Below, piece by piece: positions 1 through 64,000 of a stretch of DNA of 64,000 bases. The DNA lies in contig CP085323.1 in the NCBI GenBank assembly GCA_022870745.1, forward strand, positions 2,542,001 to 2,606,000. Direction: 5' to 3'. Under the pieces are notes generated by a model that saw only the letters and a list, made by a program, of their open reading frames with translations, had not been told where the DNA came from and did not search any database. The translations under genes and the position numbers were made by a program. How positions within the stretch are numbered: the first letter of the stretch is position 1; each line of letters opens with the position of its first letter. This stretch comes from Silvibacterium acidisoli. Its GTDB lineage: Bacteria; Acidobacteriota; Terriglobia; Terriglobales; Acidobacteriaceae.

Positions 1-2
1 AC

Positions 3-467
3 GAAGGATGGTCGCATCACATCACGCGGCTGATGGTGCTCTCGAACCTGGCGACGCTATGCGGATTCTCGCCGCGCGAGCTGACCGACTGGTTCTGGTT
101 TGCCTATGTGGACGCCTATGACTGGGTCGTCGAAACGAACGTGCTGGGCATGGCCACTTACGCGGACGGAGGCGTGACCGCGACGAAGCCGTATGTCTCC
201 GGTGCGGCATATATTAACCGCATGTCGAACTACTGCCGACGCTGTCAGTACGACCCTAAAAAGGCGACAGGAGAAGGTTCATGCCCATTTACCGCGCTTT
301 ACTGGACCTTCCTGGAGCGCAATGAAAAAGTGTTGGGCAGCAACTTCCGACTGCAGATGCCGTACGTAACCCTGCGCAAAAAATCGAAAGACGAAATGCG
401 GGCTTTGCGCGAGCGTGCCGATGAGGCGATCGCCCACCTGCGGAGTTTCAAGCTGCCTGAATATTGA
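3..467 (+). CDS. Iron-sulfur bacterial cryptochrome/photolyase (FeS-BCP), 3' end only
   Basis: This is the C-terminal ~154 residues of a PhrB-type protein; the 5' part lies outside the window and the frame is open from base 3. Family members are (6-4) photolyases or related photoreceptors that bind FAD and a 4Fe-4S cluster. Visible landmarks are the helical FAD-domain segment HHITRLMVLSNLATLCG, the stretch ADGGVTATKPYVSGAAYI, and the cluster-binding region NYCRRCQYDP followed by GEGSCPF. These give three of the expected four cysteine ligands, and the fourth would lie upstream. The GSCPFTALYWTFL stretch and the C-terminal helix fit the family's normal end, so the gene is cut only by the window edge. 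Repair activity versus a sensory role cannot be decided from this fragment. No RNA terminator is obvious before the following padR gene. Confidence 0.88.
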   Translation, partial: EGWSHHITRLMVLSNLATLCGFSPRELTDWFWFAYVDAYDWVVETNVLGMATYADGGVTATKPYVSGAAYINRMSNYCRRCQYDPKKATGEGSCPFTALYWTFLERNEKVLGSNFRLQMPYVTLRKKSKDEMRALRERADEAIAHLRSFKLPEY

Positions 468-485
468 GGCGTCTGAATAAGGCTG

Positions 486-524
486 TAGACAGGCTACCGG
501 CTCGGGATGTAGTGTCTCTACATC
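486..524 (+). promoter_or_regulatory. Promoter with PadR-type operator abutting the padR start codon
   Basis: An inverted repeat GATGTAG-TGTCT-CTACATC fills positions 506-524 and ends on the base before the padR ATG. It resembles the ATGT...ACAT sites bound by PadR proteins. Upstream, TAGACA at 486-491 (5/6 match to -35) lies 16 nt from TGTAGT at 508-513 (4/6 match to -10), so transcription would begin only a few bases before the ATG. No Shine-Dalgarno sequence is present, which suggests a leaderless or near-leaderless mRNA. Autorepression by PadR is inferred. Confidence 0.5.
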
Positions 525-878
525 ATGGCTCGTCAACAGTATCGCAATCGCATTGAAATTCTTCAGGGCACGCTCGATCTCCTGGTGCTCGAGACGCTCC
601 GTTGGGGAGCCCAGCACGGCTACGGCATCAGCCAGGTGATCCGTGCGCGCTCCGGCGAGGTCTTTCAGGTAGAGACCGGCTCGCTGTATCCCGCGCTCCA
701 TCGCATGGAGAAGCAGGGCTGGATCGAGAGCGAGTGGGGACAGACCGAGCAGAACCAGCGCGCGAAGTTCTACCAGCTCACCGCCGAAGGCAGGAAGCAG
801 CTGGTGCGCGACCGCTCGAAATGGGAAACGCTGGTGGCCGCGATGGCCGGGGTGATGAGCCCCGAGACGGGAGCGTAA
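525..878 (+). CDS. PadR-family transcriptional repressor
   Basis: This 117-residue protein is the length of the small PadR subfamily. The winged-helix core is visible: GTLDLLVLETL (helix 1), HGYGISQVI, the recognition segment GSLYPALHRMEKQGW, then SEWG and the wing ending FYQLTAEGRKQL. PadR proteins bind palindromic operators as dimers and respond to small ligands or stress; the ligand here is unknown. The stop codon is three bases before the permease start, so the two genes are almost certainly co-transcribed. A PadR gene directly upstream of a duplicated permease is a recurring arrangement in acidobacterial genomes (family knowledge). The ATG is preceded by an inverted repeat rather than a ribosome-binding site, so self-control is likely. 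Confidence 0.93.
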   Translation: MARQQYRNRIEILQGTLDLLVLETLRWGAQHGYGISQVIRARSGEVFQVETGSLYPALHRMEKQGWIESEWGQTEQNQRAKFYQLTAEGRKQLVRDRSKWETLVAAMAGVMSPETGA

Positions 879-881
879 ACC

Positions 882-3602
882 ATGAGCTCCTGGCGCAGAT
901 TCTTCAGCAGTGAAGCGAAGCGGTCGGAGCTCGACGAGGAGATCGCCGCGCACCTGGCCATGGCCGAGGCCGATAATCGCGCCGCCGGAGCGGATGCTGC
1001 CACCGCCCACCACAAGGCAACAGCGGAGTTCGGCAACGCGGCGCTGGTGAAAGACGTCACCAGCAGTTCATGGGGATGGCAGAGGCTGGAATCCTTCGCG
1101 CAGGACGCGCGCTACGCGATCCGCCAGATGCGTAAAGGGCCGGGCTTCGCCTGCGCCGTGATCGGCACACTCGCGCTGGGTATCGGCGCAGCCACGGCGA
1201 TGTTCACCGTGGTGGATCGCACCATGTTGCGGCCTTTGCCGTACAAGCATCCGTCGCGGTTGGTAACCATCTCGCCGGCAGGCAAAGATCAGAGGCTGGG
1301 TTTCCAGACTTCGTTTCCGGATATTCAGGCCTGGCGTGAGCAGGCCAAGAGTTTCGAAGGATTCGCCTTTTACAGACAGGTAAGCGGGCGCAGCTTCCTG
1401 AATGTAGACGGCACAGCCACGCAGGTGGCACTCACACAGGTAAGCGGAAATCTCTTTGGCCTGCTCGGAGTGACTCCTCAATTCGGTTCCGGTTTGCGTG
1501 CGCGTCCGGATACGCTGGCCGTCGCTGGAGACGATCACACTGTCGTTATCAATGACTTAGCGTGGCGCGAGATTTTCCATTCGGATCGGGGAATCGTCGG
1601 CAGGACAGTCCAGATCAACGACGAGCCTTATCGCATCCTTGGAGTGATGCCGAAGGGCTTCTATTTCCCCTACAACTCGATTACTCCGCAGTTGTGGTCT
1701 CCGATACAGCTAGGCGCTGACGATGCCAAGCGCAGTTATGCGTCGCAGTATCAGGTGATGGGTCGCGTGAAGGCTGGAATCACCATCGCCCAGGCGAATG
1801 CGGAGATGCAGCAGATTCAAATGCGAATCCAAAAGAGCATCGCGCAGCCGGACTGGGCCAAGGATATCGATCACATCAAGATGGATCCGTTTGCATCGAT
1901 AGGCGCCGATAAGTCTACAAACCACGCGCTGCTTGCGTTGCTGGGTGCCTCGGGATTGCTCTGGCTGATCGCCTGTCTGAACGCAACCAACCTGCTTCTG
2001 GTGAAGGCATCAGTGCGCGCTCGCGAAATCGCAATGCGCGGTGCGCTTGGGGCAAGCCGCTGGAGATTGACACAGCAGTTGGTCATTGAAGGGCTCCTGT
2101 TAAGCATGAGCGCTGCGCTGCTGGGCATTGCGCTGGCGTTGTCAGCGATTACTCTCTTTAATCACCTGTTAAGCCATCTTCCGACTGCAGGGCTCGCACC
2201 CTTTGCGGGGATTGTGGCTGGTCTAAGCCCAAGGGTATTGCTGCTCCTCATTGCGCTCACAGTCATTTCAGCGATCCTGTCTTCGGCATGGCCCGCGTGG
2301 ATGGCCGCGCGCTCACCTATAGAAGCAGCTCTGCGGCAGGGCGGAGCTCAAAGCGGGACAGCAAAGGGACAGAATCGTCTGCGCGGCGGGCTGGTCATAG
2401 CCGAGATCGCGATGTCTCTCGCGCTGCTCGCATGCTGTGGACTGTTGCTGCGCACAATCTATGCGCTGCGGCATACTCCGCTGGGTTTCCGTACCGATCA
2501 CATTCTCGTGGCTAACATGGAGATTCCCACGTACCGCTTCGCAAAGATTAACGCGGCACAGGAAATCTATATGCCGTTACTGGAGCGAGCACAGCATTTA
2601 CCGGGAGTGCAGTCTGCAGGTCTCGTGACGGAAGTGCCTCTTGGCAACACCTTCAACGTGATGATGTATCTCGAAGGTGACAAGGCGAAGGGGCTCGGTA
2701 CCACCTCTTCCATGTTCAAAGCGGCGACCCCCGATCTGCAGAAAGTCTTCGGATTCTCCATTTTGAAAGGCCGTTACTTCAATGAACATGACACCCCGTC
2801 CTCTGAGCCGGTAGCCGTCGTCAACCAGGCTTTTGCCAAGGCGTTTGCGCCGCACGAGCAGGACCTCAATAAAGTAATCGGTCTTAAGCTCATGTCGATC
2901 AGTAATAAGCCTGGAGAAAAGAACGAGAATACGAAGACAACCATCATAGGCATTCTCGACGATATGCATCAGTGGAAGATCGGCGTGCAGGCGTCTCCCG
3001 AGATCCAGGTGTTGCCCGACCAGGTAAAGCCGGGCAGCAGCTTCTATGCAATACTCGAAGGCGTCGCGATGGATCTCGCAGTGCGCACGCAGCGTCCGCC
3101 GTCGGAGATGATTCCGCAACTGCGCGCGATTTTGAAGCAGGCAAGTCCTGAATTGGCCGACGCAAAGTTCAGCACTATGGACCAGATCGTCGAAGACTCC
3201 TTTGGCAGCCAGCAGCTTGCTGCGAAGCTGCTTGAAGTCTTTGCCGGTTCGGCGCTGTTGCTGTGCGTTGCGGGACTCTATGGCTTGCTCGCGTATGTCG
3301 TAAGCCAGCGCACGCGGGAGATGGGTGTCCGCTTCGCTCTCGGCGCTCAGAAGGAAGACGTAGTGTGGCTGGTGATGCGGCAGGCGGGCGTCCTGGTGAT
3401 TGCCGGTATCGTAATCGGCATGGGGCTCGCGTATGGCGCAGGCCGGCTGGTGCAGAGTTTCCTCTTCGGCATCTCCGCGCACGACGGATGGACGCTGGCA
3501 GCGGTCGCGATTCTGCTGATGATCTGCGGAGGAGTTGCGGCGTGGCTGCCCGCGCGTCGCGCCGCAGGAGTGAACCCTGTTGAGGCGCTCCGCGCGGAGT
3601 AG
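882..3602 (+). CDS. Acidobacterial duplicated orphan permease (ADOP), MacB/FtsX type
   Basis: This 906-residue membrane protein belongs to the FtsX/MacB permease superfamily in its duplicated form and lacks its own ATPase domain. The N-terminal ~70 residues form a cytoplasmic prefix (SELDEEIAAHLAMAEADN). A first transmembrane helix follows at ~85-110 (GTLALGIGAATAMFTVV), then a periplasmic MacB-like core, a three-helix FtsX block at ~350-475, a second periplasmic core, and a final FtsX block at ~775-900 with GLYGLLAYVVSQRTREMGVR. It ends ARRAAGVNPVEALRAE, the standard terminus of the family. Such proteins are thought to need an ABC ATPase encoded elsewhere or to act as mechanotransmission or efflux components; the substrate is unknown. 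It sits three bases after padR and is presumably under its control. Confidence 0.93.
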   Translation: MSSWRRFFSSEAKRSELDEEIAAHLAMAEADNRAAGADAATAHHKATAEFGNAALVKDVTSSSWGWQRLESFAQDARYAIRQMRKGPGFACAVIGTLALGIGAATAMFTVVDRTMLRPLPYKHPSRLVTISPAGKDQRLGFQTSFPDIQAWREQAKSFEGFAFYRQVSGRSFLNVDGTATQVALTQVSGNLFGLLGVTPQFGSGLRARPDTLAVAGDDHTVVINDLAWREIFHSDRGIVGRTVQINDEPYRILGVMPKGFYFPYNSITPQLWSPIQLGADDAKRSYASQYQVMGRVKAGITIAQANAEMQQIQMRIQKSIAQPDWAKDIDHIKMDPFASIGADKSTNHALLALLGASGLLWLIACLNATNLLLVKASVRAREIAMRGALGASRWRLTQQLVIEGLLLSMSAALLGIALALSAITLFNHLLSHLPTAGLAPFAGIVAGLSPRVLLLLIALTVISAILSSAWPAWMAARSPIEAALRQGGAQSGTAKGQNRLRGGLVIAEIAMSLALLACCGLLLRTIYALRHTPLGFRTDHILVANMEIPTYRFAKINAAQEIYMPLLERAQHLPGVQSAGLVTEVPLGNTFNVMMYLEGDKAKGLGTTSSMFKAATPDLQKVFGFSILKGRYFNEHDTPSSEPVAVVNQAFAKAFAPHEQDLNKVIGLKLMSISNKPGEKNENTKTTIIGILDDMHQWKIGVQASPEIQVLPDQVKPGSSFYAILEGVAMDLAVRTQRPPSEMIPQLRAILKQASPELADAKFSTMDQIVEDSFGSQQLAAKLLEVFAGSALLLCVAGLYGLLAYVVSQRTREMGVRFALGAQKEDVVWLVMRQAGVLVIAGIVIGMGLAYGAGRLVQSFLFGISAHDGWTLAAVAILLMICGGVAAWLPARRAAGVNPVEALRAE

Positions 3603-3622
3603 CTTTGGACCTCAGCGACTGA

Positions 3623-3680
3623 AGCCGCTTTTGCGGCTGGACGAAACTCGTGGGGGCTGAAGCCCCCACGCTACCGAGTT
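3623..3680. repeat. Double hairpin repeat downstream of the permease
   Basis: Two adjacent perfect hairpins are present. AGCCGC-TTTT-GCGGCT spans 3623-3638. CGTGGGGGCT-GA-AGCCCCCACG spans 3649-3670 and is flanked by outer arms AACTCG (3645-3650) and CGAGTT (3675-3680). The GGGGCTGAAGCCCC core resembles short intergenic palindromes that recur in acidobacterial genomes (inference; no other copy is in this window). It could stabilise the 3' end of the permease transcript. Confidence 0.6.
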
Positions 3681-3730
3681 CGTTGCAGCGAAGAACCAGT
3701 CAGCGCAAAACCGATCAGCTAAGAAACAGC

Positions 3731-3768
3731 CAGCCCGGAACCGGTTAGCGTGAATCGGTTCCGGGCTG
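3731..3768. terminator. Bidirectional terminator-like hairpin between convergent genes
   Basis: CAGCCCGGAACCG (3731-3743) pairs perfectly with CGGTTCCGGGCTG (3756-3768) across a 12-nt loop. It lies between the ends of the plus-strand permease and the minus-strand kinase, where either transcript would need to stop. There is no long U-tract on either side, so intrinsic termination is plausible rather than certain. Confidence 0.5.
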
Positions 3769-3819
3769 AACATCACCACCGGCCGTTTCTGCGCTGTCCG
3801 CTTCTCAGCTGCTTCTAGT

Positions 3820-5280
3820 TCAATACGCTTGTAGCTGCACCAGTGGCAGGCGTATCTGGAAGCAGGTTTCTCCCGGTACGGATACGACGGTCACAAAGCC
3901 GCGATGGCGCCGTATCACGCGCTGCACCGTGTCAAGGCCGAGTCCTAGTCCGCTGCCCGGAGCCTTGGTGGTGAAGAACGGCTCGAAGATACGGTCCTTG
4001 AGAGAATCAGGGATGCCAGGGCCGTTATCCCAAACCTCGATAACTACCATTTCACCGGAGAGATGCACGCGCAGTGTGATTTTGCCGTGGTCTTGAATGG
4101 CATCGAGGGCGTTTTCGAGCAGCGCCATCCACACCTGGCTCAGCTCGCTTCCGTAAGCGGAGATGGCAGGGATGTCATTGGCATACCGGCGTTCGATCTC
4201 CACGTGCGCCAGCCGCGATTGCAGCATGGTGATCGTGTTGTCGAGCGCCTTGGGCACATCGACCTCCTGGATCGGCGCCTGGTCCATGTAGGAGTAATCC
4301 TTTATGGCGCGAATCAGGTCGAAGATGCGTGCGGTCGAGTCGAGCATGGCTTCGGCGATGCGTTCCGCGCGAACAGAAGACGCAAACTGTCCCAACACGA
4401 CCGGGAGCGTTTCGGGATCGAGGACTTTCCCTATCGGCTCGAGATCTTCAGCGGTGACGCCAAGTTCGGCGAGCTCCGGAGAAATCTTCCAGGTTTCCTG
4501 AACGCCATGTGCCTTGAGCCAGGTCAAAATGCTGTCTTCCGCTGTCGCAAAGTTGGCAGGATCCGGAGGTGCTTTCTGCGCCTTCTGGCGGACGGCTTCC
4601 TGCCAGTCGCGCACTTCAAGCATGTGCTTTTCGTCGAGACAGAGTGCGCCAAGACGGAACTTCTCGCGTCCGTATACGCGCAGCTCATCGAGCAGTCCTG
4701 AAGCCGCGCGCTGGGCCGCCGAGGCTGGATTGTTCATTTCGTGCGCAAGATTGCCGGCGAGCTTGCCGAGCGCCGAGAGCTTCTCTGACTGCTGTTCAAG
4801 GCGCGTGACCTCGCGGACGCGATCGAGCAGGACCGAAACGCAGCGGCCTCCCAGCGACGGAACCGCCTTCAGCATCTCCGGAAACATCTCGCGCGGAAAT
4901 TCGAGCGCCCAGGCATCGGTAATGATCTGGCCCTGGCCGCCGTAGGTTTTCATGCGCGAAAAGGGCAGCAGCCCGGTGATCATGGCAGTGCGGCCGATGA
5001 AGAGAGCGGATGGACCGGAGTGTTCCCGGCGTACATGAACTTCGCCGCGCAGCAGAATGGTCATGGTCTCCGCAGGGTCGCCTTCGCGAAAGACGACTGT
5101 GCCTGCGGGAATGAAGCGTTCTGTGCCGTGGGTTGCGAGCCACTCGAACTCGCACTCATCCATGCCCTGCAGGGGCGGTACGCGCTTCAGCGCATCGACG
5201 ATCTCTGGCAAAGGGGTGGGACCCGGTGTGTGGTTGCGATCAGCCGAGTCCAGCGTAGGGGTTGAACTAGTAGTGCTCAT
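3820..5280 (-). CDS. Sensor histidine kinase with N-terminal cyclic-nucleotide-binding domain
   Basis: This 486-residue protein has no membrane segment. Residues ~35-150 form a cNMP-binding/Crp-like domain ([40 protein letters not shown]). A HisKA-like region follows with the H-box [18 protein letters not shown], which supplies the phospho-accepting histidine. The C-terminal HATPase domain shows the N-box [14 protein letters not shown], the G1 box VWDNGPGIP, and the G2 box [10 protein letters not shown]. The cNMP domain suggests that c-di-GMP, cAMP or another cytosolic signal gates autophosphorylation, but the ligand cannot be read from sequence. No response regulator is adjacent, so it is an orphan kinase. 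The ATG start places the cNMP domain at the usual distance from the N-terminus. Confidence 0.92.
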
Positions 5281-5346
5281 AAACCGGCCTCTTTCGTCAT
5301 GGTATCAGGGGCGGATGACGCGCCTGAGAATTGTGACTGGCGGAAA

Positions 5347-5829
5347 CTAATAAGCGTCCTTACGCTGTTCTTCGATCTTGCGTCGCGGCATGACGTCGAT
5401 TCTCGCATTCAACCGCGTCACTCCAATGGGCTTGTCGCTGCGTACGACCTCGCTGCCATCCTCGTCGAGCAGCAGCGCGGTAAAGCTGGTAACTGGAATA
5501 TGAAAGTGTTCGCGAATCGCTGCCATCTCTTTCGCGCTGAGAACGGCATAGGGCGTATCGAGCGGTGTTGCATAACGCCGCGCATCGGGAACCACCGGGG
5601 TCAGCATCACGAACCGGTCCATCATGTCGTCTGCGGCTTCGTCGAGAAGCTTCGTCTGCTCCTTCAATCTGGGATCACTACCGCTTGGACTGAAGACCAG
5701 CAGCGGACGGTAGCAATGTCGCATCGCCGCAAGCGATCTAGGGCGCACCTGGCAATTCGAGCCAGCCTGACCCTGGGCAGTAACAGCGGAACAGAGTGCG
5801 AACGCGATAAGGAGCAACAGACGATTCAT
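5347..5829 (-). CDS. Secreted DUF4174 family protein
   Basis: This is a ~160-residue protein with a clear signal peptide (MNRLLLLIAFALCSAVTAQ). Its mature part matches the DUF4174 pattern: RPLLVFSPSGSDPRLKEQ near the start, a central YAVLSAKEMAAIREHF, then FTALLLDEDGSEVVRSDKP and the ending MPRRKIEEQ. The family adopts a thioredoxin-like fold but lacks a CxxC pair, and its biochemical role is not established. An in-frame ATG six codons upstream (5847) would give a longer N-terminus. I chose 5829 because the signal sequence then begins canonically. It lies 66 bases after ilvC on the same strand and may be transcribed with it, though a hairpin separates them. Confidence 0.8.
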   Translation of the reverse strand: MNRLLLLIAFALCSAVTAQGQAGSNCQVRPRSLAAMRHCYRPLLVFSPSGSDPRLKEQTKLLDEAADDMMDRFVMLTPVVPDARRYATPLDTPYAVLSAKEMAAIREHFHIPVTSFTALLLDEDGSEVVRSDKPIGVTRLNARIDVMPRRKIEEQRKDAY

Positions 5830-5847
5830 AGAGCTATAGACACACAT

Positions 5848-5883
5848 GGCCGCGGCAGAAGATGCCCGCGGCCTGCATGCAGG
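5848..5883. other. Hairpin and palindrome after ilvC
   Basis: GGCCGCGG (5848-5855) and CCGCGGCC (5866-5873) form an 8-bp stem with a 10-nt loop, next to a perfect palindrome CCTGCATGCAGG (5872-5883). It follows the ilvC stop on the minus strand and precedes the DUF4174 gene. No U-tract follows in the minus direction, so it may attenuate or protect the 3' end of the long ilv-leu transcript rather than terminate fully. Confidence 0.4.
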
Positions 5884-5895
5884 TTAGAGGATTCA

Positions 5896-7577
<1,682 letters not shown>

Positions 7578-7579
7578 AC

Positions 7580-9325
7580 TTAAACGTCCTGTGCGGTTTC
7601 GATCAGCGGATTCTTCTCGGGTCTGCGGATCATCTCGTGCAGAGCAGAACCAGCCGGAATCATCGGATAGACGGAATCTTCCTTCTCCACCAGGAAGTTG
7701 ATCAGGAACGGTCCCTTGTGCGCGCGCGCTGTCTTGATGGCCTCCACAGCTTCGGTGCGCGTGCGCACCGTGGCTCCGGAAATCCCATGCGCTTCCGCCA
7801 GCTTCGCAAAGTCCGGGCTGAGGATCGGCGACGACTGGTAGTTCTTGTCATAGAAGAACTCCTGCCACTGCCGAACCATGCCGAGATAGCCGTTGTTCAC
7901 GATGGCGATGTTGATGTCGAGGTTCTCCTGTGCAATCGTCGAAAGCTCGGATGCGGTCATCTGGAAGCCGCCGTCACCGGCGATGATCCAGACTTCCTTC
8001 TCCGGGCACGCAACCTTCGCGCCGATGCCTGCGGGCAAAGCAAAGCCCATGGTGCCGAGTCCGCCGGAGGTAATCAACGTGCGAGGATCTTCGTGCTTGT
8101 AATACTGCGCCTCCCACATCTGGTGCTGACCCACATCAGTCGCGACAATGGCCTTGCCATCAGTCGCGTGCCACAGGTCGTGCATGACGTGCGCGGCATA
8201 GAGATGGCCGGTGTCGGGCAGGTTCTGAATGTCCTTCACCGCGCAATCGCCCTTCGTCGCGTCGATCTCCGTCAGCCATTCCGACTTGCCGGTATTGCGC
8301 GGGCTCAGATGCGGCAGCAGTTGCTCCAATACTTCCGCGAGGTCGCCGATCAGCGCAACATCGACCTTGACGTTCTTGTTGATCTCCGCCGGATCGATCT
8401 CGATGTGAATCTTCTTCGCGTTCACGGCATAGGTCGAGAGCGAGCCGGTTACGCGATCATCGAAGCGCATACCGCAGGCAATCAGCAGATCCGATTGCTG
8501 GATGGCATGGTTGACCCACGCCTCGCCGTGCATGCCCATCATGCCCAGTGCCAGCGGATGCGAGGCAGGGAAGCCGCCAAGCCCCAGCAGCGTGGTCGCC
8601 ACCGGAATCTGCAGCCGTTCGACCAGCGCCAGCACCTGCTCGCGTGCACCCGACTGAATGATGCCGTGACCAGCGAGAATCACAGGACGCTTCGCCGAGC
8701 GGATCATCTCCGCGGCCTTGAGAATGGACTCATCCTCGAAGCCGAGCATGGGATGCGGACGATAGGCATCGGGAGCGGCAGCTTCGAAATCGAAGAGCGC
8801 CGACGCCTGCTGCGCGTCCTTGGTGAAGTCGACCAGCACCGGTCCAGGACGGCCCGAGCGGGCCACCTGCATGGCTTTGCGAATCGTCGATGCAACATCT
8901 TCCGGACGCGTGACCATGTAGTTCTGCTTGGTCACAGGCAGCGTGATGCCGGTGATATCGACTTCCTGGAAGGCATCGGTGCCAAGCGCCTTGCTCGAAA
9001 CCTGTCCCGTGATGCAGAGCATCGGAATCGAGTCGAGCATGGCCGTGGCGATGCCGGTCACGAGATTGGTCGCGCCAGGGCCAGAGGTAGCGATGGCGAC
9101 GCCGACCTTGCCCGAAGCACGCGCATAGCCGTCAGCCATGTGCGAAGCACCCTGCTCATGGCGGACAAGAATATGGCGGATCGGAAACTTGCGCAGCGCG
9201 TCATAAACAGGCAGGATCGCGCCACCCGGATATCCGAAGACCTCGGTCACGCCTTCGGCTGCAAGCGTGGCCCAGAGGATTTCGGATCCGGTTAAACGTG
9301 TACCGGTGGACTTTTCTTCACCCAT
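7580..9325 (-). CDS. ilvB: Acetolactate synthase catalytic (large) subunit
   Basis: This 581-residue ThDP-dependent enzyme condenses pyruvate with pyruvate or 2-oxobutyrate. The N-terminal Pyr domain carries FGYPGGAILPVYDAL and the ThDP-activating glutamate in RHEQGASHMADGYAR. The central FAD-binding domain runs ~200-350 (GLGGFPASHPLALGMMGMHG). The C-terminal PP domain has the ThDP motif starting GDGGFQMTASELSTI and ending in NNGYLGMVRQWQEFFY. AAAGGAG, eight bases before the ATG, is a good ribosome-binding site. It is tightly coupled to ilvN downstream and 37 bases after ilvD upstream, inside an operon with the complete leucine branch. Confidence 0.97.
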   Translation of the reverse strand: MGEEKSTGTRLTGSEILWATLAAEGVTEVFGYPGGAILPVYDALRKFPIRHILVRHEQGASHMADGYARASGKVGVAIATSGPGATNLVTGIATAMLDSIPMLCITGQVSSKALGTDAFQEVDITGITLPVTKQNYMVTRPEDVASTIRKAMQVARSGRPGPVLVDFTKDAQQASALFDFEAAAPDAYRPHPMLGFEDESILKAAEMIRSAKRPVILAGHGIIQSGAREQVLALVERLQIPVATTLLGLGGFPASHPLALGMMGMHGEAWVNHAIQQSDLLIACGMRFDDRVTGSLSTYAVNAKKIHIEIDPAEINKNVKVDVALIGDLAEVLEQLLPHLSPRNTGKSEWLTEIDATKGDCAVKDIQNLPDTGHLYAAHVMHDLWHATDGKAIVATDVGQHQMWEAQYYKHEDPRTLITSGGLGTMGFALPAGIGAKVACPEKEVWIIAGDGGFQMTASELSTIAQENLDINIAIVNNGYLGMVRQWQEFFYDKNYQSSPILSPDFAKLAEAHGISGATVRTRTEAVEAIKTARAHKGPFLINFLVEKEDSVYPMIPAGSALHEMIRRPEKNPLIETAQDV

Positions 9326-9362
9326 CTCAGTGCTCCTTTAACAAACCAGGAAGAAACGATAT

Positions 9363-11060
9363 TTAGTTCGTCACCGCGCCCTGTGCAGCGGAGGAAACAG
9401 TGTTGATGTACTTGCGGAAGACGCCGCTCTTGTAACGCGGCTCGGGCTTCTTCCAGTCCTTCATGCGCTCTGCCAGCACTGCGTCCGAGACCTCAACATC
9501 GAGCTTGCGGTTCGGAATATCGAAGTGGATCATGTCGCCTTCGCGTACCGCGGCGATTGGGCCGGCATCGACAGCTTCCGGTGCAACGTGGCCGGCCATC
9601 AGGCCGCGCGTGGCTCCGGAGAAGCGTCCGTCGGTCAGCAGGGCAACCGTCTCGCTCAGCTCAGGAATGCCGGCAACGGCAGCCGTAACCTGCAGCATCT
9701 CGCGCATGCCCGGACCACCCTTGGGGCCTTCGTAGCGAATTACGATCACATCGTTCGGCTTGATCTGGCCCGACTCGACGGCGTGGAATGCATCCTGCTC
9801 GGCGTCGAAGACGCGTGCCGGTCCACGATGCTCAAGACGCTTGTGTCCGGCGACCTTGATGACGCAGCCTTCGGGAGCAAGATTGCCCTTGAGGATCACG
9901 AGTCCGCCTGTCGGCTTGATCGCGTTCTCGAGCGTATGGATGACAGGCTGGCCCGGCGTCTCGACGGCGAGCGCAGCTTCCTCGGCAAGCGTCTTGCCGG
10001 TGACGTTGGGCAGCGAGCCGTCGATGAGTCCGGCCTCGATCAGGCGCTTGGCCAGCAGACGGCTGCCGCCTGCCTCGTAGTAGTCAACGGCAACATAATT
10101 GCCGCCCGGCTTCAGATCGCAGAGTAGAGGAGTACGGTTGCTGATGCGGTCGAAGTCGTCGATGTCGAGCTTGATTCCCATCTCATGCGCGATGGCGAGG
10201 AAGTGCAGCACGGCATTGGTCGAACCGCCGGAAGCAGCAACCGATGCGATAGCCGTCTCGATGGACTGCGGAGTGATGAGCTTGCTGGGGCGCAGGTCGT
10301 TGCGCGCCGCCTGCATGATGAGGCGTCCTGCTTCGCGCGCGGATTCGAGCTTCTCCGGCAGAAAGGCCGGAACGCCCGAGAGACCGATCGGTGATATGCC
10401 GAGGAACTCGCAGGCCATGGCCATGGTGTTCGCCGTGAACTGGCCGCCGCATGCACCAGCCGTAGGACAGGCCGCGGCTTCAACTGCTTCGAGCCCTGCA
10501 TCGTCAAGCTTGCCTGCAGCGTGCGATCCGATAGCCTCGAAGACGTTTTGAATGGTGATATCGACGCCGTTCAGCTTGCCCGGCTTGATCGAGCCGCCGT
10601 AGACCATCAGCGAAGGGATATCGAGACGAGCCAGAGCCATCACGGTCCCGGGCATGTTCTTGTCGCAGCCGGCAATGGCGACGAGGCCGTCGAAGAGGTT
10701 GCCACGTGCGACCAGTTCCACCGAGTCGGCAATCACTTCGCGGCTGATCAGCGAAGCCTTCATGCCTTCCGTGCCCATGGTGATGCCGTCGGAGATAGTG
10801 ATGGTGTTGAACTCCATCGGCGTGCCACCTGCTTCGCGGATGCCCTGCTTTACAGCCTCGGCGATATCGCGCAGGTGGAAGTTGCAGGGACCGATCTCGG
10901 TCCAGGTATTCGCAATGCCGATGATCGGCTTGTGTAGGTCTTCCTTCGAGAAGCCAACGCCGCGCAGGTAGGAGCGCGCGGCCGCGCGGTTCGGGCCTTC
11001 GGTCAAAGGCACGCTGTACTTCTTCGGATTATGGCTTCCGTTGCTCTCGTTCGAACTCAT
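9363..11060 (-). CDS. ilvD: Dihydroxy-acid dehydratase
   Basis: This 565-residue Fe-S dehydratase makes 2-oxoisovalerate and 2-oxo-3-methylvalerate. Cluster-ligand cysteines are visible in [15 protein letters not shown] (~57-71), [20 protein letters not shown] (~129) and [18 protein letters not shown] (~200). The C-terminal barrel contains [20 protein letters not shown]. Its length and motif order match the IlvD/Edd family, with the spacing of IlvD rather than phosphogluconate dehydratase. It begins three bases after the leuD stop. The 2-oxoisovalerate product is also the substrate of LeuA, encoded at the head of the same run. Confidence 0.97.
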
Positions 11061-11063
11061 CGC

Positions 11064-11681
11064 TTACAAAGTCTCCGTTGCAGATGCCGGACGGGGCTTC
11101 ACCCAGAAGGCGGCATCGTGCTGCTGTTCATACGTGTCAAGGGCCGCGGCGTGACGCAACGTAAGGCCGATGTCATCGAGTCCTTCGAGCAGGCAGTAAC
11201 GGCGGAAGGGATCGATCTCAAATGACGCAGAGAAACCCTGGTCGTCCTTGATCGTGTTTTCTTCGAGAGAAACGCTGAGAGTGTAGCCTTCGTTCGCGGC
11301 CGCCCGATCCAGCAGAAGCTGTACCTGCTCTTCCGGCAGCTTGACCAGCAGGATGCCGTTCTTGCCCGCGTTCGAGTGGAAGATATCGGCGAAGGTCGGA
11401 GCGATCACGCAGCGGAATCCATAGTCGCTCAGCGCCCAGGCCGCATGTTCGCGCGAAGATCCGCAACCGAAGTTCTTACCGGCAACGAGGATCTCTCCGC
11501 CCTTGTAGCGCTGCTGGTTCAGCTCGAAGTTCGCATCCTTGCGCCAGTCGAAGAAGAGGAAATCTCCATAGCCGGTGCGCTCGATGCGCTTGAGAAACTG
11601 CTTCGGAATGATCTGGTCGGTATCGACATTGACGCGGTCGAGAGGAACAACCTTTGAAGTAAGTGTGCGAAATGCCTGCAT
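11064..11681 (-). CDS. leuD: 3-Isopropylmalate dehydratase small subunit
   Basis: This 205-residue swivel-domain subunit pairs with LeuC to isomerise 2- to 3-isopropylmalate. The start [20 protein letters not shown] and the motif NVDTDQIIPKQFLKRI are diagnostic, followed by AGKNFGCGSSREHAAWAL, which contributes to the active site. I used the ATG at 11681, whose A is shared with the leuC TAA stop (TAATG), because the frame upstream of it is antisense-like and has no family similarity. The one-base overlap indicates translational coupling and equal stoichiometry with LeuC. Confidence 0.96.
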   Translation of the reverse strand: MQAFRTLTSKVVPLDRVNVDTDQIIPKQFLKRIERTGYGDFLFFDWRKDANFELNQQRYKGGEILVAGKNFGCGSSREHAAWALSDYGFRCVIAPTFADIFHSNAGKNGILLVKLPEEQVQLLLDRAAANEGYTLSVSLEENTIKDDQGFSASFEIDPFRRYCLLEGLDDIGLTLRHAAALDTYEQQHDAAFWVKPRPASATETL

Positions 11682-13126
11682 TAGACCAGTACCTCCGCCT
11701 TCTTGAATTCCGCCGTCTTGAATTCCCAGGTGCGCACATCGGTGAAGTGCCCCGTGATGGCAGCAGCAGCGGCCATCATCGGGCTTACCAGGTGCGTGCG
11801 GCTGCCCGCGCCCTGGCGGCCTTCGAAGTTGCGATTGCTGGTCGAGGCGCAACGCTCGCCGGGCTTCAGTGTGTCCGGATTCATGCCCAGGCACATCGAG
11901 CAGCCGGGCTCGCGCCACTCAAAACCTGCTTCGAGAAAGATGTGGTCCAGGCCTTCCTGTTCCGCCTGCGCCTTCACCAGCTGCGAGCCTGGAACAACCA
12001 TGGCGTGAACCTTCGCATTGACATGATGACCCAGCACAACCTTCGCAGCCGCGCGCAGATCTTCAATGCGCGAATTGGTGCAGGAGCCGATGAAGACACG
12101 ATCGATGGTGACTTCTTCAATCGGTGTACCGGCCTGCAGATCCATGTATTCGAGCGCGCGCTCGAAGCCGCGACGGTCCGCATCAGACTGCGCGTTCGCG
12201 GGATTCGGAACCGTCTCGGTTACAGGAATCACCATGCCTGGGCTAGTGCCCCAGGTGACATAAGGAGCCAGTTCAATCGCGGGAATAATCAACTCGCGGT
12301 CATACTTCGCTCCGGGGTCGGAAGCCAGCTGCGACCACTCGGCAACAGCCTTGTCCCACGCCTCGCCCTGTGGAGCAAACTTGCGGCCCTTGAGGTAATC
12401 GAAGGTGATCTGGTCAGGGGCGATCATGCCAGCGCGCGCGCCGGCCTCGATGCTCATGTTGCAGATCGTCATGCGGCCTTCCATCGACAGCGAACGAATG
12501 GCCGAGCCTGCAAACTCAATCACGCAACCGGTCGCGCCGTCGGTGCCGATGCGCCCGATAATGCCAAGCGCGACGTCCTTCGCGGTCACTCCGTCGGGCA
12601 GTTCGCCTTCGACGGCAATGCGGAAGCTCTTCGCCTTCGACTGCGGCAGGCACTGCGTGGCCATCACGTGCTCGACCTCGGAGGTGCCGATGCCGAAGGC
12701 CAGTGCGCCAAACGCGCCGTGGGTCGAGGTGTGCGAATCGCCGCAGACGATGGTCATGCCCGGCTTGGTCAGCCCAAGTTCGGGTCCGATGACATGCACG
12801 ATGCCCTGGTTCGGAGACTGCACGTCGTAAAGCTCGACACCGAAGTCGGCGCAGTTCTTGCGCAGCGTGTCGATCTGCTTGGCGGCGATAGCGTCTTCGA
12901 TGATGAGGCGGTTCTTCGTCGTGGGAACGTTATGGTCGACCGTCGCCACGGTGCGATCTGCGCGGCGCAGCTTGCGGCCCGCGATGCGCAGGCCTTCAAA
13001 GGCCTGTGGCGATGTCACTTCGTGAACAAGGTGAAGGTCGATGTAAAGCAGCGCCGGTTCATTCGGCGGCTCGGCAACGAGGTGCGATTCCCAGACCTTC
13101 TCGAACAGTGTTTTCGGTGTAGACAT
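11681..13126 (-). CDS. leuC: 3-Isopropylmalate dehydratase large subunit
   Basis: This ~481-residue aconitase-family subunit carries a 4Fe-4S cluster. The substrate and cluster segments are visible as [46 protein letters not shown] and [20 protein letters not shown], which supply the three cluster cysteines. Length is normal for bacterial LeuC. The frame could open eight codons earlier, but [19 protein letters not shown] matches the family start, and GGAG lies nine bases before this ATG. It is the partner of leuD immediately downstream. A ~120-base gap with small hairpins separates it from leuB upstream. Confidence 0.96.
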
Positions 13127-13167
13127 AATATGTAACTCCAGCGAATACAAATGCTTTTAATCTCAAC

Positions 13168-13227
13168 CTGCGCCAAAGGCGCAGCCACTCAGGCTGATGA
13201 TGCCGCTGTACCCGGCGCCAAAGGCGC
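13168..13227. repeat. Two GCGCCAAAGGCGC hairpins between leuB and leuC
   Basis: CTGCGCCAAAGGCGCAG at 13168-13184 and GGCGCCAAAGGCGC at 13214-13227 share the core GCGCCAAAGGCGC, a 5-bp stem around AAA (7-bp in the first copy). They occupy most of the only sizeable gap inside the leu-ilv run. Being copies of one motif, they are probably an interspersed repeat. A role in mRNA processing or stability is possible but unproven. Confidence 0.6.
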
Positions 13228-13247
13228 GGATGCCTGGACGGCCAGTC

Positions 13248-14351
13248 CTAGACGGCGTGTAGGGATTGGCGGCGGTCGATGATTTCGTTCAGCGCTTCGT
13301 GTACCTTGCGTCCCATCTCCTGCGTCGTCAGCTTCTGCTTGCTCTCGCCGCGGACGAGGTCAGCGGTGCGATAGCCGTCTTCAAGTACCTTGCGGACCGA
13401 GGCTTCAATCGCCTGCGCATCCTGCTCGAGGCCGGCGGAGTGGCGCAGCAGCATCGCTCCGGTAAGGATCGCGCCCAGCGGATTCGCAAGGCCCTTGCCT
13501 GCAATATCCGGAGCCGAGCCATGAACCGGCTCATAAAGGTTGACCTTGCCGCCGACGGTCGCCGACGGCAGCATGCCGAGCGATCCGGTGATGACTGCGG
13601 CTTCGTCGGAGAGAATGTCGCCGAAGAGATTTTCGGTCAGCACGACGTCGAAGTTGCGCGGAATGTTCATCAGGTGCATGGCAAACGAATCGACGTACTG
13701 GTGGTCGAGAGCGATGCCTGGATAATCCTTGGCGACTTCGGTTACGGTCGCGCGCCACAGCTGCGAGGTTTCGAGAACGTTGGCCTTATCGACCGAGGTG
13801 ACCTTCTGGCGGCGCGTGCCGGCCAGTTCGAAGGCCACTCGGGCTACGCGCACGATTTCATCTTTCGTGTAGCGCATGGTGTTGAAGGCCGCGTTCGTTT
13901 CGCGGTTCCATTCGCGAGGCTGGCCGAAGTAGAGTCCGCCGAGCAGCTCGCGCACAAAGATGATGTCCGCGCCTTCGGTCACTTCAGGCTTCAGCGGCGA
14001 GTTGACGGCCAGCGAGGGCCACGCAAACGCCGGACGCAGGTTGCCGTAGCCTCCGAGCTCCTTGCGAATCTTCAGCAGGCCGGCTTCGGGACGTTCGCTG
14101 GGGGGCAGGGCATTGAACTCGTTGCTGCCGACTGCGCCCAGCAGTACGGCATCGCTCTCCAGCGCGGCTTCGAGTGTAGACGCAGGCAGTGGAGTGCCTT
14201 CCGCCTTGATGGCCGCTCCGCCGATCAGCGCCTCGCGGAACTCGAAGTCGTGGCCGCCGAGCTCGGCAACGGTTTTCAAAACGCGGACGGCTTCGCCTGT
14301 AACTTCCGGGCCGATGCCGTCGCCGGCGACCACCAATACCTTCAGCTTCAT
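13248..14351 (-). CDS. leuB: 3-Isopropylmalate dehydrogenase
   Basis: This 367-residue NAD-dependent oxidative decarboxylase yields 2-oxoisocaproate. The family's ordered motifs are present: VVAGDGIGPEVTGEAVRVL at the N-terminus, the substrate arginines in RPEAGLLKIRKELGGYGNLR, VRELLGGLYFGQPRE, the catalytic lysine region TSVDKANVLETSQLWR, Mg-binding LSDEAAVITGSLGMLPSA, and EPVHGSAPDIAGKGLANP with the NAD-binding region. Length is typical. It lies 33 bases after leuA and precedes leuC on the minus strand. Confidence 0.97.
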   Translation of the reverse strand: MKLKVLVVAGDGIGPEVTGEAVRVLKTVAELGGHDFEFREALIGGAAIKAEGTPLPASTLEAALESDAVLLGAVGSNEFNALPPSERPEAGLLKIRKELGGYGNLRPAFAWPSLAVNSPLKPEVTEGADIIFVRELLGGLYFGQPREWNRETNAAFNTMRYTKDEIVRVARVAFELAGTRRQKVTSVDKANVLETSQLWRATVTEVAKDYPGIALDHQYVDSFAMHLMNIPRNFDVVLTENLFGDILSDEAAVITGSLGMLPSATVGGKVNLYEPVHGSAPDIAGKGLANPLGAILTGAMLLRHSAGLEQDAQAIEASVRKVLEDGYRTADLVRGESKQKLTTQEMGRKVHEALNEIIDRRQSLHAV

Positions 14352-14384
14352 ACTTTCTCCAGATCAGGTTGAGGGAAACGAATC

Positions 14385-15554
14385 TTACTTCGCCGGGGCC
14401 AGGACGCCGTTATCGACAAGATTGACGAGGTCCTGGTCATAGATTGCCTTCTTGCGGTCGGCCAGCGCCGTGAACGCGTGATAGGCGGCGTTCAGCTCAT
14501 CCGCGTTGAGCTTGTAACCCAGCTCTTCCAGGCGCGAGCGCAGCGCGTGACGGCCGGAGTGCTTACCCAGCACCAGCGGCTTGGCCGGCGCGCCCACCGA
14601 GGCCGGGGTGATGATCTCGTAAGTCAGCGGATTGGCCAGCATGCCGTGCTGATGAATTCCGGCTTCATGGGCAAACGCGTTGTTGCCGACAATGGCTTTA
14701 TTCGGAGCGGGTCCAAAGCTGATGAAGCTGCTCAGCTGCTGGCTGACCGGGTACAGCTTGTCGATCTTCAGCTGGTGCTCGACCTTGAAGTATTCCGCGC
14801 GCACGCGCAGCGCGACGGCGACTTCTTCAAGGGCTGCATTGCCAGCACGTTCGCCGATGCCATTCACGGCGACCTCCACCTGGCGGGCTCCGCCTTCGAT
14901 TGCGGCAAGGGCGTTGGCCGTGGCCAGGCCTAGGTCGTCATGGGTATGGGCCGAAAGAATGATTTTGTCCGCGCCGGGCACCTGCTCGCGAATCATGCGG
15001 AACATCGCAGCGTATTCGCTGGGCATGGAGAAACCGACCGTGTCGGGCAGGTTGATGATGGTCGCGCCGGCTTCAATCGCCGTCGCAACGACCTTGCGCA
15101 GGTACGCAGGATCGGTACGCGTTGCGTCTTCGGGAGAAAACTCGATCTCGTCGACCCGGCCTTTGGCCTGCGTGATCGATTTGCCGATCCGGTCGATGGC
15201 CTCGTCGCGGCTGATTTTAAGCTTGTATTCGAGGTGCAGATCGGAGCTGGCCAGAAAAACGTGAAGACGCTTTTTCTTGGCCTTGTCCAGCGCCTGGATG
15301 GCGCGCTCGATGTCCTCTTCGCGTGCGCGGGCCAGCGAAGCGATCGTGGGGCCGCTCACCTCTTCGGCGATCTTCTGGATCGACGCAAAATCGCCCTCTG
15401 AGGCGATCGCAAAACCTGCTTCCAGGATATCCACGCCAAGATCAGCCAGGGAGTGGGCCATGGCCAGCTTTTCTGGCTGGGTCATGCTGCAACCCGGAGA
15501 CTGTTCACCGTCGCGCAGCGTGGTATCGAAGAAATAGACGTGGTCTTGAGCCAT
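14385..15554 (-). CDS. leuA: 2-Isopropylmalate synthase, short form without regulatory domain
   Basis: This 389-residue enzyme condenses 2-oxoisovalerate with acetyl-CoA, the committed step of leucine synthesis. The TIM barrel carries DTTLRDGEQSPGCSM, metal ligands in SAHTHDDLGLATANA, the loop NGIGERAGNAALEEVAV and HEAGIHQHGMLANP. The linker subdomain (LADRKKAIYDQDLVNL) is present, but the ~120-residue C-terminal LeuA dimer domain that binds leucine in full-length (~500-550 residue) enzymes is absent. The next gene begins 33 bases on, so there is no remnant. Homocitrate synthase is a conceivable alternative for a short homologue, but the complete leuBCD context makes LeuA much more likely. 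AGGAG lies ten bases before the ATG. Confidence 0.92.
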   Translation of the reverse strand: MAQDHVYFFDTTLRDGEQSPGCSMTQPEKLAMAHSLADLGVDILEAGFAIASEGDFASIQKIAEEVSGPTIASLARAREEDIERAIQALDKAKKKRLHVFLASSDLHLEYKLKISRDEAIDRIGKSITQAKGRVDEIEFSPEDATRTDPAYLRKVVATAIEAGATIINLPDTVGFSMPSEYAAMFRMIREQVPGADKIILSAHTHDDLGLATANALAAIEGGARQVEVAVNGIGERAGNAALEEVAVALRVRAEYFKVEHQLKIDKLYPVSQQLSSFISFGPAPNKAIVGNNAFAHEAGIHQHGMLANPLTYEIITPASVGAPAKPLVLGKHSGRHALRSRLEELGYKLNADELNAAYHAFTALADRKKAIYDQDLVNLVDNGVLAPAK

Positions 15555-15682
15555 TCGAAAAATACTCCTGCTATGGAAAGTCTGCCAAATACCCTTGCAT
15601 TATTCAAATTTATAATTTTTTGCAATTCGATATAAAAATGTAATAATCGCTCCTCGGCAAAATATTGCCTGGGTATTCGCTT
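15555..15682. promoter_or_regulatory. AT-rich divergent control region between leuA and the LysR gene
   Basis: This 128-base divergent spacer is strikingly AT-rich at 15595-15650 compared with its GC-rich surroundings. TTGCAA occurs in palindromic context (15620-15625). On the minus strand it could act as a -35 box 17 bases from TAATGC; on the plus strand it precedes ATAATC. The arrangement of a LysR regulator facing its likely target operon implies a LysR operator (T-N11-A type) here, but I could not single out one site. The leuA ribosome-binding site AGGAG is at the left end. Confidence 0.55.
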
Positions 15683-16606
15683 ATGGATTTGGCACAGCTG
15701 GAGACGTTTCTTGCAGTTGTTGAGGAAAGAGGATTTTCCCGCGCCGCGGTACGCCTCCGCCGCACGCAGCCCGCTGTCAGCCATGTGATTCGCCGGCTGG
15801 AAGATGAGATCGGTGAGCCGCTGTTTGAAAGGAGCTCCCGCGACGGAACGCTTACGGCCGCCGGAACGCTGCTGTGTGACTACGCCCGGCGGCTGCTGAA
15901 GCTGCGCGGCGAGGCATCCTCGGCTCTCGAAGAGCTCCGTTCACTCGAGCGCGGGCATCTGCAACTGGCAGCCAACGAATATACCTGTCTCTACCTGCTG
16001 CCGGTGCTCGACGAATTTCGCCGTCGCAGCCCGCATATCAGCGTGGTGGCGCAGCGGTCACTGGCCAGCCGGATTCCCGACCAGATTCTCGACCGCTCTG
16101 TCGAAATGGGCATCGTCACCTTTGCGCCGGAGGGCGATCATTTTGTCAAAATCGCGGTGTATACCGACCCGGTTGTCTTCGTGGTGAACCCGAAGCATCC
16201 TCTGGCCAGGGAAAAGGAGGTCGCGATCCGCGATCTGGGGGCGGAGAGTTTCATTGCTCACAATGTCGTTTCACCGTTGCGACGGGGCGTGATCGATCTC
16301 TTTGCGAAGCATAAGACGCCACTCAATATGCATGTCGAGCTCCCCAGCCTGGAGGCGATCAAGCGCTTTGTAGCCATGGGAAATGGCGTGGCCTTCGCGC
16401 CGGGGCTCTCGGTGCAGGACGAGCTGAAACGCGGCGACCTGGTGCAGGTGCATGTGACGGATCTGGAAATTGACCGGCAATTGCTGCTGATTCATCGGCG
16501 TCACGCGACACTCTCGCATGCCGCCCTGGCCTTCCTGAAAACCGTCCAGTCCTTTGCCAAGGAGCGGGGAACGCCCTTTCAATACCTGCCTGCTACCGAA
16601 GTTTAA
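15683..16606 (+). CDS. LysR-family transcriptional regulator, probable leu-ilv regulator
   Basis: This ~307-residue LysR protein has an N-terminal winged helix (MDLAQLETFLAVVEERGFSR, recognition RTQPAVSHVIRRLEDEIGEP, FERSSRDGTLTAAGTLL) and a two-lobed periplasmic-binding-like effector domain from ~90 onward (GHLQLAANEYTCLYLLPVLD). I chose the ATG at 15683. A TTG six codons earlier is in frame but extends beyond the conserved start and has no better ribosome-binding site. It faces leuA across 128 bases, the classic divergent layout for a LysR protein controlling its neighbour. The effector is unknown; 2-isopropylmalate, acetolactate or leucine are guesses from pathway position. Confidence 0.92.
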   Translation: MDLAQLETFLAVVEERGFSRAAVRLRRTQPAVSHVIRRLEDEIGEPLFERSSRDGTLTAAGTLLCDYARRLLKLRGEASSALEELRSLERGHLQLAANEYTCLYLLPVLDEFRRRSPHISVVAQRSLASRIPDQILDRSVEMGIVTFAPEGDHFVKIAVYTDPVVFVVNPKHPLAREKEVAIRDLGAESFIAHNVVSPLRRGVIDLFAKHKTPLNMHVELPSLEAIKRFVAMGNGVAFAPGLSVQDELKRGDLVQVHVTDLEIDRQLLLIHRRHATLSHAALAFLKTVQSFAKERGTPFQYLPATEV

Positions 16607-16753
16607 GCGAACTACGTCCATGGGATAGCTGTCGAATCGCCTTTCGACAGGTACAATTGCGAAAGCAGGCTGGAAAACCTCCGGCCTCAATCAACTTGAT
16701 GCGCCGTTTGAGGCGAATTTGCCCGGAACCATGGGCCGAGGTTCACGAAACGA

Positions 16754-17353
16754 ATGAAGAAGAGTCTGTTGCTGTTGTTAATGCTGCTGCCGTTCACGGC
16801 GGTGGCCGGATTTGCGCAGGAGAGCCGTCAGGACGTCAGTGTTAGCGGATCTGCAATCATCCCTCCTTTTACGTCGCAAAATGCCGTTCAGCTGCATGCA
16901 ACAGTGGGCTATGGGCTGCTTGCCAGCTATCGTTACCTGCTGACCCCACGCAGCGGCCTTGAGGTGAACTACCAGTACGCCCAGGAAATTCAGCACTACA
17001 TCAATCCCACGAACAATGTGCTGGTTCACAACCGCTTCCAGGAAGTTTCGGGCGCTTACGTCTATAACTTCACCTTCCGGAACTTCAACCCGTTCCTCGA
17101 AGCTGGTATCGGCGGCTACACCTACAACCCGATCAACGATCAGAAGTCCCAGATCCAGAACCTGAGCCGCAGCACGAACATCGGCGCGCTGTACGGCGGC
17201 GGCATCGCGTACGAGCTGAGCCCGAGCTTCGATATCCGCGTGGCTTACCGCGGCATCATTCTCAAGGCGCCCAGCTTCAACCAGGCCGACCTGAGGACGA
17301 ATCGTTACTTCAACATCTACGATCCGGTGATCGGCGTCGCGTACCACTTCTAA
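16754..17353 (+). CDS. Secreted outer membrane beta-barrel protein
   Basis: This 199-residue protein has a signal peptide (MKKSLLLLLMLLPFTAVAGF, cleavage near FAQ) followed by alternating amphipathic strands such as SGLEVNYQYAQEI, FNPFLEAGIGGYTY and FDIRVAYRGIIL. It ends in phenylalanine (GVAYHF), the signature recognised by the BAM assembly machinery. Eight strands can be counted roughly, consistent with a small OmpA/OmpW-like or 'outer membrane beta-barrel' fold. No specific substrate or function is recognisable. Its stop codon is the first base triplet of the perfect palindrome it shares with the convergent barrel gene downstream. Confidence 0.85.
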   Translation: MKKSLLLLLMLLPFTAVAGFAQESRQDVSVSGSAIIPPFTSQNAVQLHATVGYGLLASYRYLLTPRSGLEVNYQYAQEIQHYINPTNNVLVHNRFQEVSGAYVYNFTFRNFNPFLEAGIGGYTYNPINDQKSQIQNLSRSTNIGALYGGGIAYELSPSFDIRVAYRGIILKAPSFNQADLRTNRYFNIYDPVIGVAYHF

Positions 17354-17421
17354 ACGGAAGACGAGCAAAAGAGAAGGGCCGGGAGATTCCCGGCCCTTCT
17401 CTTTTGCTCGTCTTCCGTTTA
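17351..17421. terminator. Perfect 71-nt palindromic bidirectional terminator
   Basis: A 34-base arm (17351-17384) is exactly repeated in inverted orientation (17388-17421) around the 3-base loop GAT. The inner stem GGGCCGGGA/TCCCGGCCC is GC-rich, and both outer portions supply CTCTTTTGCTCG, a U-containing stretch after the stem in either direction. The arms begin with TAA, and those TAA triplets are the actual stop codons of the two convergent barrel genes. The element therefore overlaps both coding ends by three bases. Confidence 0.9.
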
Positions 17422-17997
17422 GCGAACGCCTAGAACCCGGTACGACACGCCGACGTCGAAACCATGGGGAGTGAGTCCATTGCTGTTTCCGCCAAACGCT
17501 GTGCCAGGAGCCGAGGGCAGAATCTGATATTGATATCCGGCGCGAACCGCCCAGCGCTTTGAAGCGCGGTATTCCACGTCGCCACCCGGAGCGTATGCGA
17601 AGTAGCTTCCCGATCCCATGCTGATCTTGGTATCAGTGAAGTAGGGATAGGTGATCCATACCCCGCCAAGCAGAAACTTGCCGTTCAGAGAGAAGCGGTT
17701 CCAGCGAAGCAGACGATACTTTACGCCTCCCAGGTAGTCATCCTGGGTCTCCTGCCCGTCGTTGGCGTTATGCCAGTGCAGCCAGCGCAGCTGGCCCTCA
17801 ATGCCCAGCTTTGGAGTGATGTTGTAGTCTGCAAAAACACCAACTCCGGCGATATCTTCGTTGCCATAGTCCGGATTGAAGCTGGACACCTGGCCGCCGA
17901 CCCAAACTGTCGAATTACCGCCCTTCGCCGAAGAGGCAACCTGGCCATACAACGCGGGAGCTGCTAATAAGCTGAGCAAAAATATCTTCTTTATCAC
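17419..17997 (-). CDS. Secreted outer membrane beta-barrel protein
   Basis: This ~192-residue protein has a signal peptide (KKIFLLSLLAAPALYGQ) and a barrel of alternating strands: STVWVGGQVSSFNPDYG, GVGVFADYNITPKLGIEGQL, YLGGVKYRLL, WAVRAGYQYQIL and the C-terminal FDVGVSYRVLGVR. The barrel resembles the OmpA-like/'porin family' beta-barrel domain (PF13505). The start is the GTG at 17997, because GGAGAAG lies seven bases upstream. An in-frame TTG six codons earlier would swallow that ribosome-binding site. It is convergent with the preceding barrel gene and shares its terminator palindrome, but the two proteins are not obviously recent duplicates. Confidence 0.85.
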   Translation of the reverse strand: MIKKIFLLSLLAAPALYGQVASSAKGGNSTVWVGGQVSSFNPDYGNEDIAGVGVFADYNITPKLGIEGQLRWLHWHNANDGQETQDDYLGGVKYRLLRWNRFSLNGKFLLGGVWITYPYFTDTKISMGSGSYFAYAPGGDVEYRASKRWAVRAGYQYQILPSAPGTAFGGNSNGLTPHGFDVGVSYRVLGVR

Positions 17998-18065
17998 GTT
18001 CGCTTCTCCAATCAACTAGATGCGATCCATAGGGGAGTTAAGGCACAACTCAATAGTTTTTTCAA

Positions 18066-18124
18066 TGAGGCGTATCATGCGATTTCCATCTGGCGTGGAA
18101 CTCTTAACATGCTGATACGCCTCA
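18066..18124. repeat. Inverted repeat TGAGGCGTATCA upstream of the barrel gene
   Basis: TGAGGCGTATCA (18066-18077) and its exact complement TGATACGCCTCA (18113-18124) are separated by 35 bases. They lie in the gap between the end of the M48-like gene and the start of the beta-barrel gene, both on the minus strand. No U-tract follows in the minus direction, so this could be an operator pair or a stem in the leader rather than a terminator. Confidence 0.45.
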
Positions 18125-18139
18125 GTCTTTCGTCAGTTT

Positions 18140-19969
18140 TTAGCGGGCGCCGGGACCAGGGTTTGCCGGAGCCGGGGTAGTATCGGCGGGCTGGGCCTGC
18201 GGAGCCGCATTTGTATCCGCCGGTTGAGCTGCAGGGGCTCCAGTCGTGTCAGCTGGCTGGGCTCCCGGAGCAGCCGGGGTGTTAGCCGGAGCTGCTGCAG
18301 GCGCCGCGGCCGGGGCCTGGTAGCGCTGCAGGCGGAAGTAGACCGGAGTCACTTCAAACGGCATCTTGTCGCGTGCATTGAGCAGTGGAGCAGGCCGCAC
18401 GTTCAGCTGGTAGACCTTGTCGTCCCACGGATCGATGCGCAGGTGGCTGTTCAGAGGCAGGGCAGCGATCTGTGTCAGATCGTCCATGTTCAGCTTGGGA
18501 GCGCCCTGAGTCAGACCCGACAGCCAGGGGGTTCCGTCAGCCTTGATCAGCGAATCGCCCAGGCGGGCCGTCAACAGGTACGGCAGCTGCTTCTGGCGCG
18601 CCTGCAACTGCGCGAAGAACAGACCGACGCTGGCCGCCTTATCGTGATAGACCGAGTTGTTGAAGAGCTCAACCGCCTTCTTGGCGGCTTCCGTGTTGTC
18701 GAGCGGAGTGTGGTTCATGTTGAAGCGGGTGAATGTCGCTTCGTCAGGGAAGAGCAGGCGGTCGTTAAAGGCGAAACGCGTATCGATATGGTGGCCGAGG
18801 ACGATGTGGGCAAGCTGGAAGCTCAGGACGGCCGCCAGATCCTCTTCCGAGGGGAGGGTATCGATCAGTCCCTTGCTCAGCAGGATGGTATTGCCGATCG
18901 CAATCGATTCGAGCGGCGTAGTCAGCAGCACACGGCAATGAATATCCGAGGGCAGCTCAAGCTTGTTGCCGATGACGATGTTGTTGGTAACGGTCTCGAG
19001 AACCTTGTCGAAATCGCTGGGCGGAGCCAGCAGGCCGGCCTGGGTCAGGCGATCGAGCACGTTCTGCTCGGCCTGCGAAACCCACTCGCGCTGCGCCTGC
19101 AGAGGGCTGACGTCGGTCGACGTATCACTCTGATCCTGGGCATTATCGACCTCGATCGAAGCGTTATCCGAGTCGTGAGTAGGCAGTTTGAGGGAGTAGC
19201 CCCAGAAATAGGTCTGGGCGCGGAAGCCCGTCGCCTTTGGCGACTCGCTCTGCTGCGTCTCTTCGACGTAGATGGCATTCGGGAGCCAGACGTCAGGCTG
19301 CACGTTCATACGCCAGCTGTCGAAGTGGAAGTAATGGCTGCCTTCCGTCGTGTCCCGGCCTTCCGTGTAGGAGCCGTTGAAGCGGACAATGTTGCCGTCC
19401 TGATCTTCTACCCAGATACGGCCGAAGAAGCGGCCTGTGCCCTGGCCGGGCTTCGGGTGCACGTCGAAGACCAGCGTGCGGACGCTGCCCAGGAAGTCGC
19501 GCCGGACATAAGTGAAGTCATAGTGCTTCTGGTCGAAGCCCACCGGGTCGATGAACATCATGTCCATGAAGCCGGTAGCCGAGTAGCTCATGTGGAAGCT
19601 CTTGGTCAGATCGCCGAGAAACTTCATGGAGCCTTTGAAGAAGCCTCGTCCTTCCGGCTTCGCCTGGTAGGCGTTTGCCGTGAAGGTCTTACCGAAGTCG
19701 ACGCGGGCGACGATGTACTCATCCGACACCGGCACCGTCTGAAGCTTCTGGTCGGGGCGATAGTTCTGGATGTATGTCTGCACCACGGGGGTGCTCTTCT
19801 GGATCGCCTTGACCGTATCCTTTTCGCGGCCGACGGCCTTATCGATCAGAGCGGCCTGGGCCGGGGTGAGGGGTACCGGGGGGACATACTTCGGGGTCTT
19901 CTTGGCATATGCGGCGCTGACGGTGAGAGTAAGCGCCAGACCCATCGTGCAAAGCTTGCGGAGAGACAT
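18140..19969 (-). CDS. Secreted M48-metallopeptidase-like protein with disrupted HExxH
   Basis: This 609-residue protein has a signal peptide (MSLRKLCTMGLALTLTVSAAYA). Residues ~60-260 resemble an outer-membrane lipoprotein-sorting-type beta domain (VARVDFGKTFTANAY, YVRRDFLGSVRTLVFDV). Residues ~290-470 align with the M48 peptidase core: LSKGLIDTLPSEEDLAAVL is the helix leading to the zinc motif, and it is followed by LGHH. The motif itself reads FQLAH (384-388) instead of HELAH, so one zinc histidine and the catalytic glutamate are missing. The usual downstream ExxAD ligand is also not recognisable (YHDKAASVG). The last ~60 residues are Ala/Pro-rich with repeated AQPADT units. It is probably a non-catalytic periplasmic or outer-membrane protein. 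Confidence 0.82.
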   Translation of the reverse strand: MSLRKLCTMGLALTLTVSAAYAKKTPKYVPPVPLTPAQAALIDKAVGREKDTVKAIQKSTPVVQTYIQNYRPDQKLQTVPVSDEYIVARVDFGKTFTANAYQAKPEGRGFFKGSMKFLGDLTKSFHMSYSATGFMDMMFIDPVGFDQKHYDFTYVRRDFLGSVRTLVFDVHPKPGQGTGRFFGRIWVEDQDGNIVRFNGSYTEGRDTTEGSHYFHFDSWRMNVQPDVWLPNAIYVEETQQSESPKATGFRAQTYFWGYSLKLPTHDSDNASIEVDNAQDQSDTSTDVSPLQAQREWVSQAEQNVLDRLTQAGLLAPPSDFDKVLETVTNNIVIGNKLELPSDIHCRVLLTTPLESIAIGNTILLSKGLIDTLPSEEDLAAVLSFQLAHIVLGHHIDTRFAFNDRLLFPDEATFTRFNMNHTPLDNTEAAKKAVELFNNSVYHDKAASVGLFFAQLQARQKQLPYLLTARLGDSLIKADGTPWLSGLTQGAPKLNMDDLTQIAALPLNSHLRIDPWDDKVYQLNVRPAPLLNARDKMPFEVTPVYFRLQRYQAPAAAPAAAPANTPAAPGAQPADTTGAPAAQPADTNAAPQAQPADTTPAPANPGPGAR

Positions 19970-20037
19970 TTACAGGCTCCTAATCGTTCTCTTCAAATCG
20001 AATCGCTTGGTGTTATCTAAAAACTACGTACCTTCGG

Positions 20038-21114
20038 CTACGCGAGCTGGAAGGTAATGTGAATTACGGTGACTTGATCGACGGGGTGGCCGTCACGGGT
20101 CGCCGGTTTAAACTGTATTCCTTCCGCAACACTCCTGGCTTGCTGGTCCAGCCCGTGTCCTAACCCGCTGAGCACCTGCAGAACCTGTACATGACCATCG
20201 GCCGTGAAGCGAACCTGCAGCGTGACATCGCCTTCGATCTTTAGCTGGCGGGCTTCGGCGGTATAGGTAGCGCGGGGCTTGGAGAGCACAACGATCGGCG
20301 TGGCTGCCGCCTGTTGCGCCTTCGGTTGCGCGGCGGGCGCGCTGCCGTAACCAGTTCCAAAGGAGCCGGCCTGAGCAACCTGGCCAGTGCCGCCGGGCTT
20401 TCCGGTGCCGCCGACTACGCCGTTCGAGAACCCGGCCGAGGCTACGGTCCCACGGGTATCCTTACCGCCCGGAACGCCATTCGCTACGCCCGATCCAAAG
20501 GCTACGCCTTTGACCGATCCCTGGCGGGCTGCTCCGGCTCCTGCGCTGGGGCCAGGAGCGGCATTGAAGGCACCCACCGCTGCCACTGTCGGGGCCTTGG
20601 TGGCATTCGGGTTCGGCTTCACGCCGGAAGGATCGCCGAAGCCGCCGGTCTTCACGCTCGGAGGCGCGGTGTTGTTTGCTACCTGCGTCGGAGTCGGACT
20701 CTTGAAGAGTCCAACCTTCGGCTGGGGTGGCGGGGTAACGGCCTTGGGAGGAGCCGGTGCTATCTTCGGCTGCTCTGGCGTCGGAACCTTTACCTCGACA
20801 GGCTTGGGCGGTTCCACGACAGGTTTGGGCGGCTGAATCACCGGCTTCGGTGGCTCGATCACCTTAGGCGGCGGGGGGATAATTTTTACCTTGGGGACGG
20901 GGGGAACATAGGGCTTGGGCTGTTCAAGGGGAAAAATGAGCGTGGCTGTATTTTCCTTGCGAACCTTTACCTCATGAATACGTGCTGCGGCGAAGAGCAG
21001 GATCAGAGCGCCGACCGCGATATTCGCGACCATGCTGACGCCAAAGGAGCCCAGACGGCCTTCCGGCTCGGGCAGGAGACCGAACTCTGCGTTCTTCTTA
21101 GGAGAGCTTGCCAT
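20038..21114 (-). CDS. TonB-family energy transducer
   Basis: This 358-residue protein has one N-terminal membrane helix (~30-45, MVANIAVGALILLFAAARI) and a long Pro-rich periplasmic spacer with PPKPV repeats (~65-135). A Gly/Ala-rich low-complexity region follows (~150-270). The C-terminal TonB domain has RATYTAEARQLKIEGDVTLQ, FTADGHVQVLQVLSGLGHGL and VIHITFQLA. TonB links the ExbBD proton channel to outer-membrane receptors; no exbB or exbD lies nearby. The usual YP in the TonB box-binding region reads TYTAEAR, as in other TonB-like C-termini. It is followed on the same strand by the M48-like gene (68-base gap). Repeated GGAATACAA motifs precede it and may be operators. Confidence 0.9.
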   Translation of the reverse strand: MASSPKKNAEFGLLPEPEGRLGSFGVSMVANIAVGALILLFAAARIHEVKVRKENTATLIFPLEQPKPYVPPVPKVKIIPPPPKVIEPPKPVIQPPKPVVEPPKPVEVKVPTPEQPKIAPAPPKAVTPPPQPKVGLFKSPTPTQVANNTAPPSVKTGGFGDPSGVKPNPNATKAPTVAAVGAFNAAPGPSAGAGAARQGSVKGVAFGSGVANGVPGGKDTRGTVASAGFSNGVVGGTGKPGGTGQVAQAGSFGTGYGSAPAAQPKAQQAAATPIVVLSKPRATYTAEARQLKIEGDVTLQVRFTADGHVQVLQVLSGLGHGLDQQARSVAEGIQFKPATRDGHPVDQVTVIHITFQLA

Positions 21115-21131
21115 AAACCTTTATTATTCTC

Positions 21132-21214
21132 ACTTGTATTCCACTGTTAGTACTTAGACGCACAACTTAGGCGGAGACACACATCCACTGTGAATACAAG
21201 CACTTTGTATTCCA
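21132..21214. promoter_or_regulatory. Triple TGGAATACAA motif, probable operators of tonB
   Basis: Read on the minus strand, TGGAATACAAGTG (21132-21144) and TGGAATACAAAGTG (21201-21214) are near-identical direct repeats. A third, inverted copy (GAATACAA at 21192-21199) forms an 8-bp-armed, 21-base inverted repeat with the distal one (GAATACAA-GCACT-TTGTATTC, 21192-21212). They lie 18-100 bases upstream of the tonB ATG. The cognate regulator is unknown. Confidence 0.5.
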
Positions 21215-21334
21215 AATAAGATGCTGAAATCCTGCTATCCACGGCTCGGCTGGGGTGGGACGACCTAAGTTACACAAGTTGCGTAGCCAATCGTCCGTCG
21301 ATCGCTGTTTCTGTCGACGGTGGGAGCTCAAAAC

Positions 21335-21362
21335 TTGACAGTTTTGCGGGAGCCGATTTATT
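21335..21362 (+). promoter_or_regulatory. Candidate promoter for galE
   Basis: TTGACA (6/6 match to the -35 consensus) at 21335-21340 is followed after a 16-base spacer by TTTATT (4/6 match to -10). It would give a leader of about 250 bases before galE, which is long, so another promoter nearer the gene may exist. Confidence 0.35.
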
Positions 21363-21620
21363 CGTCACTTTCACCCGGCTGCGTTTCGGACATTTGACCG
21401 TAACGACAGTAATAGCAAAGTAATGAGCGCTTTTCTAGATTATAGGGTGCCCTATCCTGAAAGGTAACCATTACTTTCGTGTTAATTTTGCCTACAGTGT
21501 AAATACTGCTCACTGCGCCGGATTTCCGGTGGACTGTAGTAGGTTAATTCGACGTTGGCGCACTGTTTCCGGTTGCCCGTTTTCCAACCATCACATCAAG
21601 ACAGCTTTCAGGAGATTCTC

Positions 21621-22586
21621 GTGCGAATTCTTGTGACCGGCGGAGCCGGCTATATAGGCGGTACGGTTACCACCCTGTTGATGGATTCCGGCCACGACGT
21701 GGTCGTATATGACAATCTGAGCCACGCCCGCCGGGAGATGATTCCCGCAGGCGCTGAATTTGTCGAGGGCGATATTTCCGACCGTCCTCTTCTCGAAAAA
21801 GTGCTTGGCAGCGGTATCGACGGGGTGATGAATTTCGCGGCGCTGATCGAGGCCGGCGAAAGCATGAAGATTCCCGAGGCCTATTTCCGGAATAACAGCG
21901 CTTCGACGCTGACGCTGTTCGAAGCCATGCTGGCGACGGGCGTCAATCGCCTGGTGTTTTCCTCGACCGCGGCTGTTTACGGTGAGCCGGAATCGACGCC
22001 GATCCTCGAAGACGCGCCTCTGCGCCCAACCAACGCTTACGGAGAATCGAAGCTGCTGGTCGAGCAGATGCTCGGCTGGCTCAATCGCAGCCACGGCTTC
22101 CGTTATGCCAGCCTGCGCTACTTCAACGTGGCGGGCGCCATCAAGGGCCGGGGTGAGGCGCATGAGCCTGAATCGCACATCATTCCGCTGATTCTGGACG
22201 TAGCGCTGGGCCGCCGGGAGAGCATCAAGATCTTCGGGCAGGACTATCCCACGCCGGACGGAACCTGCATCCGCGACTACATCCACGTGCACGATCTTGC
22301 CCGTGCCCACCTGCTCGCCATGGAAAAGCTCGAGACCGAGGACCGGCTTATCTACAACATCGGCAATGGAACTGGCTTCAGCGTCCGCGAGGTGGTGGAT
22401 TCTGCGCGGAGGGTGACGGGCAAGGACATCCGGGTTGAAGAATGCCCTCGGCGTCCAGGAGACCCGGCGGTGCTGATCGCGAGTTCTGAAAAGATCGGCC
22501 GCGAGCTGGGCTGGAAACCGGAGTTCACCGAACTCGACGGCATTGTCCAGACAGCCTGGGACTGGCACCAGTTGCGGTACCGGTAA
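21621..22586 (+). CDS. galE: UDP-glucose 4-epimerase
   Basis: This 321-residue extended short-chain dehydrogenase interconverts UDP-glucose and UDP-galactose, supplying galactose for LPS and exopolysaccharide. The NAD-binding motif GGAGYIG follows directly on the start. The active site SSTAAVYGEP plus TNAYGESKLLVEQML gives the catalytic Ser/Thr and Tyr-x3-Lys. Substrate-binding features include RYFNVAGA, DYPTPDGTCIRDYIHVHDLA and RRPGDPAVLIASS. The start is the GTG at 21621 with CAGGAG upstream; a longer in-frame opening at 21555 has no family similarity. No other sugar genes adjoin it, so it probably serves general envelope polysaccharide synthesis. Confidence 0.95.
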   Translation: MRILVTGGAGYIGGTVTTLLMDSGHDVVVYDNLSHARREMIPAGAEFVEGDISDRPLLEKVLGSGIDGVMNFAALIEAGESMKIPEAYFRNNSASTLTLFEAMLATGVNRLVFSSTAAVYGEPESTPILEDAPLRPTNAYGESKLLVEQMLGWLNRSHGFRYASLRYFNVAGAIKGRGEAHEPESHIIPLILDVALGRRESIKIFGQDYPTPDGTCIRDYIHVHDLARAHLLAMEKLETEDRLIYNIGNGTGFSVREVVDSARRVTGKDIRVEECPRRPGDPAVLIASSEKIGRELGWKPEFTELDGIVQTAWDWHQLRYR

Positions 22587-22622
22587 GACGACGGTCGTCG
22601 CGATTTCCTCTACAGTGGAGGC

Positions 22623-23225
22623 ATGTTTCATCTGCCATTGCACCAGATGTTCAGCCTCCCTGTGCCGCTGCTCGAAAAGATCGTGCGGCCCATCGTTGTG
22701 TATCTTGCGCTGATCCTGCTTCTACGCGTCTTCGGCAAACGGGAACTGGCGCAGCTCAATCCTTTCGACCTGGTCGTTCTGCTTTCGCTGTCGAACACGG
22801 TGCAGAACGCGATTATCGGCGATGACAACTCGCTTTCCGGGGGCATTATCGGGGCGATCACGCTTCTGAGCGTGAATTGGCTTGTCGTGCGAATCCTCTA
22901 CAGCGCTCCGCGGGTGAATCAGCTGCTCACAGGCATGGAGAGGACATTGATCATCGATGGCATGGTCGACCACGTCGCGCTGAAGAAAGAGCTGCTGACA
23001 GAAGAGGAGCTGCTGGCCGTGATCCACCGGCAGGGCTTCGACACGTTCAATGAAGTGGAGAGGTGCGAGATTGAGCCGAACGGAGGCTTCTACATCGAAG
23101 GCCGCAAGCCCTCGTCTGAGGACTCGCGCCAGGGCGAACTGCTGGCCCGCCTGGACGCGCTGGGAGAGGAAATGAAGGCGATTCGCGCCCGTCTCGACCA
23201 GATGAGCGAACACAAGACAGCCTGA
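22623..23225 (+). CDS. DUF421 (YetF-like) membrane protein
   Basis: This 200-residue protein has three hydrophobic helices in the first ~95 residues (IVRPIVVYLALILLLRVFGK; NPFDLVVLLSLSNTVQNAII; GAITLLSVNWLVVRILY). A cytoplasmic domain follows carrying the DUF421 signatures LIIDGMVDHVALKKELLTEE, FDTFNEVERCEIEPNGGFYI and GRKPSSED. The C-terminal ~30 residues are a predicted coiled coil (LLARLDALGEEMKAIRARL). Function of the family is poorly known; the B. subtilis relatives YetF/YdfR/YdfS relate to spore and envelope biology. GGAGG ends only a base or two before the ATG, unusually close. It lies 36 bases after galE and may share its transcript. Confidence 0.88.
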   Translation: MFHLPLHQMFSLPVPLLEKIVRPIVVYLALILLLRVFGKRELAQLNPFDLVVLLSLSNTVQNAIIGDDNSLSGGIIGAITLLSVNWLVVRILYSAPRVNQLLTGMERTLIIDGMVDHVALKKELLTEEELLAVIHRQGFDTFNEVERCEIEPNGGFYIEGRKPSSEDSRQGELLARLDALGEEMKAIRARLDQMSEHKTA

Positions 23226-23239
23226 GCGGGCACGCGCCA

Positions 23240-23268
23240 TTGACCCCGCTTCAGATGCTCCGTATCAT
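23240..23268 (+). promoter_or_regulatory. Promoter of the tRNA gene
   Basis: TTGACC (5/6, 23240-23245) and TATCAT (5/6, 23263-23268) are separated by exactly 17 bases. They lie 23 bases upstream of the tRNA 5' end, the geometry expected of a housekeeping sigma-70 stable-RNA promoter. Confidence 0.6.
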
Positions 23269-23291
23269 AAGAAATTGTTCCCATATCTTTT

Positions 23292-23368
23292 GGCGGCGTA
23301 GCTCAGATGGTTAGAGCGACGGACTCATAACCCGTAGGTCGACAGTTCGATTCTGTCCGCCGCCACCA
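23292..23368 (+). tRNA. tRNA with CAU anticodon (elongator Met, or Ile2)
   Basis: This 77-base cloverleaf includes an encoded CCA. The acceptor stem is GGCGGCG/CGCCGCC, the D arm GCTC-GAGC, the anticodon loop CTCATAA with CAT at 23326-23328, the variable loop AGGTC, and the T arm GACAG-TTCGATT-CTGTC. The paired G1-C72 end excludes initiator tRNA. Elongator methionine and lysidine-modified isoleucine tRNAs share this anticodon, and I cannot separate them by eye. The last anticodon-stem pair is an A31/C39 mismatch. It has its own upstream promoter. Confidence 0.95.
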
Positions 23369-23537
23369 GTGTGTACACAACACTGATCTGCAACAGGCGG
23401 ATGTTCCCGCGTAGCCGGTCCTGCCTTAAGTTGCATCCTGATCCTCACTTCTGCAACATGAATCGCCCGCCCGATTTCGCCATGAGCGGAACGGAGTATG
23501 ATAGACACACCGTTGCTCCAAGAGGGCGGTTTGCCGA

Positions 23538-24749
23538 ATGTCCAAGACTTTTAAGCGTGTCATCTTCGGGGCATCCGTTGCCCTGATCGCCCTGGTATTT
23601 GCAGGCAGCCTGCTGTCGCGGAATGTTTCCGCCAACGCGGAAAACGAAGGCGTTTACCGCCAGATGGGCCTCTATGAGGAGGTCCTGCACAAGATCCAGA
23701 GCGACTACGTTACCGAGCCGAATATCTCGAATGTGACCGATGGCGCACTCCACGGCCTGCTGGATTCTCTCGATCCCGATTCGAGCTACCTTACCCCGGC
23801 GGAGTATACCGACTACAAGACTCACCGCAATGACGGCACGGCCCAGGTAGGCATCACGCTTTCGCGCCGCTCCGGATTTCTAATGGTGGTTTCCGTCGTG
23901 CCCGGCAGCCCGGCCGACAAGGAACAGATCAGCGATGGCGACCTGATTGAATCCATCGATGGCAAGTCCTCGTCTTCGGCCGCCATGGCCCGGGAGCTGC
24001 TTGCAGGAAAACCCGGCAGCGAAGTCACGTTTTCGGTAGTGCGTCCCGGAAAGTCTGAGCCGCAGAAAGTTACGCTCACCCGCACAGTGGTGGCCATTCC
24101 CGCTCTTTCTGAACAGCAGTACGAAAACTCCAGCATTCTTTATTTAAAGCCTTCAGCTCTGACTGCCGAGCGTGTTTCTGCGATCGAAGCCCGTCTCAAG
24201 TCGATGGAGAAGAGCGGAAACAAGAAGGTGCTGCTCGACCTGCGCGATGTCGTGGACGGTGATCCGGCCCAGGGTGTGAAGCTGGCTAATGCCTTCCTGA
24301 AGACAGGAACCATCGCGACGCTGCAGGGCCAGAAATTTCCCAAGCAGGTTTTCAGCGCCGATCCGTCGCACTTCGTCACGGATGCACCGCTGGTTGTGCT
24401 CATCAACCATGGAACCTCCGGTGCGGCAGAGATTACTGCCGCCGCGATCCTCGGAAACAAGCGTGGTGACGTGGTGGGCGATCGCAGCTTCGGTGAAGGC
24501 GTGCTCCAGAAGACGATCGAAATGCCTGACGGCGCCGCCATCTTCCTTTCGATTGCGAAGTATGCCGGTCCTGATGGCAAGCCGATCCAGGATGAGGCTG
24601 TGAATCCGAATGTTGTGGTGAGCGAAAGCATTGACCAGTTCCTCGCCTCCGAAGACACGGAAGGGGCAAAGGAGCAGGAAAAAGCGGCTCCGCACCCGGA
24701 TGACCAGTTGAATAAGGCCCTGGATGTCCTTAAGCAAAAGAGCGCCTAG
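23538..24749 (+). CDS. S41/PDZ C-terminal-processing-peptidase homologue, probably non-catalytic
   Basis: This 403-residue protein has a signal-anchor (~8-25, IFGASVALIALVFAGSLL). It carries the CTP N-terminal motif (LHGLLDSLDPDSSYLTPAEY), a PDZ domain at ~100-185 (GFLMVVSVVPGSPADKEQIS, GDLIESIDG) and an S41 core at ~195-365. Active CTPs have DLRxNxGG, a GSASASE-type serine and FGKG with the catalytic lysine. Here these read DLRDVVDGD, GTSGAAE (S294 one position off by my alignment) and FGEG (Glu320 in place of Lys). The dyad therefore seems lost. It immediately precedes a class A PBP gene, so a scaffold role in cell-wall processing is an attractive guess. TATGAT at 23497-23502 could be its -10 box. 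Confidence 0.82.
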   Translation: MSKTFKRVIFGASVALIALVFAGSLLSRNVSANAENEGVYRQMGLYEEVLHKIQSDYVTEPNISNVTDGALHGLLDSLDPDSSYLTPAEYTDYKTHRNDGTAQVGITLSRRSGFLMVVSVVPGSPADKEQISDGDLIESIDGKSSSSAAMARELLAGKPGSEVTFSVVRPGKSEPQKVTLTRTVVAIPALSEQQYENSSILYLKPSALTAERVSAIEARLKSMEKSGNKKVLLDLRDVVDGDPAQGVKLANAFLKTGTIATLQGQKFPKQVFSADPSHFVTDAPLVVLINHGTSGAAEITAAAILGNKRGDVVGDRSFGEGVLQKTIEMPDGAAIFLSIAKYAGPDGKPIQDEAVNPNVVVSESIDQFLASEDTEGAKEQEKAAPHPDDQLNKALDVLKQKSA

Positions 24750-24782
24750 CCGCTCGTTGAATCCCACGCATCGGATGAACGC

Positions 24783-27065
24783 TTGACCCAACGCGGACCT
24801 TGGAAGCCCCCAGCCGATCCGCAAAAGACGCCTTCTCCTAAAAAGAAGGCGTCGGCGTCCCCTCGGCCGAAAAAAAAGACTCCGGCAACTTCAGGTTTCC
24901 GCCCTCAGACCGGCAATCGTAAGGTCGCCGGAAGAGTGGCGCTGGCCTTTATGGCGCTGCTCGCCATTACAGTAGGCTCGCTCAGCGGACTGATGCTGGT
25001 CTACTCGGTCAATCTGCCCCAGATCGAAGACCTGGAACGCTATCGTCCCGATACGACCACCGAACTCTACGACGCGCATGGCCGCTCATTCGGCTCGTTC
25101 GCCCTGGAGCGCCGTGTCGTGGTGAACTACGGCGATTTCTCTCCCTTGTTGCGGCAGGCCGTGATCTCGATCGAAGACAAGAATTTCGAGAGCCATTGGG
25201 GCGTGAATGTTTTTCGTGTGGCGGGTGCGATCTACCACGACCTGCGCTCGCATGGCCGCGCTCAGGGAGCGTCCACGCTCACCATGCAGCTGGCAAGAAA
25301 CCTGTTCCTGTCGAACCAGCGGACCATGGGCCGCAAGCTGCAGGAAGCATTCCTCTCGATCCAGATCGAGCATAATTTCACCAAGCAGCAAATCTTCACG
25401 CTTTACGCTAACCAGATCTATCTCGGCAACGGGGTTTATGGTTTCGAGGCGGGCTCGAATTACTACTTCTCAAAACATGCCAACGAATTGAGGCTTCCTG
25501 AAGCCGCGCTGCTGGCGGGGCTTCCGAAGGGGCCATCGGAGTTTTCTCCGTTGCAGAATCCGGACCGGGCGATGCGCCGTCGCAATGCAGTGATCAACGC
25601 GATGCTCGAAGACGGTACGATTACCGCCCCGCAGGCCGAGGCTGCGAGGACGGCTCCGCTGGGCCTGCATATCGAAACGCCTCCCAACAGCATCGCTCCA
25701 TGGTTTGTAGAAGAGGTGCGCCGCGAGCTGGAGAAGCAGTTCGGCACGGACGAGGTCCACGAAGCCGGATTAAAGGTGTACACGACGCTCGATCTAGACC
25801 TGCAGCAGCGCGCGAACGAGGCCGTGATGAACGGGCTGGCGCAGTACGAGCGCCGGCATGGCTGGAAGGGCCGCCTCTTGAATGTGATTGCCGGGGGCAT
25901 CGATCCGGAAACCTTCAAGCATCCGGACTGGAGCGGAACGCCTCAGCCGGGGCAGTGGGTACATGCGCTGGTCGTCGGCGTTTTGCCCTACCAGGTGACC
26001 GCGCGCATTGGAAATCACCAGCTCATGCTTACGCCAGAAGATTGGTCGTGGACCGGGTTCAAGACGGGTGAGCAGTTTCTCTCCAAGGGAGACATCATTT
26101 ACGTCCACCTGAAGGGCGAGGACGGCAACCTGCTGCGCGGCACCCTTGAACAGGATTCGGGCGCGCAAGGCTCGCTAATGGCAATGGATAATGCCACCGG
26201 CGATGTGCTTGCGCTCGTGGGCGGGCGCGACTTCAATCTTTCGCAGTTTGACCGTGCGACCCAGGCCGAACGCCAGACAGGCTCGTCGTTCAAGCCATAT
26301 GTCTACACGGCGGCGGTAGAGGAAGGCGTAACGCCTGAGGAGACGATTCTCGATGCTCCCACATCCTTTGGCTCCTACACTCCGCATAACTACGAAGGAA
26401 ATTACCTCGGCAACATTTCTGTGCTGAAGGCCTTCGCGGATTCGCGAAATATTCCCGCGCTTAAGCTTGCCCAGCGTGTCGGTATGCACAAGGTCATCGC
26501 GACGGCGCAGCAGTTTGGAATCACGAGCAATATCCCGGCGTATCTCCCCGTCGCTCTTGGTGCCGTGGAGATTTCGCTCAAGGAGCAGGTTGCCGCATAC
26601 TCTGTTTTTCCGAATGACGGCATTCGCGTCGCTCCCCGCATGGTGCGGCGCGTAACCACCGCCGACGGCATGCCGATGAACGAGGCGACCTCACAGGTGA
26701 AAGAGGCGATCAGCAGCCGGGTCGCTCGCACCATGATGGTGATGCTCAAGGAAGTGACGCACAGCGGCACGGCCAAAGATGCGGCTGCACTGAACCATCC
26801 TCTCGGCGGCAAGACAGGAACGACGAGCGACTACACCGACGCCTGGTTCATGGGCTTCTCGCCCTCGGTGACGTGTGGCGTATGGGTCGGCTATGACAGC
26901 CGCCAGTCGCTGGGCGATAAGGAGACCGGCGCCAGGGCTGCTCTTCCTATCTGGATGGACTTCATGCAGGCTGCGATCGCCGGTAAGCCGGATGAGATGT
27001 TCCCCGGCGATGCGCACCGCGCAGGCGCCCAGCAACTTGTGGCTGCCCAGCGCAGAGCTCCGTGA
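24783..27065 (+). CDS. Class A penicillin-binding protein (PBP1A-like)
   Basis: This 760-residue bifunctional peptidoglycan synthase has a Lys/Pro-rich cytoplasmic N-terminus of ~50 residues and one membrane helix (~53-75, ALAFMALLAITVGSLSGLML). The GT51 glycosyltransferase domain contains the catalytic IEDKNFESHWGVN, QGASTLTMQLARNLFLS and ANQIYLGNGVYGFEAG. The transpeptidase domain has the SxxK serine in TGSSFKP, the SxN motif SRN and KTGT in GGKTGTTSDYTDAWF. An inserted OB-like segment lies between the domains. The start is a TTG 33 bases after the S41 gene; the nearby ATG at 24776 hits a stop after three codons. The short spacing suggests an operon with the S41 homologue. Confidence 0.95.
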   Translation: MTQRGPWKPPADPQKTPSPKKKASASPRPKKKTPATSGFRPQTGNRKVAGRVALAFMALLAITVGSLSGLMLVYSVNLPQIEDLERYRPDTTTELYDAHGRSFGSFALERRVVVNYGDFSPLLRQAVISIEDKNFESHWGVNVFRVAGAIYHDLRSHGRAQGASTLTMQLARNLFLSNQRTMGRKLQEAFLSIQIEHNFTKQQIFTLYANQIYLGNGVYGFEAGSNYYFSKHANELRLPEAALLAGLPKGPSEFSPLQNPDRAMRRRNAVINAMLEDGTITAPQAEAARTAPLGLHIETPPNSIAPWFVEEVRRELEKQFGTDEVHEAGLKVYTTLDLDLQQRANEAVMNGLAQYERRHGWKGRLLNVIAGGIDPETFKHPDWSGTPQPGQWVHALVVGVLPYQVTARIGNHQLMLTPEDWSWTGFKTGEQFLSKGDIIYVHLKGEDGNLLRGTLEQDSGAQGSLMAMDNATGDVLALVGGRDFNLSQFDRATQAERQTGSSFKPYVYTAAVEEGVTPEETILDAPTSFGSYTPHNYEGNYLGNISVLKAFADSRNIPALKLAQRVGMHKVIATAQQFGITSNIPAYLPVALGAVEISLKEQVAAYSVFPNDGIRVAPRMVRRVTTADGMPMNEATSQVKEAISSRVARTMMVMLKEVTHSGTAKDAAALNHPLGGKTGTTSDYTDAWFMGFSPSVTCGVWVGYDSRQSLGDKETGARAALPIWMDFMQAAIAGKPDEMFPGDAHRAGAQQLVAAQRRAP

Positions 27066-27104
27066 ACGAAGCTCTGCGTCATCGATCTCTACTTCCGCTA
27101 TAGC

Positions 27105-29561
27105 CTATTCGTCTCGCAGCGCTTCCATCGGTTCGACAGAGGAGGCGCGCCGCGCGGGCAGCGTGGCGGCGAGGAGTCCAATGGCTACCAGCGCCGCAGT
27201 CAGTTCGATGATGCGCAGCGCATCCCTCCCGGCTTCGATTGCAACCACTGACGAGATGTATTTCTGCGCCGCGGTCGTGAGCGCGAGGCCGGCACAGACT
27301 CCACCAGCAAGCATGATGCCCACGCGGCGATAGATGCCGCCGAGGATCCGTGAACGCGAAGCTCCGAGCGCCAGGCGAACGCCGATGTCGCGCATGGACA
27401 TCTCGACCTCATGGCTGATGAGCCCATACAAGCCGACGACGGAGAGCAGAATCGCCAGTCCGGCGAAGATGCCGAAGAGCCAGTTTTCCAGGCGCTCGAA
27501 GATCAGTACGTCGGCAATGACGGCCTGCATGATCTGCGGCGCTCGGAAAGGCAGCGTCGGATCGGTCTCGCGGAAGGTTCTCTGCAATGCGGGAACGATG
27601 GCATCGGGTTTCACCGCGGTCTTCAAGACCAGGTGCATATTTCCTACGGCTTCCAGCCGAAGCCTGGGCGGCATCTGGGCAATGAAGTAATCCATCTGCG
27701 GCATGGGGGGTGCGTAGATGTTCTGCCGGATATTCTTGACCACTCCGATGATGGTTGCCGAGGGATTCTCATCGGTGGGATTGAACTGGTTGACGCCTTC
27801 GTCGCCGATGAGCATGCCGATGGGGTCGCGGTCTTTGGGAATGTAGCGCTTCACGAACTCTTCGTTGACGACGGTGACGAGCCGCGTGTTTACCGTGTCG
27901 CGGCCGGCCTCGAAGCTGCGTCCTCGTACCAGCCGGTCGCTCATGGCGGCGTAGTATCCGGGCGTGACGAAGCGCAATTCAGCCGACTGCGACTGCTCGC
28001 GTGGAGCGATCGGCGTGCCGACGACATGCAGGCCCTCCCGGTTGAATCCCCAGCTTTGAATGGGCATTACATTGATGAGCCCCGCCGCCTGCACGCCGGG
28101 GATCGCTTGTGTCTTTTCAAGCAGCGGATCGTAGAAGCTGAGGATCGGGTCGCGGTTCTCGTAGCGGCCCGGCGAAAGGTTGACCTCGGTGGTGAGGATA
28201 CGGTCCGGCGAGAAGCCGAGGTCGGCATTTTTCAGGCCTCCGAGGATGCGCAGCAGCAGCCCCGAGACGACCAGCAGTGTAAGCGCAAGCGCGATCTGCG
28301 TCATCACGAAAGCGGCACGGACGCGATGCTGATTGCGCGTGGTGCCGGCAGCGCCGCCAGCACGCAGCGCGAGCGTGGGAGCGATCGATGACAGGCGGAG
28401 CGCGGGCGCAAGAGCTGCGGCAATGGTCACAACCGCAGCGACCAGCAGCGATCCGAGAAGCACGGGAGCGTTCAGCTCTACCTCCGCGCCGCGTGCCAGT
28501 GCGGAGACCAGGAGAAGGCGAATGGCTCCAAGAAGACCATAGGCGAGGGCCACGCCGGCAAGTCCGCCAAGAAAGGCGAAGAGCAGCGCCTCGGTGAACA
28601 TCTGTTTCACGATGCGGCTGCGGCGGGCTCCGATGGCGGAGCGCAGGGCCACCTCACGCTCCCGCTTTACGCCGCGGGCAAGCAGCAGGCCAGCAACGTT
28701 CACGCACCCGATGGCCAGCAGGGCCATGACCGCGCACAGAAGCAGGTAGAGCGAGTTCTTCGTGCTGCCGACAACGTAGGATTCGAGGTCGATCATGTGC
28801 ACGCTGCGGCCGGCGTTGAACTGGTCGGTGCGGCCGAGGTTGGTCATGACTGAGGTGAGGCCGGCTGCGGCCTGTTGCGGAGTGACGCCTGGCTTGAGCC
28901 GTGCGATGGTCTGCAGCCAGTGGTCGCCGCGATCCTCTGCCAGCCGCTGCGAAACGTGGATCGGCGTGTAAACAGCATTGACTTTGCCGATGGGGAAGCG
29001 GAAACCGGCGGGCATTACGCCGATGATGGTGTAGGGATGGCCATCGATCGAGGCTTTGCGTCCGATGACGTTACGGTCGCTGCTGAAGGTGTCGCGCCAG
29101 ACCTCGTAGCTCAGCACGACGACATCGTTCCTGCCGGGCAGGTCCTCTCCGGGAGTGAAGGTGCGGCCCAGAATGGGCTGGACTCCGAAGACGTCGAAGA
29201 AGTTGTCGGTACCCTGCACGCTCTGCAGGGCGACCGGTCCGCTGCTGCCCTCGAAGTTGACCGTGCCCCAGGGATTGAAGCCGGCAAGCGCGGAGAAGCC
29301 ATGGGTGAGGCGCCGCCAGTCTTTGTACTCGGGATAAGCAGCCCATTGCCGGTATCCCTGGTGCTGAAGGGTTTCGACAGAGAAGATTTCCTCGGGATGG
29401 CTGTAGGGAAGCGGGCGAATCAGCATGGCATAAAGCACGCTGAAAATGGCAGCTGTGACGCCTATACCCAGGGCGATAGTGAGAATGACCGACCCGGCGA
29501 AGCCGGGCGCTTTGCGCAACTGGCGCAGGGCGAAACGAAGATCCTGCACAAAGTCTTCCAT
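27105..29561 (-). CDS. Acidobacterial duplicated orphan permease (ADOP), MacB/FtsX type
   Basis: This 818-residue protein shares the architecture of the permease at 882-3602 but lacks the ~70-residue N-terminal prefix. It begins MEDFVQDLRFALRQLRKAPG, then a membrane helix (VILTIALGIGVTAAIFSVLY) and MacB-like periplasmic domain 1. An FtsX block follows at ~270-400 (LLLARGVKREREVALRSAIG), then periplasmic domain 2, and a final FtsX block ending LPARRASSVEPMEALRDE. No ATPase and no PadR gene are adjacent; the upstream neighbour is the divergently transcribed glutaredoxin. Substrate and partner are unknown. It is convergent with the PBP gene (39-base gap). Confidence 0.93.
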   Translation of the reverse strand: MEDFVQDLRFALRQLRKAPGFAGSVILTIALGIGVTAAIFSVLYAMLIRPLPYSHPEEIFSVETLQHQGYRQWAAYPEYKDWRRLTHGFSALAGFNPWGTVNFEGSSGPVALQSVQGTDNFFDVFGVQPILGRTFTPGEDLPGRNDVVVLSYEVWRDTFSSDRNVIGRKASIDGHPYTIIGVMPAGFRFPIGKVNAVYTPIHVSQRLAEDRGDHWLQTIARLKPGVTPQQAAAGLTSVMTNLGRTDQFNAGRSVHMIDLESYVVGSTKNSLYLLLCAVMALLAIGCVNVAGLLLARGVKREREVALRSAIGARRSRIVKQMFTEALLFAFLGGLAGVALAYGLLGAIRLLLVSALARGAEVELNAPVLLGSLLVAAVVTIAAALAPALRLSSIAPTLALRAGGAAGTTRNQHRVRAAFVMTQIALALTLLVVSGLLLRILGGLKNADLGFSPDRILTTEVNLSPGRYENRDPILSFYDPLLEKTQAIPGVQAAGLINVMPIQSWGFNREGLHVVGTPIAPREQSQSAELRFVTPGYYAAMSDRLVRGRSFEAGRDTVNTRLVTVVNEEFVKRYIPKDRDPIGMLIGDEGVNQFNPTDENPSATIIGVVKNIRQNIYAPPMPQMDYFIAQMPPRLRLEAVGNMHLVLKTAVKPDAIVPALQRTFRETDPTLPFRAPQIMQAVIADVLIFERLENWLFGIFAGLAILLSVVGLYGLISHEVEMSMRDIGVRLALGASRSRILGGIYRRVGIMLAGGVCAGLALTTAAQKYISSVVAIEAGRDALRIIELTAALVAIGLLAATLPARRASSVEPMEALRDE

Positions 29562-29731
29562 GGCGAATCCCTCGCGCAGGAATGCAGCACCTGGGGGGCC
29601 GATTTTAAATCACATGGAATGTGTAGTTTGTTCGAAATTTTCGCGAAGAAGCTGATCGCTTATGGACTGGCTTGTCCGTAATCGGACGATGTTAAAGCGA
29701 CCAACGGCAGATGTTGTTCATCATAAGAGAC

Positions 29732-29977
29732 ATGAAGCATGTCGTCCTCTACAGTCAACCGGGCTGCCCACCGTGCACCGCCGCCAAGCATTTCTTCAAA
29801 GCTCGTAACGTTGAGTTCGAGTACAAGGACGTGCAGGCCGATCCCGTTGCGCTGAAGGAGCTTCTCGCGCTGAACAGCCGGTCGACTCCGACGATCAAGG
29901 TTGGAGAGGAAGTCATGATCGGCTTCGATCCCGAAAAGCTGGAGACGATGTTGGCCGGACAGGTCAGCGGCAAATAG
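29732..29977 (+). CDS. Glutaredoxin/NrdH-type thiol oxidoreductase
   Basis: This 81-residue protein has a thioredoxin fold. The redox motif CPPC lies in YSQPGCPPCTAAKHFF, the cis-proline segment is RSTPTIKVGEEVMIGF, and the C-terminal helix is PEKLETMLAG. The short length and CPPC resemble NrdH/'glutaredoxin family' proteins that reduce ribonucleotide reductase or protein disulfides; the substrate is not identifiable. I used the ATG at 29732, preceded by AAGAGA, rather than an in-frame ATG seven codons earlier that has no ribosome-binding site. Its last 14 bases overlap the convergent ribF gene. Confidence 0.9.
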   Translation: MKHVVLYSQPGCPPCTAAKHFFKARNVEFEYKDVQADPVALKELLALNSRSTPTIKVGEEVMIGFDPEKLETMLAGQVSGK

Positions 29978-30923
29978 CTTCTTCGAGTGCGAAGAAGCGT
30001 TGGGCCTGTTTCACATCCTTCAGGATCTGCGCCTTCAAAGCCTCGGGCGAGTCGAATCTCTTTTCGTCGCGAATCCTCTTCAGAAACGTGACCTCCAAGG
30101 GTGTTTCCGGCGTCAGCTCTACCTCGTGAAAACTAAGTAGATGGCTTTCGATGGCGAAGGAGTCTTCCCCGAAGGTCGGCCGATTCCCGGCATTCGTGAC
30201 CGAGTTGAAGATCTGCGCGTGTGCCCCGGCTCCGATTTTCAGGCGCGTGATGTATACGCCGTTCTGGGGCCGAAGTTCGTCGTACTGCGCCAGGTTGATC
30301 GTGGGCACGGTGAGCCGCGTGCCGATACCCCGGTCTCTCACCTGGGTGGACTGGATGGCAAAGGGCCGGCCGAGCAACGCCCGTGCTGTATCGATCCGGC
30401 CATCGGCGATAAGCGCGCGGATAGCAGAACTGGAGATGGGGATGCCTCGGCGGATGAGCGCCGCATGCGAGAGAACCTTGAAGCCCAGCGACTCGCCCAG
30501 CCGGCGCAGGTCGGCGGTGCTGGCGGCTGCTCCCCGCCCGAAGCGGAAGTTGTCGCCCTCGTGCACCTCAAGCGCATGAAGGCGGTCGCGCAGGACGCCG
30601 GCAGCGAACTGCTCGGCGGTGAGCTCGGCAAATGCCTGTGTGAACGGGATGACGACGGTTGCGTCGATATTCTGGGCGGCCAGCAGTTCAAGCTTCTGGG
30701 GAAGCGGAGTGATGAGCTTGGGTGCCAGCTCAGGCCGCAGAATGCGCACCGGATGCGGCTCGAAGGTGACGGCGACGGATTGCGCCCCTAGCTCTCCCGC
30801 CCGTTTGCGCAGCGCTGCCAGCACGCTCTGGTGCCCGCAGTGCACGCCATCAAAATTCCCGATGGCGAGCACCGAGGCGGCGAATTTCTCAGGCAAAAAG
30901 TCGAGGGATCGGTAAACATGCAT
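29964..30923 (-). CDS. ribF: Bifunctional riboflavin kinase/FAD synthetase
   Basis: This 319-residue enzyme makes FMN and FAD from riboflavin. The N-terminal nucleotidyltransferase half has GNFDGVHCGHQSVLA, TFEPHPVRIL and ISSSAIRALI. The C-terminal riboflavin kinase barrel has TVPTINLAQYDELRPQNGVY and NAGNRPTFGEDSFAIESHLL. Length and order are typical of bacterial RibF. It is the last gene of a minus-strand operon (ygfZ, DUF1844 gene, MBL hydrolase, ribF) and starts three bases after the hydrolase stop. It overlaps the convergent glutaredoxin gene by 14 bases at its 3' end. Confidence 0.96.
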   Translation of the reverse strand: MHVYRSLDFLPEKFAASVLAIGNFDGVHCGHQSVLAALRKRAGELGAQSVAVTFEPHPVRILRPELAPKLITPLPQKLELLAAQNIDATVVIPFTQAFAELTAEQFAAGVLRDRLHALEVHEGDNFRFGRGAAASTADLRRLGESLGFKVLSHAALIRRGIPISSSAIRALIADGRIDTARALLGRPFAIQSTQVRDRGIGTRLTVPTINLAQYDELRPQNGVYITRLKIGAGAHAQIFNSVTNAGNRPTFGEDSFAIESHLLSFHEVELTPETPLEVTFLKRIRDEKRFDSPEALKAQILKDVKQAQRFFALEEAICR

Positions 30924-30926
30924 GGT

Positions 30927-31703
30927 TCAGATCTCAAAAGATAAGCGCATCCCGTCGTAGGCGAGGCGCACATGCGGCGGCAGCTCTGCTTCGGTCGCTG
31001 ACTGTTCCAGCTCGTGGGAGATGTGGGTGAAGAACGCGCGGCGCGGCTTGACCAGCTCAATCCACTTCAACGCCTCTTCAACATTTGCGTGGGAAGGATG
31101 AGGGGTGATGCGCAGGGCGTCGAGGATAAGGATGTCGAGATCTTCGAGAAGCGGCAGGCTGGACTCGGGAATCGCGCTCATGTCCGTGAGGTAGGCTGCC
31201 GATCCGAAGCGGTAGCCGCCAACCTCCAGCCGTCCGTGATGGATGGGTACACGCTGGAAGCGGACGCCCCCGATCTCAACCGACTCGTGATGATTGAAGC
31301 GGCGCAGATCGACCCGTGCACGGGTAGGATACTTGGCGTTGGGCGAAAAGGTGTATTCAAAGATGCGCTCGAGAACATCCGCGGTCGTACTGTCGGCATA
31401 GAGCGGCATCTTCTCTGGCCGCTGAAAGGTGAGCGGCCGCAGATCGTCCAGTCCGAGAATGTGGTCGGCATGCGCGTGCGTGTAAAAGACCGCGTCAAGG
31501 CTGGTGATTTTCTCGCGCAGCGCCTGCGTGCGGAAGTCCGGCCCGGTATCGATCACGACACGATAGTCCTTCCACTCAACGGCAATGGAAGGACGCGTGC
31601 GGTTGTTTCGCGGGTCCGTGGAGGTACAGACCGCACATGTGCAGCCCAGTGTCGGGACGCCCATGGACGTCCCGCTGCCAAGGATGGTCAGCGTTGCCTG
31701 CAT
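30927..31703 (-). CDS. MBL-fold metallohydrolase (PhnP/RomA-like)
   Basis: This 258-residue metallo-beta-lactamase-fold protein starts with LTILGSGTSMGVPTLGC and a Cys pair (CTCAVC), typical of the PhnP/phosphoribosyl cyclic phosphodiesterase-like group. The metal motif THAHADHILGLDDLRPL supplies HxHxDH; other ligands are in VPIHHGR, YLTDMSAIPE and the terminal FTHISHELEQ. Relatives hydrolyse cyclic phosphodiesters or tRNA-like substrates, but the true substrate cannot be inferred. PhnP proper sits in phn operons, and none is present here. It lies between the DUF1844 gene (11-base gap) and ribF (3-base gap). Confidence 0.9.
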   Translation of the reverse strand: MQATLTILGSGTSMGVPTLGCTCAVCTSTDPRNNRTRPSIAVEWKDYRVVIDTGPDFRTQALREKITSLDAVFYTHAHADHILGLDDLRPLTFQRPEKMPLYADSTTADVLERIFEYTFSPNAKYPTRARVDLRRFNHHESVEIGGVRFQRVPIHHGRLEVGGYRFGSAAYLTDMSAIPESSLPLLEDLDILILDALRITPHPSHANVEEALKWIELVKPRRAFFTHISHELEQSATEAELPPHVRLAYDGMRLSFEI

Positions 31704-31714
31704 GCGGCCGGCGG

Positions 31715-32401
31715 TTATTTCAGGCCCTGCGGCGGTTTGGGAATCTGCTGCTGCGTGACGGCCTTGGTGATCTCGGCGAACATGGCCTGTAGCTCGAAGA
31801 GCGCGCTGTCGAGCAGCCGCTGCTCCTGGGGATTCAGGTTGCCACCGGTCTTGTCATGGAGAGCCATGAGCATGTCGATATTCTGCCGCGCACCCAGGAT
31901 GTCGACACGTGGCTTCTGGCCGGGTTCGGTGCCGGCACCGAGCGCAACTACCGCGGAGAGATAAAGAGACTGCACCAGGTGGTCGAAGCTGATCGGCGCG
32001 ATGGTCGCAGGGTCCATGCCGGGATTCGCCGCTCTCAGGGCCAGGTTCAGATCTTCGGAGGCCTTCTGGTAGGCGGTGCGCTGCGCCGCGAGTTCTGCGG
32101 CCGTTGGCGCAGGGGCGAGTTCGGCCTCGGCAAGTTCAGATTCGGCGAGTTCAGATTCATCGAGGGCGACCGGCTCCGGCTCCGGAGAGGCAGCGGGGGC
32201 GGCCATCGTAACGAGGCGCGGGCCGGCGGAGGGCTGCGCCGGTACGGACTCGGCTGCGGTGGTCTTCTGCTCCTGCTTGGTCTCTGGCTTCGTTTCGGGA
32301 GTGGTTTCCTGCGTGGTCACCGCTGTTTCGTCGCGCAGTTCTCCGTCGAGGGTGAACTTGCGGCGGTCGGATACGGTGAAGGGAGTAGGTTTCTCAGCCA
32401 T
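31715..32401 (-). CDS. DUF1844 domain-containing protein
   Basis: This 228-residue soluble protein has the conserved DUF1844 helical domain at the C-terminus (~125-215). Its landmarks are ISFDHLVQSLYLSAVVALG, GARQNIDMLMALHDKTGGNL and QEQRLLDSALFELQAMF. The N-terminal half is low-complexity, rich in Thr, Glu, Ala and Pro (ESELAESELAEAELAPAP), and probably disordered. The family is common in Acidobacteriota, Verrucomicrobia and Planctomycetes with no assigned function. The start MAEKPTPFTVSDRRKFTLDG is family-like and is preceded by AGGA. The frame is open much further upstream, but that part is antisense to ygfZ and is not used. Confidence 0.85.
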   Translation of the reverse strand: MAEKPTPFTVSDRRKFTLDGELRDETAVTTQETTPETKPETKQEQKTTAAESVPAQPSAGPRLVTMAAPAASPEPEPVALDESELAESELAEAELAPAPTAAELAAQRTAYQKASEDLNLALRAANPGMDPATIAPISFDHLVQSLYLSAVVALGAGTEPGQKPRVDILGARQNIDMLMALHDKTGGNLNPQEQRLLDSALFELQAMFAEITKAVTQQQIPKPPQGLK

Positions 32402-32439
32402 TGGGGTCCTTTTGGAGCTTCTAAAAATGTCGAGTGAAA

Positions 32440-33543
32440 TCAGGGCAGCGGCGGCTTGTCGAGCGCTTCGACTGCGATATCGCCGCATGCCATCGCGAGT
32501 TTGCGCTCCAGGACCTCGGTCCGGACGAAACCCAGAGCGAGATGGCCGCTGAAGGATGGGGTACTGAACGATGCCGCACTCGTGAGCTCGCCGACCGGGT
32601 TGCGCTGCGAGGCTTCTGCCGTGACGGGCACCGGCTGGCCTGTTTCGATATGCAGAGCGCCCGAAAGCCTGAACTGGCGAAAGGTGCGGTGAATGGTGGC
32701 CCGTGAGCGGATGCGCTCGACGATCTCCTGCCCGAGGTAGCAGCCCTTGTCGAAGTTCAGGGCGCGTGTCTGGGCGGTTTCCTGGGGAAGGTGCGTACTC
32801 AGGATGTCGATGCCAAAGAGCGGAGTGCCTTCGAGAATGCGAAGCGCCTCGACGGCTTCCACGCCACAGGGAACGGCTCCGGCGTTTTCGAGAGTCTTCC
32901 ATGCGGCTTCGAGCGATGTAACCGGCAGCGTGATCCGGAGGCTCGTAATCTGCGATTCGCTTGCATTCGCAACGACGATAGGAGCATCCAGGAACGAGGC
33001 CTGTGCAAAGGCACCAGCCGCCGGAAGCGGCAAGCCGGCTTTTGCGAGGATTTCCGCTGCGGAGGGTCCGGACAAGCCAATCGTGGTCGAAGTTGCGTCT
33101 AATGGCTGCAGTTCCACGTCGTCCATGATGATGAAACGGTCGAGGTGAGCGGCAATGGAGGCAATCTGTGTGCGGTCCGACTCAAGGAGCAGCGAATCGT
33201 CAAAATTAAAGACCGTGCAATCTCCGAGTATTCGGCCCTGTGCGTTGAGCAGGAAGCTGTAGTTGTGTTGCCCGGCTTCGAGCGAGCGGACGGTGTTGGT
33301 AACCATGCCGTTCAGCCAGCGAACGCGATCGCTGCCCGTGATCTTCAAGGCCGAAAGGTAGCCGAGATCATACAGGCCAGCGGAGGCGGTGAGCGCCTGG
33401 ACTTCGTTCTGCACGGACGAAAAACCGCGCGGGGTGAGTGCGCCGCGATACGCGACGGAATCGCCTGCGGGGAAAAGACCGGCAAGCGGCGTCGCTTCCA
33501 GCGGAACTTCGGTTACAGACGTATTTTCGGCAGTGAGGCTCAT
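32440..33543 (-). CDS. ygfZ: Folate-binding YgfZ/GcvT-like protein
   Basis: This ~367-residue protein uses the aminomethyltransferase fold. The signature KGCYLGQE with the conserved cysteine (in NFDKGCYLGQEIVERIRSR) identifies the YgfZ/IBA57 branch, which uses tetrahydrofolate to support Fe-S enzymes, rather than glycine cleavage GcvT. The N-terminal region holds RVRWLNGMVTNTVRSL and NAQGRILGDCTVF. Start choice is ambiguous: ATG at 33543, or TTG two codons earlier (33549), which is better spaced from GAGAC. It heads the operon with the DUF1844, MBL and ribF genes. Fe-S maintenance suits an organism with many Fe-S enzymes, including IlvD and LeuC in this window. Confidence 0.9.
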   Translation of the reverse strand: MSLTAENTSVTEVPLEATPLAGLFPAGDSVAYRGALTPRGFSSVQNEVQALTASAGLYDLGYLSALKITGSDRVRWLNGMVTNTVRSLEAGQHNYSFLLNAQGRILGDCTVFNFDDSLLLESDRTQIASIAAHLDRFIIMDDVELQPLDATSTTIGLSGPSAAEILAKAGLPLPAAGAFAQASFLDAPIVVANASESQITSLRITLPVTSLEAAWKTLENAGAVPCGVEAVEALRILEGTPLFGIDILSTHLPQETAQTRALNFDKGCYLGQEIVERIRSRATIHRTFRQFRLSGALHIETGQPVPVTAEASQRNPVGELTSAASFSTPSFSGHLALGFVRTEVLERKLAMACGDIAVEALDKPPLP

Positions 33544-33561
33544 GGTCAAGCGTCTCTAAAA

Positions 33562-33567
33562 ATTATA
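33562..33567 (-). promoter_or_regulatory. ygfZ: -10 box of the ygfZ operon promoter
   Basis: On the minus strand the sequence reads GGCTATAATTTTTAGAG, a perfect TATAAT ending 18 bases before the ygfZ ATG. No good -35 is seen at the expected distance. Transcription would begin about 10 bases before the start codon, so the mRNA leader is very short. Confidence 0.45.
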
Positions 33568-33605
33568 GCCTCGCAGGTGTAGACAGGGTTTTTGAAGGGA
33601 TCAGG

Positions 33606-35132
33606 ATGAATTTTGCTGGGAAGTTAGGCTGCGCTGCGGTACTTGCGTGTTTTATTGGCCCGGTTGGGGCTTTTGCCCTGCAGGATCAGGCTCCGGCACC
33701 CGGACAGGCGGATGCGGCAAAGAAGCCGGAGACGCGGATGACGCCCGCGCAGGCCAAAGAGCTGTTCGCCTCGGTGGACTCGATCATGAAGTTCGCGTCG
33801 GACGATACGAAGCTGCCGATCAAGTCCAAGGTAAAGCGCAGGCTGACCTCGCGCGACGCGGTCGAGAAATACCTCTTCGACAAAATGAAGAACGACAAGG
33901 ATTCGAAGCGGATGCAGCGCTCGGAGATCGTTCTGAAGAAATTCGGCATGCTCGACGAGGATTTTCATCTCCAGCCGTTTCTTATCAGCCTGTTGAAGGA
34001 GCAGATTGCCGGCTATTACGACAGCAAGACCAAGACCGTGAACCTGCTCGACTGGATCGAGCCGGACAGCCAGAAGCCGGTGCTCGCGCATGAACTGACC
34101 CATGCGTTGCAGGACCAGCACGTGGATCTGGAAAAGTGGGAAGACCCGAGCAGCGATTCGATTGCCCGCAATGTGAACGAGGATAACCAGCACATTTCGA
34201 CCGACGAGCAGGGTACCGCACGCGAGGCGGTGCTCGAAGGCCAGGCGATGGCGGTGCTGGTGGACTACAGTCTCAAGCCGAACGGGCAAAGCATCCTGAC
34301 GAATCCGGACGTAGTCAAGCAGCGCGCCGATGAGCAGGGCGCGGATTCCGATTCGCCGGTATTGTCGCGCGCGCCGCTGGTGCTGGAGGAGTCGCTGCTG
34401 TTCCCCTACCGCGAGGGGCTGAAGTTCGAAGTGGATCTGCTGAAGGACAGGGGCGCAGATGCAGCATTTGCCGGTGCGATCGATCGCCCCCCATCGACAA
34501 GCCTCGAGATTATGGACCCGAAGGTGTACGAGCGGCAGGCGAAGCTTCCGTTGCTGAAGATGCCGGATGTGCACGCAATCCTCGACGCCGATTACGACCC
34601 GTATGACGTGGGTGTGATGGGCGCGCTCGACGTGCGCATGCTGACGGAGCTGTTTGCCGGTCCGCAGACGGCTCAGGCGCTCGCTCCCGCCTGGAATGGC
34701 GGCATTTATTACGTTGCCCAGAAGAAGAGTGCTCCGGACAAGAACCTGACCTCGTCGATCGGCCTCGTGTATCTCTCGCAGTGGAAGACGCCTGAAGCAG
34801 CCGCTGCCTTCGCAAAGCTTTATGCGGACGCGCTGGGCAAGCAGTATTCACACGTGATGCGCGATACGGCATCCGAGACCGACCCTTCGGAGATGATCTT
34901 CAACACGAATGAAGGTCCGATGTTCATCGCAACCAGCGGGACGGCTGTGTTTGTGAGCGAGAGTTTCGACCTGGCCGTGGCCCGCAAGCTGCAGTTTCTG
35001 ATGCTGGGCGCGCAGCAGGGACAGACGGACGGGCAGTCCGTGGCGAGCGCCGCACCTGCGCAGGACCTGACCGGGTCGATGGTGTATTTCATGGCCAACT
35101 GCGGTGTGATGAAGGTTGCTCTGCGGAGATAA
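33606..35132 (+). CDS. Secreted gluzincin-like metallopeptidase of unknown family
   Basis: This 508-residue protein has a signal peptide (MNFAGKLGCAAVLACFIGPV, cleavage near AFA). Residues 162-166 are HELTH in VLAHELTHALQDQHVDL, an intact HExxH zinc motif. About 45 residues later AREAVLEGQAMAVLVDY offers Glu211 (or Glu207) as third ligand, the gluzincin spacing. A conserved-looking AGYYDSKTKTVNLLD segment precedes the motif. The remaining ~290 residues contain mixed helical regions and a C-terminal FIATSGTAVFVSESFD block that I cannot place. It is not M48, since no membrane helices or YEAD signature are present. It is the gene upstream of mtnP, 62 bases away. Function as a periplasmic peptidase is inferred from the motif only. 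Confidence 0.72.
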   Translation: MNFAGKLGCAAVLACFIGPVGAFALQDQAPAPGQADAAKKPETRMTPAQAKELFASVDSIMKFASDDTKLPIKSKVKRRLTSRDAVEKYLFDKMKNDKDSKRMQRSEIVLKKFGMLDEDFHLQPFLISLLKEQIAGYYDSKTKTVNLLDWIEPDSQKPVLAHELTHALQDQHVDLEKWEDPSSDSIARNVNEDNQHISTDEQGTAREAVLEGQAMAVLVDYSLKPNGQSILTNPDVVKQRADEQGADSDSPVLSRAPLVLEESLLFPYREGLKFEVDLLKDRGADAAFAGAIDRPPSTSLEIMDPKVYERQAKLPLLKMPDVHAILDADYDPYDVGVMGALDVRMLTELFAGPQTAQALAPAWNGGIYYVAQKKSAPDKNLTSSIGLVYLSQWKTPEAAAAFAKLYADALGKQYSHVMRDTASETDPSEMIFNTNEGPMFIATSGTAVFVSESFDLAVARKLQFLMLGAQQGQTDGQSVASAAPAQDLTGSMVYFMANCGVMKVALRR

Positions 35133-35194
35133 GGCCTTCCAATTCTGCGCGCCATTTATACTGAACATTCACCAGAAAACAGCCGGAGTGTGGA

Positions 35195-36070
35195 TTGCAA
35201 CAAGCGGAAATCGGAATCATCGGGGGCAGCGGTCTGTATGCCATGCCCGGACTTACTGGCGTCCATGAAGTCAAGGTCGAAACTCCTTTTGGAGACCCGA
35301 GCGACGCCTTCGTTCTAGGAGAACTCGAAGGCCGCAAGGTGGCTTTCCTCGCACGGCACGGACGTGGCCATCGCATCCTGCCCTCGGAGCTGAACTTCCG
35401 CGCCAACATCTACGCCATGAAAAAGCTGGGCGTGGAGCGCATCCTGTCGGTCTCCGCCGTGGGCTCACTCAAGGAAGAGCACAAGCCGACGGATTTCGTC
35501 ATTCCCGACCAGTTCATCGATCGCACCTTCCATCGCGTGTCGACCTTCTTCGGAGACGGCATCGTCGGCCACGTTTCGTTCGGTGACCCTGTCTGCGGCG
35601 TGCTCGGCAAGACGCTGGCCAAGGCCTGCGAGCAGGAATCGCTGGCAGCCAAGCTGGGCGGAACGTATGTCTGCATGGAAGGCCCGCAGTTCTCGACCCG
35701 TGCTGAATCAAACCTCTATCGCAGCTGGGGCGCCGATGTAATCGGCATGACCAACCTGCAGGAGGCTAAGCTCGCCCGCGAAGCGGAGCTCTGCTACGCG
35801 ACCGTCGCCATGGTCACCGATTACGACTGCTGGCGCGAAGGCCACGACTCGGTCACGATCGAGGAGATTGTCGCCGTGCTGCACCAGAATGCCGCCAACG
35901 CCGCAAAGATGGTCAAAGCGGCTGTTGCGAATATGCCGAAGGAGCGCACCTGCGCCTGCACCTCGGCGCTCAAGTACGCCGTCCTGACAGATCCGAAGGT
36001 CATTCCCGCGGCAACCCGCGAGAAGCTCGACCTGCTGCTGGGCAAATATCTGAACGAGGCGAAGGGATAA
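35195..36070 (+). CDS. mtnP: S-methyl-5'-thioadenosine phosphorylase
   Basis: This 291-residue PNP/MTAP-family phosphorylase cleaves methylthioadenosine to adenine and methylthioribose-1-phosphate. Family features are [15 protein letters not shown] at the N-terminus, [20 protein letters not shown], the substrate loop [20 protein letters not shown] and the catalytic [10 protein letters not shown] with [11 protein letters not shown]. The DYDCW sequence (rather than NxxA of purine nucleoside phosphorylases) favours 6-aminopurine substrates. The start is a TTG preceded by CCGGAG. Two bases separate its stop from the pfkB start, implying coupled expression and perhaps a shared salvage pathway. Confidence 0.94.
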
Positions 36071-36072
36071 CG

Positions 36073-37008
36073 ATGTCGATTCTGGTAGTAGGCAGCGTTG
36101 CCTTCGATACGCTTGAAACTCCTTCGGGCCGCCGTGAACGTTGCCTGGGCGGCGCAGCCACGCACTTCTCGCTGGCAGCGAGCTACTTCACTGACGTTCG
36201 CGTGATCGCCGTTGTCGGCGAAGACTTTACCCCCGAGTTGGAGTCGGTGCTGACCAATCGCGGCATCGACACGCGCGGCATAGAGCATGTCGCCGGTAAG
36301 AGCTTCTTCTGGGAGGGCTCATACCTCAACAGCTTGAACGAAGCGACGACGCTCAACACCGAGCTGAATGTTTTCCAGAGCTTTACGCCGAAGATTCCCG
36401 CCGAATATCAGGACAGCGATTACCTCTTCCTCGCGAATATCGATCCGGTGCTGCAGGCTGACGTACGCGGCAAGATGCCAAAGGCGAAGCTGGTCGGCGG
36501 CGACACCATGAATTACTGGATCAACGATCATGCCGAGAACCTGGCCAAGGTACTGAAGGGCCTCGACGTTCTGTTGATCAACGATGGCGAAGCCAAGCTG
36601 CTCGCGAAGGACGCGAACCTGGTCAACGCCGCCGCGAAGATTCTCGATGCAGGCCCGAAGAGCCTGGTCGTGAAGCACGGCGAGTTCGGCGCGACGGCCT
36701 TCTTCAGCGATCGGTCGTTTGCGGGCATTACGAAGAAAGTCTTCCTGCCCTTCCGCGCTCCGGCACTGCCTTTGTCCGAGGTTGTCGACCCGACGGGTGC
36801 TGGCGATTCATTCGCTGGCGGCTTCTTCGGCTACATCGCATCGCAGCCGGAGTTCACCCCGGAAGTCTTCAAGAAAGCCATGTTCTACGGCGGTGTGATG
36901 GGATCGTTCGCCGTCGAGCGGTTTGGCACCGAGCGCCTGGCGCAGCTCGATCCAAAGGAGATAGGGGAACGCTTTGCGCTCTTCCGCGAACTCTCGCACC
37001 TCGACTAA
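36073..37008 (+). CDS. PfkB/ribokinase-family kinase linked to mtnP
   Basis: This 311-residue sugar/nucleoside kinase starts MSILVVGSVAFDTLETPSG with the GGAATHFSLAASYF substrate region (residues ~30-45). The ATP/catalytic signature is DPTGAGDSFAGGFFGYI, including the catalytic Asp of GAGDS. LLINDGEAKLLAKD is the second PfkB element. Length is typical. Substrate specificity is not readable; adenosine, methylthioribose or inosine-like substrates are suggested only by the two-base spacing to mtnP. It opens the tightly packed envelope operon that follows (7 bases to the glycosyltransferase start). Confidence 0.88.
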   Translation: MSILVVGSVAFDTLETPSGRRERCLGGAATHFSLAASYFTDVRVIAVVGEDFTPELESVLTNRGIDTRGIEHVAGKSFFWEGSYLNSLNEATTLNTELNVFQSFTPKIPAEYQDSDYLFLANIDPVLQADVRGKMPKAKLVGGDTMNYWINDHAENLAKVLKGLDVLLINDGEAKLLAKDANLVNAAAKILDAGPKSLVVKHGEFGATAFFSDRSFAGITKKVFLPFRAPALPLSEVVDPTGAGDSFAGGFFGYIASQPEFTPEVFKKAMFYGGVMGSFAVERFGTERLAQLDPKEIGERFALFRELSHLD

Positions 37009-37015
37009 CGTCACG

Positions 37016-38650
37016 ATGACTGAGGCCGAAACCGAGCGGCTGACGATCCGCGGCGAGACCTTTGTCGTCGCGTGGAGTTCGCTGCTCATCGCGCTCTTTG
37101 CGCTTTCCTACTGCTTCTCGCACAACCTGCTGCTGCTTTACGGCGATGCGGTGGCCCATCTGCACATAGCCCGGAGGCTGATCGACTCGATCAATCCGGG
37201 CTTCCGGCAGCTGGGTTCCGTGTGGCTGCCCTTCCCGCACATCATCCTGCTGCCCTTCATCTGGCGCATGGGGTGGTGGCAAACGGGAGTAGCGGGTGCG
37301 TTCCCATCGATGGGGGCGTATGTGTTCGCTACGGCCGGTATCTACCGGCTGACGCGCATGTGGACGAAGCCCGCCGTGGCAATGCTGGCCGCGCTGTTTT
37401 TGGGGCTGAATCCCGGACTGCTTTACATGCAGACTACGGCGATGAACGAACCGCTGTTCCTCGCCCAGATGATCTGGGCAGCGGTATTGATCGTCGAATT
37501 CCGCCAGGCCCTGAATGCGGAAGAGCCGGAACGCGCCTCGAAGCTGATTATCGGCGCAGGCGTGGTGCTGGTTACGGCGGTCTTCACCCGCTACGACGGC
37601 TGGGTCTACACCTTCGTCGCGTGGCTGGTGGCGGCAAGCAACATGCTGCGGCGCGACCGCTGGAAGTCGAAGGCAGGGGGCGCGTTTGTGCTCTTCACCG
37701 TGATGCTGGCCGTGGCTCCGCTGGTGTGGATGGGTTACTGCGCGCGCCAGTTCGGCGACCCGCTGGACTTCATCCGAGGGCCGTATTCCGCGAAGGCGAT
37801 CGACGCGCGGACGTCGACCCCGGGAGCTCCGCACTATCCCGGCTGGCACAGCATGCGCGTGGCGGCGCTCTATTTCCTCAAGGCGTCGGAGTTGGGCGCG
37901 GTCATTCCGCGCATGGCGAACCCACTCTTCCTGCTCTCCATCGCAGGCAGTGTCATCGCTGCCATCAAGTGGCGCGCGAAGGCCGGACTCGGCTTCCTGC
38001 TGCTGTGGATTCCGCTGCCCTTCTACGCCTATTCCGTCGCCTACGGATCGGTGCCGATCTTCATCCCGCCGTGGTGGCCGCATTCGTTTTACAACACCCG
38101 CTATGGCATGGAGATGCTGCCCGTCTTTGCCATCTCGCTGGCGTTTCTCTGCGGTTGGATCGCGAACCTCGTCATGCAGCGCAAGGCGGAAGCGGGCGCG
38201 TGGGTCATTGGCGTATTCGTGCTTCTCATTGCCGGCAACAGCTATTGGCTCTACAAGCAGCAGCCGCTGGTGCTGCAGGAGGCGATCGCGAATTCGCGAT
38301 CGCGGATTCCCTTCGAGGCCGCGTACGCCAACCAGCTTGCGATACTGCCGAAGAATGTCACCATGCTGGTCTATACCTCGGAGCACATCGGGGCATTCCA
38401 GCGTGCCGGCATCGAGCTGAAGCATACGATCAACGAATCGGACTACTACCAGTGGATTCCGGCGCTGAAGGATCCGGCGAAGGCAGCCGATTACGTCATC
38501 ACGACCGACAAAGACCCGGTAGCGAAGGCCGTGGCCGAGCATCCCGAGGGGCTGACGCTTATCAACGTCGTGTGCTCGACTGGTCAACCCTGCGTGCGCT
38601 TTTACCGTTCTGATCGCCATACCGCAGGTGGTAGCATCACCCAGAAATGA
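37016..38650 (+). CDS. Polytopic membrane glycosyltransferase-like protein
   Basis: This ~544-residue protein has about ten hydrophobic helices (e.g. SSLLIALFALSYCF; ALFLGLNPGLLYMQTTAM; GFLLLWIPLPFYAYSVAYGS; MLPVFAISLAFLCGWIANL). The first loop carries GDAVAHLHIARRLIDSINPG, whose Asp matches the catalytic position of PMT/ArnT-type GT-C enzymes. WLPFPHIILLPFIW resembles the following HPP-like loop. The C-terminal ~130 residues are a periplasmic domain (VTMLVYTSEHIGAFQRAG). Donor (probably a polyprenyl-phosphate sugar) and acceptor are unknown. I used the ATG at 37016, after the pfkB stop; an in-frame ATG 14 codons earlier overlaps pfkB. It ends in ATGA, overlapping mgtC. Confidence 0.85.
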   Translation: MTEAETERLTIRGETFVVAWSSLLIALFALSYCFSHNLLLLYGDAVAHLHIARRLIDSINPGFRQLGSVWLPFPHIILLPFIWRMGWWQTGVAGAFPSMGAYVFATAGIYRLTRMWTKPAVAMLAALFLGLNPGLLYMQTTAMNEPLFLAQMIWAAVLIVEFRQALNAEEPERASKLIIGAGVVLVTAVFTRYDGWVYTFVAWLVAASNMLRRDRWKSKAGGAFVLFTVMLAVAPLVWMGYCARQFGDPLDFIRGPYSAKAIDARTSTPGAPHYPGWHSMRVAALYFLKASELGAVIPRMANPLFLLSIAGSVIAAIKWRAKAGLGFLLLWIPLPFYAYSVAYGSVPIFIPPWWPHSFYNTRYGMEMLPVFAISLAFLCGWIANLVMQRKAEAGAWVIGVFVLLIAGNSYWLYKQQPLVLQEAIANSRSRIPFEAAYANQLAILPKNVTMLVYTSEHIGAFQRAGIELKHTINESDYYQWIPALKDPAKAADYVITTDKDPVAKAVAEHPEGLTLINVVCSTGQPCVRFYRSDRHTAGGSITQK

Positions 38651-39366
38651 TTGCGATTCTCGAGAATGAAGGCCACATGCTGAGCTTTGACCAGATTCAG
38701 CAGTGGGTGCTGACCGGCGGCGCACTCGGGCGCCTGTTGCTGGCAGCCGTGCTGGGCGGAGCGATCGGCATCGATCGCGAAATCCACCACCGGCCTTCGG
38801 GAATTCGCACCAACCTTCTGATCTGCATAGGCGCGGCGCTATTCACTTTTCTCTCCTCGGTGATCGCGGGAGACAGCAGCCCTAACAAGGGCCAGATCGC
38901 CTCGAATATCGTGCAGGGCATCGGCTTTCTCGGCGCAGGTCTGATTCTGCACAACCGCGACCGCGTGAGCGGGTTGATCAGCGCCGCCACTGTCTGGGCC
39001 GTCGCCTCGATCGGCATGGCATGCGGAGCAGGGCTGTACGCTCCGGCGGTGCTTTCGGCTGTGCTGGTACTGGTGGTGCTCGAGATTGTCGGGCTGCTTG
39101 AAACGCGCGGCAACCTGAAGTCATACGTAATGCTCTACGAAGTACGCGGTGAGGACACGGCAGGCATGACGCTTGCCATCCTGGAGGTCCTCGACAGAGA
39201 GAAGCAGCGATTCGGCGGTGTGGAGTCGATGCCCGTCGGGCATGTGGAGCGGCTTACCTTCTCCGTGAGCGCGATCCGCAAAATACATCAGCGTCTGGAA
39301 GCGGGGCTGCAAACGCAGCCTGCCATTGCCGACGTAAAGATCTTTCGCAGCCAGGAGGACGAGTGA
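38647..39366 (+). CDS. MgtC/SapB-family membrane protein
   Basis: This 239-residue protein has an N-terminal MgtC domain with 4-5 helices: LGRLLLAAVLGGAIGIDREI, then RTNLLICIGAALFTFLSSVI, the signature IVQGIGFLGAGLILHNRDRV, GLISAATVWAVASIGMACGA and a final LSAVLVLVVLEIVGLLE. A cytoplasmic C-terminal domain of ~85 residues follows (YEVRGEDTAGMTLAILEVLD), ACT-like in size. Relatives modulate Mg homeostasis and ATP synthase in pathogens, but in soil bacteria the role is unclear. It starts within the ATGA of the glycosyltransferase stop and ends in GTGA with dapF. An internal ATG at codon 11 is an alternative start. Confidence 0.9.
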   Translation: MIAILENEGHMLSFDQIQQWVLTGGALGRLLLAAVLGGAIGIDREIHHRPSGIRTNLLICIGAALFTFLSSVIAGDSSPNKGQIASNIVQGIGFLGAGLILHNRDRVSGLISAATVWAVASIGMACGAGLYAPAVLSAVLVLVVLEIVGLLETRGNLKSYVMLYEVRGEDTAGMTLAILEVLDREKQRFGGVESMPVGHVERLTFSVSAIRKIHQRLEAGLQTQPAIADVKIFRSQEDE

Positions 39367-40160
39367 CGCAGTTTGCCAAGGCGCATGCCTGTGGGAATGA
39401 TTTTCTGATCGTGGAGGGCAGCTTCGACCGTGAGCTGGCCGTGCGCCTTTGTGAGCGCAATACCGGCGTGGGCGCCGATGGCGTCGAGTTTCTCGGCTGG
39501 ACCGGCGAGCGCGAAGGCGTGATCCGGCTGGCCAATGCCGATGGTTCGATTGCCGAGATCTCGGGCAATGGAACCCGCTGCGTAGCGGCTTGGATCGCCT
39601 ACAGGAAAAAGGCGGTGGCTGGTGACCTGATTCGCCTGGAAACCGACGCCGGCATGCGCGAATGCACTCTCGTGAAAGCGGAGGGCCATCGCTTCCTGTT
39701 CTCGCAGGGCATGGGCGTGCCGCAGGTGCATGATGGCGAGGTCTGCCTGAGCGATGGCAGCGTCATTTCCGGCGTGGTGGTTTCCACAGGGAATCCACAC
39801 TTCGTGATCTTCGTGGAAGACGAAAGCTTCAAAGTCAAAGGGCAGAGCTGGCAGGAGATCGGCAAGGGCATCTGCTTCCACCAGGACTTTCCCGAGCAGA
39901 CGAACGTGGAGTTCGTTCACATCCTCAGCAAGGACGAGATCGAGATTCGCATCTTCGAGCGCGGCGTAGGGCCGACGACATCGTCCGGGACTGGCACCTG
40001 CGCGACCGCCGCGGCAACGATTGCGCGGCGCGGCGCCAGCCCAAGCCTGCTTGTGCGTGCGCCGGGCGGCGAGCAGCGCGTGGAGTGGGCAGGCGAAGGC
40101 ATGGAGATCACGCTGACCGGCCCCGCAGAACTGATCGCCAAGGGTGACGCGTGGTTGTGA
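39363..40160 (+). CDS. dapF: Diaminopimelate epimerase
   Basis: This 265-residue cofactor-independent racemase converts L,L-DAP to meso-DAP for peptidoglycan and lysine. Both catalytic cysteines are present: GNGTRCVAAW (~73-78) and GTGTCATAAATIARR (~215). HACGNDFLIVEG at the N-terminus and VSTGNPHFVIFVED are further signatures. The GTG start lies inside the stop of mgtC (GTGA), a four-base overlap. It works with mpl and ldcA just downstream, all acting on meso-DAP-containing peptides. Confidence 0.95.
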   Translation: MTQFAKAHACGNDFLIVEGSFDRELAVRLCERNTGVGADGVEFLGWTGEREGVIRLANADGSIAEISGNGTRCVAAWIAYRKKAVAGDLIRLETDAGMRECTLVKAEGHRFLFSQGMGVPQVHDGEVCLSDGSVISGVVVSTGNPHFVIFVEDESFKVKGQSWQEIGKGICFHQDFPEQTNVEFVHILSKDEIEIRIFERGVGPTTSSGTGTCATAAATIARRGASPSLLVRAPGGEQRVEWAGEGMEITLTGPAELIAKGDAWL

Positions 40161-41077
40161 AGCCGCAGGCTCTGCAACCCGGAGCGCGTATCGCCGTCGT
40201 TGCTCCCGCGAGCAGCGCGAAGGCAGAGCGCATCACGCAGGGTATTGCCTCGCTACAGGCGCGCGGATTTGTGCCTGTAATCGGCACAAATGCAGCCGGC
40301 AAGGAACCGCCGTATTTTTCCGGGACGATCGAGCAGCGGCTGGATGACCTGCACGCGGCCTTTGCCAACCCCGAGATCGATGCGGTCTTTTGTACGCGTG
40401 GCGGTTACGGATCAAACTACCTGCTGGAAGATCTCGACCTGGATGTGATCGCGGCTTCTCCGAAACCATTCTTCGGTTACAGCGACCTGACGGCGCTGCA
40501 AAGCTGGATCCTCGACCAGACGGGGCTTGTCGCGTTTCACGGACCGATGGTGGCTGCGGATTTTTATCGCGACAAAGGTGTTCACGAGGCCAGCTTCAGT
40601 GCTGCCATTCGCGGCGAGCAGATCTTTGCCGGGCCGAGGGAAGGCCTGCGCATTCTGAAGCCGGGGCATGCGGAGGGCGTGATGTACGGCGGCTGCCTGA
40701 GCATCCTGACCTCTTCGCTGGGAACGCGTTTCGCGCCGCAGACGGAAGGAAAGCTGTTGTTTCTCGAAGACGTGGCAGCCAAGCCATACCAGATCGACAG
40801 GATGCTGCGGCAGATGCTGCTGGCGGGTAAGTTCGATGGCGTCTCCGGAGTGATATTTGGCGAGATGCTCGATTGCGTTTCGCCCAACACCAGCCCCGAA
40901 CTGCTGGATCAGGTGATCCTGCGTGTCTTCGATTGGTTCGATGGGCCGATTGCCATCGGACTGCGCTCCGGGCATGTTTCGGGCGCGAATGTGACGCTAC
41001 CCCTGGGCGTCGAGGCGGAATTGATTCTGGAAAATGAGCCGCTGCTGGAATACACCGAAGCGGCCGTAGAGGTTTAG
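40151..41077 (+). CDS. ldcA: L,D-carboxypeptidase (S66 family, LdcA-like)
   Basis: This ~308-residue cytosolic serine peptidase removes terminal D-Ala from recycled murein tetrapeptide. S66 landmarks are GARIAVVAPASS at the N-terminus, the nucleophile region AVFCTRGGYGSNYLLEDLD and FFGYSDLTALQSWI (LdcA FIGxSDxT), and the downstream catalytic Glu/His in LLFLEDVAAKPYQIDRML and RSGHVSGANVTLPLGV. Start: GTG at 40151 with AAGGG six bases upstream. A GTG two codons later would give the four-base overlap seen at the neighbouring junctions. It overlaps dapF and precedes mpl, whose tripeptide substrate LdcA supplies. Confidence 0.92.
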   Translation: MVVKPQALQPGARIAVVAPASSAKAERITQGIASLQARGFVPVIGTNAAGKEPPYFSGTIEQRLDDLHAAFANPEIDAVFCTRGGYGSNYLLEDLDLDVIAASPKPFFGYSDLTALQSWILDQTGLVAFHGPMVAADFYRDKGVHEASFSAAIRGEQIFAGPREGLRILKPGHAEGVMYGGCLSILTSSLGTRFAPQTEGKLLFLEDVAAKPYQIDRMLRQMLLAGKFDGVSGVIFGEMLDCVSPNTSPELLDQVILRVFDWFDGPIAIGLRSGHVSGANVTLPLGVEAELILENEPLLEYTEAAVEV

Positions 41078-41084
41078 GGCTAAG

Positions 41085-42509
41085 TTGGAAACGAGAAAGC
41101 ACATACACCTGATCGGCATCTGCGGCACGGCCATGGCCTCGCTCGCAGGGTTGCTGCAGCTCAAAGGGCATCGCATCACCGGGTCGGACCAGGCGGCGTA
41201 TCCGCCCATGTCGGATCTGCTAGCGAGCCTGCAAATTCCCATCGCCGAGCCTTTCGCCGAAAAGAATCTCGATCCACGGCCAGACTTGGTGATCGTGGGC
41301 AATGCCATCTCGCGCGGCAACGTCGAGCTCGAATACGTGCTCGACCAGAAGATTCCATTCACCTCGATGGCGCGTGTGATCCATGATGAGTTTCTGCTCG
41401 GACACGAGTCGCTGGTGGTTTCGGGAACACACGGCAAGACGACGACAACGAGCATGCTGGCGTGGATCTACGAAGTCGCGAGCAGGAAGAATTCCGCGCT
41501 CAAACCATCGTTCCTGATCGGCGGCGTGGCGGAAAACTTCGGTACCAGCTTCCAGGTGCGCGATGGCCGGCCGATGATCCTTGAGGGCGATGAGTATGAC
41601 ACGGCCTTCTTCGACAAAGGTCCGAAGTTCATGCACTACTTTCCTGACGCGCTCATCCTCACGCACGTCGAGTTCGACCATGCAGACATCTATCGCGATC
41701 TCGAAGCGGTGAAGACGGCATTCAAGCGGCTGGCGAACCTGGTGCCGCGCCGTGGGCGCATCGTGGCTTTCGATGGCGCAGCGAATGTGGACGAGTGCGT
41801 GGCAAAGGCCTTCTGCTCTGTCGAGCGCTACGGATTCAAAGCAGATTCGCATTGGCAGGTGAAAGACCTCGCGCATTCGTCGGAGGGAAGCTCGTGGAAG
41901 GTGTTGCGTCAAGGCCAACCCTGGGCGGAGTTCAACATGAAGCTGGCAGGCGCGCACAATGCGATGAACGCCACGGCTGCGGCTGCCCTCGCTGCGGGCC
42001 AGGGTGTGCCGCTCGAAGCAATCGCAGAAGCGCTCAGCAGCTTCCAAAGCGTGAAGCGCCGCCTCGAAGTAAAGGCGGTCATCGATGGCGTTACGATTGT
42101 TGACGATTTCGCGCACCATCCTACGGCGATACGCGAGACGTTGAAGGCGCTGCGCGAGTCCTACCCCTCGTCTCGGCTGTGGGCGGTGCTCGAGCCGCGT
42201 TCGAATACCTTGCGCCGCAACGTCTTCGAGAAGGAACTGGTCGATAGTCTTGCGCTGGCAGATCGCGTGGTGCTGGCTGGCGTCTTCAAGCTGGAAAGTA
42301 TTCCGGTTGCAGAGCGGCTGCATCCCGAAGCGGTTGTGAAGGCGTTGCAGGCAGCAGGTAAACACGCCATGTTGCTTTCGGGCGCGGATGAAATTGTCGC
42401 TGAGATCGCGCCCGAGCTGAGAGAAGGCGATGTGGTCGCCATCCTGTCCAACGGCGGATTCGACGGCATCTACGAAAAGCTGCCGCGACGCCTGCGCGAG
42501 AAGGCCTGA
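41085..42509 (+). CDS. mpl: UDP-MurNAc:L-Ala-gamma-D-Glu-meso-DAP ligase (murein tripeptide ligase)
   Basis: This 474-residue Mur-ligase-family enzyme reattaches recycled tripeptide to UDP-MurNAc. The N-terminal Rossmann domain has HLIGICGTAMASLAGLLQ and the MurC-like GHRITGSDQAAYPPMSDLL. The ATP loop is SGTHGKTTTTSMLAW, and EGDEYDTAFFDKGPKF plus LTHVEFDHADIYRDLEAV distinguish Mpl from MurC. The C-terminal domain has DDFAHHPTAIRETLKALRE and LEPRSNTLRRNVF. The start is a TTG seven bases after ldcA, with AGGG upstream. The final A of its TGA stop is the first base of the plsC ATG. Confidence 0.95.
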   Translation: METRKHIHLIGICGTAMASLAGLLQLKGHRITGSDQAAYPPMSDLLASLQIPIAEPFAEKNLDPRPDLVIVGNAISRGNVELEYVLDQKIPFTSMARVIHDEFLLGHESLVVSGTHGKTTTTSMLAWIYEVASRKNSALKPSFLIGGVAENFGTSFQVRDGRPMILEGDEYDTAFFDKGPKFMHYFPDALILTHVEFDHADIYRDLEAVKTAFKRLANLVPRRGRIVAFDGAANVDECVAKAFCSVERYGFKADSHWQVKDLAHSSEGSSWKVLRQGQPWAEFNMKLAGAHNAMNATAAAALAAGQGVPLEAIAEALSSFQSVKRRLEVKAVIDGVTIVDDFAHHPTAIRETLKALRESYPSSRLWAVLEPRSNTLRRNVFEKELVDSLALADRVVLAGVFKLESIPVAERLHPEAVVKALQAAGKHAMLLSGADEIVAEIAPELREGDVVAILSNGGFDGIYEKLPRRLREKA

Positions 42510-43231
42510 TGTTCTCCGCCTTGACGCTGCTGGTGGTCTACATCGTGCTGGGGATTCCAGCGGCGGTGATTGGCCTGCCGTGGACGCTGCTGAGCCGCAA
42601 CATCACTCTCCTTTACCGCTGGTCGATGTGGATCATGCGCGTGGGGCTGCGCTGCGCCGGCATCCGCGTCGAGGTGCAGTGGAAAGCGCCGCTCGATCCG
42701 GCGCGGCGCTACATCTTTCTTTCTAACCATGTCTCGAACCTCGACCCGCCGGTGCTGATGCCGATGCTGCCCGGCCGGTCTTCGGTCTTCCTGAAGCGTT
42801 CGCTGATGAAGATCCCGGTGCTCGGCTATGGAATGCGGCTCGGCGACTTTATCCCGGTCGATCGCGATGGGCGCGTGGAGAGCGCGCGGGAGAGCGTGCA
42901 GTTCGCGGCGCGCGTGCTCGCCTCAGGCCTGAACGTTTTGTCGTTCGTCGAGGGAACACGTTCACGCGATGGGCGCTTGCAGCCCTTCAAAAAAGGCCCG
43001 TTCTACCTGGCCAAGGAGACTGGAGCACCGGTGGTTCCGGTCTCGATCTGGGGAACGGAGTCGATGATGAAGAAGGGAAGCGTGCGGCTCTATCCGGGAA
43101 CGGCGCACATCGTTTTCCACGCGCCTGTGGAGTCGAGCGATTACGCGACACGCGATGAGCTGCTGGTCGCGGTGCGGCAGGCCATTGCCTCCAGCCTGCC
43201 GGAGTGGATGTTAGAGGAAAAAACTATTTAA
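42509..43231 (+). CDS. plsC: 1-Acyl-sn-glycerol-3-phosphate acyltransferase
   Basis: This 240-residue membrane-associated acyltransferase makes phosphatidic acid from lysophosphatidate. The N-terminal helix is LVVYIVLGIPAAVIGLPWTL. The PlsC signatures are the catalytic SNHVSNLDPPVLMPML (NHx4D), VFLKRSLMKIPVLGYGMRL, the binding motif FVEGTRSRDGRLQPFKKGPF and VPVSIWGTESMM. The ATG shares one base with the mpl stop, so it is the last gene of the overlapping operon. Its 3' end overlaps the convergent SPOR gene by eight bases. PlsC paralogues can act on other acceptors; the specific substrate is inferred from family. Confidence 0.9.
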   Translation: MFSALTLLVVYIVLGIPAAVIGLPWTLLSRNITLLYRWSMWIMRVGLRCAGIRVEVQWKAPLDPARRYIFLSNHVSNLDPPVLMPMLPGRSSVFLKRSLMKIPVLGYGMRLGDFIPVDRDGRVESARESVQFAARVLASGLNVLSFVEGTRSRDGRLQPFKKGPFYLAKETGAPVVPVSIWGTESMMKKGSVRLYPGTAHIVFHAPVESSDYATRDELLVAVRQAIASSLPEWMLEEKTI

Positions 43232-43907
43232 GGATGGCGTTATAGCCGTCGGCGAGCAGCTTGGTACGCATGGCTTTCGCCTCGTCGCGGTTCGCGAACG
43301 GGCCCAGCTGCACGTGCAGAAAGTTGTTGCCCGGCTCGTTCCGCACCGTTGCTGTGTAGCCTTTCTTGCGAAGCGCGCCGACGAGGATATTTGCGTCTTC
43401 CTGGCGCGATACGGCGGCAATCTGAACCATAACCGGTGTTTGCGCGACCGCGGTTGTTACCGAAGCGGCCATGCTTCTTGCGGGTGAAAGCGTTGCGACT
43501 GCGGGGACAGCGCGGGCTGCTGGTGCTGTCTCCAGCACCGGTGTCGGCTTCGGTGCCGGAGCTTCTTCGGAGATCTCGGCGGAAGGCTTGTGCTTCGGTG
43601 CCGGTGCCGCCGGTGTCTCATTGCCTGCGCTCGCGTCGTCCTGATTGGTCTCTTCGACCACGGTGGGTGCGGCTGTTGCCGAAGGCGCGGCGGCTGGCGT
43701 TTTCGTCGTGGCTGATTTCGCAGATTCCGTCGAAGCTGGTGTGCTGCCAGACGCATTGTTGCCGCGTCCCATCGAGAATCCGAAGCCGAAGAAGACGCCG
43801 CAGATGAGCACCAGCCCGAAGAAGATGCCGAGCACGGACTTCATGCCCAGGGTGATTTCTGTATCGGTTCCGATTTCTTCGTCTTCGTCCAGCATCATTC
43901 TTGCCAT
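43224..43907 (-). CDS. SPOR-domain membrane protein
   Basis: This 227-residue protein has a short cytoplasmic start (MARMMLDEDEEIG) and one membrane helix (~22-45, SVLGIFFGLVLICGVFFGFG). A ~95-residue Ala/Pro/Thr-rich periplasmic linker leads to a C-terminal SPOR domain (~155-227: VMVQIAAVSRQEDANILVGA, HVQLGPFANRDEAKAMRTKL). SPOR domains bind denuded glycan strands at the division septum, as in FtsN and DamX, so a division-site role is likely. It lies 11 bases downstream of the slipin gene and probably shares its transcript. The end overlaps plsC by eight bases. Confidence 0.9.
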   Translation of the reverse strand: MARMMLDEDEEIGTDTEITLGMKSVLGIFFGLVLICGVFFGFGFSMGRGNNASGSTPASTESAKSATTKTPAAAPSATAAPTVVEETNQDDASAGNETPAAPAPKHKPSAEISEEAPAPKPTPVLETAPAARAVPAVATLSPARSMAASVTTAVAQTPVMVQIAAVSRQEDANILVGALRKKGYTATVRNEPGNNFLHVQLGPFANRDEAKAMRTKLLADGYNAILK

Positions 43908-43918
43908 GGCAGTAGATC

Positions 43919-44725
43919 CTATTCCCCGGGCTTTTCTGTCGAAGCCGGTTTTTCTGGTGACGCAGGCGAGGGAACAAATCGGTTAATCAGGGAGATCAGC
44001 TCGACGGGCAGCGGGAAGACCACGGTTGTATTTTTTTCCGCACCGATGTCGGTCAGGGTCTGCAGGTAGCGTAGCTGCATGGTCATCGGCTGCTGTGCCA
44101 GCAGGTTGGCGGCTTCCACCAGTCGCTGGGCTGCGGCGTATTCGCCTTCGGCGTTGATGATCTTGGAGCGCTTTTCGCGCTCGGCTTCGGCCTGCTTGGC
44201 CATGGCGCGCAGCATCTGCTCGGGCAGATCCACCTGCTTCACTTCGACGCTTACGACCTTTACGCCCCATGGTTCGGTGCGCTGATCGATGATGGACTGG
44301 ATGCGCTGGTTGAGCTGGTCGCGGTGCGAAAGCAGGCCGTCCAGTTCCACCTCACCCAGGACCGAACGCAGCGTGGTCTGCGCAAACTGCGAAGTCTGGT
44401 AGACGTAGTTCGATACCTCGATCACGGCGCGGGCCGGGTCGAGAACACGCAAGGTGATGACGGCATTGACCTTGATGGTGACGTTGTCGCGCGTGATCAC
44501 GTCCTGCGGCGGTACTTCGAGCACTTCCTGGCGCAGCGAGATGCGCACCATCTGGTCGAGCGGACGAAAGACCAGGATCAATCCCGGACCCTTGGGCGGC
44601 AGATGCGCGCGGCCCAGCCGGAAGATAACACCGCGCTCGTACTCGCGCAGAATCTTGATGGAATTCAGCAGGTAGAGAACGACGGCGACAAGAAGAATGA
44701 GGCTGGGAATACCGATCATTTTCAC
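43919..44725 (-). CDS. Slipin/stomatin-like SPFH-domain protein
   Basis: This 268-residue protein has an N-terminal hydrophobic anchor ([20 protein letters not shown]) followed by the SPFH/Band 7 domain. Motifs are [40 protein letters not shown], the [20 protein letters not shown] strand region and [19 protein letters not shown]. The coiled-coil [20 protein letters not shown] and [18 protein letters not shown] complete the slipin pattern. Slipins oligomerise into membrane microdomain cages. Bacterial slipin genes typically sit next to NfeD long-form proteases, exactly as here (45-base gap), which points to joint membrane-protein quality control. Confidence 0.94.
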
Positions 44726-44770
44726 TTCACCCGCCTGCGATTGTATCGCAGCGAGCTGGTGGACCCGCGT

Positions 44771-46096
44771 TTATTGGGCCGCCGGAGAGACGGCGGGAAC
44801 CTGTTCCACCAACAGGGTGTACCCGCGCAGACCGATGACGCGGACCCGCATTCCCTGTTCCACAGGAGATTCTGATTCCGCCTGCCAGAGCTCGCCGTGG
44901 ATGAGAATCTGGCCGGATGGGTCGAGCGGCTGCTGGACGATACCGATTTTGCCGACGAGGGCCTCCGCACCGGTGAAGACCATTTTGGCACGCCGCGCGC
45001 GAAGGGCTATGCGCACCAGGAAGACGGTGATGAGTCCGAAGGCCAGTCCACAGGCGATAGCCGTTGCCGTGTGCACGCGCAGTTCGGGAATGGGCCCGTC
45101 GACCAGCGTAAGCGTCCCGAAAACGAGTGCGATGATGCCCGCACCTGCGAGCACGCCGTGGCTGGGGATTTTGGCCTCGACCAGGAGCAGCGTAAATGCG
45201 GCGATCAGAAACATGATGGCCGTATAGTGCACCGGAAGCAGGTTCAGGGCAAAGAGTCCAGTGACCAGCAGCAGGGTTCCCAGGGATCCCGGAATGATGG
45301 TGCCCGGCGCGTTGAACTCCAGGTAAATGAGCAGGCCGCCCATGATCAGGATCAGCACGGCGAGGTTCGGATCCATCAACCGGTCGAGAATCTGCTCCCT
45401 CAGGCTCGGCTGGAAGCGGATGAGGCGGCCGTGAGCCGTATGCAGCGTTTGCGTCTGGCCGTCAAAGCGCTGGATTTTGCGTCCGTCGAGCAGGTTGAGC
45501 AGGTCGTTGTCGTTGGCGGCGATCAGGTCGATCACATGCGATTCGAGAGCTTCGCGCTCGGTGTACGACTTCGAATGCAGCACGGCATCCTGCGCGGCAT
45601 CGACATTGCGGTTACGGCGTGCGACATAGGAGCGCAGAAAGGCCGTGGTGTCATTCTCGAGCTTCTGCCTCATCGTATCGTCGAGCTTCGCGCCTTCGAC
45701 GACCGGGTGCGCGGCGCCTGCATTTGTTCCGGGGGCCATTGCCGCGACATCCGCTGCCTGCAGCAGAAAGAAGCCTGCAGACCCGGCGCGGCTGCCTGAT
45801 GGCGAGATGTAAACGATCACGGGAACGGGCGAGGCGAGAATCTTGCCGACCATGGTGCGGGTGGCGTCAAGCAGGCCGCCGGGGGTATTCAGCGTAACCA
45901 GCACAGCTTCGTCGCGATCCTCGGCGGCGCGGGCAAGGCCACGCTCCAGGTACTCTTCGCTGATGGGCTGAATGGTGTCGTTCAGATGCAGAACGAGAAT
46001 CGCGGGTGTTACCGGCTGTGTCTGGGGCAGGCATCGCCCGGTAACGATCGCCAGGATCGCGATCAGCAAAACCGGTACTGCCGCTCTCAGCTTCAT
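44771..46096 (-). CDS. NfeD long-form membrane serine protease (ClpP class)
   Basis: This 441-residue protein has an N-terminal signal/anchor and a ClpP-like serine protease domain (~30-240) with VLVTLNTPGGLLDATRTMVG. The catalytic Ser region is SPSGSRAGSAGFFLLQAADV and the Lys would lie in EAL/TER helices beyond it. Four or five membrane helices follow (NLAVLILIMGGLLIYLEF; GTLLLVTGLFALNLLPVHY; GVLAGAGIIALVFGTLTLV). The C-terminal OB-fold NfeD domain (~370-435) has GAEALVGKIGIVQQPLDPSG and GELWQAESESPVEQGMRVRV. Archaeal homologues cleave the C-terminus of stomatin, matching the adjacent slipin gene. It overlaps the TPR gene by four bases (ATGA). Confidence 0.92.
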   Translation of the reverse strand: MKLRAAVPVLLIAILAIVTGRCLPQTQPVTPAILVLHLNDTIQPISEEYLERGLARAAEDRDEAVLVTLNTPGGLLDATRTMVGKILASPVPVIVYISPSGSRAGSAGFFLLQAADVAAMAPGTNAGAAHPVVEGAKLDDTMRQKLENDTTAFLRSYVARRNRNVDAAQDAVLHSKSYTEREALESHVIDLIAANDNDLLNLLDGRKIQRFDGQTQTLHTAHGRLIRFQPSLREQILDRLMDPNLAVLILIMGGLLIYLEFNAPGTIIPGSLGTLLLVTGLFALNLLPVHYTAIMFLIAAFTLLLVEAKIPSHGVLAGAGIIALVFGTLTLVDGPIPELRVHTATAIACGLAFGLITVFLVRIALRARRAKMVFTGAEALVGKIGIVQQPLDPSGQILIHGELWQAESESPVEQGMRVRVIGLRGYTLLVEQVPAVSPAAQ

Positions 46097-47706
46097 GGAA
46101 CCTGCTGTCCTCTTGCTTCCAGAGCCTGCTTCATTCCGCGTGCATTGGCGTTTGCCGGTTCGAGGTGCAGCGCCTGGCTGACTTCTCCGGCGGCGGAAGG
46201 AAGCTGGTTCGCAGCGAGATCGAGCCGCGCAAGCAGTAAGTATGCCGGAACATTAGGCGAAAGTGAAAGAGACTTCTGCGCCTCCTGCCGTGCGGTGGCG
46301 GTGTCGCCGCTGTGTTCGCGTACCTGCGCGAGGCCTGCATGCGCCAGGGCCGTATTGGAATCGGCGGCCAGCGCGGACTGGTAGCGGCGCTCGGCTTCGA
46401 GCGTAAGGCCGCGATTCAGAAACTGGTCGCCTTCCTTCACCAGTGCCTCTGCCTGTTGCTTGGGTGCCATGGTAGCCATCCTCATGGCCTGGATCTGTTC
46501 GAGCTCATAGGCTGCCTGGCGAAAACCGGTCTCATTATAGGAGCGCTTGATGCGCTCGAGCGGCAGATTGTCGTCAGGAATGGCCTTGCCGGGGTCAGGA
46601 TTCACCTTCACCGACGCGGGATCCTTAAGCGTAGTGGCGAAAGTCTGTGCTTCGGAGTCATTCGGACGCAGCTTCAGTGCCTGGTCGATCTCACGGATGG
46701 CGCCCGGAATATCGTTGCGGCGGCGCAGGGAGACGGCGAGATTGAAGTGATAATCCTCGTCCTTGGGGTCGGCGGCACTGGCCTGCTGGAAGAGTGCGCT
46801 GCCGTCACGCTGGCGGCGGCTCGCGGCAACTCCCTGGTTATTGACGACTTCCGGCAGAGGCAGGCGAACGCGGACAAAGGCGAAGGCGTCTTCAGCCTTG
46901 AGGTAGTTCGCCGTGTAAAAGAAGGCGAGTCCCCGGTAGAAGTCGGCTTCGAGGGCATTGGGGTCGTCGGCAGAGAGACGCCCGAAGGTTGCCGCCGCGT
47001 TGTCGTACTCCTGGTTGGCGAAATAGGCACGCCCCAGCGCCACCCAGGCAGGTGAAAAGGTCGGGCTGATGCGTACGGCATCGCGAAGGTTCGATACGCG
47101 CTCGGCTGGTGCCTCGGCGATGGTGCCGCGGATGTATTTCTCGAAGGCATCGACGCGCAGCGTTGAGTCGGCAGCCAGGAAGGTCTGCTGGGCGATCTCG
47201 AAGGACGGATTGAGCTGCCGCGCCACCTGCCAGGCCAGTCCGTTAAAGCTGGTGAGCAGGCTCTTGAGATCGGAATCCTGCGTGATGGCGGTGCTCAGCT
47301 TCAGTGCCTTCACGTCAAGTACCTGGGTCGTGGTGGTGAGACGTCCGTTATTTACTGTGTAGTAGCCGAGAACGACCGAGTCGGCGTCGAGATTTTGCGC
47401 GATGCGGATGGTGGTGGCGTGCGACGGCTGAAAGTTCAGCGGCAGCCCGAGATGATCGAGTGCATAGAGACGGTCTCCACGGCTGATGGTCAGGAACCCG
47501 GCCGACTCCAGGCGGCGATTCAGAACGTCGGCGGCGCCTTCGCCGATCCAGTCGAGGTTGGCGTCAGAAGAGCGATTCTCAAATGGAAGAACCAGCAGCA
47601 GCTTGCCGTGCGCCGATATCTCCATGTCCGAACGTTGAGCCGAAGCGAGGCTCGCGGGCAGCAAAAGAAGGACGAGAAATAGTCGTAGCCGGAAAAAGTT
47701 GCGCAC
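46093..47706 (-). CDS. Secreted TPR protein with TolB-like N-terminal domain
   Basis: This 537-residue protein has a signal peptide (NFFRLRLFLVLLLLPASLAS). Residues ~30-170 form an alpha/beta domain with LLVLPFENRSSDANLDWIGE and LNRRLESAGFLTISRGDRLY, the FlgO/TolB-N-like layout found ahead of TPR arrays. From ~210 to the end lie about seven to eight TPR units, e.g. PTFSPAWVALGRAYFANQEY, DEDYHFNLAVSLRRRNDIPG, NTALAHAGLAQVREHSGDTA and VPAYLLLARLDLAANQLPSA. It is likely a periplasmic or outer-membrane-facing scaffold. It overlaps the NfeD gene by four bases, so it belongs to the NfeD-slipin-SPOR transcript; its partner is unknown. Confidence 0.85.
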   Translation of the reverse strand: MRNFFRLRLFLVLLLLPASLASAQRSDMEISAHGKLLLVLPFENRSSDANLDWIGEGAADVLNRRLESAGFLTISRGDRLYALDHLGLPLNFQPSHATTIRIAQNLDADSVVLGYYTVNNGRLTTTTQVLDVKALKLSTAITQDSDLKSLLTSFNGLAWQVARQLNPSFEIAQQTFLAADSTLRVDAFEKYIRGTIAEAPAERVSNLRDAVRISPTFSPAWVALGRAYFANQEYDNAAATFGRLSADDPNALEADFYRGLAFFYTANYLKAEDAFAFVRVRLPLPEVVNNQGVAASRRQRDGSALFQQASAADPKDEDYHFNLAVSLRRRNDIPGAIREIDQALKLRPNDSEAQTFATTLKDPASVKVNPDPGKAIPDDNLPLERIKRSYNETGFRQAAYELEQIQAMRMATMAPKQQAEALVKEGDQFLNRGLTLEAERRYQSALAADSNTALAHAGLAQVREHSGDTATARQEAQKSLSLSPNVPAYLLLARLDLAANQLPSAAGEVSQALHLEPANANARGMKQALEARGQQVP

Positions 47707-47728
47707 AAGCCGGATTATAGTGGGCTTC

Positions 47729-49297
47729 TCACGGAGCCATCAGCTTCGCTTCCTGCGGGCGATTGAAATGCAGCACCGCTACCCACTGGCCTTTCTTTGC
47801 TGCACGCCATTCCACGTCGCCGTCCAGCAGGCGGGCGACCGCTTCCGGCGCAAGGTCGTGATGAAAGTCGAAAAAGCGCCGGTCGAAGGCTTCGTTTCTC
47901 TGGCCCAGGCTGAAGGGCAGGTGCGGCGGGTCGTACTTGGTGGAGAAAATCAACGCGACAGTGTAGGGCTCAGGGCTCTGGGCTGCTTTCTGTATCTGTT
48001 CGAAGGTGAAGTTGTCGATCGCGACAACCGGAACGGCGCTCGACACATAGCCAAGCTCCGGCTTGGTCAGCTCGTCGCTCACCGGCCACGCCGTCAGCAC
48101 GGTCGCATGCGGATAGTGCTCAAGAACCTGCGCGATGGCCGACTGGTGCAGGCGAATAACATCCGCATAGGCGAGGTTATCTTCCGGAGCGAATCGGTAG
48201 GGCGGATTCACAAGGAGTCCGGTGACAAAAGCCACCGCGCTCAGTCCGGCCAGTAACACCCAGGATTGAAAACGCCTGTAAAAAGTGTGCACGCAAAACA
48301 GGATTACCAGCGGATAAAGCGGCAGCAGGTAGCGGGTAAGCAGCGCGCCGCCGAGAACAGAAAAGGCAGCGAGATTCACCAGCAGAACGACACCGAAGAT
48401 GGCCAGCGTGGAAGCCGGGAACGCCGCGCGCGGTTTGCCATAGGGATCTTCGACGACGGGCAGTATGGCGCAGGCCGCCGCCAGCAGCGTCAGCACAAAA
48501 AGATTCATGTGCGCGGTGACGTGCAGCAGGCGATGCCCGAAGGCCAGCAGAATGCGCAGCGGAGTGAGCGTCGCCGTGGCGTTGTAGCGCAGGTACTCCG
48601 GGTTGCCGAAGACGAAGCCGGTATGGACCTTGTGATACAGGTACCAGCAGGCGAGCGGCACTACAGGCAGAAGCAGCAGCGTGCCCCGGCGAATGTTCTT
48701 TGACAGGCGCAGGCCGCGCGCGATCTCCCAGAGCGCGATGGCAATCGGCGTGACGATCGAAGTCTCTTTCGCCAGCGCCGCGAGCGAGAAGCAGAGAACA
48801 GCCCACCAAATTCCCGCAGTGGTCAACTCCAGAAAGAAGACCAGCGCCCAGAGCGTCGCTGCGGCTGCGAAGAGATCGGCGTGGGCAAGCGAGCTCTGCG
48901 CAAAGAAGATGGGATAAATGGCGGTAAGCAACACGCTGGCCCACGCTACCGATGCTCTTCCCGCAGTAAGGCGGCCAAGTGTCCAGACCGCGGTCAGTGC
49001 GAGTGCCGCAACGCCACACATCGCGATGCGTGTGACGACTGGAGCAAAGCCGAAGAGCTTCCATGCGGCCGCGAGACAGATGGAAGGCAGCGGTGGATGG
49101 GCGTTCGAAAGCGTGCTCCAGGGAATAAGCGAGCCATTGCGGAAAAAATCGAAGGCGGCGGGGATGTAGTAGCCGGCCTCGTCCCAGTAATAGGGCAGGT
49201 GCAGCAGCGGCCAGTGCGCAAGGGTGACGGCTGCCCAGAGGGCCAGCAGCGTCAACGCAAATCGCCGGAAAGAAAGCGTGAAAGATGGACCGGACAC
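47729..49297 (-). CDS. GT-C family membrane glycosyltransferase (ArnT/PMT-like)
   Basis: This 522-residue protein has an N-terminal helix and the GT39/GT83 signature in the first periplasmic loop (LPYYWDEAGYYIPAAFDFF, catalytic Asp), followed by SNAHPPLPSICLAAAWKLFG, the HPP loop. About nine more hydrophobic helices follow (e.g. ASVLLTAIYPIFFAQSSLAH; ALAKETSIVTPIAIALWEIA). The C-terminal ~180 residues form a periplasmic domain with FAPEDNLAYADVIRLHQSAI. Donors are normally polyprenyl-phosphate sugars and acceptors lipid A, protein or glycan; neither is readable here. It lies 22 bases upstream of the TPR gene on the same strand and may lead that transcript. Confidence 0.88.
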   Translation of the reverse strand: MSGPSFTLSFRRFALTLLALWAAVTLAHWPLLHLPYYWDEAGYYIPAAFDFFRNGSLIPWSTLSNAHPPLPSICLAAAWKLFGFAPVVTRIAMCGVAALALTAVWTLGRLTAGRASVAWASVLLTAIYPIFFAQSSLAHADLFAAAATLWALVFFLELTTAGIWWAVLCFSLAALAKETSIVTPIAIALWEIARGLRLSKNIRRGTLLLLPVVPLACWYLYHKVHTGFVFGNPEYLRYNATATLTPLRILLAFGHRLLHVTAHMNLFVLTLLAAACAILPVVEDPYGKPRAAFPASTLAIFGVVLLVNLAAFSVLGGALLTRYLLPLYPLVILFCVHTFYRRFQSWVLLAGLSAVAFVTGLLVNPPYRFAPEDNLAYADVIRLHQSAIAQVLEHYPHATVLTAWPVSDELTKPELGYVSSAVPVVAIDNFTFEQIQKAAQSPEPYTVALIFSTKYDPPHLPFSLGQRNEAFDRRFFDFHHDLAPEAVARLLDGDVEWRAAKKGQWVAVLHFNRPQEAKLMAP

Positions 49298-49378
49298 GGG
49301 TCAGTGTATCAAGCCGAAGAGCGGGGCCAAGAATGGCTCCGGTCAGGCATTCCCCGGATCAATTATCTTAGAAACGAC

Positions 49379-50434
49379 ATGTGGCGCGGCTTCCAGATGC
49401 TGTTCAATGACGAAACGGGGAACACCCGCCGCAAGGTCGTGGGCATTTACGCGCTGCTGATGGCCTTCAACGCCGGTGCATGGCTCTGGGCTGTCGTCGC
49501 CTTTCATCGTTTCCCCGTCATGCTGGGCACGGCCCTGCTGGCATACAGCCTTGGGCTGCGCCACGCGGTCGATGCCGATCACATTGCCGCCATCGACAAT
49601 GTCACCCGCAAGCTCATGCAGGAGGGCAAGCGCCCCATTGGGGTGGGGCTGATGTTCTCGCTGGGTCATTCGACCGTGGTCGTGCTCGGTTCCGCCGGGT
49701 TGGCCAGCGCGGCGTTTCTGCTGCAGCATCGCATGGATGGCCTGCGGCATATCGGCGGACTGGTCGGCACACTCGTCTCGGCCTTCTTCCTGCTGGCAAT
49801 GGCGGTGGTCAACCTGGTGGTCCTGCGCTCGGTCTATCGGACGTTCGTACGCGTGCGAGCGGGCGCTCCCTATGTGGATGAGGATCTCGACCTGCTGCTT
49901 TCGGGACGCGGATTCCTCTCGCGGATCTTCCGGCCGGTCTTTCGCATGATCCGCTCCAGCTGGCACATGTATCCGCTTGGCTTTCTCTTCGGCCTTGGCT
50001 TCGATACCGCGACGGAGATCGGCCTGCTCGGCATCTCGGCTTTGGAAGCCTCGAAGGGAATGCCTATCTGGTCTGTGCTGGTTTTTCCGGCGCTCTTTAC
50101 CGCGGGCATGTCTCTGGTCGATACGACCGACAACATCCTGATGCTCGGAGCCTATGGCTGGGCCTTCGTGAAGCCGATCCGCAAGCTCTACTACAACATG
50201 ACGATCACGGCCGTCTCGGTGGTGGTGGCGCTGGTCGTCGGCGGCATCGAAGCGCTCGGGCTGGTCGGGGACCAGCTGCACCTGCGCGGTCTCTTCTGGG
50301 AGACCATCGGCAAGCTCAACGACCACTTCGGCGTACTCGGTTACTTCATCATCGCTTTGTTCGCGCTCAGCTGGATCATCTCCATCGCCATCTACAAATG
50401 GCGGCGCTTTGACGATATGGAAGTAGGCGCATAG
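49379..50434 (+). CDS. NiCoT-family nickel/cobalt permease
   Basis: This ~351-residue permease has eight predicted helices. The diagnostic helix II metal motif is LGLRHAVDADHIAAIDNVTR (HAVDADHI). Other family signatures are MFSLGHSTVVVLG, GFLFGLGFDTATEIGLLGIS and AGMSLVDTTDNILMLGAYGW. NiCoT proteins import Ni2+ and/or Co2+ for urease, hydrogenase or cobalamin enzymes; none of those genes adjoin it, so metal preference is open. The frame is open far upstream through sequence antisense to the glycosyltransferase, but MWRGFQMLFNDETGNTRRKV is the plausible start. An internal ATG at codon 7 is an alternative. Confidence 0.92.
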   Translation: MWRGFQMLFNDETGNTRRKVVGIYALLMAFNAGAWLWAVVAFHRFPVMLGTALLAYSLGLRHAVDADHIAAIDNVTRKLMQEGKRPIGVGLMFSLGHSTVVVLGSAGLASAAFLLQHRMDGLRHIGGLVGTLVSAFFLLAMAVVNLVVLRSVYRTFVRVRAGAPYVDEDLDLLLSGRGFLSRIFRPVFRMIRSSWHMYPLGFLFGLGFDTATEIGLLGISALEASKGMPIWSVLVFPALFTAGMSLVDTTDNILMLGAYGWAFVKPIRKLYYNMTITAVSVVVALVVGGIEALGLVGDQLHLRGLFWETIGKLNDHFGVLGYFIIALFALSWIISIAIYKWRRFDDMEVGA

Positions 50435-50469
50435 TTCTGCCAACCACTCAAAACCAATAGAATGGATCT

Positions 50470-51501
50470 ATGAAGGCTCTAGTAAAGGCACACGCGCGGG
50501 AAGGGCTCTGGCTCGAAGACATTCCGGAACCGGTGATCGGCATCAACGATGTCCTGATTAAGGTCCGATACACCGGGATCTGTGGAACCGATGTTCATAT
50601 CTACCAGTGGGACGACTGGGCAAAGAGCACCATCCCGGTCCCCATGGCGATCGGCCACGAGTTTGTAGGCGAGATTGCCGAAATCGGCTCGAATGTGACC
50701 GACTTCAAGGTGGGCGATATCGTCAGCGGTGAAGGCCACACAACCTGCGGACGCTGCCGAAACTGTCTCGCCGGCCGCCGCCATCTCTGTGCCTTCACCA
50801 AGGGCGTCGGAGTAAACCGTCCTGGCTGCTTTGCCGAATACATCTCCATTCCAATGAGCAACGTGTGGCGCCACCATCCGGGAGTGGACCAGGAAGTCGC
50901 CGCGATCTTCGATCCCTTCGGCAACGCGGTGCACACGGCGCTGTCGTTTCCGGTGAATGGTGAAGACGTGCTCATCACCGGTGCAGGCCCGATTGGCATC
51001 ATGTGCATTCCGGTTGTGAAGTACGCGGGCGCGCGCCACGTGGTGATCACCGATCCCAACCCCTACCGCCGCGAACTCGCAAAGAAGATGGGCGCGACGC
51101 TGGCCGTGAATCCGATGGAGACGTCGCTGGCAGACGTGCAGAAGGAACTCGGCATGGTCGAGGGCTTCGATGTTGGCCTCGAAATGTCTGGCAACGCAGC
51201 CGCAATGCGCGACATGATCGCCAACATGTGCCACGGCGGCAAGATCGCCATCCTTGGCATTCCTGCGAAGGAGATGCAGACAGACTGGCGCCCGGTGATC
51301 TTCAACATGCTCACCATCAAGGGCATCTACGGCCGCGAGATGTTCGAGACCTGGTACAAGATGAGCGTGATGGTGGAGTCGGGCGTAGATATCTCGCCGA
51401 TCATCACCCATCGCTTCAGCTACAAGGACTGGCAGAAGGGCTTCGACGCCATGATGTCGCAGGAAAGCGGCAAGGTCGTTCTCGACTGGACGAAGATTTA
51501 G
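50470..51501 (+). CDS. tdh: L-Threonine 3-dehydrogenase
   Basis: This 343-residue zinc-dependent medium-chain dehydrogenase oxidises L-threonine to 2-amino-3-oxobutyrate. Catalytic zinc ligands are in [14 protein letters not shown] and [14 protein letters not shown]; the structural zinc Cys cluster is [15 protein letters not shown]. The NAD Rossmann motif is [40 protein letters not shown] and [14 protein letters not shown] are TDH-typical. It lies nine bases before kbl, and the kbl ribosome-binding site AGGAG overlaps the tdh stop codon. The pair converts threonine to glycine plus acetyl-CoA. Confidence 0.96.
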
Positions 51502-51509
51502 GAGATCGC

Positions 51510-52691
51510 ATGTACGGACGCTTCCAGCAGCACGCAGCCGACAAGCTGAAAGAGATCGCCGCAGCCGGGCTACGCAAGGACGAGCGCGTCATCGAAGGAC
51601 CGCAGCAGGCGGAGATCGAAGTCGCAGGCGGCAAGACGCTTAATCTTTGCGCGAATAACTATCTCGGTCTCGCGAATCATCCCGAGATTGTGAAGGCCGC
51701 GCAGTGGGCTCTCGACGAATGGGGCTATGGACTCGCCAGCGTGCGCTTCATCTGCGGCACGCAGGCGATTCACAAAGAGCTTGAGGCTAAGATCAGCAAG
51801 TTCCTCGGCACCGAGGACACGATCCTTTACGGCTCCTGCTTCGACGCGAACGGCGGTCTCTTCGAGACGCTGCTTGAGGCCGAAGATGCCGTCATCTCCG
51901 ATGAATTGAACCACGCCAGCATCATCGACGGCGTTCGCCTCTGCAAGGCCAGCCGCTTCCGCTACAAGAACGGCGACATGGCCGACCTTGAAGCAAAGCT
52001 GAAAGAAGCAGCCGGCGCACGTTTTCGCCTGATCGCGACCGATGGCGTCTTCTCGATGGATGGCTACATCGCAAGGCTCGATAAGATCTGCGATCTGGCC
52101 GAGAAGTACGACGCGATGGTGATGGTCGACGACTCGCACGCGGTGGGCTTTGTCGGCACGCACGGACGCGGCACGCCCGAGTATTGCGGCGTCGAAGGCC
52201 GCATCGACATCATCACCGGCACGCTGGGTAAGGCGCTGGGCGGCGCCAGCGGCGGCTACACCAGCGGACGCAAGGAGATCATCGATCTTCTCCGTCAGCG
52301 CTCGCGGCCCTATCTGTTTTCGAACTCGCTGGCGCCGACCATCGCAGCGGCCTCGATGAAGGTCCTGGAGCTCGTCGCCGAGTCGAACGAGTTGCGCGAC
52401 ACACTGCGTGCCAACACGCAGTACTTCCGCGAAGCCATGACCGCCAACGGCTTCAACATCCTGCCCGGCGAGCATCCCATCGTCCCGGTCATGCTGGGCG
52501 ACGCGCAGCTTGCCGTGAAGATGGCGCAGATCCTGCTCGGCAAGGGAATCTACGTGATCCCGTTCTCGTTCCCGGTTGTGCCGCACGGCAAGGCGCGCAT
52601 TCGCACGCAGATCTCCGCGGCGCATACGCGCGAGGAGCTGGAGTTTGCGGTCAAGGCCTTCGCGGAAGCGAAGACCGAGATGGGAATCTAG
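51510..52691 (+). CDS. kbl: 2-Amino-3-ketobutyrate CoA ligase (glycine C-acetyltransferase)
   Basis: This 393-residue PLP enzyme of the alpha-oxoamine synthase family cleaves 2-amino-3-oxobutyrate with CoA to glycine and acetyl-CoA. Family features are [40 protein letters not shown], the PLP-binding [20 protein letters not shown] and the Schiff-base lysine in [18 protein letters not shown]. The C-terminal [20 protein letters not shown] follows. The ATG at 51510, seven bases after GGAG, gives the standard length; a longer opening reaches back into tdh in another frame and is not used. It is co-transcribed with tdh. Confidence 0.96.
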
Positions 52692-52723
52692 CCTAATCCA
52701 AGGGTTGTGATCCCCTCTTAGAA

Positions 52724-52805
52724 TTGTCATCCCGAACGCAGTGAGGGATCTGCACTTTTCGCCCGAGAGGCAAAAGCAGATCCCTCACTGCGTTCGGGAT
52801 GACAA
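52724..52805. repeat. 82-nt inverted-repeat element between convergent genes
   Basis: Arms of 30 bases (52724-52753 and 52776-52805) are exact inverted copies around a 22-base loop, which itself contains a weaker TTTTCGCC/GGCAAAA stem. The arm contains TCATCCCGAACGCAGTGAGG, a motif type known as an abundant intergenic repeat in many acidobacterial and other genomes (family knowledge; no second copy is in this window). No transposase is present. Lying between the ends of kbl and the transporter gene, it could also terminate both transcripts. Confidence 0.8.
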
Positions 52806-52830
52806 CTTTGAAGCTATAGCCAGGCACGGG

Positions 52831-54102
52831 CTAAGACTGAGCGGCAGCGACTTCCTTCACCTTGTAGCCGCTCATCGCGAAGTACAGCACCACGGCATAG
52901 CAGACCATAGGCACCAGAAAAGCCATGCGGATGTTGGTCGCATCGGAGATGAGCCCCATCAGCGGTGGAAAGATCGCGCCGCCGATGATCGACATCACCA
53001 GCAGCGAAGCGCCGCGCTTGGTGAAAGGGCCAAGGTGGCGGATGCTGAGGGCGAAGATCGTGGGGAACATGATCGAATGGAAGAAGCCCAGCAGCACAAT
53101 GCCGATCAGCGCGATCTCCCCATGCGCAAACAGCACCAGCGCACCTGAGCCGAGACAGCCTATCGCGAAAGACATCAACATCGACGGCGGCTGGATGCGC
53201 TTCATCAGCGCCGCGCCGCCGAAGCGGCCGATCATGAACGCGATCAGGTGCGCCTTGAGATAGTTCGCCGCATGCGCATCGCTCGTGCCCGGATAGGTGT
53301 GCTCGACGAAGCGAATCACAAAACTCGCCACACCCACCTGCGCTCCGATGTAAAAGAACTGCGCCATTACTCCCTTGAGCAGGTGCGGAAAAGCGCGCAC
53401 GCCGGGAAAGCTGGCCGCGTCGCCTTCGAGTTTGCCTTCCTCCGTCTTCTCTTCTGAAATGACAGGCAGTTTGGCTTTTAAGATGAGCAGCGCCATCGCC
53501 ACGAAGACGGCCACGATCACCATGTATGGCCCGCGCACCACGTCCGCGGATTCGCCCTGCGCGCGTACCCGCGACAGAATGAAGATCGATCCGATAAACG
53601 GCGTGACCACCGCGCCGACCGCGTTGAACGATTGCGCGACGACCAGCCTCTGCTCAGAAGATTGCGCTGGTCCAAGAAAAGTGACGTAAGGGTTCGCCGA
53701 GACCTCGAGGAACGACTGTCCGCAGGCCATGATGAACAGCCCGGTGAGGAAGATCCAGTAGAGATGCACGGTGGCCGCGGGGATAAAAAGAAAAGCTCCG
53801 GCAGCGCAGATCAGCAGGCCGCAGACGATGCCGCGCTGGTAGCCGATCTTCTCCATGAGCCTGCCCGCCGGCCAGGCGGCGAGAAAGTATCCGCCAAAAA
53901 ACGCAAGCTGCACGAAGGACGATTCGAAGTCGGTGAGGCGAAAGGCACGCTTGAGGTGCGGAATCAGGACATCATTCAGGTTGACGCCGATGGCCCACAG
54001 AAAAAACAGGCTGACGATCAGGCAAAAGGGAACGAGGTACTGGCGGTTGGTGAGTGGTCCGCCGCTCTGTTGCGAGCCGGATGAAACGCGCGCGATTTCC
54101 AT
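52831..54102 (-). CDS. FucP-type major facilitator sugar transporter
   Basis: This 423-residue MFS permease has 12 predicted helices. FucP/glucose-galactose-porter signatures are present: FFLWAIGVNLNDVLIPHLKR in helix 1, FESSFVQLAFFGGYFLAAWP with AGRLMEKIGYQRG, GQSFLEVSANPYVTFLG and VAQSFNAVGAVVTPFIGSIF. The second half starts MAQFFYIGAQVGVASFVIRF and includes FHSIMFPTIFALSIRHLGPF. Members co-transport protons with L-fucose, glucose, galactose or N-acetylglucosamine; the substrate here is uncertain. It lies 57 bases after the D-serine dehydratase-like gene on the same strand, so an operon with amino-acid rather than sugar catabolism is possible. Confidence 0.88.
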   Translation of the reverse strand: MEIARVSSGSQQSGGPLTNRQYLVPFCLIVSLFFLWAIGVNLNDVLIPHLKRAFRLTDFESSFVQLAFFGGYFLAAWPAGRLMEKIGYQRGIVCGLLICAAGAFLFIPAATVHLYWIFLTGLFIMACGQSFLEVSANPYVTFLGPAQSSEQRLVVAQSFNAVGAVVTPFIGSIFILSRVRAQGESADVVRGPYMVIVAVFVAMALLILKAKLPVISEEKTEEGKLEGDAASFPGVRAFPHLLKGVMAQFFYIGAQVGVASFVIRFVEHTYPGTSDAHAANYLKAHLIAFMIGRFGGAALMKRIQPPSMLMSFAIGCLGSGALVLFAHGEIALIGIVLLGFFHSIMFPTIFALSIRHLGPFTKRGASLLVMSIIGGAIFPPLMGLISDATNIRMAFLVPMVCYAVVLYFAMSGYKVKEVAAAQS

Positions 54103-54159
54103 CGAGAGAAACGATCTCCGCTGAGTAAAACTGTTTTGGCGCCTCGGACAGAATACTCT

Positions 54160-55404
54160 TTAGAAGAAGGTCTGCATCAGGTCCACGATCTGGTAGCTGT
54201 CATCCACCACCGCCAGCCACCGCCATTTGTCGAAGGTGAGGCAGGGGTGGGAGATATCGAAGGCCAGCATGTCGCCCACGCGCAGGCCGTCGCCCGCGGT
54301 GATCTTCATAAAGGCGTGCTGGTCCATCATCTTGGTCACTTCCCATTGTGAAGACGCAGGCTGCGGCGCAGCGCTGCCCGGGCGATAGTGCAACGCGGGA
54401 AGCGGCAGTCCGGCATCGAAGGCCGCATCGCGCTTGCCCATGGCGATGATCGCTTTTTCTGGTTCGGGAATCGACTGCACATAGGCCCAGATCTGCAATG
54501 CCGGCTTCAGGCTGGAGTGCATCTTTTTCGCTATGGGATTGCGCTCCAGAATCTTCTGCTGGCTGGTCTTGTAGACGCCGACATCATGCGTCAGGTAGCA
54601 GCCGGGACGGAGAACGATTTCCGCTTTGTCACGAAGATCCACCGCAGAAAATTCCTCGGCCACAATGTCATACCAGGCAGAACCAGCCCCGGTCAGGATG
54701 GGGCGTTCGCGATCAAAGAGTTTTTTTGCAAGGAGATCGTTTGTAACCGTCACGGCGCGCTGGCAATAAGCGCGGACGGCATCGTCGCTGTCAAGCAGGC
54801 CTTCGTAAATCTCCACGCCGCACAATGCGATGCTGTCCTTGTGCGCGGCAATGGCGTCGAGGACGGCCTGCGCCTGCTCCTCGTTGCGAACACCCGTCCG
54901 GCCGCCTTCGACCCCCAGCTCCAGCAGGACATTTAAACGAAGCTTGCGCTCTCCAAAGAACGCTGCAAGCTGCTCGACCAGAATGGGAGAGTCGACGAGG
55001 CAGAAGAACTCAAATTCAGGGTCGGCAAGCAGGCGGGCAATCAGTGCCATGTTCTGTTTGCCGACTAGCTGGTTCGCCAGCAGTACGCGGCGCACACCGT
55101 GCTCGTAGGCGACCGCCGTCTGCTGTGCGGTCGCAAGCGTAATGCCCCATGCCCCTGTCCTGAGCTGCAGCCTGAAGAGCGCCGGCGTCATGGTCGTCTT
55201 GCCATGGGGCGCCAGCTGCACGCCGTAGGCAGCGATAAATTGCTGCATCCAGGCTGCATTGTGCAGCAGATTCGCCTGAGAAAGCACCGCCGCCGGCAGG
55301 TTCAGGTCTTCGCGGAGCAGGTTCCAGCTGAGAGCTTTCACATCGCTGGCGCTGGCCGGGGACGCGAACTTTGCAAGTGCTTTTTCAAGGGAGCTGATTG
55401 GCAT
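54160..55404 (-). CDS. D-serine dehydratase-like PLP/zinc enzyme (DSD1 family)
   Basis: This 414-residue fold-type III PLP enzyme has an N-terminal alanine-racemase-like barrel with the Schiff-base lysine in QLAPHGKTTMTPALFRLQ, then RRVLLANQLVG, VLLELGVEGGRTGV and GAGSAWYDIVAEEF. The C-terminal D-ser_dehydrat domain (~290-410) carries the HxC zinc pair of eukaryotic DSD enzymes as His386-Pro-Cys388 in DISHPCLTFDKW. Relatives deaminate D-serine, D-threonine or D-threo-3-hydroxyaspartate to an oxoacid and ammonia via an enamine. It is divergent from a D-aminoacylase-RidA-GntP operon, which supports a D-amino-acid role. The exact substrate is not determined. Confidence 0.86.
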   Translation of the reverse strand: MPISSLEKALAKFASPASASDVKALSWNLLREDLNLPAAVLSQANLLHNAAWMQQFIAAYGVQLAPHGKTTMTPALFRLQLRTGAWGITLATAQQTAVAYEHGVRRVLLANQLVGKQNMALIARLLADPEFEFFCLVDSPILVEQLAAFFGERKLRLNVLLELGVEGGRTGVRNEEQAQAVLDAIAAHKDSIALCGVEIYEGLLDSDDAVRAYCQRAVTVTNDLLAKKLFDRERPILTGAGSAWYDIVAEEFSAVDLRDKAEIVLRPGCYLTHDVGVYKTSQQKILERNPIAKKMHSSLKPALQIWAYVQSIPEPEKAIIAMGKRDAAFDAGLPLPALHYRPGSAAPQPASSQWEVTKMMDQHAFMKITAGDGLRVGDMLAFDISHPCLTFDKWRWLAVVDDSYQIVDLMQTFF

Positions 55405-55512
55405 GAAAGGACAGCTTTCCTGCGCTTGTAGCGCACACAGCCACTATACCGAATCGCGAGGCCACGCCTCGACGCCGGCCGAGGGCGCGTTTATTGTGGA
55501 AGAAAGAAAAAT
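55405..55512. promoter_or_regulatory. Divergent promoter region of the D-amino-acid module
   Basis: This 108-base spacer contains ACTATA at 55443-55448, which on the minus strand reads TATAGT (5/6 match to -10) about 40 bases before the dehydratase-like gene. It also contains a hairpin CGAGGC-CAC-GCCTCG (55457-55471). The deacylase ribosome-binding site GGAAGAAAG is at the right end. Shared control of both arms by one regulator is plausible, but no regulator gene lies nearby. Confidence 0.45.
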
Positions 55513-56970
55513 ATGTCCTCCTGCGACACAATTCTTCGCAATGTCCGATTGATTGACGGAAGCGGCGCCGAGCCGGAAGAGGCCGATGTCGCCATTGTTG
55601 GCGACCGCATTCATTCCATCGGGCGACTGCACGATCTTGCTGCGAAGAATGTCATCGACGGCAAAGGGCTCGCGCTCGCTCCCGGCTTTATCGATGTCCA
55701 CACGCACGACGACACGAACGTGATCCGCACACCGCAGATGCTGCCCAAGCTCTCGCAGGGCGTCACCACGGTGATCGTGGGCAACTGCGGCATCAGTGCT
55801 TCGCCGGTTACGCTTGCGGGCGATCCGCCCGACCCCATGAACCTGCTCGGCAAGGCGGAAGATTTTCACTACCCGGCTTTCGCGGATTACGTAGCGGCCA
55901 TCGCCGAAGCGAAGCCGTCGGTAAACGTCGCCGCGCTCATCGGGCACACGGCGTTGCGCAACAATCACATGGATCGCCTCGATCGCGTGGCGACTCCGGA
56001 AGAAATCGCCGCCATGCGAGCGCAGTTGCAGGAAGCCCTCGACCATGGAGCGCTCGGGCTCAGCTCCGGCCTGGCCTATCTGTCAGCGATATCGGCAACG
56101 ACCGAAGAAGTCATCGAGCTGGCGCGCCCGCTGGCCGCATCCGGCGCCATCTACACGACGCACATGCGCACCGAGACAGAAGCCATTCTTGACGCCATGC
56201 GCGAGGCCTTTCGCATCGGCAACGAGTCGAGCGTTCCGGTGGTGATCTCGCACCTCAAGTGTGCAGGCATCGACAACTGGGGACGCAGCGGCGAGGTGCT
56301 GGCGCTGCTCGAGTCGGCCCGCGAATCGCAATCGGTGAACTGCGATTGTTATCCCTACGCCGCCGGATCGAGCACGCTCGACCTGCGCCAGATCGACGAG
56401 CGCGTCGAGGTCATGGTGACATGGAGCGTGCCGCATCCCGAGATGGCCGGGCGCACCGTCGCCGACATCGCCAATGCATGGGGCGTCGAACAGCTCGAGG
56501 CCGCGCGACGGCTGCAGCCCGCCGGCGCGATCTATCACAGCATCTCCGAAGAGGACATGCGCCGCATCCTGCAGCACGAGGCGACGATGATCGGGTCGGA
56601 CGGACTGCCGAACGATCCGCTGCCGCATCCGCGTCTGTGGGGAACCTTCCCGCGCGTGCTCGGCCGTTACAGCCGCGAGCTGAAGTTGTTTCCGCTGGCC
56701 ACGGCAGTGCACAAGATGACGGGCCTGCCCGCGCGCCGCTTCGGCATCGCACAGCGAGGCCTGCTGCGTGAAGGATATTTCGCAGACATGGTGCTCTTCG
56801 ATCCTGCCCAGATCGAAGACATGGCTACATTTACCGAGCCGGTCCAGCGGGCACGCGGCATCGCCGGCGTCTGGGTCAACGGAGTGTTGTCGTACAAAGG
56901 TACAGAGCCGACAGGGCAACGCGGCGGAAGATTCCTGCCAAGGCAGAAGATGGAGAGCGTACAGCAATGA
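55513..56970 (+). CDS. N-acyl-D-amino-acid deacylase (D-aminoacylase)
   Basis: This 485-residue amidohydrolase begins with a small beta domain (CDTILRNVRLIDGSGAEPEE). The metal-binding barrel has LAPGFIDVHTHDDTNVIRTP, the Cys ligand characteristic of D-aminoacylases in TVIVGNCGISASPV, and ALGLSSGLAYL. His ligands lie in TTHMRTETEAIL and VVISHLKCAGIDNWGR, and the catalytic Asp in IGSDGLPNDPLPHPRLWGTF. The C-terminus restores the beta domain (GIAGVWVNGVLSYKGTEP). It hydrolyses N-acyl-D-amino acids to a free D-amino acid and carboxylate. The signal peptide is absent, so it is cytosolic. It overlaps ridA by four bases (ATGA). Confidence 0.93.
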   Translation: MSSCDTILRNVRLIDGSGAEPEEADVAIVGDRIHSIGRLHDLAAKNVIDGKGLALAPGFIDVHTHDDTNVIRTPQMLPKLSQGVTTVIVGNCGISASPVTLAGDPPDPMNLLGKAEDFHYPAFADYVAAIAEAKPSVNVAALIGHTALRNNHMDRLDRVATPEEIAAMRAQLQEALDHGALGLSSGLAYLSAISATTEEVIELARPLAASGAIYTTHMRTETEAILDAMREAFRIGNESSVPVVISHLKCAGIDNWGRSGEVLALLESARESQSVNCDCYPYAAGSSTLDLRQIDERVEVMVTWSVPHPEMAGRTVADIANAWGVEQLEAARRLQPAGAIYHSISEEDMRRILQHEATMIGSDGLPNDPLPHPRLWGTFPRVLGRYSRELKLFPLATAVHKMTGLPARRFGIAQRGLLREGYFADMVLFDPAQIEDMATFTEPVQRARGIAGVWVNGVLSYKGTEPTGQRGGRFLPRQKMESVQQ

Positions 56971-57362
56971 GCATCAAGCGTTATGGAGTCGAAGGCGGCA
57001 AGGGAACCGGCGGGCAGCACCTGCCCTTTGCGCGTGCTGTGGAAGCCGACGGATGGCTTTACGTCTCGGGACAGGTCGCCATGGTCAAGGGCGAAGTCGT
57101 CGAGGGCAACATAGTCACGCAGTCTCACCAGGCGATCAAGAACCTGCTCGCCATCCTCGAAGAAGCCGGTTACGGAACCGAGCACGTTGTCCGCTGCGGG
57201 GTCTGGCTCGACGACCCGCGCGACTTCCAGTCCTTCAACGGAGTCTTCAAGCAGTACTTCGGCGAGAATCCCCCTGCGCGTGCCTGCGTGGTTTCGAGTA
57301 TGGTGGTGGATTGCAAGGTAGAGATCGACTGCGTCGCTTATAAAGCTCCGAAAGCCTCCTAG
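56967..57362 (+). CDS. RidA-family enamine/imine deaminase
   Basis: This 131-residue YjgF/YER057c/UK114 fold protein has HLPFARAVEADGWLYVSGQV at the N-terminus and HQAIKNLLAILEEAGYGTEH in the middle. It ends NPPARACVVSSMVVDCKVEI, whose arginine (residue ~111, PARACV) matches the catalytic Arg105 of RidA. RidA proteins hydrolyse 2-aminoacrylate and related imines released by PLP dehydratases, preventing enzyme damage. Here it overlaps the D-aminoacylase gene by four bases and sits opposite the D-serine dehydratase-like gene. Both suit a detoxifying role in D-amino-acid breakdown. Confidence 0.93.
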   Translation: MSIKRYGVEGGKGTGGQHLPFARAVEADGWLYVSGQVAMVKGEVVEGNIVTQSHQAIKNLLAILEEAGYGTEHVVRCGVWLDDPRDFQSFNGVFKQYFGENPPARACVVSSMVVDCKVEIDCVAYKAPKAS

Positions 57363-57410
57363 TCGCTACGTCCAGATAACAACTTCACAGGAATCGGTGG
57401 ATCAGCGTAG

Positions 57411-58757
57411 ATGATCGATCATCACAGCATTTTTCTGCTCGCCGCAGCGGCCGCCTCGGTGGTAGCGCTGATTGCGCTGATTGCCGTCTTCAAGCTCAAC
57501 CCCTTTATCACGCTGCTGCTCTGCTCGCTCGGCCTTGCCATCGCCACGGACATGCCCATGTCGATGATCGTCAAGTCCTTCGAGACCGGCGTGGGCGGAA
57601 CGCTCGGCCACATCGCCATCGTGGTTGGCCTGGGCACGATGCTGGGCAAGATGATGGCCGAGTCCGGAGGCGCTGACCGCATTGCGCTCACGCTGATTCG
57701 CATCGCGGGCGAAAAGCACCTGCCCTGGGCGATGGTCGCCATTGGATTTCTAGTGGGCCTGCCCGTCTTCTTTGAGGTGGGCTTCGTTCTACTCGTTCCC
57801 ATCGCGTTTACGGTGGCGCGGCGGACGAACTCGTCGCTCATCCGTGTCGGCCTGCCCATGGTTGCCGGGCTTTCCGTGGTGCATGGCCTGATGCCGCCGC
57901 ATCCCGCTGCCATGCTGGCGGTGACTACCTACGGAGCGGACGTGGGCCGGACGATCTTCTACGGCCTGATCGTCGGCATTCCCGCCGCGATCCTCGCCGG
58001 CCCGCTCTTTACGAAGATTATCGAGCCGCATGTTCATCTGCCCGCAGAGAACCCCATCGCCGAGCAGTTCACGGATCGCGAAGAGCGGCAGGACATGCCG
58101 GGGTTCTGGGTTGTCGTGATGACCATCCTGCTGCCCGTGTTCCTGATGCTGATCGGCAGCTGGGCCGATGCGCTGACAACTCCCAGGACGCCTCTGAATA
58201 ACGTCCTGCACCTGCTCGGCAATGCGGATATTTCGCTCGCCGTCGGAGTCTTGGTCAGCTTCGTCGTTCTCGGCAAGATGCGCGGCTTTTCGAAGGAGCA
58301 GATTCTCCGCTTCTCGAATGAGTGTCTCGCGCCCACTGCCTCGATTACATTGCTGGTTGGCGCTGGCGGAGGCTTTGGCCGCATCCTGCAGGACAGTGGC
58401 GTCTCACAGGCGATTGTCAGCTACTCGGTGAATGCGCATGTACCGCTGCTGGTGCTGGCATGGCTGGCGGCTGCGATGATCCGGCTGGCAACGGGCTCGG
58501 CTACGGTCGCCATGACGACCGCCGCTGGCATCGTCGCTCCGATCGCAGCCCACACCGCGGGCGCGCGGCCCGAGCTGCTGGCCCTGGCAACCGGAGCCGG
58601 CTCGCTGGTCTTTTCTCACGTCAATGATGGAGGCTTCTGGCTCGTCAAGGAGTACTTCAACATGAGCGTGCCGGAGACCATGAAAACCTGGTCGATTCTC
58701 GAGACCATTATTTCGGTCGCAGGACTGCTGTTTACGCTCGGGCTATCGCTCGCCTAA
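57411..58757 (+). CDS. GntP-family permease (possible D-amino-acid or gluconate transporter)
   Basis: This 448-residue, ~12-helix transporter belongs to the GntP/DsdX family. Motifs are FKLNPFITLLLCSLGLAIA, SFETGVGGTLGHIAIVVGLG with TMLGKMMAESGGADRIALTL, GLPVFFEVGFVLLVPIAFTV, GLPMVAGLSVVHGLMPPHPA and VFSHVNDGGFWLVKEYF. Members import gluconate, D-serine (DsdX), D-glycerate or related hydroxy acids. The operon neighbours (D-aminoacylase, RidA) favour a D-amino acid or N-acyl derivative here, but this is inference. It starts 48 bases after ridA with GGTGGA upstream, and overlaps the convergent heme A synthase gene by four bases. Confidence 0.9.
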   Translation: MIDHHSIFLLAAAAASVVALIALIAVFKLNPFITLLLCSLGLAIATDMPMSMIVKSFETGVGGTLGHIAIVVGLGTMLGKMMAESGGADRIALTLIRIAGEKHLPWAMVAIGFLVGLPVFFEVGFVLLVPIAFTVARRTNSSLIRVGLPMVAGLSVVHGLMPPHPAAMLAVTTYGADVGRTIFYGLIVGIPAAILAGPLFTKIIEPHVHLPAENPIAEQFTDREERQDMPGFWVVVMTILLPVFLMLIGSWADALTTPRTPLNNVLHLLGNADISLAVGVLVSFVVLGKMRGFSKEQILRFSNECLAPTASITLLVGAGGGFGRILQDSGVSQAIVSYSVNAHVPLLVLAWLAAAMIRLATGSATVAMTTAAGIVAPIAAHTAGARPELLALATGAGSLVFSHVNDGGFWLVKEYFNMSVPETMKTWSILETIISVAGLLFTLGLSLA

Positions 58758-59743
58758 GCAGCGCAGGAGTTGGCGGCACAGCCGATCGGGCGAAGGCAAA
58801 GACGCGCCGAGAGCACGACGACCGCAATCCAGAGCAGATCCGCGCCCAGCAAATGCAGAATCTGCATCCACGTGGGCGTGAGCAGAACCACATCAGCAAC
58901 GCCCAGCGCGTACTGCAATCCGAGCAGGAAGATGACGGACAGGGAGAGCCTCTGATTCGCCTGCGTCCGCAGACCGTTGGCAACCAGCCATAGCAGGAAA
59001 ATTCCGGCAATGAAGCTCGATGCCGGATGAATCCAGCGCAGGCGGATGAGCCAGCTCACGTGTCCGGCCGTCTGGCCAAAGTCCTGCAGCAGGGCTTCGC
59101 GCAGGCTTGTTGCGGGGAAGAGAGTGTCGCCCAGAGCGGCCAAAGATCCGGCCACGCCAACAAAGAGCAGGCAGATCACACCAGTCAGGGCTACTTTGGA
59201 TGATCGCAGTTCCACGCTGCCACGCATAAATCCAGCGCGCCGAGAGAGAAAGTGCCCGGTAAGCGTAAGCGCTCCGAGCAGCAGCAGGGTATTGGTGAAG
59301 TGCAGCGCGAGGTAAACGCCGCGGGAAGCCGACTGGTCGTGAGCGGTCTTGCCCAGCAGCACCAGCAGGGCGCCCAGCAGCGCTTCGTTCAGTATCAGGA
59401 TCAGCGAAGCGACGACGGCAGCCCGCGCGATGTGTCCCTTGATCGTCCTGCGGAAGACCCAGAAGACCAGCGCGACGACGGCAATCAATGCGATGCCGCT
59501 GATGCTGCGGTGCGTGAATTCGATGAGAGTCGCGAGAGTCGGATGGTGCTGTACAACCGTCCCGTTGCAGAGCGGCCAGTGGTCTCCGCAGCCTGCGCCG
59601 GACCCGGTCGAGCGGACGGCTGCGCCTTCGAGCACAACGGCGACATTGCAGCCGAGCACTCCCCAGGCAAAGCGCCGCAGCGCCGAGGATGGTGGTTGAA
59701 GGTTGGCAGAAGCCGCGAAAACGGGCTCGGTGACGGTATTCAC
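58754..59743 (-). CDS. ctaA: Heme A synthase (CtaA/Cox15)
   Basis: This 329-residue polytopic protein converts heme O to heme A for aa3-type cytochrome oxidase. It has eight helices in two halves. The first loop carries GAAVRSTGSGAGCGDHWPLC with the Cys pair typical of this class. Heme-ligand histidines lie in IEFTHRSISGIALI, LALHFTNTLLL, RLRWIHPASSFIAG and MQILHLLGADLLW. ARG/ASRGVYLALH precedes helix 4. It stands alone, convergent with the GntP gene by four bases, and no oxidase genes are visible. Its presence implies an aerobic heme-A oxidase elsewhere in the genome. Confidence 0.92.
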   Translation of the reverse strand: MNTVTEPVFAASANLQPPSSALRRFAWGVLGCNVAVVLEGAAVRSTGSGAGCGDHWPLCNGTVVQHHPTLATLIEFTHRSISGIALIAVVALVFWVFRRTIKGHIARAAVVASLILILNEALLGALLVLLGKTAHDQSASRGVYLALHFTNTLLLLGALTLTGHFLSRRAGFMRGSVELRSSKVALTGVICLLFVGVAGSLAALGDTLFPATSLREALLQDFGQTAGHVSWLIRLRWIHPASSFIAGIFLLWLVANGLRTQANQRLSLSVIFLLGLQYALGVADVVLLTPTWMQILHLLGADLLWIAVVVLSARLCLRPIGCAANSCAA

Positions 59744-59824
59744 GCCGATGCTCCCTCTCTTGTTTGATTTTAATCCCTGGATAGCGCAACCTATTGGTCT
59801 GAAAGGGAATCACTGTCTAAACGT

Positions 59825-60292
59825 ATGAAAAACTCACGCTTTCTCTCTATCCTTCTGGCTTCCACGCTGCTGTGTGGGGCCGGTATGACTGTTTCGGCCC
59901 AGGATTCCACCGCCAAACAGGATATGAAGAACGCCGGGACCGACACCAAGGACGCCGCCAAGTCCACCGGAAACGGTGTGAAGACCGGTACCAAGAAGGC
60001 CTATCACAAGACCAAGAAGACGACGAAGAAGGCCGGCACCAAGACCAAGAACGGCACCGAAAAGGCCTACGACAAGACGAAGGAAGGCACCACCAAGGGT
60101 TACGACAAGACCAAGGAAGGAACCCAGAAGGCCTTCAATAAGACCAAGGAAGGCACGGAGCATGTCTTCGCGCCCAACAAGGAAGCCGGAAGCAAGGCGA
60201 AGGACTCGGCTGCTGAAGCCAAGACCAAGACCAAGGATACGACCAAGGAAGTTGACCAGAAGGCTACGGACGAAACCACCCATCCGCAGTAA
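59825..60292 (+). CDS. Secreted Lys/Thr-rich protein with LEA-like 11-residue repeats
   Basis: This 155-residue protein has a clear signal peptide (MKNSRFLSILLASTLLCGAG, cleavage near VSAQ). The mature part is ~25% Lys with abundant Thr, Gly, Asp and Glu and no hydrophobic core. Residues 80-112 are three 11-mers, KAYDKTKEGTT, KGYDKTKEGTQ and KAFNKTKEGTE, preceded by degenerate copies (KKAYHKTKKTT). The 11-residue periodicity and composition resemble group 3 LEA proteins, which fold into amphipathic helices on drying. A histone-H1-like or DNA-binding protein has similar composition, but the signal peptide argues for the periplasm. It is a stand-alone gene, with no ribosome-binding site seen. 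Confidence 0.75.
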   Translation: MKNSRFLSILLASTLLCGAGMTVSAQDSTAKQDMKNAGTDTKDAAKSTGNGVKTGTKKAYHKTKKTTKKAGTKTKNGTEKAYDKTKEGTTKGYDKTKEGTQKAFNKTKEGTEHVFAPNKEAGSKAKDSAAEAKTKTKDTTKEVDQKATDETTHPQ

Positions 60293-60325
60293 GACCAAAC
60301 CATCTATCCACAGTACTTCGATGTC

Positions 60326-60952
60326 TCAGATGGAGCGGGCGTAGAAAAACTGGCCCAGCCCGACCGTGAAGAGCAGGCAGCCGTACAACGAGTGCTCGAT
60401 TGAGCTCACCAGCAGGGATTGCGTTCGAGCCTGCCGCCAGGCAAATAGCAGGCCTCCGGCAAAAGTCAGAATCAGTGCAACCGGGTTGCGAAAAACCACG
60501 TGCATCAGCGCAAAGGAGCACGCGCTCAGCAGGATGGCGATCGCACCCGGTTTGCCTTTGCCGTAACGGTGCATCACAAACACCCGGTAGATAACGCCCT
60601 GCGGATAAACCGAAAGCACCGGGTAAAGCACCATGATCAACGCCCAGAGCAGCGGATGTGTTCGGACGAGCCCGAAGAGCAGCGGCCGGTAGAGCACCGC
60701 CGCAAGCGTCCCGATTAGCGCCACACCCAGCAGGAACAATCCCAGAATGGATGGCAACTCACGCCGCAGCGGAGCCGCATTCCACAATTGTTTGCGCTCG
60801 AACTCCGGATCGCGCAGCAATACGACCAGGCAGTAGGCAAAGATCAGCCAGAGCAGCGGAAGCGGCGGAAAGCTTGCCCGGTGCAGGGCAAGCAATACCG
60901 GCCCGGCGACGAAGAGCAGGACAAACTCCGCCGCCAGCAGAATTCTTCGCAT
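60326..60952 (-). CDS. CPBP/Abi-like membrane protein with altered EExxxR motif
   Basis: This 208-residue protein has about six hydrophobic helices. The CPBP (CAAX protease/bacteriocin-processing) pattern is partly visible: motif 1 reads QGVIYR (118-123) in VYPQGVIYRVFVMHRYG, where active members have EExxxR. Motif 2 is FALMH (147-151), and motif 3 would be SSIEHSLYG. The missing glutamate pair suggests loss of proteolysis or a divergent function. It begins seven bases after the proC stop on the same strand and is presumably co-transcribed. No bacteriocin or prenylated substrate is evident nearby. Confidence 0.72.
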   Translation of the reverse strand: MRRILLAAEFVLLFVAGPVLLALHRASFPPLPLLWLIFAYCLVVLLRDPEFERKQLWNAAPLRRELPSILGLFLLGVALIGTLAAVLYRPLLFGLVRTHPLLWALIMVLYPVLSVYPQGVIYRVFVMHRYGKGKPGAIAILLSACSFALMHVVFRNPVALILTFAGGLLFAWRQARTQSLLVSSIEHSLYGCLLFTVGLGQFFYARSI

Positions 60953-60959
60953 TGGCCGT

Positions 60960-61793
60960 TTAGCCTGCAGCGAGTTCTTTCGCCCGCTGCGCGGCGCGCA
61001 TCACGGCTTTGATCAATGTCACGCGCAAGCCGCCTTCTTCGAGCTCAAGAATGCCGTCGATGGTGCATCCTGCGGGAGTGGTCACTGCGTCCTTCAGCAA
61101 CGCTGGGTGGTACCCGGTTTCGAGCACCATCCGTGCCGAACCGAAGGTCGTCTGCGCCGCCAGCAGCGTGGCGATATCGCGCGGCAGGCCCACCTTTACG
61201 CCGGCCTCGGCCAGCGATTCCAGAATGATGTAGATGAACGCCGGGCCGCTCGCGGAGAGCCCGGTCACCGCATCCATGTGCTTTTCATCGACCGTGACCG
61301 TGCGCCCCACGGTTTCGAAGATGCGCGTCGCCATCTCCAGCTGAGCCGGGCTCACGTAGCGGCCACGGCAGAGTGCTGAAATACCCGCGCCCAGCATCGA
61401 GGGGGTATTCGGCATGGCGCGCACGACTGGAATCTCCATGCCTGCAGCCTCTTCGATTGCTCCGGTCTTCACCGAAGCCGCGAAGGAGATCAGAACCTTC
61501 TCCGGCGAGAGCGCTGGACGAATCTGGGCCACGAGATCGGGGATCTGGAAGGGTTTTACGCCGAGCAGGATGATGTCGGCCTGCCGCGCAGTCGCCAGGT
61601 TGTCCGTCGATACCTCGATGCCCCATTGCGTTGAGAGCACCGCTGCGCGATCGGCGTGCGCTACGGTTGCCAGCAGTTGATCGGGGGCAAAGAGCTGCTG
61701 CTTGAGGAATGCCTGCAGAAGGATTCCGCCCATTTTGCCCGCGCCCAGCACGGCCACGCGCACCTTCGATAGATCCTGATCTTCGTAATTCAT
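60960..61793 (-). CDS. proC: Pyrroline-5-carboxylate reductase
   Basis: This 277-residue NAD(P)H enzyme performs the last step of proline synthesis. The Rossmann motif is VAVLGAGKMGGILLQAFLKQ, followed by QADIILLGVKPFQIPDLV, IPVVRAMPNTPSMLGAGISA and the signature AVTGLSASGPAFIYIILESL. The C-terminal LLKDAVTTPAGCTIDGILEL is typical of ProC's dimer-forming domain. Length and motifs are standard. It is upstream of the CPBP-like gene (seven-base gap); other proline genes are not in the window. Confidence 0.96.
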   Translation of the reverse strand: MNYEDQDLSKVRVAVLGAGKMGGILLQAFLKQQLFAPDQLLATVAHADRAAVLSTQWGIEVSTDNLATARQADIILLGVKPFQIPDLVAQIRPALSPEKVLISFAASVKTGAIEEAAGMEIPVVRAMPNTPSMLGAGISALCRGRYVSPAQLEMATRIFETVGRTVTVDEKHMDAVTGLSASGPAFIYIILESLAEAGVKVGLPRDIATLLAAQTTFGSARMVLETGYHPALLKDAVTTPAGCTIDGILELEEGGLRVTLIKAVMRAAQRAKELAAG

Positions 61794-61869
61794 GGTGGTT
61801 CCAGCTTATCGCACCCACAAGGGAGCGGCTGATTTGTGACCGGCGGCACTCCCCGCAGGATAAAAGCGA

Positions 61870-61898
61870 CTGACAAAGCAAAATGAACAAGATAGACT
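61870..61898 (+). promoter_or_regulatory. Candidate promoter of the tricorn-like gene
   Basis: CTGACA (5/6 match to -35) at 61870-61875 and TAGACT (4/6 match to -10) at 61893-61898 are separated by exactly 17 bases, giving a ~35-base leader before the ATG at 61938. Confidence 0.4.
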
Positions 61899-61937
61899 AG
61901 GCGGAAAATTTTAGCCTTCCTACTCGAGAGCCACTAG

Positions 61938-64000
61938 ATGCCATTCTTTAAGAGAAGTGCCTGTTTCCTCCTTGCGCTCACGGCTGCTTCTTCCGCGTTT
62001 GCCGCAACCCCCCTGCTGCTGCGCGACCCTGCGATCAGCAAAGACAAGGTCGCGTTCGTCTATGCCGACGATGTCTGGACCGCCTCCCGCGAAGGCGGCG
62101 AAGCCCAGCGGCTGACCTCGACTGGCGCCATCGTCGCCGGACCGTATTTCTCCCCTGACGGTTCGCAGATCGCCTACTCCGCCCGCATCGCCGGAAACAT
62201 CGATGTCTACGTCATGCCTGCTGGTGGAGGCATTCCCCGCCGCCTTACCTGGTACACGGGCGCGAATATCGTCTCCAGTTGGAGCCCCGACGGTAAGGAC
62301 CTGATCTTCGCCAGCACCCGGCAAAGCGCGTCGGATTATGTAAATCTCTTCCGTGTGCATGTAAGCGGAGTCGGCACGCCCGAACCGCTTCCGCTGCCCC
62401 GCGCAGTCGAAGGCAGCCTCTCGCCCGACGGCCACACCATCGCCTATGTGCCGCTGGAGAAATGGCAGCAGGCATGGAAGCAGTACCACGGGGGCCAGAA
62501 GACGGCCGTGTGGCTTGTCGATCTGAAGACGCTCGACCTCGTGAAGGTTCCGCGCGAAGACTCGGACGACTCAAGCCCGGTCTGGGTAGGCGATACCGTC
62601 TACTTCCTTTCGAACCGTAAAGGTCCGGTCTCGCTCTTCTCCTACAACACCAAGAGCAAAGAGGTGAAGGAAGTCGTCGAGAATCACGGCTTCGACTTCA
62701 AGACCGTCAATGCCGGTCCTGACGCGCTGGTCTACGAACAGTTCGGCTCGCTGCACCTCTACGACATTGCCAGTCATAGCGAACACGCGATTCCGATCAC
62801 CATCCACGGCGATCTCACCAGCCTTGAGCCGCAACTGGTCAACATCTCGCCCATGGAAATTCAGAACGCCTCGGTTTCTCCGACTGGCGCGCGTGCTGTC
62901 TTCGAAGCGCATGGAGAGATCTTTACCGTTCCCGCCGAGAAGGGCGACGTCCGCAACCTGACCAGGACTCCTGCCGTGGCCGAGCGCGATCCTGCGTGGT
63001 CGCCCGATGGCAAGTCTGTCGCCTACTTCAGCGATGCCTCCGGCGAATACCAGCTCTACATCCGCGCACAGGACGGACTGACGCCGCCCAAGGTCATCGA
63101 TCTCGGCCCCAATCCTTCCTACTTCTATTCGCCGCTCTGGTCGCCTGATTCGAAGCACATCGTCTACAGCGACAAGCACCTGCATCTCTGGTATGTCGAC
63201 GTGGAGGCAGGCAAGCCGGTAAAGATCGACACCGGCATCTACGGCGGCTTCGGAACGGCCTTCGGAAACATCAGCTGGTCGCCCGACTCCAAGTGGATCG
63301 CCTACTCGCGCGATCTGGAGAACCAGCTGCACGCGATCTTCTTCTACTCGATGGAGACGCACAAGTCCACGCAGATCACCGACGGCATGAGCGACGCCAT
63401 GCACCCGGTCTTCGATCGCGGAGGCAAGTATCTCTACTTCGTCGCATCGACTGACGATGGTCCATCGGATGCCGGTATCGATCTCTCATCGCTCGATCGC
63501 GCCACCACCAGCGCTGCTTACATCGTCGTGCTCTCGAAGGATGGCGAGTCGCCGATCCCACCCGAGAGCGACGACGAGAAGTCCAAGGACGAAAAGAAGG
63601 ACGACAAGAAGGACGACAAGCCAGCGCCCGATGCTGATAAAGATAAGGCGGCAAAGCCCGCCGACGCAGCGAAGGATGCCAAGGACAAAGACAAGGACAA
63701 AGACAAGGACAAAGATAAGGACAAAGATAAGGACAAGAAGGACGACAAGCCCGTCGAAGTGAAGATCGATCTCGACGGCATCGGCAACCGCATCCTCTCC
63801 CTGCCCATTCCTCCGCGCAACTACGTAGACATCGGCGCAGGCAAGACCGGTGTCCTCTATCTCGCCGAAGGCAGCCCGGTAGGCCGTGCAAGCGGCGGCG
63901 GAGGCTCAGGCATTCAATCCTTCTGGCGCTTCACGCTTGAGAAACGCGAGACCGAAGAAGTCCTGCACGGCATCGATGCCTTCGTGATTTCATCGAACGG
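61938..64000 (+). CDS. Tricorn-like protease, N-terminal propeller part (3' end outside window)
   Basis: At least 687 codons are open to the window edge. A signal peptide (MPFFKRSACFLLALTAASSA, cleavage near AFA) precedes a WD40/PD40 beta-propeller. Its blades are marked by FSPDGSQIAYSARIAGNIDV, SWSPDGKDLIFASTRQ, WSPDGKSVAYFSDASGEYQL and SWSPDSKWIAYSRDLENQ. This is the first half of tricorn-type S41 proteases, whose PDZ and Ser/Lys protease domains lie C-terminal and are not visible here. The IGNRILSLPIPPRNYVDIGA stretch that opens the second propeller is present after an ~80-residue Asp/Lys insertion. TolB-like proteins are the alternative, but the length and the IGNRI segment favour tricorn. 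Confidence 0.86.
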   Translation, partial: MPFFKRSACFLLALTAASSAFAATPLLLRDPAISKDKVAFVYADDVWTASREGGEAQRLTSTGAIVAGPYFSPDGSQIAYSARIAGNIDVYVMPAGGGIPRRLTWYTGANIVSSWSPDGKDLIFASTRQSASDYVNLFRVHVSGVGTPEPLPLPRAVEGSLSPDGHTIAYVPLEKWQQAWKQYHGGQKTAVWLVDLKTLDLVKVPREDSDDSSPVWVGDTVYFLSNRKGPVSLFSYNTKSKEVKEVVENHGFDFKTVNAGPDALVYEQFGSLHLYDIASHSEHAIPITIHGDLTSLEPQLVNISPMEIQNASVSPTGARAVFEAHGEIFTVPAEKGDVRNLTRTPAVAERDPAWSPDGKSVAYFSDASGEYQLYIRAQDGLTPPKVIDLGPNPSYFYSPLWSPDSKHIVYSDKHLHLWYVDVEAGKPVKIDTGIYGGFGTAFGNISWSPDSKWIAYSRDLENQLHAIFFYSMETHKSTQITDGMSDAMHPVFDRGGKYLYFVASTDDGPSDAGIDLSSLDRATTSAAYIVVLSKDGESPIPPESDDEKSKDEKKDDKKDDKPAPDADKDKAAKPADAAKDAKDKDKDKDKDKDKDKDKDKKDDKPVEVKIDLDGIGNRILSLPIPPRNYVDIGAGKTGVLYLAEGSPVGRASGGGGSGIQSFWRFTLEKRETEEVLHGIDAFVISSN
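63681..63737 (+). repeat. 12-bp tandem repeat coding an Asp-Lys run
   Basis: Units of AAGGACAAAGAC/T are repeated four times and then partially (63681-63737), encoding a KD/DK run inside the charged loop of the tricorn-like protein. The surrounding ~180 bases are also Asp/Lys/Ala-rich. Such a tandem could vary in copy number by slippage in whole 4-residue steps without shifting the frame. Confidence 0.85.

Follow-up and report, generated by a model that had tools for sequence, protein, structure and literature searches.

Silvibacterium acidisoli, a member of the family Acidobacteriaceae in the class Terriglobia, very probably carries the cytoplasmic core of the Ong (oxidised N-acetylglucosamine) pathway. 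The core is encoded by a divergent gene module in the 64-kb stretch of contig CP085323.1 analysed here, referred to below as the window. N-acetyl-D-glucosaminate (GlcNAc1A, or 2-acetamido-2-deoxy-D-gluconate) is the C1-oxidised monomer of chitin and an analogue of gluconate. The evidence in hand consists of homology, clade membership, specificity residues, kept gene order and the chitin-gene context of relatives; from it we infer all substrates and activities in S. acidisoli, import by GntP, the role of RidA, and chitin oxidised by other organisms as the source. A first-pass annotation of the same DNA had read the module as a route for N-acyl-D-amino acids. That reading was right in so far as uptake, N-deacylation, a PLP dehydratase and RidA form one conserved module, but it probably misjudged the substrate, which is most likely an oxidised chitin sugar rather than cell-wall D-amino acids, and it counted in a FucP permease that lies outside the unit.

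Gene organisation and conservation

All five open reading frames of the first-pass annotation are open, and their coordinates and families match. The reverse strand carries an ongC-like gene (54160-55404, 414 aa) for a fold-type III PLP enzyme with an HxC metal site, matching PF14031 and Ala_racemase_N, and a gene for a FucP-type MFS permease (52831-54102, 423 aa; TIGR00885). On the forward strand lie an ongB-like gene for a subtype V amidohydrolase (55513-56970, 485 aa; Amidohydro_3), an ongD-like ridA (56967-57362, 131 aa; Ribonuc_L-PSP/RidA, PF01042) and a gene for a GntP-family permease (57411-58757, 448 aa; GntP_permease). The divergent starts are separated by 108 bases (55405-55512), as had been claimed, and the promoters of both arms are expected there. 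The four-base overlap described earlier is likewise present, the stop of ongB (then an "aminoacylase" gene) and the start of ridA sharing 56967-56970.

Conservation of the divergent pair, which had been proposed as a check on the first reading, is found throughout the relatives sampled. Among the sampled class genomes, 18 have a high-scoring OngB, that of S. acidisoli included, and all 18 encode OngC next to it; the divergent ongC/ongB core, with gntP adjoining, occurs in 17/17 of the others. Granulicella mallensis and Silvibacterium bohemicum are examples of relatives that carry the module and can be cultured. Given this recurrence in relatives, the arrangement exceeds chance. Three observations count against the Ong reading: ridA is present at the core in 14 of the 17 class relatives and missing in 3; an OngC-like protein occurs without a high-scoring OngB in 3 of 21 class genomes; and Pseudomonas loci have OngB without OngC or RidA in 26/26 cases, within the DNA fetched, so that the OngB/OngC pair is not universal.

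Betaproteobacterial loci carry added pathway genes, encoding an RpiR regulator (34/34), a PfkB-type KdgK (27/34) and KdgA (17/34), and GntP is found in 31 of the 34. A gene for a PF10282-type lactonase follows gntP in 8 of 30 loci, as in those of G215 and G290. In 7 of 27 intergenic regions the palindrome TATAGNCTATA stands 26-27 bases ahead of the ongB match, and allowing one mismatch raises this to 8; 200 shuffles, which take no account of relatedness, gave a mean of 0.03. We rejected the palindrome as an operator for the window, where it is absent from the 108-base intergenic region.

The deacylase

The window deacylase is probably OngB, a GlcNAc1A deacetylase, and its earlier identification as a D-aminoacylase is probably wrong, since its residues and its place in the tree put it with the GlcNAc1A deacetylases. 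Its bit scores against solved structures are 643 for the Klebsiella amidohydrolase 9g5m, 545 for PpOngB (9kb1) and 494 for the Alcaligenes D-aminoacylase AfDam (1m7j), and it is 52.6% identical to OngB of Pseudoalteromonas sp. CF6-2. Structure 9g5m and a protein encoded next to ongC at a Klebsiella locus are identical over 376 residues; the literature searched yielded no reported activity for 9g5m and no paper for PDB codes 9G5M/9GV8. By alignment, the window protein keeps the subtype V metal site Cys97/His222/His252 and the catalytic Asp368 (PpOngB numbering), which are shared with PpOngB and 9g5m, while the fold, the Cys/His/His metal site and the catalytic Asp are common to AfDam as well.

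The specificity residues separate the two groups. The window enzyme has Ser292 and Gln298, which are residues 287 and 293 in its own numbering, as do PpOngB and 9g5m, and not Thr and Leu/Arg. Across positions 193/256/291/292/298/348, PpOngB reads A A S S Q G, the window enzyme A A S S Q S and AfDam F M S T R M, where the sequence alignment pairs Arg of AfDam with Gln298 and the published structural pairing is Leu298. The window enzyme thus has Ala, Ala, Ser and Ser at 193, 256, 292 and 348 in place of Phe, Met, Thr and Met, and the hydrophobic pocket of AfDam (Phe191, Met254, Leu298 and Met346 in its own numbering), with Thr at 292, is not found in it. Gln298 is conserved in 17/17 class relatives and 80/80 named loci, and Ser292 in 16/17 and 79/80, respectively; AfDam and 11 plasmid-borne homologues have Thr at 292 in 12/12 cases and Gln at 298 in 0/12. 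In a maximum-likelihood tree, the window enzyme, PpOngB and the Klebsiella protein fall within an OngB-side fork of 43 rows (support 97/95), apart from a D-aminoacylase fork of 12 rows (support 98/94). As far as the accessible part of the source goes, PpOngB is active on GlcNAc1A, with no detectable activity on any N-acetyl-D-amino acid assayed, and its Ser292 and Gln298 are described as binding this sugar acid through the C3 and C5 hydroxyls (PMC12017989).

Position 348, which is Ser in the window enzyme, Gly in PpOngB and Asn in 9g5m, counts against the Ong reading. It varies (G, C, S, N, A) over the 80 named loci, as might be expected if the substrate were a different 2-acetamido-2-deoxy-aldonate, such as N-acetyl-galactosaminate or -mannosaminate, or if GlcNAc1A were one of several substrates in mixed use. 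A broad range is reported for OngC (PMC9537276, in part), and the assayed OngB enzymes described in the portion of PMC12017989 at hand are three, all from Pseudoalteromonas, which would also suit such a reading. However, the residues reported to bind the two hydroxyls are conserved and chitin-type genes flank the core in one class genome (G290) and one named locus (L109), and we consider another aldonate, or mixed use, very unlikely.

The PLP enzyme and RidA

The PLP enzyme is predicted to be a D-glucosaminate (GlcN1A) deaminase/dehydratase with 2-keto-3-deoxygluconate (KDG) as its product. It shares 47.7% identity with the OngC encoded in the ong cluster of Pseudoalteromonas CF6-2 and scores 548 bits against 3gwq, compared with 67 bits against a D-threonine aldolase. 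A 39-row clade (100/99) unites it with the Pseudoalteromonas and Klebsiella OngC proteins, in a tree whose bootstrap had not fully settled and in which those Pseudoalteromonas and Klebsiella rows are long branches. The HPC metal-site motif noted in the first-pass annotation lies at residues 386-388; its His and Cys, together with the PLP lysine (residue 69), are invariant in 44/44 alignment rows, the window included. The enzyme's unlikeness to bacterial DsdA was also correctly recognised, as only PF14031 and Ala_racemase_N were found and no DsdA-type (fold-type II) domain.

The structure 3gwq, deposited as a 'D-serine deaminase', is ~61% identical to the window OngC. It clusters with OngC proteins encoded beside OngB and is 78% identical to that of Burkholderia singularis (locus L139). 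Its deposited name implies D-serine, but the genes around its near relatives point to glucosaminate as the substrate. The window RidA, 65.9% identical to OngD of Pseudoalteromonas CF6-2, is predicted to be an enamine/imine hydrolase downstream of the OngC reaction.

Transporters

GntP is the predicted importer of GlcNAc1A, replacing the SSS transporter OngIT. Against the gluconate:H+ symporter model TIGR00791 it scores 469.5 bits, over the cut-off of 292.75, and against the gluconate transporter model PRK14984 403.6 bits, under that model's cut-off. The earlier suggestion that it is DsdX-like was rejected because its score against the DsdX model is lower, at 316.4 bits, and falls below the cut-off of 618.

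The FucP permease scores 343.7 bits against TIGR00885, over the cut-off, and its gene lies 57 bases downstream of ongC. Its membership in the unit, as first proposed, is not supported. The FucP gene stands beside ongC in the S. acidisoli genome only, and searches of the loci of 17 class relatives and of 80 named loci, among which L062 and a few short contigs stop at or near the core, turned up no FucP homologue. Its relatives at 56-68% identity adjoin FAH-hydrolase, enolase-superfamily, SDR, amidohydrolase and mutarotase genes, which we take to resemble genes for L-fucose or L-rhamnose breakdown. Since homologues are missing from the relatives' loci and its own relatives sit with such deoxyhexose-type catabolic genes, FucP is probably a bystander outside the conserved module.

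The first-pass reading as a whole, in which a D-aminoacylase acts on N-acyl-D-amino acids from peptidoglycan, D-Ser or D-Thr is dehydrated, RidA clears 2-aminoacrylate and GntP serves as DsdX, is now very unlikely. The deacylase does have the D-aminoacylase fold, GntP does match the DsdX model below its cut-off, and the marine OngC also deaminates D-serine and D-threonine (PMC9537276, in the part available); the same reading would predict a related module of the Comamonadaceae, made up of an OngC-like protein, a deacylase of the Thr292 type and ABC transporters, which in L175 are of the oligopeptide/dipeptide type. Yet the residue signature and tree position of the window enzyme, the inactivity of PpOngB on the N-acetyl-D-amino acids assayed and the higher gluconate-symporter score of GntP all disagree with it. 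So do the neighbourhoods of relatives, where genes for KdgK, KdgA and a lactonase occur, joined in a few loci by chitinase or hexosaminidase genes, whereas a D-amino-acid dehydrogenase lies near 2 of 10 annotated AfDam-like loci (L177, L182).

Proposed pathway

For the Ong core, we propose that C1-oxidised chito-oligosaccharides, from chitin oxidised by other organisms, would give GlcNAc1A, which would be taken up via GntP. OngB would strip the acetyl group by a zinc/Asp mechanism to leave GlcN1A, and OngC, with PLP and its metal site, would deaminate this to KDG, while RidA (OngD) would hydrolyse the enamine/imine intermediate. A KDG-kinase-like protein and a KDPG aldolase (KdgA) encoded elsewhere would then yield pyruvate and glyceraldehyde-3-phosphate. 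Their genes adjoin each other at about 834.3-836.0 kb of the same genome; the aldolase scores over the TIGR01182 cut-off, and the kinase-like protein stays under the curated cut-off of each KDG-kinase model that it matched, which counts against the Ong reading. Knockouts described in the accessible part of PMC9537276 indicate that ongB, ongC, ongD and kdgK are each required for growth on GlcNAc1A.

Also counted against the Ong reading is that no homologues of OngR, OngA, OngIT or KdgK were found in the 64-kb window (tblastn, E 1e-5); all four are present in a marine ong cluster. A PfkB gene in the window (36073-37008) was rejected as the missing KdgK, both because what is presumably a nucleoside-phosphorylase-like gene precedes it and because tblastn at E 1e-5 did not match it to KdgK.

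Chitin context

In G290 the core lies within a chitin island (chitinase/hexosaminidase), with both of the genome's GH20 matches and three of its four GH18 matches within ~17 kb. Chitin genes flank the core in few loci only, which counts against the Ong reading: GH20 is found by the core in 1/17 class relatives, 1/19 Acidobacteriota and 1/34 betaproteobacterial loci. The S. acidisoli genome has 7 GH18 and 5 GH20 matches; G103, one of the 18 ong genomes, has no GH18 match, again a point against. Across the family, GH20 occurs in 70/90 genomes and KDPG aldolase in 57/90, so that the mere presence of either proves little, and both were rejected as stand-alone evidence.

Unexpectedly, searches for an AA10 LPMO detected none in the S. 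acidisoli genome (0/1), the ong-bearing genomes (0/18) or the class genomes (0/299), and this too counts against the Ong reading. It suggests that these bacteria probably consume chitin that other organisms have oxidised, or else have a different route for oxidising GlcNAc. One such route, which we offer only tentatively, would be LPMO-free and non-phosphorylative: a periplasmic GlcNAc/chito-oligosaccharide dehydrogenase might form the lactone, the gntP-linked lactonase of several relatives would open it, and the ong core would burn the product.

Comparison with known systems

The Acidobacteriota are a phylum common in soil. The same ong core now appears in this phylum, in a class with no detected AA10 LPMO and with a different importer, which means either that these bacteria live on material oxidised by fungi and other bacteria or that there is a second way to make GlcNAc1A. 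It is further suggested that many soil genes annotated as 'D-aminoacylase' or 'D-serine deaminase', perhaps including 3gwq, encode amino-sugar-acid enzymes. Catabolism of oxidised chitin is known mainly from marine, and some terrestrial, LPMO-bearing Gammaproteobacteria, according to the available part of PMC9537276, and in the accessible part of PMC11653859 no clear OngB/OngC is reported for two Aeromonas strains. Our literature search, which covered few subscription papers, found no report of the Ong pathway in Acidobacteriota.

Relative to the known pathway, the phylum, the importer and the absence of a detected LPMO are new. The Cupriavidus cluster (L074, L116 and others) shares with the window the divergent ongC and ongB arms, ridA and gntP, and differs in having an RpiR regulator, a PfkB-type KdgK and KdgA inside the cluster. 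The ong cluster of Pseudoalteromonas prydzensis ACAM 620 (PMC9537276) was compared as DNA via Pseudoalteromonas sp. CF6-2 (L075). Both this cluster and the window hold OngB, OngC and OngD in one locus, with the same predicted chemistry to KDG, and a KdgK-like gene is shared, which in S. acidisoli lies elsewhere in the genome. The marine cluster, from a gammaproteobacterium, has the RpiR regulator OngR, the GH20 enzyme OngA, the SSS transporter OngIT and KdgK, whereas the window, from an acidobacterium, is without all four and has GntP and divergent ongC and ongB arms; and unlike the complete oxidative chitin pathway, the S. acidisoli genome joins its ong core to no detected AA10 LPMO.

Gene content and substrate of the module

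Five genes form two divergent arms in the window, with 108 bases between the gene for a PLP/HxC enzyme resembling the glucosaminate deaminase/dehydratase OngC (54160-55404, minus strand) and that for an amidohydrolase resembling OngB (55513-56970, plus strand), the deacetylase of N-acetyl-D-glucosaminate (GlcNAc1A). A FucP-type permease gene (52831-54102) shares the minus strand, and the genes for RidA (56967-57362, overlapping the amidohydrolase gene by four bases) and a GntP permease (57411-58757) follow on the plus strand. The first-pass annotation had placed all five genes, the gap and the overlap exactly so, and had read them as N-acyl-D-amino-acid catabolism. Its outline of the chemistry stands and the module is real and conserved, but sequence comparisons point to the oxidised chitin monomer as the most likely substrate.

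The solved chains closest to the window amidohydrolase were 9g5m (643 bits), the characterised PpOngB (9kb1; 545 bits) and the Alcaligenes D-aminoacylase AfDam (1m7j; 494 bits). PMC12017989 describes PpOngB as active on GlcNAc1A only, with none of the N-acetyl-D-amino acids tried being used, and emphasises Ser292 and Gln298; the residues named there were found at 18 of the 18 PpOngB positions checked. At positions 97, 193, 222, 252, 256, 291, 292, 298, 348 and 368 (PpOngB numbering), alignment gave CAHHASSQGD for PpOngB, CAHHASSQSD for the window protein (nine of ten the same) and CFHHMSTRMD for AfDam. Ser292 and Gln298 recur in 16/17 and 17/17 class relatives, a count that omits the distant homologue of locus L068 (35% identical), and in 79/80 and 80/80 loci from named genomes, which are the best 80 of at least 584 confirmed loci and biased to near relatives. 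A further 14 loci were drawn from 25 listed records and a second listing; in 11 of these plus AfDam, position 292 was Thr in 12/12 and position 298 was Gln in 0/12. The other three (L178, L179 and L180) fell on the OngB side of the tree, the Klebsiella and Gemmatirosa proteins with Ser/Gln and the Pantoea protein (L178; Thr, Arg) on the branch immediately outside the OngB fork. In this 59-row maximum-likelihood tree, the window protein sits in a 43-row OngB fork (support 97/95) and 12 D-aminoacylases form a separate fork (98/94); L068, L042, L177 and L182 have long branches of uncertain placement.

The 9g5m chain is identical across 376 residues to Klebsiella pneumoniae locus L076. Annotated genes there encode an OngC homologue, RidA, an SSS-type transporter, 2-dehydro-3-deoxygalactonokinase, an aldolase and a regulator of the RpiR type. 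In that record (CP125156.1) ongB lacks a gene annotation and matches in three pieces (L076:7292-8718); it is apparently broken there, and is open in another K. pneumoniae record (L179). At L068:6742-9643, OngC (57% identical to that of the window) stands in tandem with the divergent (35%) amidohydrolase, whose Met193/Val256/Asn291/Ser292/Gln298 pocket suggests a possible change of substrate. Three Comamonadaceae plasmids (L173, L174 and L175) pair RpiR with a Thr292-type deacylase, L173 and L175 adding an OngC-like enzyme and ABC transporters, and this sister module may truly handle N-acyl-D-amino acids.

The PLP enzyme scored 548 bits to 3gwq versus 67 to D-threonine aldolase. In a 44-row tree, with bootstrap not fully settled, it joined a clade of 39 rows (100/99) that also holds the Pseudoalteromonas CF6-2 and Klebsiella OngC proteins; the OngC-like proteins of L072, L073, L077, L173 and L175 fell outside it. 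Inside this clade lies 3gwq itself, deposited as a D-serine deaminase and 78% identical to the Burkholderia singularis OngC (L139) encoded beside ongB. According to PMC9537276, OngC splits glucosaminate into ammonia and 2-keto-3-deoxygluconate (KDG) and can use D-Ser and D-Thr as well, and OngD (RidA) is required for growth on GlcNAc1A, its role not being known.

Transporters

GntP had been likened to DsdX, a comparison that did not hold: the DsdX model (316.4 bits) and the gluconate transporter model PRK14984 (403.6) both scored under their cut-offs, and the NCBIfam gluconate symporter subfamily scored above its own (469.5). GlcNAc1A is a gluconate carrying an acetamido substituent, so a permease of the gluconate type is a reasonable candidate for its import. 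Neither the 17 class-relative loci nor the best 80 of at least 584 named loci yielded a homologue of the SSS importer of the marine pathway. Among the latter, 23 of 26 Pseudomonas loci keep GntP, RpiR and OngB together, and none of the 26 has OngC or RidA within the stretch of DNA covered; because GntP stays with OngB despite this absence, it is tied to the OngB substrate. Another glucosaminate deaminase may be at work in such loci. These 26 fall within L138-L169 and include L144, where a Glyoxalase_7 (PF19581) gene directly follows ongB.

FucP, previously counted as a module member, was found beside ongC in none of the 17 class relatives and none of the best 80 of at least 584 named loci (L062 and some short contigs stop at or near the core and are uninformative), which rules it out as part of the conserved unit. 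In the window it may be co-transcribed with ongC across a 57-base gap. Its nearest relatives outside the genome (G281, 68% identical; G310, 58%; G317, 56%, with one stop) neighbour FAH-hydrolase, enolase-superfamily, SDR, amidohydrolase and mutarotase genes, a set we take to resemble non-phosphorylative L-fucose or L-rhamnose breakdown. In another family of the class (L072:7668-10469), an OngC-like gene (46%) adjoins a distant FucP-like gene (39%), and no OngB was found in that stretch.

Adjacent to the module and convergent with it are tdh and kbl (L-threonine 3-dehydrogenase and glycine C-acetyltransferase; 50470-52691), an ordinary threonine-breakdown pair. A perfect 27-base inverted repeat (52726-52803) lies between kbl and the FucP gene, with two copies in the window and zero expected by chance.

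Conservation and gene order

OngC-like proteins (E <= 1e-20) occur in 21 of 299 class genomes and OngB with a high score (at least 667.8 bits, against 244 for the next match) in 18, S. acidisoli included in both. The two are side by side in 18/18 genomes with high-scoring OngB, so the divergent halves do co-occur; the remaining three, G010, G151 and G289, carry an OngC-like protein but no OngB of this score. The 17 class relatives carry GntP in every case and RidA in 14 (absent in L061, L065 and L067). Within the genus, OngB is present in 7/9 genomes and in 4/4 of the more complete ones, and G368 carries the module. ongC and ongB are on opposite strands in 64 of 67 loci having both, a count in which a few genomes belong to both the class and named sets. 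The palindrome TATAGNCTATA lies 26-27 bases ahead of the ongB match in 7/27 intergenic regions (L058, L059, L062, L063, L066, L093 and L095) and not in the window; it is possibly an operator or promoter element of some regulator.

Chitin context and source of GlcNAc1A

The G290 core (about 44.2-48.9 kb) is bordered on one side by a GH20 (38236-40380), a GH18 protein (40611-42761) and a TAT-signal lactonase (42973-44199), and on the other by a GH20 (49032-51248), a GH18 (51491-52828) and, on the opposite strand, a GH18-matching protein of 905 aa (52968-55685). About 17 kb of this 4.13-Mb genome thus holds 2/2 GH20 and 3/4 GH18 matches. A GH20 gene also follows ongC in L109. Such flanks are the exception: homology to OngA (GH20) was detected in 1/17 class-relative loci and, among the best 80 of at least 584 named loci, in 1/19 Acidobacteriota and 1/34 betaproteobacterial loci. 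A lactonase gene follows gntP in 8/30 loci (5/17 class relatives and 3/13 named Acidobacteriota, 13 of the 19 among the best 80 of at least 584 being taken, with L055 and L092 near-identical); two of the eight were scanned, both PF10282 and one with a TAT signal. C1 oxidation yields the lactone first, so a lactonase suits a sugar acid, not a D-amino acid.

The S. acidisoli genome, a single contig of 5,359,900 bases, has seven GH18 and five GH20 matches, and near 2.47 Mb one GH18 and one GH20 match are separated by about 0.8 kb. Of the 18 ong genomes, 17 have a GH18 match (none in G103). A KdgK-like gene (about 834,276-835,370) and a KDPG-aldolase gene (835,387-836,028; product above the TIGR01182 cut-off) follow an IclR-like regulator gene. 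A PfkB-family kinase gene of the window (36073-37008), straight after a nucleoside-phosphorylase-like gene, was ruled out by homology as the KdgK of the pathway.

No AA10 LPMO was detected in S. acidisoli, the 18 ong genomes or the 299 class genomes by a search that, among 14 control genomes, found a match in Lactococcus lactis; GlcNAc1A would therefore come from other organisms or via another oxidation. Chitin-active LPMOs are secreted by fungi and other bacteria, and for this reason we favour scavenging.

Comparison with known systems

Grouped by record title, the best 80 of at least 584 named loci comprise 19 Acidobacteriota (counting L091, whose title says only 'bacterium'), 34 betaproteobacterial, 26 Pseudomonas and one Armatimonadota locus. 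The betaproteobacterial ones, among them Andreprevotia, Jeongeupia, Silvimonas, Amantichitinum and Collimonas, which we take to be chitin-degrader genera, carry RpiR (34/34), RidA (34/34), OngC (33/34), GntP (31/34), a PfkB-type KdgK homologue (27/34) and KdgA (17/34), and so provide functions that the window cluster is without. Judged by its genes, the window module is predicted to be a new variant of the known Ong pathway for oxidised N-acetylglucosamine.
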